From Myxococcota bacterium (GTDB lineage: Bacteria; Myxococcota_A; Bradymonadia; UBA7976; UBA1532): a DNA stretch of 39,443 nt. The position numbers and the translations under genes are program-made. The notes below the pieces were generated by a model. It was given only the letters and a program-made list of their open reading frames with translations, made no database searches and was not told the DNA's origin. The stretch spans positions 1-39,443 of the forward strand of contig CAUJDF010000055.1 of assembly GCA_963169045.1 (NCBI GenBank), in the 5' to 3' direction. Of the stretch, positions 1-39,443 are shown one piece after another (position 1 is the first letter of the stretch; each line of letters opens with the position of its first letter).

Positions 1-27
1 AGTTCGCGCGCCTCGGGCGCGCGAACT
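1..27 (-). terminator. Hairpin downstream of the tandem-LuxR gene
   Basis: Positions 1-11 and 17-27 form a perfect 11-bp G+C-rich inverted repeat with a 5-nt loop. It lies 20 nt past the stop of the minus-strand gene at 47-538, so it fits a transcription terminator for that gene. The window edge hides whether a T-tract follows. Confidence 0.5.
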
Positions 28-46
28 TCGGGGGCACCCCACTGGG

Positions 47-538
47 TCAGTTCACGAGCAGGCGCATGAGCTCGATGCGGGAGGCGACGCCGAGCTTGCG
101 GTAGATGGCCTTGAGGTGGTTGCGCACGGTGTTGGCGCTGATCCCGAGCGCGTCGGCGGCCTGCGCGACGCGCGCGCCGAGCAGCAGGAGATCCAGCACC
201 TCGCGCTCGCGGGTGGTCAGCGTCTCGAGGGCCGGCGCCACCGGCGAGGACGCCTCATCCGGTCGCAGCTCCCGGTAGCGCCGCGCCGCCGCGATCTGCG
301 ACCGAACGCCCAGCTTGCGATAGACGGACTTCAGGTGGTTGCGCACGGTGTGCCGGCTGATGAACAGCTTCGACGAGATGGCGTCGACGCTGTTCCCGCT
401 CGCGAGCAGCGCGAGCACCTCCTGCTCGCGGCGCGACAGGCCGCTCTCGTCGGACGTGGTCGTATCGGGCGCCTTCAAGGGACTTCTCCGTCGCCGTGAT
501 GCCGCCTGCCATCCCGCACCTACGCAGGGCAGACGCAT
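47..538 (-). CDS. Tandem LuxR-type (GerE) helix-turn-helix protein
   Basis: A predicted transcription factor of 163 residues built almost wholly from two LuxR-type DNA-binding domains, at about residues 34-92 and 106-163. Each shows the family signature: an L-(S/T)-x-R-E-x-E-V-L start, then a recognition helix with TVRNHLK and a YRKLGV end. No receiver, PAS or autoinducer domain precedes them. The two halves are clearly related, so the gene looks like an internal duplication. The ATG at 536-538 was chosen because coding character fades upstream; an in-frame ATG further upstream, near 600, cannot be excluded. It is divergent from a CarH-like MerR regulator at 719, and the two probably share a control region. 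Normal LuxR regulators have one such domain and dimerise, so one chain here might bind like a pre-formed dimer. That last point is inference. Confidence 0.8.
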   Translation of the reverse strand: MRLPCVGAGWQAASRRRRSPLKAPDTTTSDESGLSRREQEVLALLASGNSVDAISSKLFISRHTVRNHLKSVYRKLGVRSQIAAARRYRELRPDEASSPVAPALETLTTREREVLDLLLLGARVAQAADALGISANTVRNHLKAIYRKLGVASRIELMRLLVN

Positions 539-718
539 TGCGGCGCGCGATTTTCCTTTGCAGGCGAAAATCGCGCCCGCTCGCCACGGAACGCCCTCCC
601 TCATCCCGCGACCGTCAAATGGGCGAATCGCGCGACAAGATGCAAGGCGAAAAGAGCGGATTGTTGGTTTTGTGAAGGATCGAAACCGGCCGAACGGCGC
701 ATTCATCGTGCGAAGGAG
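539..718. promoter_or_regulatory. Divergent control region with inverted repeat and GGCGAA repeats
   Basis: This 180-bp gap between two divergent regulators is less G+C-rich than its surroundings. A perfect 11-bp inverted repeat (GCGCGATTTTC at 545-555, its complement at 566-576) has a 10-nt spacer. Related GGCGAA-type motifs recur at 563, 622 and 646 on the plus strand. Either could be an operator for the MerR or the LuxR-type protein. The plus-strand gene has a GAAGGAGAT ribosome-binding sequence ending just before its ATG at 719. No clear -35/-10 pair could be assigned. Confidence 0.4.
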
Positions 719-1519
719 ATGGCGCCGTTCACCCTCACCACCCAGGAGGCCGCCGAGCTGCTCGGCGTCGCCCCGAGCACGATCAAGCGCTGGGCGGATC
801 AGGGCCTGCTGCGGGTCGCGCGCACCGTCGGGGGTCACCGGCGCTTCCTCCGCGGGGAAGTGGAGCGGCTCGGCGCCGCGGCGGCACCCACTGCGGCCGA
901 GGTCGACCGCTGGACCGAACTCTTCGTCTCCGGGGCCGATCTGCACGTCGTGGTCGGCGCGCTCCTGGTGGAGCGCGGGCGCCTCGGCGCGTGGTGGGCC
1001 GTCGGGGAGCTGCTCGGCGACGTGCTGACCGAGGTCGGCGATCGCTGGGCGCGGGGCTGCCTGCGTGTCCTCGACGAGCATCGCATCAGCCACCGCGTCG
1101 AGCGCGCGCTCGCGCTGTGCGCCGGCCACGTGGCCGTCCCGGAGGTCGCGCCGGCGGCGCTGCTCGTGACCGCCGAGGGCGAGGAGCACACCCTCGGCCT
1201 CTCGCTGGCGGAGCTCTGCGCCCGCGAGGCCGGCTGGCGGTCCTGGTGGGGCGGGCGCCACACGCCCTTCGCCGACGTGGCTGCGCTCGTCGCCTCGGGC
1301 GAGGTGTCGCTCGTCGGCGAGTCTGCCTCGCTGTGGTCCTCCGACGCGGACCGGCTGCGGGCCGAGGCCGAGGCGCTGGCGGACGTCGCGCGCCGGGCGC
1401 GCGTGGCGCTCGTCCTCGGCGGCCGCGGCGCCTGGCCCGAGGCGCCGCCCGACGCCCACCGCCTGCACGGGCTGCGCGCCTTCCACGATCTGCTGGTCGG
1501 CCTGCGCGCATCGGGGTGA
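719..1519 (+). CDS. MerR-family regulator with CarH/LitR-like B12-binding domain
   Basis: A 266-residue transcription factor. Residues 5-50 form a MerR helix-turn-helix (TTQEAAELLGV, then TIKRWADQGLL and GGHRRF). Residues 60-135 look like the helical cap of a cobalamin-binding domain and 145-240 like the B12 Rossmann fold. The CarH signature W-x9-EH is present as W110 with E120-H121. The lower cobalt-ligand motif E-x-H-x2-G is present at 155-160 with H157. The W-to-H spacing (47) nearly equals that of Thermus CarH (46, from memory). CarH binds adenosylcobalamin, tetramerises on its operator in the dark and is disrupted by light. The residue after W110 is Ala, where Thermus CarH has the upper His ligand, so the light chemistry may differ. 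No carotenoid or photolyase gene is adjacent; the divergent tandem-LuxR gene is the nearest candidate target. Confidence 0.85.
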   Translation: MAPFTLTTQEAAELLGVAPSTIKRWADQGLLRVARTVGGHRRFLRGEVERLGAAAAPTAAEVDRWTELFVSGADLHVVVGALLVERGRLGAWWAVGELLGDVLTEVGDRWARGCLRVLDEHRISHRVERALALCAGHVAVPEVAPAALLVTAEGEEHTLGLSLAELCAREAGWRSWWGGRHTPFADVAALVASGEVSLVGESASLWSSDADRLRAEAEALADVARRARVALVLGGRGAWPEAPPDAHRLHGLRAFHDLLVGLRASG

Positions 1520-1696
1520 GGGTCCCGTGGCCGTCGGCGTCGTCGTCGGCGAGTGGACGCAGCGCGTCTTCGAGCGCGTCCGCACGATGCGGAGCGGCGC
1601 ACCCCATCGCGGACGCTCGCGCGATGGCGACGTGGCGGTCGCGCTGCCCGACATCGACCACGACGACGCCCGCGCACGCGATGCGCCGTGGGCGGG

Positions 1697-3202
1697 TCAG
1701 CGCGCGCGGAGCGCCTCGAGGACGACGGCGAGCTCAGGCGGGAGCGCCTCGCCGCGGTGCAGGAACGGCCGCGCGAGGTGCAGCTTGCGCTCGAAGAAGC
1801 GGTCCGTCGGGCCATCGTCGCCCGCGCCCACCACGGGGTGCCGCATGCGGCGCAGGCCCGCGAGCAGGTCCGCGGCGGGCCGCGCCCCCGCCTCCACGCG
1901 CAGCAGCGAGTGGCCCCCGGCGACCTCGACGCGCCGGAACCGCGCCCCGCCGCGCGCCACCGGCACCGCGCCGCCCCGGTGCGCGACGCCCTTCACGAGC
2001 GCCAGCCACGGGCCGCCCGGCGCCGCCTCGCCCGAGACGCCCGGCGGCAGGTCGGTGGCGGGCCGCGGGCCGAACGCGTACACCACCGCCGCGTCCGGCG
2101 CGGGCGCTCCGCCCCACGACAGCAGCGCCAGCGTCTCGACGTGGTCCGTCTGCGGGAGCATGTCGAGCGGCACGACGCGGTCCACGCGCAGGCCCGACCG
2201 CACCAGGACGTCGAGGTCGCGCGCCAGCGTGAACGGCGCGCACGACAGGTAGGCGAGGCGCGCCGGCGCCCGCGCGGCGACCGCCTCGAGCGCCTCGGGC
2301 CGCACGCCGCGCCGCGACGGGTTCAGCACCACGAACAGCGGCGCCCGTGCCGGCAGCCCCGCCCGAAGCGCGTCCTCGACCGCGGCCTGCACGAAGCGCG
2401 CGTGGCCCAGGCCGTGCGCCGCGAACGTCGCCGCCCCGTCGGCCACCGCCCCCGGCACCTCCTCGACGGCGACCACCTCGTCGGCCAGGTCCGCCAGCGC
2501 CAGCGCGTGGGCGCCGGCCCCGGCGAAGAGGTCCAGCAGCGTCGCGGCGCGCCCGGCGAAGTGGGCCCGCATGAGCGCGTGCGCCTGCTCGAGGACGGGC
2601 GGGTTGGCCTGGAAGAACGTGCCCGGCCGCAGCCGGACCTCGCGCCCGCCGCTCTCGGCCGGCAGCGTGGCGGCGCCCCAGATCACGCGGGTCTCGGGCC
2701 CGAGGATCTGCTTGTCGGGGATGGGGTTGTAGTTGACGGCGACGCTGGCGAGGCGCGGGCAGGCGCGGCGCAGCGCCTGCACCGGCCAGCGCGCGTCGGC
2801 CTCGACGCGGTGCGTGACGAGCGTCAGGCCCACGGCGCCCGCGGCGTCCTCGCGCAGCTCGACGTGGCGTACCGACGCCCCGGCGCCGAGCGCGGCGCGC
2901 AGCGCGGCGGCGGCCTCGAGCAGCGCCGGGGACAGCACGCGGCACGCCGGCGTGTCGACCACGTCGTGCGTGCCCGCCGCGAAGAGCCCGACCGCGCCCG
3001 CCCCCACCGCCAGCCGCGCCCGCGTGCGGTAGCCGAGCGGCCGCGGCGCCGGCGGCGCCTCGTCGACGTCGATCGCGCAGACGCTCGGGAACCGGGCGAG
3101 CTCGGCGACGACGCGCGCGCGCTTGGCCGCGAGCTGCTCGGCGTACGGGCGGTCGATCAGCGCGCAGCCGGGGCAGGCCGGCGCGTGGGGGCACGGGCGC
3201 AT
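1697..3202 (-). CDS. 23S rRNA/tRNA m5U-methyltransferase (RlmD/TrmA family) with RluA-like C-terminal tail
   Basis: A 501-residue SAM-dependent RNA uracil-C5 methyltransferase. The 4Fe-4S ligands typical of RlmD-type enzymes are present: C4-x5-C10-x2-C13 and C87. The Rossmann motif is DLFAGAGAHAL near 224. The nucleophile is C321 (LSCAPFTLARDL) and the general base E356 (PQTDHVE). The usual DPPR motif is NPSRRG at about 294-299, so the Asp is replaced by Asn. Unusually, residues 370-501 resemble the C-terminal half of RluA-family pseudouridine synthases (LALVKG, a variant of the RTHQIR segment, HPVVG, KLHLARPFLH) without the catalytic Asp domain. The gene starts 16 nt after the hybrid kinase stop on the same strand, so the two may be co-transcribed. 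Which uridine it methylates cannot be read from sequence. Confidence 0.88.
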   Translation of the reverse strand: MRPCPHAPACPGCALIDRPYAEQLAAKRARVVAELARFPSVCAIDVDEAPPAPRPLGYRTRARLAVGAGAVGLFAAGTHDVVDTPACRVLSPALLEAAAALRAALGAGASVRHVELREDAAGAVGLTLVTHRVEADARWPVQALRRACPRLASVAVNYNPIPDKQILGPETRVIWGAATLPAESGGREVRLRPGTFFQANPPVLEQAHALMRAHFAGRAATLLDLFAGAGAHALALADLADEVVAVEEVPGAVADGAATFAAHGLGHARFVQAAVEDALRAGLPARAPLFVVLNPSRRGVRPEALEAVAARAPARLAYLSCAPFTLARDLDVLVRSGLRVDRVVPLDMLPQTDHVETLALLSWGGAPAPDAAVVYAFGPRPATDLPPGVSGEAAPGGPWLALVKGVAHRGGAVPVARGGARFRRVEVAGGHSLLRVEAGARPAADLLAGLRRMRHPVVGAGDDGPTDRFFERKLHLARPFLHRGEALPPELAVVLEALRAR

Positions 3203-3218
3203 CGGTCGCGGATTGTAA

Positions 3219-5798
<2,580 letters not shown>

Positions 5799-6338
5799 GC
5801 GGGCTCCTGCGTCCAAGTCCTTGGAATAACTACGAGAACCTCCGCAGCCGCCGCTTTTCATTCCCGGCGTCGGCCGGGGATGGCGCGGGGCGGCGGCGGC
5901 GGGCACGGGCGGGGCGCCGGGGACGGCGCGGGGCGGCGGCGGCGGGGATGCGCGGGGCGCCGGGGACGGCGCGGGGCGACGGCGGAGGGCGCGCGTGGCG
6001 CGCCGGGGACGCGCGGGGTGCTGCGCGCAGGCCTGCAGGACGCACCACGCGCTGCGCGGGGTGGCGGCGCAAGCGTTGCGGCGCCGACCACGGCGTCGCG
6101 GGGCGTGGAGCGAAGGCATGCCCGCGCGACCCCGCGCGGCGCGTGGTGCCTCCGGAGACGTTTCGGCGCCGCCCCCGCAGTCGCGGGGCGGCGTCCGCAG
6201 GCATGCGCGCGTCACCACGACGGCGCGCGGCGCCTTCCGCGTCGGGGACGCCTCCGCCACGGCGGACGCGCACCCTTCCGCGTTGACGCGCCGCCGGGCG
6301 AGAGACATCCTGCCGTCACACCGAGGAGGAACGGGCAC
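5799..6338. repeat. 540-bp very G+C-rich non-coding region with degenerate repeats
   Basis: No supported gene lies here; open frames on both strands encode only Arg/Pro/Ala-rich shadows. The left part (about 5880-6000) is a low-complexity run of GGCG/CGGGG blocks, with the segment around GCGCCGGGGACGGCGCGGGG repeated. The right part holds decayed dispersed repeats: a TCGCGGGGCG...GGCATGC unit starts at 6096 and again at 6181 (period 85). An approximately 20-bp inverted copy of GCACCACGCGCTGCGCGGGG (about 6038-6057) lies near 6131-6150 with one mismatch. The region separates two divergent genes, so promoters for both must lie in or beside it. Confidence 0.6.
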
Positions 6339-6995
6339 ATGTCGAAGCTCTTCGAGGGCGACCACGCTCCCACCACGGCCCAGGCGCTGCGCATCGCGCT
6401 CCTGCGCCTCGGACCGCACGCGGCGCTCGCTGGCATCCGCGAGCGACTCGCCACCGCGCATGCCACGCTCGACGCGGCGATCAAGGCGGTGGACGACGCC
6501 GACGACGCCGTCACCGCGCAGGTGATGCAGATCGCATACGAAGACCGGGCGATCGACCGTCGGATCGCGCTGATCGCGCGGGACAAGCGCGCCACGCTCG
6601 CCACGTCGCAGCCGGACCGCCATCCGTCGTTCCGCGAGCTGTTCCCGAGCGCCCCCAGCGCCGCCATGCGCGGCATCGCCGACACGCAGCAGGCGACCTA
6701 TGTCGTCGCCGTCCTCGAGGGGCTGGCGCGCCCTGAGAACGCCGAGCTCGCCGGGCGCCACGCCGAGCCGCTCCGCGAGCAACAGGCGAAGCTCGCCGCC
6801 GCCGTGGCGCGCCGCGCCGAGCTCGAGCAGCAGGCCACCCTGAAGCGCCACGCGCTCGCGCGCGCCGTCGACGCCGCCCGGGACGCCTTCAACGAGGGAC
6901 AGCTCGACGCGGCCTCCCTCACGCACGACGAATCGCTCGTCGCGAGCCTCTTCGACTTCCGCCCGCGCCGCGCCCGCGACCCCGGCACCAACTGA
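6339..6995 (+). CDS. Hypothetical helical/coiled-coil protein
   Basis: A 218-residue protein with no family that I recognise. The ATG at 6339 is well supported by a GAGGAGGAA ribosome-binding sequence 8 nt upstream. The sequence is almost entirely predicted helix. One heptad-like Ala/Leu/Arg/Glu-rich stretch spans about residues 25-75 and another 125-185. There is no signal peptide, membrane segment or cysteine. It is a lone plus-strand gene, convergent with the three-domain fusion gene downstream and divergent from the histidine kinase. A structural or protein-interaction role is plausible from composition only. Confidence 0.65.
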   Translation: MSKLFEGDHAPTTAQALRIALLRLGPHAALAGIRERLATAHATLDAAIKAVDDADDAVTAQVMQIAYEDRAIDRRIALIARDKRATLATSQPDRHPSFRELFPSAPSAAMRGIADTQQATYVVAVLEGLARPENAELAGRHAEPLREQQAKLAAAVARRAELEQQATLKRHALARAVDAARDAFNEGQLDAASLTHDESLVASLFDFRPRRARDPGTN

Positions 6996-7011
6996 CCGGG
7001 TCCCCCACCGG

Positions 7012-7028
7012 CACGGGCGCCTCCCGTG
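7012..7028. terminator. Short hairpin between convergent genes
   Basis: CACGGG and CCCGTG pair around a 5-nt loop, in the 54-bp gap between the stops of the plus-strand gene ending at 6995 and the minus-strand gene ending at 7050. The stem is only 6 bp and no T-tract follows on either side, so it is a weak candidate for a shared terminator. Confidence 0.25.
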
Positions 7029-7049
7029 ACGTGCGCCGAGGAGCGCTGG

Positions 7050-9368
7050 TCAGTTGGCGCGCGCCGCGGCGAAGGCATGGACGAAGTGGGCCTGCCGCGC
7101 GCTCTCGACGGCGCGCGGGCCGCGGGCGCGGCGGACCGCGGCGATCGCCGCCTCGGGCGCGAGGCCGTGGGCGACGAGCACGCAGGCGGCGAGGGTGCCG
7201 GAGCGGCCGAGGCCGCCCATGCAGTGGACGACGACGTCGTGGCCGGCGCGCAGCGCGGCGTCGATCTCGGCGACGAGCGTCTCGGCGCGGTGCGGCGTGG
7301 GGACGCCCTGGTCGAGCACCGGCGCGTGCACGAAGCGCAGGCCGGCGGCCTCGGCGGCGTCCGGCAGGTCCTCGGCGCCGGCCCAGCGCAGCTCGTCGTC
7401 GGGGACCATGCAGACGAGCGTCTCGGCGCCGGCGGCCTCGAGCGCGGCGAGGTCGTCGGCGAGGACGCGGCCGCGGTCGCGGCGCCCCGGGCAGATCGTG
7501 AGGCCGAGCCGCCCTGGCGTGGCCGCGTCGACCCAGTCCACGCGCAGCTCGAGGCTCTCGCGCGCCGCCCGGGTCACGTCCTCGGCGTGGCCGCACGCCG
7601 CCGCCAGGGCCCAGCGCTTCTGCCAGGGGCTCGACTCGTCGAACGACAGCGTGTGCACCGCGTAACGCAAGAGCGCCACCGAGAGCTGCACGGGGTTGCG
7701 GTCCGTCCGGCACAGGCGGCCGCCGATGCCGCGCAGCGTCCGCAGTGTGTGCCAGGCGCGCACGAGGGCGGGGCGGGTGATGCCATCGGGCACGTCGGGC
7801 AGCGGTTCGCGCAGATCGCGGACGGCGCGCAGCGCGCGCGTGAGGCGGAGCGCCTCTTCGAGCGTCGCCTCGTCGTCGACCGGCGTGAAGATGTAGAGCA
7901 GGTCGTTCTCGAGCTTGGCCACGTCCTTGAGCACGTGGCCGCGGTGCGCGTGGAAGAAGTCGATCAGCCAGACGTTGTCGCGCCCGTCGAGCAGGATGTT
8001 CGCCCCGTTCAGATCGCCGTGCACGTACGACACGAAGTGGCTCTCGCCCGGGGCGCGCGGCAACGCGTCGAGGTCCTCGTAGAACCGGGCGACGTGCTCG
8101 GCCTCGTAGCCGCCGGGGAAGGCGAGCGTCTCTCCGCTCTGACCCGTCAGCTCGAGGGCGCGGGCGCGCACGCCCGGCGCGAAGCGCGCGGCGAAGCCGT
8201 AGTAGTCGAGCAGCGCCAGGGGCTCGAACTGCGCCGCCGAGTGGAAGCGGCCGAGCACCTCGTCGAACACACGCTCGAGGACCTCGTCGACGGCGCTCTG
8301 TTCGCCGCCCGAGGCATACAGCGACTTGAAGGTGCGCACGCTGCCGGCGCCCATCGCCGCGTAGGCGTACTTGATGCCGGCGCGCTCGCCGAGATCGGCG
8401 AAGCCACGCACGCTCGGCGCGTGGTTGCCGAGGATGCCTTCGACGCGCTCGAACGCGACGCGCTCCGCGGCCACCGTCGCGCGCGGCCCCAGCTTCGCGA
8501 CCGACGGCGCCTGCTCGTGGCCGAGCGCGTCCCATCCACGCACGCGGAGCACCGTGGCGCCGGAGAAGCCGCCGCCGAGCGGCGCCAGCTCGAGCTTCGC
8601 GCTGTCGCGGTACAGATGGGCGAGGATGTGTTCGTCCGTCTCGGCGAGCGGGGTCGGGTCGCCCTTCCAGGCGAGCGCGGGGCGCGCGCCGCCGCGCACC
8701 GGCGGCAGGCGGATGCCATCGGCCTCGGGGCGCAGCCAGGCGGCGAAGTCGCCCACGCCGTCGAGCACGCGCACGCCGAGGATGCGCCGCAGCTGCTCGA
8801 GCGCGTTGAAGTGCTGGGCGCGCGACGCGCTCGCCGTGAGCGCGCTGCACGTCGCGAGCTCCGTGATGCCGCAGCGCGTCGCCAGCTCGTACAGCAGGAA
8901 CGTGACCTTGGCTTCGGTCCACACGCCGACGACGCCCACCCGCAGCGGCGCGCCGACCCGCGCCCGGATGGCGTCGAGGCGGGCGGCGAGGTCGGTGCCC
9001 TCGAAATCGTTCAGGCCGAGGGCGTCGACGTACGCCTCGTTGGGGCGCAGCCCGGCGAGGTCGAGGACGAGCTCGGCGCCGGGCGTGCCGCGCAGGCAGT
9101 GCGGGCCGAACTGGGCGAGGTGCGCCTGCTGCGCCGGGTCGGCCGGGTCGTGCCAGTCGCGGACGTGCAGGACGTCGAGCGCGTCTTGCGGCTGCGCGCG
9201 CGTCCACGCGGCGAGCTGCGCCACGGGGCCGGTCGCCGGGTCGGCGCCGAGCAGCCGCAGCGCCTCGGCGCGGCCCACGTGGAGCGCGTTCGGCAGCGGC
9301 GCGTGGGCCGCGGGCGGTTCGACGAAGTCGCGCTGCAGACACTGCGTGATGAGGACCGGGTACGCCAT
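7050..9368 (-). CDS. Three-domain fusion: isochorismatase-like hydrolase, APH/choline-kinase-like kinase, dual-specificity phosphatase
   Basis: A 772-residue cytoplasmic protein with three enzyme-like domains. Residues 1-212 resemble the isochorismatase/nicotinamidase fold: a CLQRDF segment near 10-15, DWHDP at 71-75, and C174 in CSALTAS at the place of the usual Cys nucleophile. The usual N-terminal catalytic Asp is Cys or Gln here, so activity may be changed. Residues 225-600 look like an aminoglycoside/choline-kinase-type phosphotransferase: GGGFSG at 265-270, K292, HGDLNGANIL at 450-459 (catalytic D452) and LIDFF with metal-binding D470. Residues 608-772 form a dual-specificity phosphatase with P-loop HCMGGLGRSG (C716, R722) and a likely general-acid D686. 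Kinase-like domains of this sort occur in predicted bacterial conflict or signalling systems (the TCAD9 group, from memory); that link is unverified. The ATG at 9368 starts the conserved first strand. Substrates are unknown. Confidence 0.85.
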   Translation of the reverse strand: MAYPVLITQCLQRDFVEPPAAHAPLPNALHVGRAEALRLLGADPATGPVAQLAAWTRAQPQDALDVLHVRDWHDPADPAQQAHLAQFGPHCLRGTPGAELVLDLAGLRPNEAYVDALGLNDFEGTDLAARLDAIRARVGAPLRVGVVGVWTEAKVTFLLYELATRCGITELATCSALTASASRAQHFNALEQLRRILGVRVLDGVGDFAAWLRPEADGIRLPPVRGGARPALAWKGDPTPLAETDEHILAHLYRDSAKLELAPLGGGFSGATVLRVRGWDALGHEQAPSVAKLGPRATVAAERVAFERVEGILGNHAPSVRGFADLGERAGIKYAYAAMGAGSVRTFKSLYASGGEQSAVDEVLERVFDEVLGRFHSAAQFEPLALLDYYGFAARFAPGVRARALELTGQSGETLAFPGGYEAEHVARFYEDLDALPRAPGESHFVSYVHGDLNGANILLDGRDNVWLIDFFHAHRGHVLKDVAKLENDLLYIFTPVDDEATLEEALRLTRALRAVRDLREPLPDVPDGITRPALVRAWHTLRTLRGIGGRLCRTDRNPVQLSVALLRYAVHTLSFDESSPWQKRWALAAACGHAEDVTRAARESLELRVDWVDAATPGRLGLTICPGRRDRGRVLADDLAALEAAGAETLVCMVPDDELRWAGAEDLPDAAEAAGLRFVHAPVLDQGVPTPHRAETLVAEIDAALRAGHDVVVHCMGGLGRSGTLAACVLVAHGLAPEAAIAAVRRARGPRAVESARQAHFVHAFAAARAN

Positions 9369-9406
9369 GGGCGCGAGCGTCGCCGATCCCCCGGCCGGGC
9401 GTCCAG

Positions 9407-10507
9407 CTAACCCAGTGATTGCGCGATGAATTCGAGGGCGTCGTCGAGGCGGCCGCCGGTGGCGAGCGCGGCGGGCGTCGTCGCGACGAGCTCGATGCCT
9501 TCGGGGTGGCCGGTGAGCGCGAGGAAGAAGGGCTGGGCGGGGTTGCCGGGCGGGATGAAGAAGGCGCGGCGCGCGCGGAAGCCGCCGCCGTGGCAGCCGC
9601 CGAGGTCGAGGCGGCCGAGGTTGGAGACGGCGGCGGAGGCGCCGTAGCGGCCGGTGCGCAGCGCGCGCGCGGCGCCGCGGCGGCCCGCCCAGGCCATGAC
9701 CGCGAGCGGGACGCCGCGGAGGGGGGCGGCGGCGCGCACGAAGGCGCCCGCCTGCGGGACGAGCGCGGTGAGCGCGCGCGCGACGTCGTCCACGGCGTCT
9801 TCGGGCGTCACCGGCACGAACACCATGCCGGTGAGGTTGGCCGTGGAGCGCACGCCATGGGCGCCCCGCAGATCGACGGGCACGCCGATGCGGACGGGCG
9901 CGCCGTGCCGCAGCGCGAGCGCCCCGACGGCGTGGACGACGCGCGGCAGCACGCGCGAGGCGCCGGCGGGGACGGTGCGGCGCCGCCACGTGACGCCCTC
10001 GCCCGCGGCCGCCGCCCCGGTCGGCGCGGGGCACTCGTCGCGCCGGCGCGCCCCGGGCCCGGGGCGCGCCAGGTCGAGGTCCGTCACGGCGGCGTCGTGC
10101 GAAGGCACGGCCTCGCCGCGCAGGGCGCGGAACACATCGTCGACCCAGACGAGCGTGCCGCGGCCGTCCATCACCGCGTGGTGGCTGCGAAAGACGACGC
10201 GCCCCGGCGCGAGCAGGATCTCGCGCGTGGGGCCGCCCGGCGGGAGCGGGTCGCGCAGGAACGGCGCGCCCTCCGGCCCGCGGCCGTCCCATGCGCCGGC
10301 ATCGACGACGCGCACCGGCGTCGCCGGCCCCGGCGCCCAGCGGCAGCCGCCGAGCACCCCGCGCAGCACGAGGCCGCGCCCCGCCGCCGCGCGCCAGGCC
10401 GCCTCGTCGGGCATGCCATCACCCTCGAGCACGAGCTGGTTCACGAACGGCGGGCACAGACGGTCCGCCACCAGCCACACCCGCTCGACGGGCGACAGCC
10501 GCCTCAC
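9407..10507 (-). CDS. Condensation-domain-type acyltransferase (HHxxxDG family)
   Basis: A 366-residue protein with the HH-x3-DG active-site motif at residues 109-115 (HHAVMDG). This motif is shared by NRPS condensation domains, WS/DGAT wax-ester synthases and PapA-type acyltransferases. Later family features are a DLRG segment, NLTGMVFVPV and a SNLGRLDL strand that resembles the second half of the condensation fold. The GTG start at 10505-10507 overlaps the TGA stop of the upstream MFS gene as GTGA, so the two are translationally coupled. No adenylation or carrier domain is nearby. A free-standing acyl or ester transfer to a small alcohol, lipid or amine is therefore more likely than peptide synthesis. 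The substrate is unknown. Confidence 0.75.
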   Translation of the reverse strand: MRRLSPVERVWLVADRLCPPFVNQLVLEGDGMPDEAAWRAAAGRGLVLRGVLGGCRWAPGPATPVRVVDAGAWDGRGPEGAPFLRDPLPPGGPTREILLAPGRVVFRSHHAVMDGRGTLVWVDDVFRALRGEAVPSHDAAVTDLDLARPGPGARRRDECPAPTGAAAAGEGVTWRRRTVPAGASRVLPRVVHAVGALALRHGAPVRIGVPVDLRGAHGVRSTANLTGMVFVPVTPEDAVDDVARALTALVPQAGAFVRAAAPLRGVPLAVMAWAGRRGAARALRTGRYGASAAVSNLGRLDLGGCHGGGFRARRAFFIPPGNPAQPFFLALTGHPEGIELVATTPAALATGGRLDDALEFIAQSLG

Positions 10508-11976
10508 GCCTGCCTCGTCTCCGGGTGCGCGTGCTCCGCGGCGGCGCCGCGCGGGAAGAGTAGCGCGATGAGCAGGCCGAGCGCCCCGACGATCGCGAAG
10601 CCGACGAACACCGTGTGCAGGCCGGCGCCGAGCGCGTCGGTGAGCGCGCGCAGCGTGTCGGGCGGCAGCGCCGCGCGCCGGTCCGGGTCGAGGACGGCGT
10701 CGAGGCTCGCCGCGTCGCCGAGCACCGGCGCGAGGCGCGCGTTCAGGAGCGCGCCGAAGACCGCGACCGCCACCGCGCCGCCGATCGTGCGGAAGAACTG
10801 CGACACGCTCGTCGCCATGCCACGCTGCCTCCATGGCACCGCGTTCTGCACGGCGACGAGGTACGGCGTCGACATGAGACCGAGGCCGAGGCCGCACAGC
10901 CCCATGCTGGTGAGGACGACGAGGCGTCCGCCGCCGCCCGCGGCGAGGACGAGCGTGCCGAGCAGCGCCGCGGCGCCGCCGGCGACGATCAGCGGCCGGT
11001 AGCCCAGGCGCAGGAGGGCGCGCCCCGAGTAGAGCGCGGCGATCGGCCACGTCACGAGCATGGGCGTCAGCGCCGCGCCGGCCTCGGTGGCGCTCCCGCC
11101 GAGCACGCCCTGCGCGTACATCGGGACGTAGGCCGTGGCGGCGAGCAGCAGCGTGCCGACCGCGACGCAGCCGGCGTTCGACACCGCGATGAGGCGCTGC
11201 CGGAAGAGCGCCGCCGGGAACATCGGCTCCTTCGCCCGGCGCTCCTGCCGTGCGAACAGCGCGAAGCAGACCGCCGATCCCGCGAACGCCGCGAAGGTCC
11301 GCGGGTCCCCGAAGCCCCAGTGCTCGCTGCCTTCGAGCAGGCCCGCGAGCAGCAGCGCGATGGCGAGGGTCAGCGCGGTGGTGCCGAGGACGTCGAGCGA
11401 ATGCTCGCGCCGCGTGCCGCGCTCGTCGAGGAAGCGCCGCAGCAGCGCGACCGATCCCACGCCGAACGGGATGGTCGCGTAGAAGACCCACCGCCACGAC
11501 AACAGATCGGTGACGAGACCGCCGAGCGCGGGCCCGAGCACGCTCGACAGACCCCAGACGCCCGAGAACAGACCCTGCACGCGGCCGCGCTCCTCGAGGC
11601 TGTAGATGTCGCCGAGGATGGTCGCCGTCAGCGGCATCACGCCGCCGGCGCCGAGGCCCTGCAACGCGCGGAAGGCGATCATCTGTTCGAGCGACGCGGA
11701 CGCGCCGGAGAGCGCCGTGCCGAGGAGGAACAGCGCCATGGCCACGAGGTACACCCGCTGTCGGCCGTACAGATCGGCGAGCTTGCCGAAGAGCGGCACC
11801 GTCGTCGTCGAGGTGAGCAGGTAGGCCGAGAATACCCAGCTGTAGCGCGAGACGCCGCCGAGGTCGGCGATGGCGGTGGGCATCGCGGTCGCGACCGCCG
11901 TCGCCTCGAGCGCCGCGACGAACGCCCCGAGGACCAGCGCCGCCGTCACCCACCGCCGCTCGCGTCCCGGCCGCAC
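10504..11976 (-). CDS. MFS drug/metabolite exporter, DHA2 (14-TMS, EmrB/QacA) type
   Basis: A 490-residue inner-membrane protein with about 14 hydrophobic segments, the usual length for drug:H+ antiporters of the DHA2 subfamily. Family motifs include an N-terminal AALEATAVATAMPT (equivalent of LDxTIVNVALP), the loop motif GKLADLYGRQR after helix 2 and GVMPL in helix 4. It is the first gene of a two-gene unit with the acyltransferase that overlaps its stop. The exported compound may be the acyltransferase product, but this is inference. The 87-bp gap to the divergent plus-strand gene at 12064 must hold the promoter. Confidence 0.9.
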   Translation of the reverse strand: MRPGRERRWVTAALVLGAFVAALEATAVATAMPTAIADLGGVSRYSWVFSAYLLTSTTTVPLFGKLADLYGRQRVYLVAMALFLLGTALSGASASLEQMIAFRALQGLGAGGVMPLTATILGDIYSLEERGRVQGLFSGVWGLSSVLGPALGGLVTDLLSWRWVFYATIPFGVGSVALLRRFLDERGTRREHSLDVLGTTALTLAIALLLAGLLEGSEHWGFGDPRTFAAFAGSAVCFALFARQERRAKEPMFPAALFRQRLIAVSNAGCVAVGTLLLAATAYVPMYAQGVLGGSATEAGAALTPMLVTWPIAALYSGRALLRLGYRPLIVAGGAAALLGTLVLAAGGGGRLVVLTSMGLCGLGLGLMSTPYLVAVQNAVPWRQRGMATSVSQFFRTIGGAVAVAVFGALLNARLAPVLGDAASLDAVLDPDRRAALPPDTLRALTDALGAGLHTVFVGFAIVGALGLLIALLFPRGAAAEHAHPETRQA

Positions 11977-12063
11977 GCGCCCGCCTCCGCACCGCTCGTG
12001 AGCCGCGCATGATGCGCGCCCGCGGGGGCCGGATCAAAGTAGAGTGCGCCCCCGGAGGTCACG

Positions 12064-12690
12064 ATGTTCACGCTCTACGGCGACGCGTTCTGGATCAGCC
12101 CCTACTTCTTCACCGCCTTCGTCGCGCTGCGCGAGAAGGGCCTCGCGTTCGAGGTCCGCGAGGTGGCGCTGCACGAGAAGGCGCAGCACCGCGCCGAGTT
12201 CGCGCCCTCGATCACCGGCCGCGTGCCGGCCCTCGAGCACGACGGCTTCTGGCTCGCCGAGTCCAGCGCCATCGCCGAGTACCTCGAGGACGTGCAGCCG
12301 GCGCCGGCGCTGCTGCCCGCCGACGCGCGGCAGCGGGCGCGCGCGCGGCAGGTGATGGCGTGGATCCGCAGCGATCTCATGGCGTTGCGCGAGGAGCGCG
12401 CCACGACGAGCATGTTCTACGAGCGCGCGACGAAGCCGCTGTCCGCCGCGGGACGGGCCGCCGCCGACAAGCTCGTGCGCGTCGCCGGCGCCCTGGTGCC
12501 GGACGGCGCGACGACGCTGTTCGGCGCGTGGAGCATCGCCGACGCGGACCTCGCGTTCATGCTCCACCGTCTGCTGCTGAACGACGAGCCGGTGCCGGCG
12601 AAGGTGCGCGCGTTCGCCGAAGCGCAGTGGCAGCGGCCGAGCGTCCGCGCGTTCGTGGAGCGCGCGCGTCCGCCCTACCGGCCCTACTGA
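12064..12690 (+). CDS. yfcF: Glutathione S-transferase, YfcF type
   Basis: A 208-residue cytosolic glutathione transferase. The N-terminal thioredoxin-like domain (1-80) carries the glutathione-site segment RVPALEHDGF and the ESSAIAEYLE motif. The C-terminal helical domain has QVMAWIRSDLMALREER and a capping motif WSIADADLAFM. The pattern, including SPYFFTAFVALREKGL near the start, matches E. coli YfcF closely along its length as I recall that sequence. YfcF has glutathione-dependent peroxidase and transferase activity and contributes to peroxide tolerance. GAGGTC lies before the ATG at 12064. The stop lies within a small hairpin (12687-12701) that also holds the stop of the convergent neighbour. 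Confidence 0.9.
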   Translation: MFTLYGDAFWISPYFFTAFVALREKGLAFEVREVALHEKAQHRAEFAPSITGRVPALEHDGFWLAESSAIAEYLEDVQPAPALLPADARQRARARQVMAWIRSDLMALREERATTSMFYERATKPLSAAGRAAADKLVRVAGALVPDGATTLFGAWSIADADLAFMLHRLLLNDEPVPAKVRAFAEAQWQRPSVRAFVERARPPYRPY

Positions 12691-12697
12691 CGGTGAG

Positions 12698-13195
12698 TCA
12701 GCCGACGGCCTGGACGTCCGCCACCTTGAGGCGGATCTCCTTGGCCATGCTGTGGTCGGTGGTGATGACGAGCTCGTCGCCGGCGCGGTTCACCGTCTTC
12801 ACGTTGCCCTTGCCGGTGATGAAGGCGACCTTCTTCTCGCCGTAGATGCCGCTGACGTTCGACAGCGTGCCCGCGCCCAGCTTGCCGCTGATGTTCGAGG
12901 TCAGCACGAGGGTGACGTCGCCGATCTTGTGGCGCACGTCGCCCGCGAGCTGCAGCGTGAAGCTGCCGTCGGGCTTCTGCTCGAAGGCCTTCGCGCTCTC
13001 GGGGATCATGTGGTCGAGCGGCAGGCCGGCGCCCTTGATGGCGGCGCGGGCGCGCTGCGCCGGCGTGCCGGCGAGGCCGCGGGCGTACTCCGCCTGGGCG
13101 TTGCGGGCGCGCGGGTCGGCGTCCTGGCCCTGCTGACGCGCCGGGGTGCGGGACTGATCGGTGGTCTGCGTCTGCTGCTGCTGAAGTTCCGGCAT
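12698..13195 (-). CDS. Hypothetical protein with Gln-rich start and beta-rich C-terminal domain
   Basis: A 165-residue protein that I do not recognise. Residues 1-30 are Gln/Thr-rich and probably disordered. Residues 40-60 look helical. Residues 78-165 alternate hydrophobic and polar residues with many Gly, Val and Thr, suggesting a beta barrel or sandwich (GDVTLVLTSNISG, KKVAFITGKGNVK). There is no signal peptide or cysteine. The ATG at 13193-13195 has a GGGGGC upstream; a start 25 codons earlier is possible but its composition is non-coding. The gene is divergent from the Hsp70-like gene and convergent with yfcF. Confidence 0.65.
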   Translation of the reverse strand: MPELQQQQTQTTDQSRTPARQQGQDADPRARNAQAEYARGLAGTPAQRARAAIKGAGLPLDHMIPESAKAFEQKPDGSFTLQLAGDVRHKIGDVTLVLTSNISGKLGAGTLSNVSGIYGEKKVAFITGKGNVKTVNRAGDELVITTDHSMAKEIRLKVADVQAVG

Positions 13196-13311
13196 GGGGG
13201 CGATTGTCTCCGCGCGCGGGGCCGGCCCGCAAGCGCAACGTGGCGACGGGTCGTGACAGCGCCGCGACATGCGTGTAGAAGCACGCCCCCCAAAGATCGC
13301 GCGAGGCCCCC

Positions 13312-14586
13312 ATGCAGCGCTTCGTCGGCATCGACTTCGGGACGACCAACAGCGCCGTGGCCGTGGCGGACGCGGACGGCGCGGTCCGCGTGGCGCGCTA
13401 CCGCCACGAGGACGTGGTCACCGACGTCTTCCGCAGCGTCCTGTTCTTCGCGCGCGCCCAGGACGGCCGCCCCGCGATCGAGGTCTTCGCCGGGCCCGCG
13501 GCCATCGCCGAGTACCTCGGCGGCGACGAGGGCCGACTCATGCAGTCGTTCAAGTCGTTCCTGCCGAGCCGCCTCGTCGACCGCCTCGTCATCTTCGACC
13601 GCGCCTACGCGTTCGTGGACGTCCTCGGCAGCTATCTGCAGCGCCTGCGCGCCGCCGCCGAACAGGACCTCGGCCCGCTCGGCGACGCCGTCGTCGTCGG
13701 CCGCCCCGTCGAGTTCGTGAAGGAGTCCGACGCGGAGCGCGACGAGCTTGCGCTGCAGCGCCTGCGCGACGCGTTCCGGCGCGCGGGCTTCTCGCAGATC
13801 GCCTTTCAGTACGAGCCGGTGGCGGCGGCGCTCGCCTACCAGGCGCGCCTCGAACGGCCCGAGAACGTGCTCGTCGGCGACTTCGGCGGCGGCACCAGCG
13901 ACTTCTGCGTGATGACGCTGCGGCCGGGGGCCGAGGCGCGCATCCTGTCCACCGCCGGCGTGCCCATCGCCGGCGACTGCTTCGACGGCCAGATCGTGCG
14001 GCACGCGGTCGCGCCCTGGTTCGGCCTGGGATCGCGCTACTCGTCGTCGGCGTTCGGTCAGCGACTCGAGGTGCCGAGCTGGATCTTCCGCAACCTCGAG
14101 CGATGGCACCATCTGTCGTTCCTGCGGGATCCGGACACGATGCATCTGTTGCGCGAGATCCTGGCGACGAGCGACGCCCCGGTCGCCATCGCGGCGCTGA
14201 TGTGCCTCGCGCGCGAGAATCTCGGCTTCCAGCTCTACCAGGCGGTCGAGCGCGTGAAGGTGACGCTCTCGTCGCAGCCGTCGGCGCGGCTGCGCTTCGA
14301 CGACGCGGGCATCGAGATCGACGAGACGATCGACCGCGCGAGCTTCGAGCGCTGGATCGCCTACGACGTCGAGAAGATCCGACGCGGCGTCGACGAGGCG
14401 CTGGCGCGCTCCGGCCTCGGCGCCGATGCCATCCAGCGCGTCTTCCTGACCGGCGGGACGTCGTTCGTGCCCGCGGTGCGGCGCATCTTCACCGATGTGT
14501 TCGGCGAGGACCGTCTGTCGCGCGGGAGCGAGTTCACGTCGGTGGCATACGGCCTCGCCGCGTGCGCGCGCCTCGCGCCGATGTGA
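13312..14586 (+). CDS. yegD: Hsp70-family protein of the YegD type
   Basis: A 424-residue relative of DnaK. The actin-like ATPase features are all visible: phosphate-1 loop GIDFGTTNSAVAV at residues 6-18, phosphate-2 loop GDFGGGTSDF near 187-196, and the adenosine motif LTGGTSFVPAVRR near 381-393. The length equals the nucleotide-binding domain plus a short insert. The substrate-binding beta domain and helical lid of DnaK are absent, as in E. coli YegD (about 450 residues). No dnaJ or grpE is nearby. Its client and role are unknown in most bacteria. It sits alone, divergent from a hypothetical gene and convergent with the aromatic operon. Confidence 0.9.
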   Translation: MQRFVGIDFGTTNSAVAVADADGAVRVARYRHEDVVTDVFRSVLFFARAQDGRPAIEVFAGPAAIAEYLGGDEGRLMQSFKSFLPSRLVDRLVIFDRAYAFVDVLGSYLQRLRAAAEQDLGPLGDAVVVGRPVEFVKESDAERDELALQRLRDAFRRAGFSQIAFQYEPVAAALAYQARLERPENVLVGDFGGGTSDFCVMTLRPGAEARILSTAGVPIAGDCFDGQIVRHAVAPWFGLGSRYSSSAFGQRLEVPSWIFRNLERWHHLSFLRDPDTMHLLREILATSDAPVAIAALMCLARENLGFQLYQAVERVKVTLSSQPSARLRFDDAGIEIDETIDRASFERWIAYDVEKIRRGVDEALARSGLGADAIQRVFLTGGTSFVPAVRRIFTDVFGEDRLSRGSEFTSVAYGLAACARLAPM

Positions 14587-14596
14587 CCGTCAGAGG

Positions 14597-14619
14597 GTCG
14601 GCGGCTCATTTCAGCCGAC
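14597..14619 (+). terminator. Hairpin after the yegD-like gene
   Basis: GTCGGC (14597-14602) pairs with GCCGAC (14614-14619) 10 nt past the yegD stop. An alternative pairing uses CGGCT and AGCCG with a 6-nt loop containing CATTTC. No clear T-tract follows, so this is a modest terminator candidate. Confidence 0.35.
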
Positions 14620-14702
14620 GCTCTCGATGGGAACACGCTCTGAGCACGTGCCGGCGAAGACGAACGCGGCGTCGCCGCCCATCACGGCGCCCGCGGAGGC
14701 GT

Positions 14703-14726
14703 GTCACGGTGGCATCCGCCCGTGAC
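14703..14726 (-). terminator. Hairpin after the aromatic amino acid operon
   Basis: A perfect 7-bp stem (GTCACGG at 14703-14709, its complement at 14720-14726) with a 10-nt loop begins 10 nt past the stop of the last gene of the operon. It is placed correctly for a terminator, but no T-tract is visible on the minus strand. Confidence 0.4.
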
Positions 14727-14735
14727 GGGGGGAGG

Positions 14736-16082
14736 TCACGCGTGGAGCTGGAACGCGAGCTCGAGCGCCTGGCTGGCGTTGAGGCGGGGATCGCAGAGCG
14801 TCTCGTACAGGCCCTCGGCCAGGTGCGCTTCGGTGATCTGCTGGTCGCCGCCGAGGCACTCGACGACGTCCTTGCCGGTCAGCTCGAAGTGCACGCCGCC
14901 GGGGTACGTGCCTTCGGCGCGGTGCACGTCGATGAAGGCGCGCACCTCGCCGAGCACGTGGCCGAACAGACGGGTCTTGTAGCCGTTGGCGGCCGTCACG
15001 GTGTTGCCGTGCATGGGATCGCAGCACCAGAGCACGTGTCGGCCCTCGGCGCGGATGGCGCGCACGAGCGCCGGCAGCCGCTCGGCGACGCGGTCGTGGC
15101 CGTGGCGCGTGATCAGCGTCAGGCGGCCCGGCTCGTTGGCCGGGTTCAGCGCGTCGACGAGGCGCAGCAGCTGGTCCGGCGTCATCGACGGCCCGCACTT
15201 CAGGCCGACGGGGTTGTGGACGCCGCGCAGGAACTCCACGTGGGCGCCCTCGGGGTCGCGCGTGCGCTCGCCGATCCACAGCATGTGCGCCGAGCAGTCG
15301 TACCAGTCGCCGCCGTAGCCGGGCCGCGCCGTCGTGCTGTCGCGCCGCGTCAGCGCCTGCTCGTAGGGCAACAACAGCGCCTCGTGGGACGTGTAGAAGT
15401 CGACCTCGCGGATCTGCGGCGACGTCTCGCTCGTCACGCCGCAGGCGGCCATGAACGCCAGCGCCTCGTCGAGCTTGCTGGCGATGGCCTCGTAGCGCTG
15501 CGTCTGCGGGCTGTTGCGCACGAACTCGAGGTTCCAGGCGTGCACCTGGTGCAGGTCGGCGTAACCGCCCTGGGCGAACGCGCGGATGAGGTTCAGCGTC
15601 GACGCCGCCTGCACGTACGCGCGCAGCATCCGCGCCGGATCGGGCGTGCGCGCCTCGGGCGTGAACTCGGTGCCGTTGATGATGTCGCCGCGGTACGCCG
15701 GCAGCCGCGCGCCATCGCGCTCTTCGAAGTCGCTCGAGCGCGGCTTGGCGAACTGGCCGGCGATGCGGCCGACCTTCACCACCGGCAGCTTCTGCTGGAA
15801 CGTCAGGATGACCGCCATCTGCAGCAGCACGCGGAACGTGTCGCGGATGGTGTCGGCGCGGAACTCCTGGAAGCTCTCGGCGCAGTCGCCGCCCTGGAGC
15901 AGGAACGCGCGACCCTCGGCGGCGCGCGCCAGCTTCGCCTTGAGCGCGCGCGCCTCGCCGGCGAAGACCAGCGGCGGGTAACCCGCGAGCGTCGCCTCCA
16001 CCGCGGCCAGGTGGGCCGCATCAGGGTAGTCGGGCAACTGCTGCGCCTGGCGTTCGCGCCAGCTCGCCGGCGTCCAGTTCAT
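14736..16082 (-). CDS. aroG: Class II 3-deoxy-7-phosphoheptulonate (DAHP) synthase
   Basis: A 448-residue enzyme that condenses phosphoenolpyruvate and erythrose 4-phosphate, the entry step of the shikimate pathway. It is the plant/Mycobacterium-type class II enzyme: [12 protein letters not shown] near residues 78-89, [14 protein letters not shown], the PEP-site KCGPSMTP segment, ITRHGHDR and the metal ligand His and Glu region HFELTGKDV. The N-terminus is short, so the extra regulatory helices of the M. tuberculosis enzyme look reduced. The ATG at 16080-16082 overlaps the TGA of the upstream chorismate mutase gene (ATGA). In Mycobacterium and Corynebacterium the class II enzyme binds and activates a separate small chorismate mutase, so the coupled order here suggests a similar complex. 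It is the last gene of the run. Confidence 0.95.
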
Positions 16083-16348
16083 GCTTCCTCCCCCTGGATT
16101 CGCTGGGCTTCGCGGTGCAAGAGGGCCAGCAGCGCCTCGCAGAAGCGGGCGTCGACGCCGAGCGCCGCAGCCCACTCCAGACGCTCGCGGACGAGCGCCG
16201 CCCACCGCTCCGGCTGCACGACGGGCTCCCCACGCTGCCGCTTGAGCGCGCCGATCTCGGCCACCGCCGCGAAGCGGTCGGCGAGCGCCTCGAGCAGCCG
16301 GCGGTCCGCCGCGTCGATGCGCGCCCGCAAGGCTTCGAGATCGTTCAT
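16079..16348 (-). CDS. aroQ: Monofunctional AroQ-class chorismate mutase
   Basis: An 89-residue all-helical enzyme that converts chorismate to prephenate. It aligns with the E. coli P-protein mutase domain at a constant offset of three. R8, R25, K36, R48 and Q85 match the active-site R11, R28, K39, R51 and Q88. The residue equivalent to E52 is Trp and that for D48 is Gln. The size fits the free-standing AroQ-delta type of Mycobacterium, which is active only with class II DAHP synthase. Its start overlaps the tyrA stop and its stop overlaps the DAHP synthase start, both as ATGA. Here aroQ denotes chorismate mutase, not dehydroquinase. Confidence 0.92.
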
Positions 16349-17205
16349 GAAGTCGGTCCCCTCCCGATGCGTTCCAGCACGGGCCGGATGCGGTTCGCCT
16401 CGCGCATGAACGACTCGAGGCCCTCGAAGTCGCGGCGCGCGAGGCGGTGCTGGAACTCGCGCAGCTGCGCGATGTAGGCCGCGAGCGCCGCCGACACGTG
16501 GTCCGCGTTCTGCTCGAAGATGGGGCCCCACATCGCCGGCGAGCTCTTGGCGAGGCGCACCGTGGACGCGAAGCCGCCGCTCGCGAGGTCGAAGATGGTG
16601 CCCGCGTCCTTCTCCATCGCCAGCACGGCGGTGGCGAGCGCGAACGAGGACACGTGCGAGAGGTGGCTGACGTAGGCCACGTGCAGGTCGTGGTCGGCGG
16701 CGCCCATCGACGTCAGCCGCATGCCGAGCGCGCGGAACATGGACTCGACGCGGGCGAGGTGCTCCACGCCGCTGCGCTCGCGGTCGCACACGATGGCGAC
16801 CTTGTCGGCGAAGAGGCCGGGGTGGGCGGCGGCGGGGCCGGAGTGCTCGGTGCCCGCCATCGGGTGCGCGGCCACGTAGCGGTGGCGCTGGGGGTGGGTC
16901 TCGACGGCGCGCCCGATGTCGGCCTTCGTCGAGCCCATGTCGGTGACGGTGCCGCCGGCGACGTCGAGCACGCGCGGCAACAGCTCGGCGATGGCGGTCA
17001 CGGGGACGGCGAGCACCACGAGATCCGCCTCGGCGGCGGCCTGCTCGAGCGGCGCCACCGCATCGACGAGCCCGAGGTCCAGCGCCTGCCGCGCGTGGGC
17101 GTCGTTGGCCTCGACGCCGACGAGGCGCGTCGCGAACCCGGCGCGGCGCAGATCGAGCGCCGCGGAGCCGCCGATCAGCCCCAGTCCCACCATCGCGATC
17201 TTCAT
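16345..17205 (-). CDS. tyrA: Prephenate dehydrogenase
   Basis: A 286-residue NAD(P)-dependent enzyme that converts prephenate to 4-hydroxyphenylpyruvate for tyrosine. The dinucleotide motif GLGLIGGS lies at residues 7-14. [19 protein letters not shown] and the helical dimer-domain segment [13 protein letters not shown] are typical of the family. There is no fused chorismate mutase and no ACT domain, so tyrosine feedback would have to act through the catalytic domain. It overlaps the aminotransferase upstream and the chorismate mutase downstream by ATGA. Confidence 0.95.
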
Positions 17206-18371
17206 GATGCCTTCACGAACGCTTCGACCCGGCCCGCGGCTTCCCGCAGGCGCTCCACCGGCGCGCACAGCGAGGCGCGGACGTAGCGGCGGCCGTTCTC
17301 GCCGAACACCTGGCCGGGCACCAGGAAGACCTCGGCGCGGGCGAGGAGCTCGTCGAGCCAGCCGGTGACGTCGGCGATGCCTTCGGGCGCGCGCGCCCAC
17401 ACGAAGAGGCCGACCTGGGCGCGGTCGTAGTCGCAGCCGAGGGCGTCGAAGAGGCGCCAGACCTCGGCGCGGCGCGCGGCGTACGCGGCGTTCCGCGCGT
17501 CGTGCCAGCCCTGCGGCGCGGCGAGCGCGGCGGTGGCGCCGGCCTGCACGGCGAGGAACATCCCCGAGTCGACGTTGCTCTTCACCTGCAGCGCGGCGTC
17601 GACGACCTCGCGCGAGGCCACGAGCAGGCCCACGCGCCAGCCGGCGAGGTTGAAGCTCTTGCTCAGCGAGTTGAGCTCGGCGCACGCGGCGAACGCGCCG
17701 GGCGCCGCCATCAGGCTGCGCGGCGCGTCGCGGTTCAAAACGAGGCCGTACGGATTGTCGTTGCAGATCAGGATGTTGCGGCGCGTTGCGAAGCCGGCGA
17801 GCGCGGCGAACAGGTCGGCGGTGCCGCGCGCGCCCGTCGGCATGTGCGGGTAGTTGACCCACATCAGCTTGCAGCCGGTCAGATCCTGGCGCTCGAGCGC
17901 GTCGAGGTCGGGCAGCCAGTCGGGCGCCCGCAGGTCGTAGCGGATCACGCGCGCGCCGAGCAGCTTCGCAACGGCGGCGTACGCCGGGTAGCCGGGGTCG
18001 GGCACGAGCACCGCGTCGCCCGGATCGAGCAGCGCCATCGACAGGTAGAGCACGCCCTCCTTCGAGCCGAGCAGCGGCAGCACCTGCGCCTCGGCGTCCG
18101 GCGCCACGCCGTAGGTGCGGCGGTACCAGTCGGCCATGGCGCGCCGCAGCTCGGGCGTGCCGCGGTACGACGCGTACCCGTGCACCGCGGGATCGCGCAG
18201 CCGCGCCGCCGCGGCCTCCACGGCCTCGGCCGGAGGCGGCAGGTCCGGGCTGCCGATGCCGAGATTGATCACATCGCGGCCCTGCGCGCGCATCTGCCGC
18301 ACGACGTCGAGCTTGCGCGAGAACCAGTACTCGCCGACGTCGTGGAGCCGCGCGGCGAACTTCAGTCCCAT
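17202..18371 (-). CDS. Class I PLP-dependent aminotransferase (aspartate/aromatic or LL-DAP type)
   Basis: A 389-residue fold-type I aminotransferase. The Schiff-base lysine is K238 in SLSKSFNLAGWRVG, with D205 and Y208 (NDNPYG) as cofactor contacts. The usual NNPTG motif is HMPTG at about 176-180, a variant that I associate with the LL-diaminopimelate/aspartate aminotransferase branch. Placed between pheA and tyrA, it most likely aminates phenylpyruvate and 4-hydroxyphenylpyruvate in the final step to Phe and Tyr. A role with prephenate (arogenate route) or aspartate cannot be excluded. It overlaps pheA by 10 nt and tyrA by ATGA. Confidence 0.88.
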   Translation of the reverse strand: MGLKFAARLHDVGEYWFSRKLDVVRQMRAQGRDVINLGIGSPDLPPPAEAVEAAAARLRDPAVHGYASYRGTPELRRAMADWYRRTYGVAPDAEAQVLPLLGSKEGVLYLSMALLDPGDAVLVPDPGYPAYAAVAKLLGARVIRYDLRAPDWLPDLDALERQDLTGCKLMWVNYPHMPTGARGTADLFAALAGFATRRNILICNDNPYGLVLNRDAPRSLMAAPGAFAACAELNSLSKSFNLAGWRVGLLVASREVVDAALQVKSNVDSGMFLAVQAGATAALAAPQGWHDARNAAYAARRAEVWRLFDALGCDYDRAQVGLFVWARAPEGIADVTGWLDELLARAEVFLVPGQVFGENGRRYVRASLCAPVERLREAAGRVEAFVKAS

Positions 18372-19198
18372 ATCCGCTCCGCGCGCGCGTACTCGCCGAA
18401 GTGCGTGATGCGCAGGGCCCGCCCCACGAGCCGCGCCATCGCCTCGCGGTAGCGCGCCGGGTCGGACCACTCCACGTCGACGTGGAACGAGTACTGGTAT
18501 GGCTTGCCGACGATGGGGATCGACTGGATCTTGGTCAGGTTCAGGTCGCAGTCGCGGAACACCTCGAGCACCTCCACGAGGCTGCCGGGGCGGTGCGGCG
18601 TCTCGAAGCGCAGCGACGCCTTGTTCGCGCCGGCGGGCACGTCGGCCGAGTCGCGCCGGCCGACGACGAGGAAGCGCGTGTAGTTGAGGCGGTTGGTCTC
18701 GATGCCCGCGTGCAGGACCTCGAGGCCGTAGACGTCGGCGGCGAGGCGCGGCGCGACGGCGGCGTGCCCCGAGAGCCGCTCGGCGTGGATGAGCCGCGCG
18801 CTGTCGGCGGTGTCGGAGGCCTCGACGAGCCGCGCCCGCGGCAGCTCGCGGTGCAGGAACTCCTCGGACTGGATGAGCGCCATCGGGTGCGAGAGCACCG
18901 TGTGGACGTCCGCGGTGGCCTGCCCCGGCAGCGCCATCAGGCAGAGCTCGATGCGCAGGTACGTCTCGCCGAGGATGCGGAAGTCGTGGCGCTCGAGCAG
19001 CGAGTAGTTCGGCAGGATGCTGCCGGCGAGCGCGTTCTCGATGGCCATGACCGCCACGTCGGCCTCGCCCGCGGCGAGCGCGCGGCCGAGCAGCGGGAAG
19101 GACGCGCACTCGACGAGCTCCAGCGCCCGGCCCGGGAAGAGCGCCCGCGCGGCCTGGTCGTGGAAGGAGGCGCGCACGCCCTGGATGGCCACCCTCAC
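18362..19198 (-). CDS. pheA: Prephenate dehydratase with C-terminal ACT domain
   Basis: A 278-residue enzyme converting prephenate to phenylpyruvate. The catalytic domain (1-180) has the start [15 protein letters not shown], the IENALAGS segment and the TRF motif in NYTRFLVVG. The ACT domain begins near 192. Its phenylalanine-binding motifs differ from the common forms: GALV is GSLV and ESRP is QSIP. No chorismate mutase domain is fused. The GTG start at 19196-19198 overlaps the aroC stop as GTGA, which decides the start. Altered ACT motifs could mean weaker or different feedback. Confidence 0.93.
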
Positions 19199-20271
19199 GG
19201 CAGCCTCGCCACCCGGTCGCGCAGCCAGTGGTCGGCGAGCACGAGCGCCGCCATCGCCTCGACGATGGGCACGGCGCGCGGGACCACGCACGGGTCGTGG
19301 CGGCCGCGCCCGGTGAGCGTCGTCTCGCGGCCCTCGGCGTCGACGGTCGCCTGCGGCTTCATGATCGTCGCCACCGGCTTGAAGGCGACGCGAAAGATAA
19401 TGTCCATGCCATTGCTGATGCCACCCTGGATGCCGCCCGAGTGGTTGGTGCGCGTGCGTATCCCCTCGTCGGAACTGAAGAATTCGTCGTTGTGTTCCGA
19501 GCCGCGCAGGCGGGTGCCCGCGAAGCCCGAGCCATACTCGAATCCCTTCACGGCGTTGATCGAGAGCATCGCACGGCCGAGGTCGGCGTGGAGCTTGTCG
19601 AAGACGGGCTCGCCGAGGCCGGCGGGGACGCCGCGCGCCACGCCGGCCACGACGCCGCCGAGCGTGTCGCCGTCCTTCCGCGCGGCGTCGATGGCGGCGA
19701 TCATGCGCGCGGCGACCGCCGGGTCGGGGCAGCGCACGATGTTCGACTCCGTCGCCGACGGATCGGCGGGCGTCCCGGCGTAGTCGACGTCGCCCACCTG
19801 CGCGACCCAGGCGTGCACCGCGATGCCCTGCGTGCGCAGCAGCAGCTTGGCGACGGCGCCGGCAAGCACGCGCGCCGCGGTCTCGCGCGCCGACGAGCGC
19901 CCGCCGCCGCGCGGGTCCCGGTGGCCGTACTTGGCCTGGTACGTGTAGTCGGCGTGCGAGGGCCGGAACGCCTGCGCGATCTCGGCGTAGTCGCGCGGGC
20001 GCTGGTCCTCGTTGGCGAGGATCGCGGCGATGGGCGTGCCGGTCGTGCGCCCCTCGTGCACCCCCGAGAGGAAACGCGCGCGGTCGCTCTCCCGGCGCTG
20101 CGTCGTGATCCTCGACTGCCCGGGGCGGCGCCGGTCGAGCTCCGCCTGCACGAAGTCGAGGTCGAGCGCGAGGCCCGCCGGGCAGCCGTCGATGACGACG
20201 CCGAGCGCCTCGCCGTGGGACTCGCCGAAGGTCGTCACGCGGAAGAGCGTCCCGAACGTGTTACCGGCCAT
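19195..20271 (-). CDS. aroC: Chorismate synthase
   Basis: A 358-residue FMN-dependent enzyme, normal length, that makes chorismate from EPSP. Family signatures include [18 protein letters not shown] at the start, [14 protein letters not shown] and the FMN-site [15 protein letters not shown] later RGSEHNDEF segment and a [11 protein letters not shown] stretch near the end are also present. The ATG at 20269-20271 overlaps the aroB stop by 11 nt. No dedicated flavin reductase domain is attached. It is in the middle of the aromatic run. Confidence 0.97.
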
Positions 20272-21343
20272 CGGCGGCCTCCCGCAGCAGGTCCCAGGCG
20301 GCCGCGAGGTCGTCGCGCGTCACCTCGGGGTCGAGCACGACCTCGCCCGGCCGCCGCAGCAGCACGAAGCGCGTGCGGCCGCCCTTCGACTTCTTGTCGC
20401 GCGTCGTCTTCTCGAAGAGCGCGTCGCGCGCGTCGAGCAGCGGCGGCACGTCGAGCCGCGCCAGCCGCGCGTCGAGCGGCGGCCGGTCCGCCGCGGCCAT
20501 GTGCCCGCGCACCACGGAGAGCGCGAGGGCGAAGCGCATGCCCCACACGATGGCCTCGCCGTGCCGGTACCCCGCGTAGCCCGTCGCCGCCTCGAGCGCG
20601 TGGCCGAGCGTGTGCCCGAAGTTCAGCGCCTCGCGCACGCCGGTGCGGTCGAGCTCGTCCTGCTCGACGGCGCGGCACTTCCAGCGCAGCGAGGTCTCGA
20701 TGGCCCCGGCCAGCGTCGGCGGGTCGAGCGCCAGGCAGGCGTCGAGGGCGAGGCGCTCGAAGAAGGGCGGATCGTAGACCAGGCCGTACTTCAGCACCTC
20801 GCCGAGGCCGGAGACGAGCTCGCGGCGCGGCAGCGTCGCGAGCAGCGCCGTGTCGCAGACGACGAGCGCCGGCTGGTGGAAGGCGCCGATGAGGTTCTTG
20901 CCGGCCTCGTGGTTGATCGCGGTCTTGCCGCCGACGGCGCTGTCGACCTGGGCGAGCAGCGTCGTCGGCACGCCCACCCAGTCGATGCCGCGCAGGTACG
21001 TCGCGGCGACGAAGCCCGCCGCGTCGCCGACCGTCCCGCCGCCGACGGCCACGAGCAGGGCGTCGCGGTCGGCCTTGCGCGCGAGCAGCTCGCCGTAGAG
21101 CGCGTTCACCGCCGCCGGCGTCTTGAGCCCCTCGCCGGCCTCGACGGGCAGCGCGTCGGCGGCCCAGCCGGCCGCCGCGAGCCCGTCCATCACCGCCGTG
21201 CGGGCGTGGGGGCGCGCGACGTCGCAGACGACGAAGGCGCGGCGCGGGCCGTCGAGGAGGCGCGGGATCTCCGCGGCGACGCCGGCCCCGATGTGGATCG
21301 GGTGGTCGCGTCCGCGCAGGCAGAGGTGCAGGGCGCGGCTCAC
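20261..21343 (-). CDS. aroB: 3-dehydroquinate synthase
   Basis: A 360-residue NAD- and metal-dependent enzyme that cyclises DAHP to 3-dehydroquinate. Typical motifs are [13 protein letters not shown] (NAD site), [29 protein letters not shown], the metal ligand GEVLKYGL, and the ligand histidines in [10 protein letters not shown] and YRHGEAI. The GTG start at 21341-21343 overlaps the stop of the aroE-aroK gene as GTGA. Its stop lies inside the start of aroC. Confidence 0.97.
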
Positions 21344-22641
21344 GGCGCCACCGCCCGCGCGACGGCCTCGGCCACCTGCTCGGGGGCGAGGTCGTCGGTG
21401 TCGATGCGGACGTCGGCCTGCGCGTAGCCGGGGGCGCGCTGCGCCAGAAGGTCGGCGAGCGGCGCCGTGCCGAGCAGCGGGCGGTCCTCTGCGTTGGCGA
21501 GGCGGCGCTCGATCGTCTCGGGCCGCGCCGCGAGGTGGACGAGCGTGCCGGCGCGCTTCACCAGCGCGACGTTCTCCGGGTCGAGGAGGGCGCCGCCGCC
21601 GAGCGCCACGACCGCGTCCGGCGTCAGCGCCGCCCGCTCGATGACCGTCCGCTCGAGACGGCGGAACTCCGCCTCGCCGGCCCGGGCGAAGAGGTCGCGC
21701 ACGCTCATGGCCGCCACGTCCCCGACGCGCGCGTCGGTGTCGACGAACGCGCGGCCGAGGCGCGCGGCCAGGGCGAGGCCCGCCGTCGTCTTGCCGGCGC
21801 CCATGAAGCCGCAGAGGAAGAGGGGCGCCGACCCCAGCGTGCGGCGGATGGCCATCTCGAGGTCGCGGTGCACGGGCGGGACGTCGCCGAACCACAGCCC
21901 CCACGTCGCGAGCGCCTGGTGGACGAGCATGGTCAGCCCGTACACCGGCGAGTAGCCGTGACGGCCGGCCTCCCGCAGGAACGTGGTGCGCTCGGGGGTG
22001 TAGACGACGTCGAAGGCGGCGGCCGAGAGCGCCGGATGGGGGAAGGCGAAGAAGCCGCGCGGCGCGTCGGCGCCGCCCATGCCGAGCGACGTGGCGTTGA
22101 CCAGCAGCGTGGTCTCGGTCCACGGTGGGCCGACGTCGAAGCGCGTCTCCGGGAACAGCGGGGCGAAGTGCGCCACGAGCGCCGCCGCGCGCGCCACGTC
22201 GCGGTTCGCGACGTGCACGAAGTCCGCGCCCGTCTCGCCGAGGGCGCACAGGACGGCGCGCGCCGCGCCGCCGGCGCCCCAGACCTGCACCGTCGTCCGG
22301 TCGCGCCAGCCCAGCGCCGCCCGCACCGCCGCCACGTCCGTGTTGTGACCGCGCAGGCGGCCGTCGCGCGCGACGACCGCGTTCACGGCGCCCACGGCGC
22401 GCGCGGCCGGCGACAGCTCGTCGAGCAGCGGGACGATGGCCTCCTTGTGCGGCAGCGTGACGTTCATCCCGACGAACGCCGGGTTCGCGCGCGCGGCGGC
22501 GACGAACGCCGCGAGCTCGCCGGGCGCGACCTCGTGCGCGCGATAGTCGAGGTCCACGCCGAGCCGCTCGCGCAGCCACGCGAAGATGGCCGGCGAGCGC
22601 GAGTGCGCGACCGGCTGCCCGATGACGAACGCTTCACGCAT
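21340..22641 (-). CDS. aroE-aroK: Bifunctional shikimate dehydrogenase - shikimate kinase
   Basis: A 433-residue fusion covering two consecutive pathway steps. Residues 1-262 are shikimate dehydrogenase: SRSPAIF near 14-20, catalytic K66 in NVTLPHKE, N100-T101-D102, and the NADP-site GAGGAARA at 122-129. Residues 270-433 are shikimate kinase: P-loop GFMGAGKTT at 278-286, the metal/shikimate motif DTD at 301-303, a GGG in the shikimate site near 348-350 and the lid arginine in EDRPLL. The linker is only about ten residues. The ATG at 22639-22641 has GGAAGG 8 nt upstream. An upstream in-frame GTG at 22723-22725 would add 28 residues that look non-coding. It overlaps aroB by GTGA. Fusions of E then K are uncommon as far as I know. 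Confidence 0.94.
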   Translation of the reverse strand: MREAFVIGQPVAHSRSPAIFAWLRERLGVDLDYRAHEVAPGELAAFVAAARANPAFVGMNVTLPHKEAIVPLLDELSPAARAVGAVNAVVARDGRLRGHNTDVAAVRAALGWRDRTTVQVWGAGGAARAVLCALGETGADFVHVANRDVARAAALVAHFAPLFPETRFDVGPPWTETTLLVNATSLGMGGADAPRGFFAFPHPALSAAAFDVVYTPERTTFLREAGRHGYSPVYGLTMLVHQALATWGLWFGDVPPVHRDLEMAIRRTLGSAPLFLCGFMGAGKTTAGLALAARLGRAFVDTDARVGDVAAMSVRDLFARAGEAEFRRLERTVIERAALTPDAVVALGGGALLDPENVALVKRAGTLVHLAARPETIERRLANAEDRPLLGTAPLADLLAQRAPGYAQADVRIDTDDLAPEQVAEAVARAVAP

Positions 22642-22741
22642 GCGCGTCGCCTTCCCGGCGTCGGCCGGGTCGAGGCCGGGGACGCGCGGCGGCGCGGCCC
22701 GAGCCGAGGTGGTCACGGTCTGCACCGCGCGAGGGCGTCAT
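22634..22741 (-). CDS. Possible 35-codon ORF bridging aroA and aroE-aroK
   Basis: This ORF starts with ATG 7 nt after the aroA stop and ends in a TGA that overlaps the aroE-aroK start by 8 nt. The peptide is Arg/Gly/Pro-rich (MTPSRGADRDHLGSG...) and matches nothing I know. Its main interest is position: it would carry ribosomes across one of only two sizeable gaps in the operon. Arg-rich frames arise by chance in DNA this G+C-rich, so it may not be a functional protein. Confidence 0.2.
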   Translation of the reverse strand: MTPSRGADRDHLGSGRAAARPRPRPGRRREGDAHA

Positions 22742-22748
22742 CGGCCGC

Positions 22749-24029
22749 TCACGTCGTGAGGTCGCGCAGGGTGTCGAAGAACGCCGGGTAGGAGATGCCG
22801 ACGCACTCCGACCCGTGCACGACGGTCTCCCCGTCGGCGACGAGCGCCGCGATGCTGAACGCCATGGCGATGCGGTGGTCGTGGAAGCTGTCGATCGCCG
22901 CGCCGCGCAGCGCGCCGCCGCCCTCGACGACGAAGCCGTCGGGGCGCGTCTCGATGCGGCCGCCCATCGCGCGCAGGTTCGTGGCCACGGCCTCGATGCG
23001 GTCCGTCTCCTTCACGCGCAGCTCCTCGGCGCCCGACACGCTCGTCTCGCCCTCGGCCTGGCTGGCGAGCACGGCGAGCATCGGCAGCTCGTCGATGAGC
23101 GAGGGGACCTCGTCGGGGGCGACGACGACGCCGCGCAGCGCGCCCTGGCGGACCACCATGCGGCCCACGGGCTCGGGATGCGCCTCGGTGACCTCGACGC
23201 GGACGTCGGCGCCCATGCGCTCGAGGACGCGCAGGAAGCCGGTGCGCGTCGGGTTGAGCGACACGCGCTCGAGCTCGACATGGCCGCCGGGGACGAGGCA
23301 CGCGGCGGCCATCCAGAAGGCGGCGGTCGACGGATCGCCGGGCACGTGGACGCGGGCCGCGCGCAGGCGCTGGTCGCCGGGCACCTCGACCCTGCCCGGC
23401 GCCACCTCGACGGCGCCGCCGAAGTGCGGCAGCAGGCGCTCGGTGTGGTCGCGCGAGCCGACCTCGCCGGTGACGCGCGTGCGGCCGGACGCGGAGATGC
23501 CCGCCAGCAGGATGGCCGTCTTGATCTGGGCGCTGGCGATCTTCAGCGCGTAGTCGATGCCGTGCAGGCGGGTGCCGTGGACCGTCAGGGGGGCGCAGTC
23601 GCCGTTCGTCAGGTCGAAACGCGCGCCCATGCGCACGAGCGGCTCGGCGACGCGCCGCATGGGCCGGCGCACGAGCGAGGCGTCGCCGGTGAGCGTGGCC
23701 GCGACGCCGCGCCCGGCGAGCACGCCCATGAGCACGCGCATCGTGGTGCCGGAGTTGCCGCAGTCGAGGACGCCCTCGGGCGTCGAGAAGCCGCGGCCGC
23801 CGATCCCGTCGACGAACGTGGAGGCGCCCTCGCGCGCGATCGCGACGCCGAGCGCGCGCAGGCAGCGCGCGGTCGACTGCACGTCGCCGCTCTCGAGCAG
23901 GTCGACGACCTCGGTGCGTCCTTCGGCGAGCGCGCCGAGGATGAGGCCGCGGTGGGAGATCGACTTGTCGCCGGGCAGGCGCGGGCGGCCGCCGAAGCGG
24001 GCCGCGCGGGAGAGGGTGGTGGTGGGCAT
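22749..24029 (-). CDS. aroA: 3-phosphoshikimate 1-carboxyvinyltransferase (EPSP synthase)
   Basis: A 426-residue enzyme joining PEP and shikimate 3-phosphate. The start LPGDKSISHRGLILGALAEG and the GNSGTTMRVLMG segment resemble the Bacillus/CP4 group (class II-like) more than the E. coli enzyme, which has LPGSKSVSNR and GNAGTAMR. The Gly whose change to Ala gives glyphosate tolerance in CP4 is still Gly here. Catalytic elements SLIDELPMLAVLA and EELRVKETDRI plus HDHRIAMAF near the end are intact. The gene starts 8 nt after the trpA stop, joining the trp block to the common-pathway block. Confidence 0.96.
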   Translation of the reverse strand: MPTTTLSRAARFGGRPRLPGDKSISHRGLILGALAEGRTEVVDLLESGDVQSTARCLRALGVAIAREGASTFVDGIGGRGFSTPEGVLDCGNSGTTMRVLMGVLAGRGVAATLTGDASLVRRPMRRVAEPLVRMGARFDLTNGDCAPLTVHGTRLHGIDYALKIASAQIKTAILLAGISASGRTRVTGEVGSRDHTERLLPHFGGAVEVAPGRVEVPGDQRLRAARVHVPGDPSTAAFWMAAACLVPGGHVELERVSLNPTRTGFLRVLERMGADVRVEVTEAHPEPVGRMVVRQGALRGVVVAPDEVPSLIDELPMLAVLASQAEGETSVSGAEELRVKETDRIEAVATNLRAMGGRIETRPDGFVVEGGGALRGAAIDSFHDHRIAMAFSIAALVADGETVVHGSECVGISYPAFFDTLRDLTT

Positions 24030-24037
24030 CACGGTTC

Positions 24038-24783
24038 CTACGGGCGCTTGAACCCCGCGAGCGAGCGTACCATTTCGCGAATTCGGCCGACCGCGTCGCC
24101 GCCCTCCGCGATCGCGCGGACGAAGGCGCTCCCGACGACGACGCCGTCGGCGAAGCGGGCGACCTCGGCCGCCTGCTCGGGGGTGGAGATGCCGAATCCG
24201 ACGGCGATCGGCTTGTCGGTGACCTCGCGCAGACGCGCCACCTCCGCCGCCAGCGTGGACGACAGCGCGGCGCGCTCGCCCGTCACGCCGGCCCGCGAGA
24301 CGTAATACACGAAGCCGGTGGAGGCCTCGGCGATGCGCCGCAGACGCGCCGGCGAGGTGGTCGGCGAGGCGAGGAAGACCGTCTTCACCCCCGCCTCGGC
24401 CATGGCCTCGCGGTGCTCGTCGGCCTCTTCGGGCGGCAGGTCGACGACGAGGGCGGCGTCGACGCCGTGCGCGCGGGCGGCGGCGGCGAAGCGGCGAAAA
24501 CCGAGGCGGAACACGGGGTTGAGGTACGTGAAGAGCACGAGGCCGAGCCGCGGGTGGCGCGACTTGATGCGGGCGGCGAGCGCGAGCACGTCGGTCAGCG
24601 TGACGTGCGTCGCGGCGCGCTCCGAGGCGGCCTGGATGACGGGGCCGTCGGCGATGGCGTCCGAGAAGGGGACGCCGAGCTCGACGACGTCCGCGTCCTC
24701 CTCGGCGAGGGCGTCGACGAAGCGCTCCGTGTCGGCGAGTGAGGGGTCGCCGGCGACGACGAAGGGGATGAAGGCGCCGCGGG

Positions 24784-24790
<7 letters not shown>
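24038..24790 (-). CDS. trpA: Tryptophan synthase alpha subunit
   Basis: A 250-residue TIM-barrel subunit that cleaves indole-glycerol phosphate. The catalytic Glu and Asp lie in ELGVPFSD and AIADGP; the common PFSDP is PFSDA here. Other motifs are [25 protein letters not shown] and the phosphate-site GFGIST with VVGSAFV. The ATG at 24788-24790 overlaps the trpB stop by 7 nt. It should form the usual alpha-beta complex with the TrpB encoded upstream. Confidence 0.96.
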
Positions 24791-25940
<1,150 letters not shown>

Positions 25941-25944
<4 letters not shown>

Positions 25945-26069
25945 GGGGCCTCCTGACGGTGCGGGTCGAAGGAGCGAAACCGCGGCGCGGCGCGATCGAT
26001 GCCCGGGTCCACGCGGCCGCCCGTCGCCGGGCGTCGGCGAGGGGACCGCTTCGCGTCGCGATGGCTCAC
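25941..26069 (-). CDS. Possible 42-codon ORF bridging trpF and trpB
   Basis: A GTG at 26067-26069 overlaps the trpF TGA as GTGA, and the ORF ends in a TGA that overlaps the trpB GTG in the same way. It therefore fills the 121-bp trpF-trpB gap exactly, with the same junction used elsewhere in the operon. The peptide is Arg/Pro-rich ([19 protein letters not shown]...) and is not recognised. Part of it derives from a repeat of the trpF 3' end. It could be a coupling ORF, a decayed gene end or chance. Confidence 0.3.
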
Positions 26070-26087
26070 GCGGCCTCCCGTCGCAGG
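26010..26087. repeat. 21-bp direct repeat at the trpF 3' end
   Basis: The segment at 26067-26087, which encodes the last residues and stop of trpF on the minus strand, recurs at 26010-26030 with 19 of 21 bases identical. The period is 57 bp, a whole number of codons, so the copy stays in phase within the small bridging ORF. Confidence 0.6.
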
Positions 26088-26740
26088 GGGCCGAAGAAGC
26101 GGGCCAGCCTCGCGGCGCACTTGAGGCCGGGGGCGGTCTCGACGGCGCTCGACAGGTCGAGGGCCCAGGGGCGGACCGCGGTGATCGCGGCGCGCGCGTT
26201 GTCGGCGTTCAGGCCGCCGGCCAGGATCACGCGGCCGGGGACGGTGGCGGCGAGCCCCCAGTCCGCGCGGCGGCCGGTGCCGCCGTGATGCGCGGGGTCC
26301 CAGGCGTCGACGAGGACGGCGTCGCACTCGTAATCGTCGACGCGCAGGTCGGTGGTGGTCCGTGGGCGAAATGCCTTGAAGATCAGCGTGTTCGGGAGCT
26401 GGTCGCGCACGCGGGCGACGTCGGCGGGCGTCTCGTCGCCGTGGAGTTGGACGGCGTCGAGGCCGGCGGCGCGGACCGTGGCGGCCACGGACGCCGGCGG
26501 CGCGTCGACGAACACGCCCACCTTGAGCGGGCCGGGGACGGCGTCGGCGATTCGGCGCGCGGCGTCGGCGGCGACGCACCGCCGGCTCGCCGGGTGGAAG
26601 ACGAAGCCGAGCGCCCAGGCCCCCAGGTCGGCCGCGGCGCGGGCGTCCTCCACCCGCGTCAGCCCGCAGATCTTCACGCGGACCGACGCTGCGCCCGCGG
26701 CGCGGGCGTCCTCGACGCGCACGTGGCCCCGGAGCGTCAC
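26066..26740 (-). CDS. trpF: Phosphoribosylanthranilate isomerase
   Basis: A 224-residue TIM-barrel enzyme of the tryptophan pathway. The catalytic Cys is C25 in VKICGLT. QLHGDE, the VDAW segment and the [10 protein letters not shown] phosphate-site loop are typical. Compared with normal TrpF there is an N-terminal extension of about 20 residues that looks like a copy of the next segment: RVEDARAA occurs at residues 8-15 and again at 29-36. The matching DNA shows a 19-bp exact repeat at 26632-26650 and 26695-26713, period 63. The ATG at 26738-26740 overlaps the trpC stop as ATGA, which favours the extended form. A GTG just before the KICGLT segment could be the ancestral start. Confidence 0.94.
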
Positions 26741-27498
26741 GCGCGCGCCTCCGCGAGCAGGCGCGCGAGCGCCGCGCCGGGGTCGGGCTGCCGCATGAGC
26801 GAGCTGCCGACGAGCATCGCCGCGAAGCCGGCCTGCGCCAGCGCCCGGGCCTCGGCGCCCGTCCGGATGCCGCTCTCGGCGACGAGCGTCGCCCCCGGCG
26901 CCCGCGGGGCGAGGCGGTGCGACGTCGCGAGATCCACCTGAAGCGTCTTCAGGTCGCGGTTGTTGATGCCGACGAGCGTGGCGCCGAACGCGCGCGCGTC
27001 TTCCAGCTCCGCCTCGTCGTGGACCTCGACGAGGACGCCGAGGCCGAGCGCGCGGGCCTCGGCGTACAGCGCGGCGGCGCGCGCGCGGCCGAGCAGCGCC
27101 ACGATGAGCAGCACCGCGTCCGCGCCGGCGTCGAGCGCCTCGTGCAGCTGGTACGCGTCGACGACGAAGTCCTTCATGAGGAGCAGCGCCTCGGGGTACG
27201 CCGCGCGCACGCGCCGCAGGTCGTCGTGGCTGCCGCCGAAGTGCGCGCGCTCGGTGAGCACCGAGATCGCGGTGGCGCCGGCGCGCAGGTAGCCGGCGGC
27301 GATGCCGGCGGGATCCTCGCGCTCGCGCAGCGCGCCCTCCGACGGGCTGCGGAACTTGATCTCGGCGATGGCGCGGAAGGCCCCGCCGAACGCGGCCTCG
27401 AACGGCCCCGGCGGGCGTCGGCGCAGCGCGCCGAGCGGGCGGCGCCGGCGCGCGAGGTCCTCGCGGACGGCGGCGGCGATGCGCTCGAGGACGCTCAT
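26737..27498 (-). CDS. trpC: Indole-3-glycerol-phosphate synthase
   Basis: A 253-residue TIM-barrel enzyme, normal length and not fused to TrpF. AEIKFRSPSEG carries the first catalytic lysine, LLMKDFVVDAYQ the second. VEVHDEAELE, VGINNRDLKTLQVD, VAESGIRT and MLVGSSLMR complete the family pattern. The ATG at 27496-27498 overlaps the trpD stop, and its own stop overlaps trpF, both as ATGA. Confidence 0.97.
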   Translation of the reverse strand: MSVLERIAAAVREDLARRRRPLGALRRRPPGPFEAAFGGAFRAIAEIKFRSPSEGALREREDPAGIAAGYLRAGATAISVLTERAHFGGSHDDLRRVRAAYPEALLLMKDFVVDAYQLHEALDAGADAVLLIVALLGRARAAALYAEARALGLGVLVEVHDEAELEDARAFGATLVGINNRDLKTLQVDLATSHRLAPRAPGATLVAESGIRTGAEARALAQAGFAAMLVGSSLMRQPDPGAALARLLAEARA

Positions 27499-28502
27499 GC
27501 CGCGCGCGCCGTCTCGAAGAGCGCCCAGGCGCGCCCGGTGTCGATGGCGTGGCCCGCGAGGCGCGCGCCGTCGGTCCAGTCCGCCGCCGCGCCGGCGATC
27601 ACGAGGGCCGCGCCGGCGTTGAGCAAGACGAGGTCGCGCCTCGGGCCGCGCTCCTCTCCGCGCAGGATCGACGTCAGGATGGCCGCGTTCTCGGCGGGGC
27701 CGCCGCCGGCCACCGCCAGGCGCGGGGCCGGGCGCAGGCCGAAGTCGGCCGGTTCCAGCGTGATTTCGCGGATCTCCCCGTCCGTCAGGCGGGCGGCCAG
27801 CGTCGGCCCGGCGAGGCTCAGCTCGTCGAGGCCGTCGACGCCGCGCACGACGAGCGCCTCGCGCATGCCGCGGCCGCGCAACACCTCGGCGGTGCGGACG
27901 ACGAGGTCGGCGTCGTACACGCCGACGAGCTGCCGGTCGAGCGCCACCGGGTTCAGCAGCGGGCCCATCGCGTTGAAGACGGTGCGCATGCCGAGGCTGC
28001 GGCGGATGGGTCCGAGCGCCGTCAGCGCCGGGTGGAAGGCCGGCGCGAACAGGAACGCGATGCCGTGCGCGCGCAGGCGGGCCGCGGCCTTCGCCGGATC
28101 GGCCTCGATGGCGAAGCCGAGCGCCTCGAGCACGTCGAAGCTCCCGGAGCGGCTCGAGACGGAGCGGTTGCCGTGCTTGGCGACGTGGACGCCGCAGCTC
28201 GCGAGGATGAACGCGACCGTCGTCGACACGTTGAAGGTGCCGGCGTAGTCGCCGCCGGTGCCGCAGACGTCCATCACGACGGCGTCGTCCGGCCGCTCGA
28301 CGCGGACGGCGCGCCGCTGCAGGCAGTCGACGAAGCCGAGCAGCTCGTCGAGCGTCTCGGCGCGGAAGCGCAGCGCCATGAGGAGCGCGCCGATCTGCGC
28401 CGGCGACGCGTTGTCGATGAGGGTGGACATCGTGCGCTCCGCCTCGTCGCGGGTCAGCGTGCCGCCGGCGAGGCGGATGTCCAAGGCTTCGGCGAGCGTC
28501 AT
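27495..28502 (-). CDS. trpD: Anthranilate phosphoribosyltransferase
   Basis: A 335-residue enzyme that transfers phosphoribose from PRPP to anthranilate. The PRPP loop is DVCGTGGDYAGTFNVST. The anthranilate-site segments KHGNRSVSSRSGSFDVLEALG, FAPAFHPA, RRSLGMRTVFNAMGPLLNP and the GVDGLDE metal site are all present. It is free-standing rather than fused to TrpG. Both ends overlap their neighbours as ATGA. Confidence 0.97.
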   Translation of the reverse strand: MTLAEALDIRLAGGTLTRDEAERTMSTLIDNASPAQIGALLMALRFRAETLDELLGFVDCLQRRAVRVERPDDAVVMDVCGTGGDYAGTFNVSTTVAFILASCGVHVAKHGNRSVSSRSGSFDVLEALGFAIEADPAKAAARLRAHGIAFLFAPAFHPALTALGPIRRSLGMRTVFNAMGPLLNPVALDRQLVGVYDADLVVRTAEVLRGRGMREALVVRGVDGLDELSLAGPTLAARLTDGEIREITLEPADFGLRPAPRLAVAGGGPAENAAILTSILRGEERGPRRDLVLLNAGAALVIAGAAADWTDGARLAGHAIDTGRAWALFETARAA

Positions 28503-29068
28503 GCGGCGGCCTCGAGGAAGCGGCGCACGAGCTGCGGCCCGCGGCGCGTGGCGATCGACTCCGGGTGGAACTGCACGCCTTCGACGGGCAGCGAGCGGTG
28601 GCGCAGGCCCATGATCAGGCCGTCCTCGGTCTCGGCGGTGACCTCGAGCGCGGCGGGGAGCGTACGGCGCTCGACGACGAGCGAGTGGTAGCGCGCGGCC
28701 TCGAGGGGGCCGTCGAGGCCGGCGAACACGCCGAGGCCGCGGTGCAGGATGCGCGACAGCTTGCCGTGGCGCGGGCGCGGCGCGCGGACGACGCGGCCGC
28801 CGAACGCCTGCCCGATCGACTGGTGGCCGAGGCAGACGCCGAGGATGGGCGCGAAGCCGGCGAGGCGGCGCACCACCTCGAGCGTGATGCCCGCCGAGTC
28901 GGGGTTGCCGGGGCCCGGCGAGAGGACGATGCCGCGCGGCCGCAGCGCGCGGACCTCGTCGACGGTGATCGCGTCGTTGCGGACCACGCGGCACTCGCGG
29001 CCGAGCGCCTCGATGCACTGCTTCAGGTTGAAGGTGAACGAGTCGTAGTTGTCGACGAGCAGGATCAT
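28499..29068 (-). CDS. trpG: Anthranilate synthase glutamine amidotransferase subunit
   Basis: A 189-residue class I amidotransferase that supplies ammonia to TrpE. The nucleophile is C79 in GVCLGHQSIGQAFGG. H168 and E170 (VQFHPES) complete the triad. LSPGPGNP is the oxyanion-region motif. TrpG and PabA cannot be told apart by sequence alone, and it may serve both anthranilate and folate synthesis, as in some bacteria. Its coupled position after trpE (ATGA) and before trpD supports the tryptophan role. Confidence 0.96.
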   Translation of the reverse strand: MILLVDNYDSFTFNLKQCIEALGRECRVVRNDAITVDEVRALRPRGIVLSPGPGNPDSAGITLEVVRRLAGFAPILGVCLGHQSIGQAFGGRVVRAPRPRHGKLSRILHRGLGVFAGLDGPLEAARYHSLVVERRTLPAALEVTAETEDGLIMGLRHRSLPVEGVQFHPESIATRRGPQLVRRFLEAAA

Positions 29069-30387
29069 GGCGTCATCTCCCGGGCGACGGCGAGCGCCTT
29101 GCGGGTCATGCGGGTCTTGTGGGCCACCTCGGCGTGCTCCATCTCGGGCCGCGAGTCGGCGACGATGCCGGCGCCCGCCTGGATGACGGCCTCGCCGTGG
29201 CCGACCTCGATCGAGCGGATGGCGATGCACGAGTCGAGGCCCTCGGGGCCGGCGACGACGACCGCGCCGCCGTAGAAGCCGCGCGGCTCGGGCTCGAGCT
29301 GCGAGACGAGCTGCATCGCGCGGATCTTGGGGGCGCCGGAGAGCGTGCCGGCCGGGAAGCACGCCGCGAGCGCGGCGAAGGGGTCGGCGCCGGGGGCGAG
29401 GCGGCCGTGGACGCGCGAGACGAGGTGCATCACGCCGCCGAACTTGCGGACCTGCGCGAACTCGCCGACCTCGACCGAGCCGGGCTCGGCGACGCGGCCC
29501 ACGTCGTTGCGGGCGAGGTCGACGAGCATGAGGTGCTCGGCGCGCTCCTTGACGCTGCGGACGAGCTGCGCGCGCAGGCGGCGCTCGTCGGCGGGCGTGG
29601 CGCCGCGCGGGCGGGTGCCGGCGATGGGCTGCGTCTCGACGGCGCCGCCCGCGGTGGCGCGCACGAGCATTTCCGGCGAGGCGCCGAGCCGCGTGCGGCC
29701 GCCGGCGCGCAGGCAGAACTGGTACGGCGACGGGCTGAGCCGCGCCAGCACCTCGAAGAGCGTCACCGGGTCGCCGTCGAAGTCCGCGCGGAAGCGCTCG
29801 GAGACCACCGCCTGGAAGATCTCGCCCGCGCGGATGGCCTCCTTGAGCGTGGCGACGGCGCGCAGGAAGCCTTCGCGGCCGAGCATCGGGCGCAGCGCGT
29901 CGAGCGGCAGCTCGGGCACGTCCGGCAGGTCGGGGAGGGGGTCGCGCGACGCGGCGTCGAGGGCGGCCTCGAGCGCGCGCCGGTCGCCGTCCAGGCGGAT
30001 CGCGTCGCCGTCGTAGGTCGCGAAGCTCTCGAAGAGCAGGACCTCGGCGTCGAGCTGCTCGCCGTCGAGGCGCGCGAGGTTGCCGCCGGCGCGGCAGACG
30101 GCGGGCTCGACGTAGCGGACGCAGTCGTAGCCGAACCAGCCGACGGCGCGGGCCCCCGGGGCGCCGGCGAGGCGGCGGGCGACGAGCGCGAACGGGTCGT
30201 CGCAGGGGACGACGGTGGTCTCGCCGCGGCGCTCGATGCGCGCCTGCCCGCCGGCCACGCGGATGCGCTCGCACGGATCGAACGCGACGAGCGTCTCGCC
30301 GCCGCGCACGACGAGCGCCGCGTCGCCGGGCAGCGCGCGCAGGAGCGCGGCCGGGCGGGGAGGTGCGGTGGGGGCGGCGGCGTGCAT
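29065..30387 (-). CDS. trpE: Anthranilate synthase component I
   Basis: A 440-residue chorismate-using enzyme. The catalytic half has the motifs IFQAVVSERF, PSPYQFCLR, PIAGTRPRG, LMLVDLARNDVGRV, FPAGTLSGAPKIRAM and the final Glu/Lys region near GAGIVADS. The PIAGTRPRG form and the trpG neighbour favour TrpE over PabB. The protein is about 80 residues shorter than E. coli TrpE. The N-terminal LLES motif that binds feedback tryptophan is not evident; LFESFATYDGD at about 120 is the nearest match. The ATG at 30385-30387 is used here, with a GTG directly before it as an alternative. It is the first gene of the long aromatic run and is divergent from a LysR gene. Confidence 0.93.
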   Translation of the reverse strand: MHAAAPTAPPRPAALLRALPGDAALVVRGGETLVAFDPCERIRVAGGQARIERRGETTVVPCDDPFALVARRLAGAPGARAVGWFGYDCVRYVEPAVCRAGGNLARLDGEQLDAEVLLFESFATYDGDAIRLDGDRRALEAALDAASRDPLPDLPDVPELPLDALRPMLGREGFLRAVATLKEAIRAGEIFQAVVSERFRADFDGDPVTLFEVLARLSPSPYQFCLRAGGRTRLGASPEMLVRATAGGAVETQPIAGTRPRGATPADERRLRAQLVRSVKERAEHLMLVDLARNDVGRVAEPGSVEVGEFAQVRKFGGVMHLVSRVHGRLAPGADPFAALAACFPAGTLSGAPKIRAMQLVSQLEPEPRGFYGGAVVVAGPEGLDSCIAIRSIEVGHGEAVIQAGAGIVADSRPEMEHAEVAHKTRMTRKALAVAREMTP

Positions 30388-30390
30388 CAC

Positions 30391-30454
30391 GTCCCGAGAC
30401 TAACGGCACGCGGCTGTGGACAATGAGCGAATTGTTCGGCACGACTGGTGACAA
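30391..30454. promoter_or_regulatory. Divergent trpE-lysR control region with ACAA/TTGT dyads
   Basis: Only 64-67 bp separate the two starts, and this stretch has far more A and T than its surroundings. A perfect dyad ACAAT-N6-ATTGT spans 30420-30435. The TTGT at 30432-30435 also pairs with ACAA at 30451-30454, directly before the LysR ATG. These are good candidates for the LysR binding site controlling the aromatic operon and its own gene. There is no room for a trp leader peptide or attenuator. Confidence 0.45.
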
Positions 30455-31324
30455 ATGGAGACCAATCGCCTCGTCCAGTTCCGCACCGTCGTCGAGACCG
30501 GCAACCTGCGCAAGGCCGCGTCGCTGCTCGGCATCTCGCACAGCGGGCTCTCCAAGTCGCTCAAGGTGCTCGAGGACGAGGTGGGCTACGCGCTGTTCGA
30601 GCCGCACGGGCGTGGCGTCGTGGTGTCCGACGCCGGCCGCGCGCTGTACCAGCGCTGCGAGGCCGTGCTGCGCGAGGTGGACCGGATGCTCGGGCGCGGC
30701 GAGGCCGAGGCCGAGCGACCGCTGCGCCTCGGCTCCTTCGAGGTCTTCACCTCGTACTTCATGGGCGAGCTGCTCGAGCGCTACCTGCCCGGCCGCGGCG
30801 TCGAGGTGCACGAGCTGGTGCCCGGCCGGCTCGAGGAGGCGCTCATCCTCGACAAGATCGACGTGGGCATCACCTACGAGCCGATGCCGCGCCCCGGCAT
30901 CGACTACGTCGAGGTGGCGCGCATCGCGATGAACGCCTATGCCCGCCAGGGCGCGTTCCGCGGCGAGGACGTGCTGCGCGTGCCGTTCGTGGCGCCGGTC
31001 AGCCCGCTCGAGGGCGCGCCCTCGGGCGTGAAGGGCCGCGACGGCTGGCCCGACGAGCGCTTCCGCCGCGACGTCCGCTACCGCGTCGACCTGATGACCA
31101 CCGGCCTCGAGCTCGTGGGTCGCGGCCTGTGCGCGATCTTCATCCCCGAGTTCGTCGCGCGCCTGCACAACGAGCGCGCGCCCGAGGGCCTGCGCGTCGC
31201 GCCGCTCCCACTGCCGAAGGGGATGGGCGAGGTGCGGCGCAACGTGTTCCTCGTGCGCCGGCAGTCGACGCCCGAGGGGGCGGCGCTGCGGACGGTGGCG
31301 CGCGCGCTCCGCGAGCTCTGCTGA
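30455..31324 (+). CDS. LysR-family transcriptional regulator, probable controller of the aromatic operon
   Basis: A 289-residue LysR-type regulator. The N-terminal winged helix-turn-helix (5-60) reads RTVVETGNLRKAASLLGIS, then SKSLKVLEDEVGYALFEPHGRG. The periplasmic-binding-protein-like effector domain occupies 90-289. It is divergent from trpE across a short gap, the arrangement of TrpI and the Pseudomonas trpBA genes, where indole-glycerol phosphate is the co-inducer. Whether this protein senses that compound, an aromatic amino acid or an earlier intermediate is not visible. A strong terminator-like hairpin follows at 31353-31374. Confidence 0.9.
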   Translation: METNRLVQFRTVVETGNLRKAASLLGISHSGLSKSLKVLEDEVGYALFEPHGRGVVVSDAGRALYQRCEAVLREVDRMLGRGEAEAERPLRLGSFEVFTSYFMGELLERYLPGRGVEVHELVPGRLEEALILDKIDVGITYEPMPRPGIDYVEVARIAMNAYARQGAFRGEDVLRVPFVAPVSPLEGAPSGVKGRDGWPDERFRRDVRYRVDLMTTGLELVGRGLCAIFIPEFVARLHNERAPEGLRVAPLPLPKGMGEVRRNVFLVRRQSTPEGAALRTVARALRELC

Positions 31325-31352
31325 CGCCGCCAGATGTGGACAAGCGCCCGTC

Positions 31353-31374
31353 CGCCGGCGAACCATCGCCGGCG
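31353..31374 (+). terminator. Rho-independent-type terminator after the LysR gene
   Basis: A perfect 9-bp stem (CGCCGGCGA at 31353-31361, its complement at 31366-31374) with a 4-nt loop is followed by the pyrimidine-rich CTTCTCGTT. It lies 28 nt past the LysR stop and before the next plus-strand gene. Confidence 0.6.
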
Positions 31375-31400
31375 CTTCTCGTTGCGCCCGGAGGACGCAG

Positions 31401-32411
31401 GTGGCCGAGATCGGAAGAGGGCTCGTCGCGGAGCTGGTGCGGCGAGGCGGCGAGAACGCGCTGACCGAGCTGCTCGCCGAGCTGCTCCGCGCGCCGGCCC
31501 TCGCGCGCGCTTTCCTGAGAAGAATCGCCGATCTCGACGTCGATGACGGCGTGCGGATCGCCGTGGAGACGCAGGTCACCGATCGCGAGACGAAGGCGCG
31601 GCCGGACCTGGTGCTGACCGCCGGCGACGCCGCCGTCTGGGTCGAAGCCAAGCTCGACGCCGCGCTCACCCCCAACCAGCCGGCCGGCTACCTCGAGGCG
31701 CTGTCCGGTCGCCCCCGCGGCCGCCTCGTCTTCCTCATCAAGGCCGCGCGGTGGCGGCCGCTCTCGACCGCCATCCGCAGCCGCCTCGGGCAGGGCGTCG
31801 TCGCGGGCCGCACGTTCGTCTCCCGGGGCGTGCCCGTCGTCCTCGCGACGTGGCGCGAGGTGCGCCAGTGCCTCGACGGCGTCGAGCTGTCCGATCCGGT
31901 CGCCAGGTTCCTCCGCGCGGAGCTCGCCGCCCACATCGAGGACCACGTGGAGCGCAGCGTCGTCCCCCTCACGCCGGAGCTGCTGCCGATGCTGACCGAC
32001 ATCCAGGCCCTGACCGCCTTCGCCGCCCTCGAAGACCTGCTCGCCGAGTGTGTCGACGAGCTCGAATCACGGCGCCACGTCGTCCGCCACCAGGAGAAGG
32101 GCGAGCTGCGCCAGCACGGCTTCTATGTGGCGCCGCGGGGCGATGCCGATCGCGAGCTCTACGTCGGCATCGTCGCGCGGGCGGGCGCCGCGTGGCCCGG
32201 CCGCGGGGCGTTGTGGGCCTGGCTCTTCGGCGACGCCTTCGACGACGCCGCGCAGCAACGCATGCGCGAGCGCGGCTTCGAGGTGCTCGACCCCACCGGC
32301 AGGCTGCCGGACTGGGAGGCCTGCCCGCTCGTCCCGCTCCGCATCGAAGGCGCGTCGCCGACGGACCAGGTGCAGCGCCTCGCCGACCGGATCGAAGCGC
32401 TCTGGAGCTGA
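31401..32411 (+). CDS. PD-(D/E)XK nuclease family protein
   Basis: A 336-residue protein with a restriction-endonuclease-like core near its N-terminus. E19 (GGENALTELL), D69 in RPDLVL, E82-A83-K84 in VWVEAKL, and Q93 with Y97 follow the order of the PDDEXK_4-type families. The remaining 200 residues have no motif that I recognise. The GTG at 31401-31403 has a GGAGG 7 nt upstream. It is a single gene on the plus strand, convergent with the metal-efflux operon. No methylase, helicase or toxin partner lies beside it. Such proteins are often linked to phage defence or DNA repair, but nothing here proves that. Confidence 0.72.
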   Translation: MAEIGRGLVAELVRRGGENALTELLAELLRAPALARAFLRRIADLDVDDGVRIAVETQVTDRETKARPDLVLTAGDAAVWVEAKLDAALTPNQPAGYLEALSGRPRGRLVFLIKAARWRPLSTAIRSRLGQGVVAGRTFVSRGVPVVLATWREVRQCLDGVELSDPVARFLRAELAAHIEDHVERSVVPLTPELLPMLTDIQALTAFAALEDLLAECVDELESRRHVVRHQEKGELRQHGFYVAPRGDADRELYVGIVARAGAAWPGRGALWAWLFGDAFDDAAQQRMRERGFEVLDPTGRLPDWEACPLVPLRIEGASPTDQVQRLADRIEALWS

Positions 32412-32426
32412 ACGCCGCACGGACGC

Positions 32427-32981
32427 CTACTCCGCGCGCTCGACCTCGCGCCGGAGCTCGGCCTGCACGCCGCTCGCCGTCCAGTCCCGCGTGCCCGCGT
32501 ACCGGACCAGCACCTCGCCCGACGCGGACACGAGCCACGTCTCCGGCAGCATCGAGACGCCGTGCGCGCGCATCGCGTCGGCCGCGCGCGCCCGCAGCGT
32601 CGCGGAGGGCACGCGCCCGCCGAAGAACGCCACGATCGTCGGCCAGTCGGCGTCGAGGCTCACCGCGGCGAGCTCGACGCCGTCCGCGCGGGCGAGCTGC
32701 TCGCCGAGCGACAGCAGGCCGGGCAGCTCCTGGCGGCAGGGATGGCACCACGTCGCCCAGAAGTGCACGAGGCGCGGCCTGCCGGGCGCGAGCGTCACCG
32801 GCGCCCCCGCGGCGTCCTCGAGGTCGAGCGCGGGCAGGCGCGCCGACGGGGGCCGCTCCCCTTGCAGGACGGACGCCGACGCGCGCTCGTCCGCCGTCGA
32901 CCGGTAGAGCAGGACGGCGCCGGCCTGCAGGAGCCCGATCGCGGCGACCACCCCGGCGGTCCGCCACCTCCGCCGGCTCAT
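32427..32981 (-). CDS. TlpA-like membrane-anchored thioredoxin
   Basis: A 184-residue protein with one N-terminal hydrophobic segment (about 10-26) followed by a periplasmic thioredoxin fold. The redox motif is W78-C79-H80-P81-C82 and the cis-Pro loop is SMLPETWLV. This is the TlpA/ResA/redoxin layout. Its ATG overlaps the stop of the RND pump gene as ATGA, so it is part of the metal-efflux operon. A likely job is to keep the Cys-rich metal-binding proteins of the operon reduced in the periplasm; that is inference from context. Confidence 0.88.
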   Translation of the reverse strand: MSRRRWRTAGVVAAIGLLQAGAVLLYRSTADERASASVLQGERPPSARLPALDLEDAAGAPVTLAPGRPRLVHFWATWCHPCRQELPGLLSLGEQLARADGVELAAVSLDADWPTIVAFFGGRVPSATLRARAADAMRAHGVSMLPETWLVSASGEVLVRYAGTRDWTASGVQAELRREVERAE

Positions 32982-35900
32982 CCGGCGCGCTCCAGGCGAC
33001 CTTCGGCGGCCTCCGGCGCGCGCAGCGCGGTGTAGAGCACGGGGAGCACGACCAGCGTGAGCAGCGTCGAGGAAAGCAGCCCGCCGATGACCACCGTCGC
33101 CAGGGGCCGCTGCACCTCGGCGCCGAGGCCGGTGTTGAGCGCCATCGGCACGAACCCGAGCGCAGCGACGAGCGCCGTCATCAGCACCGGACGCAGTCGG
33201 CGCTCGGCGGCCCGCTCGACGGCCTCGCGCATCGGCAGCCCCTCGTCCAGGTGCTGCCGGATGGTCGAGACCAGCACCATGTCCCCGAGGACGGACACGC
33301 CCGCGAGCGCGACGAAGCCCACGGCGGCGGAGACGCTGAAAGGCAGGTCGCGCGCCCAGAGTGCCACCACGCCGCCGACCGCCGCGAACGGGACGCCGGT
33401 GAACACGCGCGCCGCGTCGAGCACCCGCCCGTAGGTGAAGTACAGCAGCGCGAAGATGAGCAGCAGCGCCGCCGGCACCACGACGAGCAGCCGATTGCGC
33501 GCCTCGACCAGGTGCTCGAACTGCCCGCCGAACCGGAAGTAGACGCCCTCGGGCCGGTCGATCGTCGCGAGCGCCGCTTCGGCCTCGCGCACGTACGAGC
33601 CGACGTCGCGGCCGCGCACGTTCGTCTGCACGACGATGCGGCGCTTGCCCCACTCCCGATGGACCGTCGACGGCCCCTCCTCGGTGCGCAGCGTCGCGAG
33701 CCGGGCCAGCGGGACGCGGTCGCCATTGGCGGCCGTGACGAGGATGCGCCCGACCGCCTCGGCGTCGACGCGGTAGCGGTCGTCGATCCGCACGGTGATG
33801 GGGAAGCGCCGGTCGCCCTCGCGCAGCTCGCCCGCGCGGATGCCGCCGAGCCCCTCGACGACGGCGAGCACGTCCCGCGCGGCGATGCCGTGCCGCGCGA
33901 TGGCGTCCCGGTCGACCTCGATCTGCAGCACCGGCTGGCCGGTGACCTGCTCCGTGTAGACGTCCTCGGCGCCGGGGATCCGCTTCAGCGCGTCCTCGAC
34001 CTCGCGCGCCTTCGCCCGGAGGACCTCGAAGTCGTCGCCGAACACCTTCACGCCGACGTCCGCGCGGATGCCGGCCACCATCTCGTTGACGCGCATCTCG
34101 ATGGGCTGCGTGTAGATCATCTTCATCCCGGGCAGCCCGGAGAGCTCCGCCTGCATGACCGCCACCAGCTCGTCCTGCGTGGTCGCGCGTGTCCACGCCT
34201 CGACCGGCTTCAGCGTGACGAACACGTCGGACAGCTCGAGGCCCATCGGGTCCGTCGCCACCTCGGCCGTCCCGGTGCGCGTCCACACACGCTCGATTTC
34301 ATTGGGGAACTTCTCGAGCAGCGCCTGCTCGAGCCGCGTGCCGTAGCGCACCGACTCGCCGACCGACACGCCGGCGAGGCGGACCGTGTTGATGACGATG
34401 GCGCCCTCGCGCAGGCGCGGCACGAACTCCGAGCCGAGGCGCGTCGCGAGGAAGGCGGCGTTGGCGACGAGCAGGCCGGCGACGGCGAGCACCGCCCACC
34501 GCCACCGCAGCGCCCACCGCAGCGCCGGCCGGTACAGGCGCTTCAGACCGCGGACGAGCAGGCCCTCGCGCGCCCGGACGTGGCGCGGCAGCCCGAGGCT
34601 CGCGAGCACGGGCATGAGCGTCAGCGAGAGGAGCATGGAGCCGAGCAGGGCGAAGATCAGGGTCGCGGCCATCGGCCGGAACATCTTCCCCTCCATGCCT
34701 TCGAGGGCGAGGATCGGCAGGAAGACGATCAGGATGATCAGCTCGCCGAACAGGGTCGGCCGGCGCACTTCGAGCGCCGCGTCGCGCACCACGTCGAGGC
34801 GGCTGCGTCCGCTCCGGTCGTGCGCCAGGCGGCTGACCGAGTTCTCGACCATGATGACCGAGCTGTCGACGAGGAGCCCGAAGTCGATGGCGCCGAGGCT
34901 CATCAGGCTGCCGGCGATGCCGGCGCGGGCCATGAGGTCGAACGCGAACAGCATCGACAGCGGGATGGCCGACGCGACGATGAGGCCCGCGCGCAGGTTG
35001 CCGAGGAACGCGAAGAGCACCGCGACGACGAGGACGGCGCCCTCGACGAGGTTGGTGCGGACGGTCTTCAGGACGCGGTCGACGAGGGTCGTACGCTCGT
35101 AGACCGGCGCCACGTCGACGCCGGCGGGCAGGCTCCGACGGACCTCCTGCAGGCGCGCTTCGAGCCGCCGGGTCACCTCGTGGCTGTTCTCGCCCATCAG
35201 CATGAAGCCGAGGCCGAGCACCACCTCGCCCTTGCCGTCGGCGGTCACCGCGCCGCGCCGGATCTCGCGCCCCTCGACGACGCGCGCCACGTCGCGCACC
35301 CGGATGGGCACGCCCTCGCGCGCCGTGACGACGATGTTCTCCACGTCCGCGGGCCGGGCGACGATGCCGATGCCCTGCACCAGGGTCGATTCGCCGGCCT
35401 GGTCGATCGCCCCGCCGCCCACGTTCGCGTTGTTCTCGGCGAGGGCCGTCAGCAGATCGGCGAGGGTCAGATCGCGCCGCTGGAGCTCGACGGGGTCGAC
35501 GACGACCTGGATCTGTCGCTCGTCGCCCCCCCAGGCGTTCACCTCGGCGACGCCGCGCACCGCGCGCATCTGCGGCTTCACCACCCAGTCGTGGATCGTG
35601 CGCAGCTCGGCGAGCGACCTGCCCGGCCCCGTCACCACGTAGTGGAAGACCTCGCCGAGACCGGTGGCGACGGGCCCGAGCTGCGGCCGCGCCACGTCGT
35701 CCGGAAGCTCCACGGACTGCAGCCGCTCGCTCACGGTCTGGCGGGCGAGGTAGATGTCCGTGCCGTCCTCGAACGTGACGGTCACCTGCGAGAGGCCGAA
35801 GCGCGAGAGCGAGCGCACCTCCTTCAGCCCCGGCAGGCCGGAGATCACCTGCTCGACCGGCGCGGTGATCTGCCGCTCGACCTCGAGCGGCGCGAGCGCC

Positions 35901-36061
35901 GGCGCGGTCGTGTTCACCTGCACCTGCACCGGCGTCGTGTCCGGGAAGGCGTCGACCGGGAGGCGGTGGAAGGCGTAGGCGCCGAGCCCGGCGATGCCCA
36001 GCCAGACGAGCACGACGACGAGGCGGTGGCGCAGCGACCACGAGATGACCGCGTCGAGCAT
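32978..36061 (-). CDS. Heavy-metal efflux RND pump, CzcA/CusA family
   Basis: A 1027-residue inner-membrane RND transporter with the usual 12 transmembrane helices and two large periplasmic domains. TM4 carries DFGLLVDSSVIMVEN, with D393, D399 and E406 matching the proton-relay residues D402, D408 and E415 of CzcA. The DFG form is typical of divalent-cation pumps (Zn, Co, Ni, Cd). Cu/Ag pumps such as CusA have an AIGAMVDAA form there. The metal is therefore more likely a divalent cation, though the Cys-rich partners could suit copper. It starts 5 nt after the adaptor gene stop and overlaps the thioredoxin gene downstream. No outer-membrane channel gene (CusC/CzcC) is in the window. Confidence 0.93.
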   Translation of the reverse strand: MLDAVISWSLRHRLVVVLVWLGIAGLGAYAFHRLPVDAFPDTTPVQVQVNTTAPALAPLEVERQITAPVEQVISGLPGLKEVRSLSRFGLSQVTVTFEDGTDIYLARQTVSERLQSVELPDDVARPQLGPVATGLGEVFHYVVTGPGRSLAELRTIHDWVVKPQMRAVRGVAEVNAWGGDERQIQVVVDPVELQRRDLTLADLLTALAENNANVGGGAIDQAGESTLVQGIGIVARPADVENIVVTAREGVPIRVRDVARVVEGREIRRGAVTADGKGEVVLGLGFMLMGENSHEVTRRLEARLQEVRRSLPAGVDVAPVYERTTLVDRVLKTVRTNLVEGAVLVVAVLFAFLGNLRAGLIVASAIPLSMLFAFDLMARAGIAGSLMSLGAIDFGLLVDSSVIMVENSVSRLAHDRSGRSRLDVVRDAALEVRRPTLFGELIILIVFLPILALEGMEGKMFRPMAATLIFALLGSMLLSLTLMPVLASLGLPRHVRAREGLLVRGLKRLYRPALRWALRWRWAVLAVAGLLVANAAFLATRLGSEFVPRLREGAIVINTVRLAGVSVGESVRYGTRLEQALLEKFPNEIERVWTRTGTAEVATDPMGLELSDVFVTLKPVEAWTRATTQDELVAVMQAELSGLPGMKMIYTQPIEMRVNEMVAGIRADVGVKVFGDDFEVLRAKAREVEDALKRIPGAEDVYTEQVTGQPVLQIEVDRDAIARHGIAARDVLAVVEGLGGIRAGELREGDRRFPITVRIDDRYRVDAEAVGRILVTAANGDRVPLARLATLRTEEGPSTVHREWGKRRIVVQTNVRGRDVGSYVREAEAALATIDRPEGVYFRFGGQFEHLVEARNRLLVVVPAALLLIFALLYFTYGRVLDAARVFTGVPFAAVGGVVALWARDLPFSVSAAVGFVALAGVSVLGDMVLVSTIRQHLDEGLPMREAVERAAERRLRPVLMTALVAALGFVPMALNTGLGAEVQRPLATVVIGGLLSSTLLTLVVLPVLYTALRAPEAAEGRLERAG

Positions 36062-36066
36062 CGGCG

Positions 36067-37407
36067 TCAGTCCTCGCCGCAGCAGCCGGCGCCGATGCTG
36101 CCCTTCAGCGTCTCCGTCTTGAGCAGGAAGCTGCCCTCGGTGACGACCGCCTCGCCGGGCTTCACGCCCTCGACCAACTCGACGGCGTCGGGCTCGGCGA
36201 GCCCGAGCTTCACGCGGCGCGCCTCGAACGCGTCGTCCGCGACGCGCACGAACACGAGCGGCACGCCCTTCGCGCGTTGGACCGCCGCGCGGGGCACCAT
36301 CACCGTCGGGCGGGCCCCGCCGAGCGCGATGCGCGCCCGGGCGAACATGTTGGCCCGCAGCGCGCCGTCCGGGTTGTCGACGGACGCGCGCACGTCGACC
36401 GTGCGCGTGTGCGGATCGACCTCCGTCGCGATGGACTCGACGCGCCCCGCGAACTCGCGGCCCTTCAGCGCGTCGGCGAACAGCGTCACGGACTGACCGA
36501 CCGCGACGAGCCCGATGTCCTGCTCTGGCACTTCGATCTCGGCCCACATCGTCGAGGTGTCGGCGACCTCGAACATCGTGCCGCCCACCTCGACGTGCTG
36601 ACCGATGGACGCCGCGCGGCGCGTCACCGTCCCCGCAATCGGCGAGGTGAGCGCGTAGCCGCCGCCCTTCGTCGAGCCGACCATCCCCAGCGACGCGCGG
36701 AGCGCCGCGAGCTCCGAGCGCGCCGCATCGAGCTCCTGGCGCGCCGCGAGGAGCTCCTTCTTCGAGGAGACGCCGGCTTTCTGCAGGTCCACGGTGCGGT
36801 CGTGCTCGGCCTGCGCGACCCGAACGCGCGTCGAGGCGGCGCCCACGCGCGACTGGTCGGCGCCGACCGACGCGCTCTCGAGCACGGCCAGCGTCGCGCC
36901 GGCCTCCACCTTCGCGCCGGTCTCGACGCGGACCTCGCGGACGACGCCCGTCGCGCGCGCGTTGACCTCGGCGCGCCGGGTGGCGGCGTAGACGATCGTG
37001 GCCATCGCGTCGAGGCGGGCGCCGCCGGGCCGGGACTCGGCCTCGATCGTGCGGAGGCCCGCGAGCCGCGCGATGTCGGCGTGCTTCAGCTTCACCCGGG
37101 TGCCGTCGGGCGGCGCCTCCTCGCCGGCGACGTCGGCGACCGGTCTTCCGCCTCGCTCCGGGCGGCAGACCGGGCAGAACGACGCCGGGAAGCCGTGCTC
37201 GGCGCACCAGTCGCCCTTGGCCTGGAAGACCGGGGCGAGGCTCGGCTTGCACTTCGTGCAGACCGCCTCGAGCACGCCGTGCGCCGCGCACACGGCGCCC
37301 CTGGCCGCTTCTGTTCCCGCCGGCGCGGTCGCCTCGGCCGACTCGGCACAGCCCGCAGCGAGCGCGCCGAGCAGCAGGAACGGCAGGAGGGCGGCGCGGC
37401 GAGGCAT
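36067..37407 (-). CDS. RND efflux periplasmic adaptor (CusB/CzcB type) lipoprotein with two Cys-His modules
   Basis: A 446-residue adaptor. The signal peptide ends in a lipobox LAAGC with C20 as the lipid-modified residue. Two modules of C-x2-H-x6-C-x2-C follow: C40/H43/C50/C53 and C68/H71/C78/C81, exactly 28 residues apart. These replace the usual N-terminal metal-binding region of CusB. The normal adaptor parts come next: a lipoyl-like half (ATGVVREVRVETGAKVEAG), a short coiled-coil hairpin near 190-235, the second lipoyl half (SPIAGTVTRRAASIGQHV) and beta domains. The C-terminus carries Cys-Cys (GAGCCGED). The ATG at 37405-37407 shares one base with the TGA of the small lipoprotein upstream. 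The modules probably bind the metal handed to the pump. Confidence 0.9.
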   Translation of the reverse strand: MPRRAALLPFLLLGALAAGCAESAEATAPAGTEAARGAVCAAHGVLEAVCTKCKPSLAPVFQAKGDWCAEHGFPASFCPVCRPERGGRPVADVAGEEAPPDGTRVKLKHADIARLAGLRTIEAESRPGGARLDAMATIVYAATRRAEVNARATGVVREVRVETGAKVEAGATLAVLESASVGADQSRVGAASTRVRVAQAEHDRTVDLQKAGVSSKKELLAARQELDAARSELAALRASLGMVGSTKGGGYALTSPIAGTVTRRAASIGQHVEVGGTMFEVADTSTMWAEIEVPEQDIGLVAVGQSVTLFADALKGREFAGRVESIATEVDPHTRTVDVRASVDNPDGALRANMFARARIALGGARPTVMVPRAAVQRAKGVPLVFVRVADDAFEARRVKLGLAEPDAVELVEGVKPGEAVVTEGSFLLKTETLKGSIGAGCCGED

Positions 37408-37748
37408 CAGTGGGCTCCGGGCTTGGGCGGGCGGGTGATCTTCAGCTCGGGATTGCACTTCAGGCACTGCGACTCCGGCAGCCCGTGCTCGGCGCACCAG
37501 TCGTTGGTCGCCTTGAAGGCGGCGATCAGGTCGGGGTTGCAGCGCGTGCACTGCGACTCCGGCACCTGGTGCTCGCCGCACCAGTCCTCATAGGAGCCGG
37601 GCTTGAACCCGGCGTTGGCGTGGCTGTCCTCGGCCTTGGCGGGTTCCGCCGGCGCGGCGGCCTTCGAGGCGTCCGTCGAACATGCGGCCAGCGAACATGC
37701 GGCCAGCGCGAACGCGAGAGCGGCGGAGACGAAGATCGAGCGCTTCAT
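37407..37748 (-). CDS. Small lipoprotein with two C-x2-H-x6-C-x2-C modules
   Basis: A 113-residue secreted protein. The signal peptide holds two possible lipobox cysteines, C18 and C23. After a disordered Ala/Pro linker come two modules, C57/H60/C67/C70 and C85/H88/C95/C98, again spaced by 28 residues. They have the pattern W-C-x-E-H-x2-P-E-S-Q-C-x2-C-N-P. The same module pair, with the same spacing, opens the adaptor protein encoded next. Each module has three Cys and one His, well suited to Zn, Cu or a similar ion. The ATG at 37746-37748 has GGGGAGAA upstream. A periplasmic metal chaperone or buffer for the efflux pump is the natural inference. No named family was recognised. Confidence 0.82.
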   Translation of the reverse strand: MKRSIFVSAALAFALAACSLAACSTDASKAAAPAEPAKAEDSHANAGFKPGSYEDWCGEHQVPESQCTRCNPDLIAAFKATNDWCAEHGLPESQCLKCNPELKITRPPKPGAH

Positions 37749-37934
37749 GGTGTTCTCCCCGCGCGGGCGCGCTTCGAGCGCACGTCCGCGCAATGCGGTG
37801 ATCGCCCCCGCGTCGATGGCGGAGGCAGGGCGACGGGTCCGCGACATGCGGGCCCGCCACTCGACGGCTGACGACGAACGCTGGCGCCCGTCGCCACCGG
37901 GGGCGCGGGCGCCGAGGGCGCGTGGACGGGGTCG

Positions 37935-38243
37935 TTATCTGGGGACGCGGAGGATCTCGCGCGGATCGGGCGGGGGCGGCGCGGACGTCGCGCGGGGCAG
38001 CGGACGCTCCGGCTCGGGCAGCACCTCCGGCGGCGGCCACGTCGGGACGAAGCGTCGCATCGGCATCTCGATCGCGAGTTGGATGCCGCAGACGCAGTGC
38101 GTGCAGCTGGGCGGGCAGGGCGCCTCGCGCTCTTCATCGGGGCACGACTCGCCGCAGTCCTCGGACGGCGTGAGGGCCGCCATCGCGCCCGTCACCTGGC
38201 CGACGAACAGGAAGAAGACGGCGAAGAAGAGCGCTCTGAGCAT
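37935..38243 (-). CDS. Small secreted Cys-rich protein
   Basis: A 102-residue protein with a clear signal peptide (hydrophobic 3-18, cleavage probably after AMA at 20-22). Six cysteines cluster at 30, 34, 43, 47, 50 and 52, ending in C-x2-C-x-C. A Pro-rich tail makes up residues 64-102. A GAGG lies before the ATG at 38241-38243. It is on the same strand as the metal-efflux genes, 186 nt before the lipoprotein gene, and may head the operon or have its own promoter. It resembles no named family to me; metal binding is inferred from Cys content and context. Confidence 0.7.
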   Translation of the reverse strand: MLRALFFAVFFLFVGQVTGAMAALTPSEDCGESCPDEEREAPCPPSCTHCVCGIQLAIEMPMRRFVPTWPPPEVLPEPERPLPRATSAPPPPDPREILRVPR

Positions 38244-38323
38244 GGGCCTCGACTCGGGCGAGCCTATGGCGCGTGCGGACGGCGGTCAAGTCGCGGCGCA
38301 GGGCGCGTCGGCCGCCGCCGATC

Positions 38324-38944
38324 TCAGGCGCCGAACGTCCCCGCGACGAAGCCGATCGGGAGCAGCCCCGGCAACGTCTCCTGCCGGTGGACCGAGAGGC
38401 CCGCCTCCTCGAGCGCACGCCGCAACGATGCGGTCGAGAACCGGCGCTGCCCGGGAAACCCGGTCATCGCCAGCACGCGCGAGAACACGCGCGAGAGCGC
38501 CGTCTCCTCATGACAGTACGTCGGTGCGACGAGCTTGCCCCCGGGCTTCAGGACGGCCCGCATCGCCGCGAGGGCCCCCGGCAGGTCGGGTAGCAGGTGC
38601 AGCACGTTGGCGCAGACGACCGCGTCGTAGGCGCCGGGCGCGTCGCCCAGCGCGTAGATGTCGCGCTCGGCGCACTCCACGTTGCCGATGCCTTCGCGCT
38701 CGAGACGCTGCCGCAGCATCGAGACCATCGCGGCCGAGTAGTCCGTGGCCACGACCCGCTCGGCGCTTCGCGCGATGGCCTCGGTCACGAGCCCCGTCCC
38801 CGCGGCGACCTCGAGCACGGAGCGTGCGCCGCTCGTCTCCTCGGCGACCAGCTCGAGCATCCGGGGCAGGGGCCGCCGCAGGATGGCGACCGAGCGGTCG
38901 TACTTGCGGGCGTGCCGCTCCCAATACGCGCGATCGGAGCCCAT
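38324..38944 (-). CDS. Class I SAM-dependent methyltransferase (UbiE/Methyltransf_11-like)
   Basis: A 206-residue methyltransferase. Motif I is VLEVAAGTGLVTEAI near residues 43-57. An acidic end of strand 2 (VVATDYSAAM), YDAVVCANVLHLLPD (motif II) and LKPGGKLVAPTY (motif III) follow in order. The ATG at 38942-38944 is preferred because GGAGG lies 9 nt upstream. An ATG 9 codons earlier has a poor site. Substrate is unknown; quinone, lipid or thiol/metalloid acceptors are possible for this group. It lies 80 nt upstream of the metal-efflux genes on the same strand and could be co-transcribed with them. Confidence 0.85.
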   Translation of the reverse strand: MGSDRAYWERHARKYDRSVAILRRPLPRMLELVAEETSGARSVLEVAAGTGLVTEAIARSAERVVATDYSAAMVSMLRQRLEREGIGNVECAERDIYALGDAPGAYDAVVCANVLHLLPDLPGALAAMRAVLKPGGKLVAPTYCHEETALSRVFSRVLAMTGFPGQRRFSTASLRRALEEAGLSVHRQETLPGLLPIGFVAGTFGA

Positions 38945-39046
38945 GTGTTCGCTCCTCCCATCCGCAGCCATCGGTTGAAGTCGCCGCCCGGGTGAACCCG
39001 ACGTCGTCAGAAGCGGCTACGGAGGGTAGCGACGGTCCAGAAATGC

Positions 39047-39073
39047 GAAAGCCCCGGGATTACCGGGGCTTTC
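39047..39073 (-). terminator. Terminator hairpin beside the tRNA fragment
   Basis: GAAAGCCCCGG (39047-39057) pairs perfectly over 11 bp with its complement at 39063-39073 around a 5-nt loop. On the minus strand it lies 3 nt past the tRNA 3' end and is followed by GCATTTCT, so it was probably the native terminator of that tRNA gene. Confidence 0.65.
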
Positions 39074-39076
39074 ATC

Positions 39077-39120
39077 GGAGCGGGACACGGGATTCGAACC
39101 CGCGACTTTCAGCTTGGGAA
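39077..39120 (-). tRNA. 3' half of tRNA-Gly(CCC), probable attachment-site remnant
   Basis: Read on the minus strand, this 44-nt segment runs from the anticodon loop TTCCCAA to the 3' end. It has the anticodon-stem 3' strand GCTGA, variable AAGTC, T-arm GCGGG-TTCGAAT-CCCGT, acceptor strand GTCCCGC, discriminator T and CCG. It matches the 3' half of common tRNA-Gly(CCC) genes. The sequence 5' of the loop does not complete the anticodon stem, D-arm or acceptor. The break falls exactly at the anticodon-loop edge, a classic crossover point for tyrosine-recombinase elements. No intact copy is in the window. Confidence 0.7.
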
Positions 39121-39201
39121 CCCCTTTGGCGGCCGTAACCCATTGAAATCACGTGGTGTCGGACTGCGTCCTGGGCGTCCGAAGACGGCTTCGGCGGGCG
39201 A

Positions 39202-39225
39202 AACGTCTTCAGGAACGTCTTCAGG
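39202..39225. repeat. Tandem 12-bp repeat near the tRNA break
   Basis: AACGTCTTCAGG occurs twice in perfect tandem (39202-39213 and 39214-39225). Short direct repeats close to an att core can be arm-type integrase or excisionase sites, which is a guess here. Confidence 0.5.
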
Positions 39226-39342
39226 ACTTCAACGGCTGCCGACGGCCGAGTTGACGCCGACCAGCTGGGCGGGGGCTCCGCTCCTCTCTCGGTTCTCGGC
39301 ACCTCAGACTCGGGTTTCGCCATTTTGGCGGTAGACAGGGCC

Positions 39343-39398
39343 GGACGGTCCCGTGATGTTGGCGTTACCACACGTTCAACAGCCACGGGAGACCGTCC
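39343..39398 (+). promoter_or_regulatory. Hairpin that includes the ribosome-binding site of the edge ORF
   Basis: GGACGGTCCCGTG (39343-39355) can pair with CACGGGAGACCGTCC (39384-39398), with a 2-nt bulge. The right arm contains the GGGAGA that would serve as ribosome-binding site for the GTG at 39399. Transcripts entering from the left would fold and hide this site. Confidence 0.4.
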
Positions 39399-39443
39399 GT
39401 GCCCGAGCCGAGTGTAGCCGCCTTTCTCGACGCGTTCGAAGTC
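39399..39443 (+). CDS. Start of an ORF cut by the window edge (possible transposase)
   Basis: Fifteen codons from a GTG start, reading VPEPSVAAFLDAFEV, continue past the edge. A GGGAGA lies 6 nt upstream. The closeness to an inverted repeat and to a tRNA break suggests a transposase or other mobile-element gene, but the fragment is too short to assign. Confidence 0.35.
   Translation, partial: MPEPSVAAFLDAFEV

Follow-up and report, generated by a model that had tools for sequence, protein, structure and literature searches.

Bifunctional kinase/phosphatases such as PFK-2/FBPase-2 and AceK carry opposed activities in one chain. The protein described here resembles them in this respect, with two opposed active sites that are intact as judged by their residues only. 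PFK-2/FBPase-2 is, however, built from unrelated domains, and in AceK a single domain does both jobs, whereas the present protein has an extra third domain, which is sensor-like.

Each of its parts also has described relatives: the nicotinamidase PncA of the isochorismatase superfamily, the TCAD9 kinases (PF19974), and the KAP/CDKN3 and archaeal DSP phosphatases (PTP-SAK family). While KAP acts in trans on CDK2, the phosphatase studied here is fused to a kinase. A 2020 survey in eLife (PMC7159879) reported a few active APH-type kinases among the effectors of vWA-MoxR-VMAP systems, and a legend in a 2023 Science paper (PMC10910872) ties the name TCAD9 to these systems. Here we analyze a gene in a stretch of 39,443 nucleotides from a Myxococcota bacterium (contig CAUJDF010000055.1), referred to below as the window.

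A conserved three-domain protein

An earlier note on this DNA had described a single 772-residue chain with three domains, and the open reading frame, Pfam and structure prediction all confirmed this description (Table 1). The Pfam matches comprise PF00857 isochorismatase (E 2.3e-7, above the cut-off), PF19974 TCAD9 (E 5.2e-59; 200.9 bits against a cut-off of 40) and families of DSP/PTP type, with PTP-SAK at E 1.4e-14 and CDKN3 at E 1.3e-8. The AlphaFold2 model of the full protein, generated with 27 aligned rows as input, has a mean pLDDT of 92.1 and a pTM of 0.87. Structure prediction backs the PncA and KAP-type phosphatase folds as well as the APH-type kinase fold that had been proposed for the middle region.

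Table 1. Features of the three-domain gene and its product in the window
Feature	Position	Strand	Remarks
Gene for the 772-aa three-domain protein	7050..9368	-	ATG at 9368, stop at 7050-7052
Nicotinamidase (PncA)-fold domain, residues 1-212	8733..9368	-	All catalytic triad residues replaced; putative sensor; PF00857
C10, position of the catalytic Asp (PncA D8)	9339..9341	-	Cys in 25/26 aligned orthologs
D71, H73, H83, H90 within residues 71-90, PncA metal-site residues	9099..9158	-	Kept in 26-27/27
K154, position of the nucleophilic Cys (PncA C138)	8907..8909	-	Motif GVWT(E/D)AK; Lys in every ortholog examined
C174, nearly invariant, not the hydrolase nucleophile	8847..8849	-	26/27; aligns beyond the nucleophile position
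APH-type kinase (TCAD9), residues ~240-605	7554..8651	-	PF19974, AF2 and structural matches
KAP/CDKN3-type dual-specificity phosphatase, residues 608-772	7053..7547	-	Structural match to KAP 1fpz

Full-length relatives with the same domain order were found at 41-67% identity in about ten phyla (Myxococcota, Pseudomonadota, Bacteroidota, Spirochaetota, Chloroflexota, Acidobacteriota, Elusimicrobiota, Armatimonadota and others) and in many independent assemblies. The N-termini of the orthologs align at an identical position, in agreement with the assigned start site. Many carriers are metagenome assemblies, but the isolate record of Enhygromyxa salina is also among them. This recurrence rules out a frameshift or an assembly join, the artefacts that the earlier note had considered, and excludes a chance fusion. 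Our literature searches for the three-domain architecture, for an inactive nicotinamidase sensor or for NAD operons returned nothing relevant, and the protein apparently represents an undescribed, conserved arrangement of known domains.

The distribution of the family is patchy, with carriers in 18 of 331 sampled Myxococcota genomes, 4 of 342 genomes of one gammaproteobacterial order and 1 of 395 genomes in the class to which the Bacteroidota genome G064 belongs. In a tree built from the first two domains, copies from distant phyla are intermixed, which suggests lateral transfer, within the limits that the root and the sampling set on this reading. No copy was found in phages and no full-length one in plasmids; the plasmid matches span the phosphatase part only.

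A nicotinamidase fold with a replaced catalytic triad

Pfam and structural matches agree on an alpha/beta isochorismatase fold for residues 1-212. The closest structures are the nicotinamidases of Streptococcus pneumoniae (3o93, Z 21.5) and Bacillus subtilis (PncA 6a8l, Z 21.4), with rmsd values of 1.9-2.2 by structural alignment. The likeness to PncA thus extends over the fold (Z 21, rmsd about 2), the metal-site residues and an HC-x(3)-T-x-GAE segment. D49, H51, H57 and H71 of the Mycobacterium tuberculosis PncA metal site correspond to D71, H73, H83 and H90.

The catalytic site is different. We assigned the nucleophile position by a phmmer alignment to M. tuberculosis PncA and by comparison with two ordinary nicotinamidase homologs from Bacteroidota genomes (L060 and L061), with G-x-A-T-D-x-C as the motif for comparison. 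GVWTEAKV of the present protein stands against GLATDYCV of the ordinary homologs, which retain the usual VDVQ, LKG and ATDYCV segments, and this places K154 at the nucleophile position. The earlier note had taken C174 for the kept hydrolase cysteine, but this residue has a non-catalytic location on the strand after the nucleophile position; an active hydrolase using C174 is ruled out by both comparisons. On the other hand, its statement that the usual N-terminal Asp is lost was correct, with C10 in its place. The third residue of the triad, a Lys, is absent at the equivalent of PncA position 96. The Asp-Lys-Cys triad is therefore not preserved in the orthologs examined, which include further Myxococcota added to the initial alignment, and the fusion to a TCAD9 kinase is another difference from PncA. 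Exceptions at the new residues are few: position 10 is Ser in L026, the only row of 26 without Cys, and position 174 is Ser in L027 and L136, with the rest of the domain kept. On its sequence, the first domain is best described as a pseudo-nicotinamidase, with a dead hydrolase site and retained metal-site residues.

Despite its predicted inactivity, this domain shows the highest conservation, with a mean pairwise identity of 53.8%, compared to 45.8% for the kinase and 44.3% for the phosphatase. Such slow evolution of a dead-enzyme domain argues for a binding function or a new catalytic one. It is expected for a functional binding site, but also fits a new catalytic role. In the genomes examined, the pseudo-nicotinamidase is always joined to the TCAD9 kinase. 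No close free-standing copy was found among the genomes searched, and the two weak free-standing matches that we inspected are the ordinary family members L060 and L061.

The kinase domain and its TCAD9 relatives

The earlier note had pointed to K292, D452 and D470 as the main catalytic residues of the kinase. These residues are invariant in the aligned orthologs, together with E302, R303, E307, H450-G-D452-L-N454 and N457. A model of the kinase alone (residues 224-606) has a pLDDT of 92.2 and matches APH(3')-Ia with a Foldseek E of 6e-8. By structural alignment it matches LxmK (9dk3, Z 16.7), PsiK (8zic, Z 16.6) and, with a Z of 15.6, MTR kinase. These structural matches are nearly tied, and their ranking does not indicate the substrate. 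The affiliation to TCAD9, which the earlier note had offered tentatively, proved correct by the PF19974 score, and the domain also shares with this family intact catalytic residues and, following the metal-binding Asp, a motif of the D-x(4)-E type.

The other TCAD9 proteins have different partners. Six of them, from two Chloroflexota genomes, are joined to a response-regulator receiver domain (three proteins: L107:3667-5253, L110:3164-4777 and L112:1973-3964), a Ser/Thr kinase, EAD7 or AAA, whereas the present protein has a pseudo-nicotinamidase and a phosphatase. The signalling partners place TCAD9 as the output of signalling proteins. Taken together with PMC7159879 and the legend in PMC10910872, they indicate that TCAD9 occupies the place expected of a regulated output kinase, and that of the sensor would here be taken by the pseudo-nicotinamidase.

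The phosphatase and its pairing with the kinase

The C-terminal domain superposes on human KAP/CDKN3 (1fpz) with a Z of 26.2 and an rmsd of 1.6 over 167 aligned residues, and matches KAP in phmmer with an E of 5e-14. It shares the fold (Z 26, rmsd 1.6), the HCxGGLGRSG-type loop and a general acid 30 residues before the Cys with KAP and the archaeal DSP phosphatases. The loop HCMGGLGRSG provides the nucleophile C716 and R722 of the CX5R motif, and the upstream general acid D686 aligns to the KAP acid loop. C716 and R722 are invariant in all rows having the domain, and the KAP-type fold is predicted, in line with the intact phosphatase loop reported previously. Elsewhere, a KAP-type phosphatase gene lies directly downstream of an ADP-ribosylglycohydrolase gene (L097:5626-7121 and L099:5840-7245), or is followed by a small gene that looks kinase-like by eye and has no Pfam match, a possible phosphatase-kinase pair (L100:5944-7184 and L101:4855-6160).

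The phosphatase changes its genetic form, yet stays with the kinase in most lineages. In four Gammaproteobacteria, a two-domain gene encodes the pseudo-nicotinamidase and the kinase, and the gene directly upstream encodes a phosphatase. By the tree built on the pseudo-nicotinamidase and kinase domains, this split clade falls among the fused forms. In the phosphatase tree, however, its phosphatases cluster with free-standing gammaproteobacterial ones (support 97/92; 98/94 in an earlier tree). A single clade of split and fused phosphatases was rejected by the AU test (p 0.02, an optimistic value because the grouping had already been seen in the first tree). The kinase-phosphatase pairing thus probably arose twice, and the simplest reading is that the split clade lost the fused domain and recruited another phosphatase. 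Such a loss and recruitment would be difficult to account for if the phosphatase had no importance for the kinase. The fused phosphatase can also be lost: it is missing in L034, L027 and L139, and a six-frame search revealed no hidden phosphatase frame adjoining L034 or L027. In these three cases, the kinase can work without a phosphatase, or with one encoded elsewhere.

Gene neighborhoods

No conserved operon was found around the gene; the neighbors vary among Myxococcota, and those in the window are not NAD genes. Just upstream, on the same strand and with short gaps, the window holds an HHxxxDG-type acyltransferase-like protein without a Pfam match and an MFS transporter (9407-11949), which are not conserved in the relatives. 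Judged by eye from the translations, 14736-30387 is occupied by an extended series of genes for the biosynthesis of aromatic amino acids (DAHP synthase-like, chorismate mutase-like, EPSP synthase-like and trp genes).

In other carriers, genes of NAD metabolism lie nearby. A nicotinamide phosphoribosyltransferase (NAMPT) gene occurs 2-13 kb from the gene in one Bacteroidota locus (L029) and three gammaproteobacterial loci (L037, L095 and L102), in genomes G064, G071, G072 and G598, and SPFH, NAD-kinase-like, NrtR, Prs or NadM-Nudix genes accompany it in several of the four. Immediately upstream of the gene in L039 lie genes for NrtR, SPFH, an NAD-kinase-like protein and a PurA-like protein. The three tested carriers in which NAMPT and the gene share a contig contain one NAMPT gene each in 4-7 Mb, which makes proximity within 15 kb in two lineages unlikely by chance, although the query was picked after the proximity had been seen. 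NAMPT is absent from 21 of the 25 carrier genomes. Free-standing relatives of the phosphatase adjoin ADP-ribosylglycohydrolase genes, or are annotated within them, which points in the same direction. A ligand of the NAD type is, for the present, a lead and not a finding.

Several other arrangements were observed. An SPFH/Band-7 gene and a divergent NAD-kinase-like gene recur as a pair, often beside NAMPT or NrtR (L029:10389-12310, L037:13332-15409, L039:3005-4958, L095:15744-17743 and L104:6786-8808). An unusual aldehyde dehydrogenase (ALDH) gene lies directly downstream in three lineages (L026:3549-4538, L028:10307-11908 and L034:10348-11946) and overlaps the end of the three-domain gene in L026 and L028. 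We rejected it as a conserved partner, as only one more of the 25 carrier genomes has a close relative, distant from the gene. In G598, a QatABCD anti-phage locus (L095:10953-15680; PADLOC QatA E 2e-153, with QatB, QatC and a seemingly shortened QatD) is situated between the split phosphatase/pseudo-nicotinamidase-kinase pair and the NAD-salvage cluster. The corresponding gap in L037 has other genes, and may be an insertion hotspot.

DISCUSSION

The sequence and the structural models lead us to propose a ligand-gated kinase/phosphatase switch, in which sensor, writer and eraser share one chain; we give this proposal a probability of about 0.45. The N-terminal domain would descend from a nicotinamidase that lost hydrolysis and kept its fold and metal-site residues, so that it most likely functions by binding a small ligand, for which nicotinamide or another NAD-related molecule is a tentative candidate. 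It would sense rather than catalyze, and occupancy by the ligand would decide how the two enzymes are balanced. The APH-type kinase would phosphorylate a target, perhaps a signalling metabolite or a protein, and the KAP-type phosphatase, or the product of the neighboring gene in one clade, would remove the phosphate from this same target. A more specific version, in which the dead nicotinamidase senses nicotinamide or an NAD-derived molecule and balances kinase and phosphatase on one phosphate mark controlling NAD-linked metabolism, is doubtful at present. The earlier note had already suggested a reversible phosphorylation switch. This part of its reading is favored by the separate upstream phosphatase in the clade lacking the fused one and by the signalling partners of the TCAD9 relatives, while its view of the first domain as the keeper of a hydrolase cysteine does not stand.

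Another explanation would be that the protein modifies a small molecule, for example as a metabolite kinase whose phosphatase serves repair or proofreading, the first domain being a substrate-binding module and not a sensor. The nearest solved kinases mostly act on small molecules (MTR kinase, PsiK, APH, maltokinase and corramycin phosphotransferase), and some neighbors are metabolic (ALDH in L026, L028 and L034; PurA-like in L039). However, we consider this explanation unlikely. The TCAD9 relatives are joined to signalling domains, no biosynthetic or transport context is conserved, and LxmK, the top structural match, is part of a peptide dehydratase complex. Still less probable is a role in biological conflict or anti-phage defence, as part of a system like the vWA-MoxR-VMAP systems that gave TCAD9 its name. 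TCAD9 and EAD7 are found in such systems, the distribution is patchy, and the split pair in G598 adjoins the QatABCD defence locus. On the other hand, no VMAP gene was recognized near the window gene or among the inspected neighbors of its orthologs, and L022 alone has a MoxR-like AAA gene, some kb away. No set of vWA, MoxR ATPase and VMAP was seen among the window genes, which were mostly read by eye, with the nearest three scanned with Pfam. The PADLOC matches of the protein itself are weak (E 0.04 at best), so that it was not assigned to an anti-phage family; no phage copy or full-length plasmid copy was found, and its slowly evolving first domain is unlike many defence sensors.

The conservation of the first domain also bears on an idea that we rate lowest, namely that this domain performs new chemistry around K154, C10 and C174, or acts as a Lys-Cys redox switch, with the kinase and phosphatase acting on its product or reporting the redox state. 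The three residues are conserved together in the slowest-evolving domain, and C10 and K154 replace residues that are near each other in nicotinamidases. Nevertheless, we know of no isochorismatase-family enzyme with a Lys nucleophile, and the Ser residues at position 10 in L026 and at position 174 in L027 and L136, with the rest kept, argue against it.

If the proposed ligand-gated switch is correct, it would add a compact kinase/phosphatase switch to bacterial signalling, and provide an example of a vitamin-salvage enzyme turned into a sensor. TCAD9, known mainly from predicted conflict systems, would gain a testable role as a signal-output kinase. Since one clade has apparently replaced its phosphatase, the hypothesis of kinase-phosphatase coupling is directly testable.
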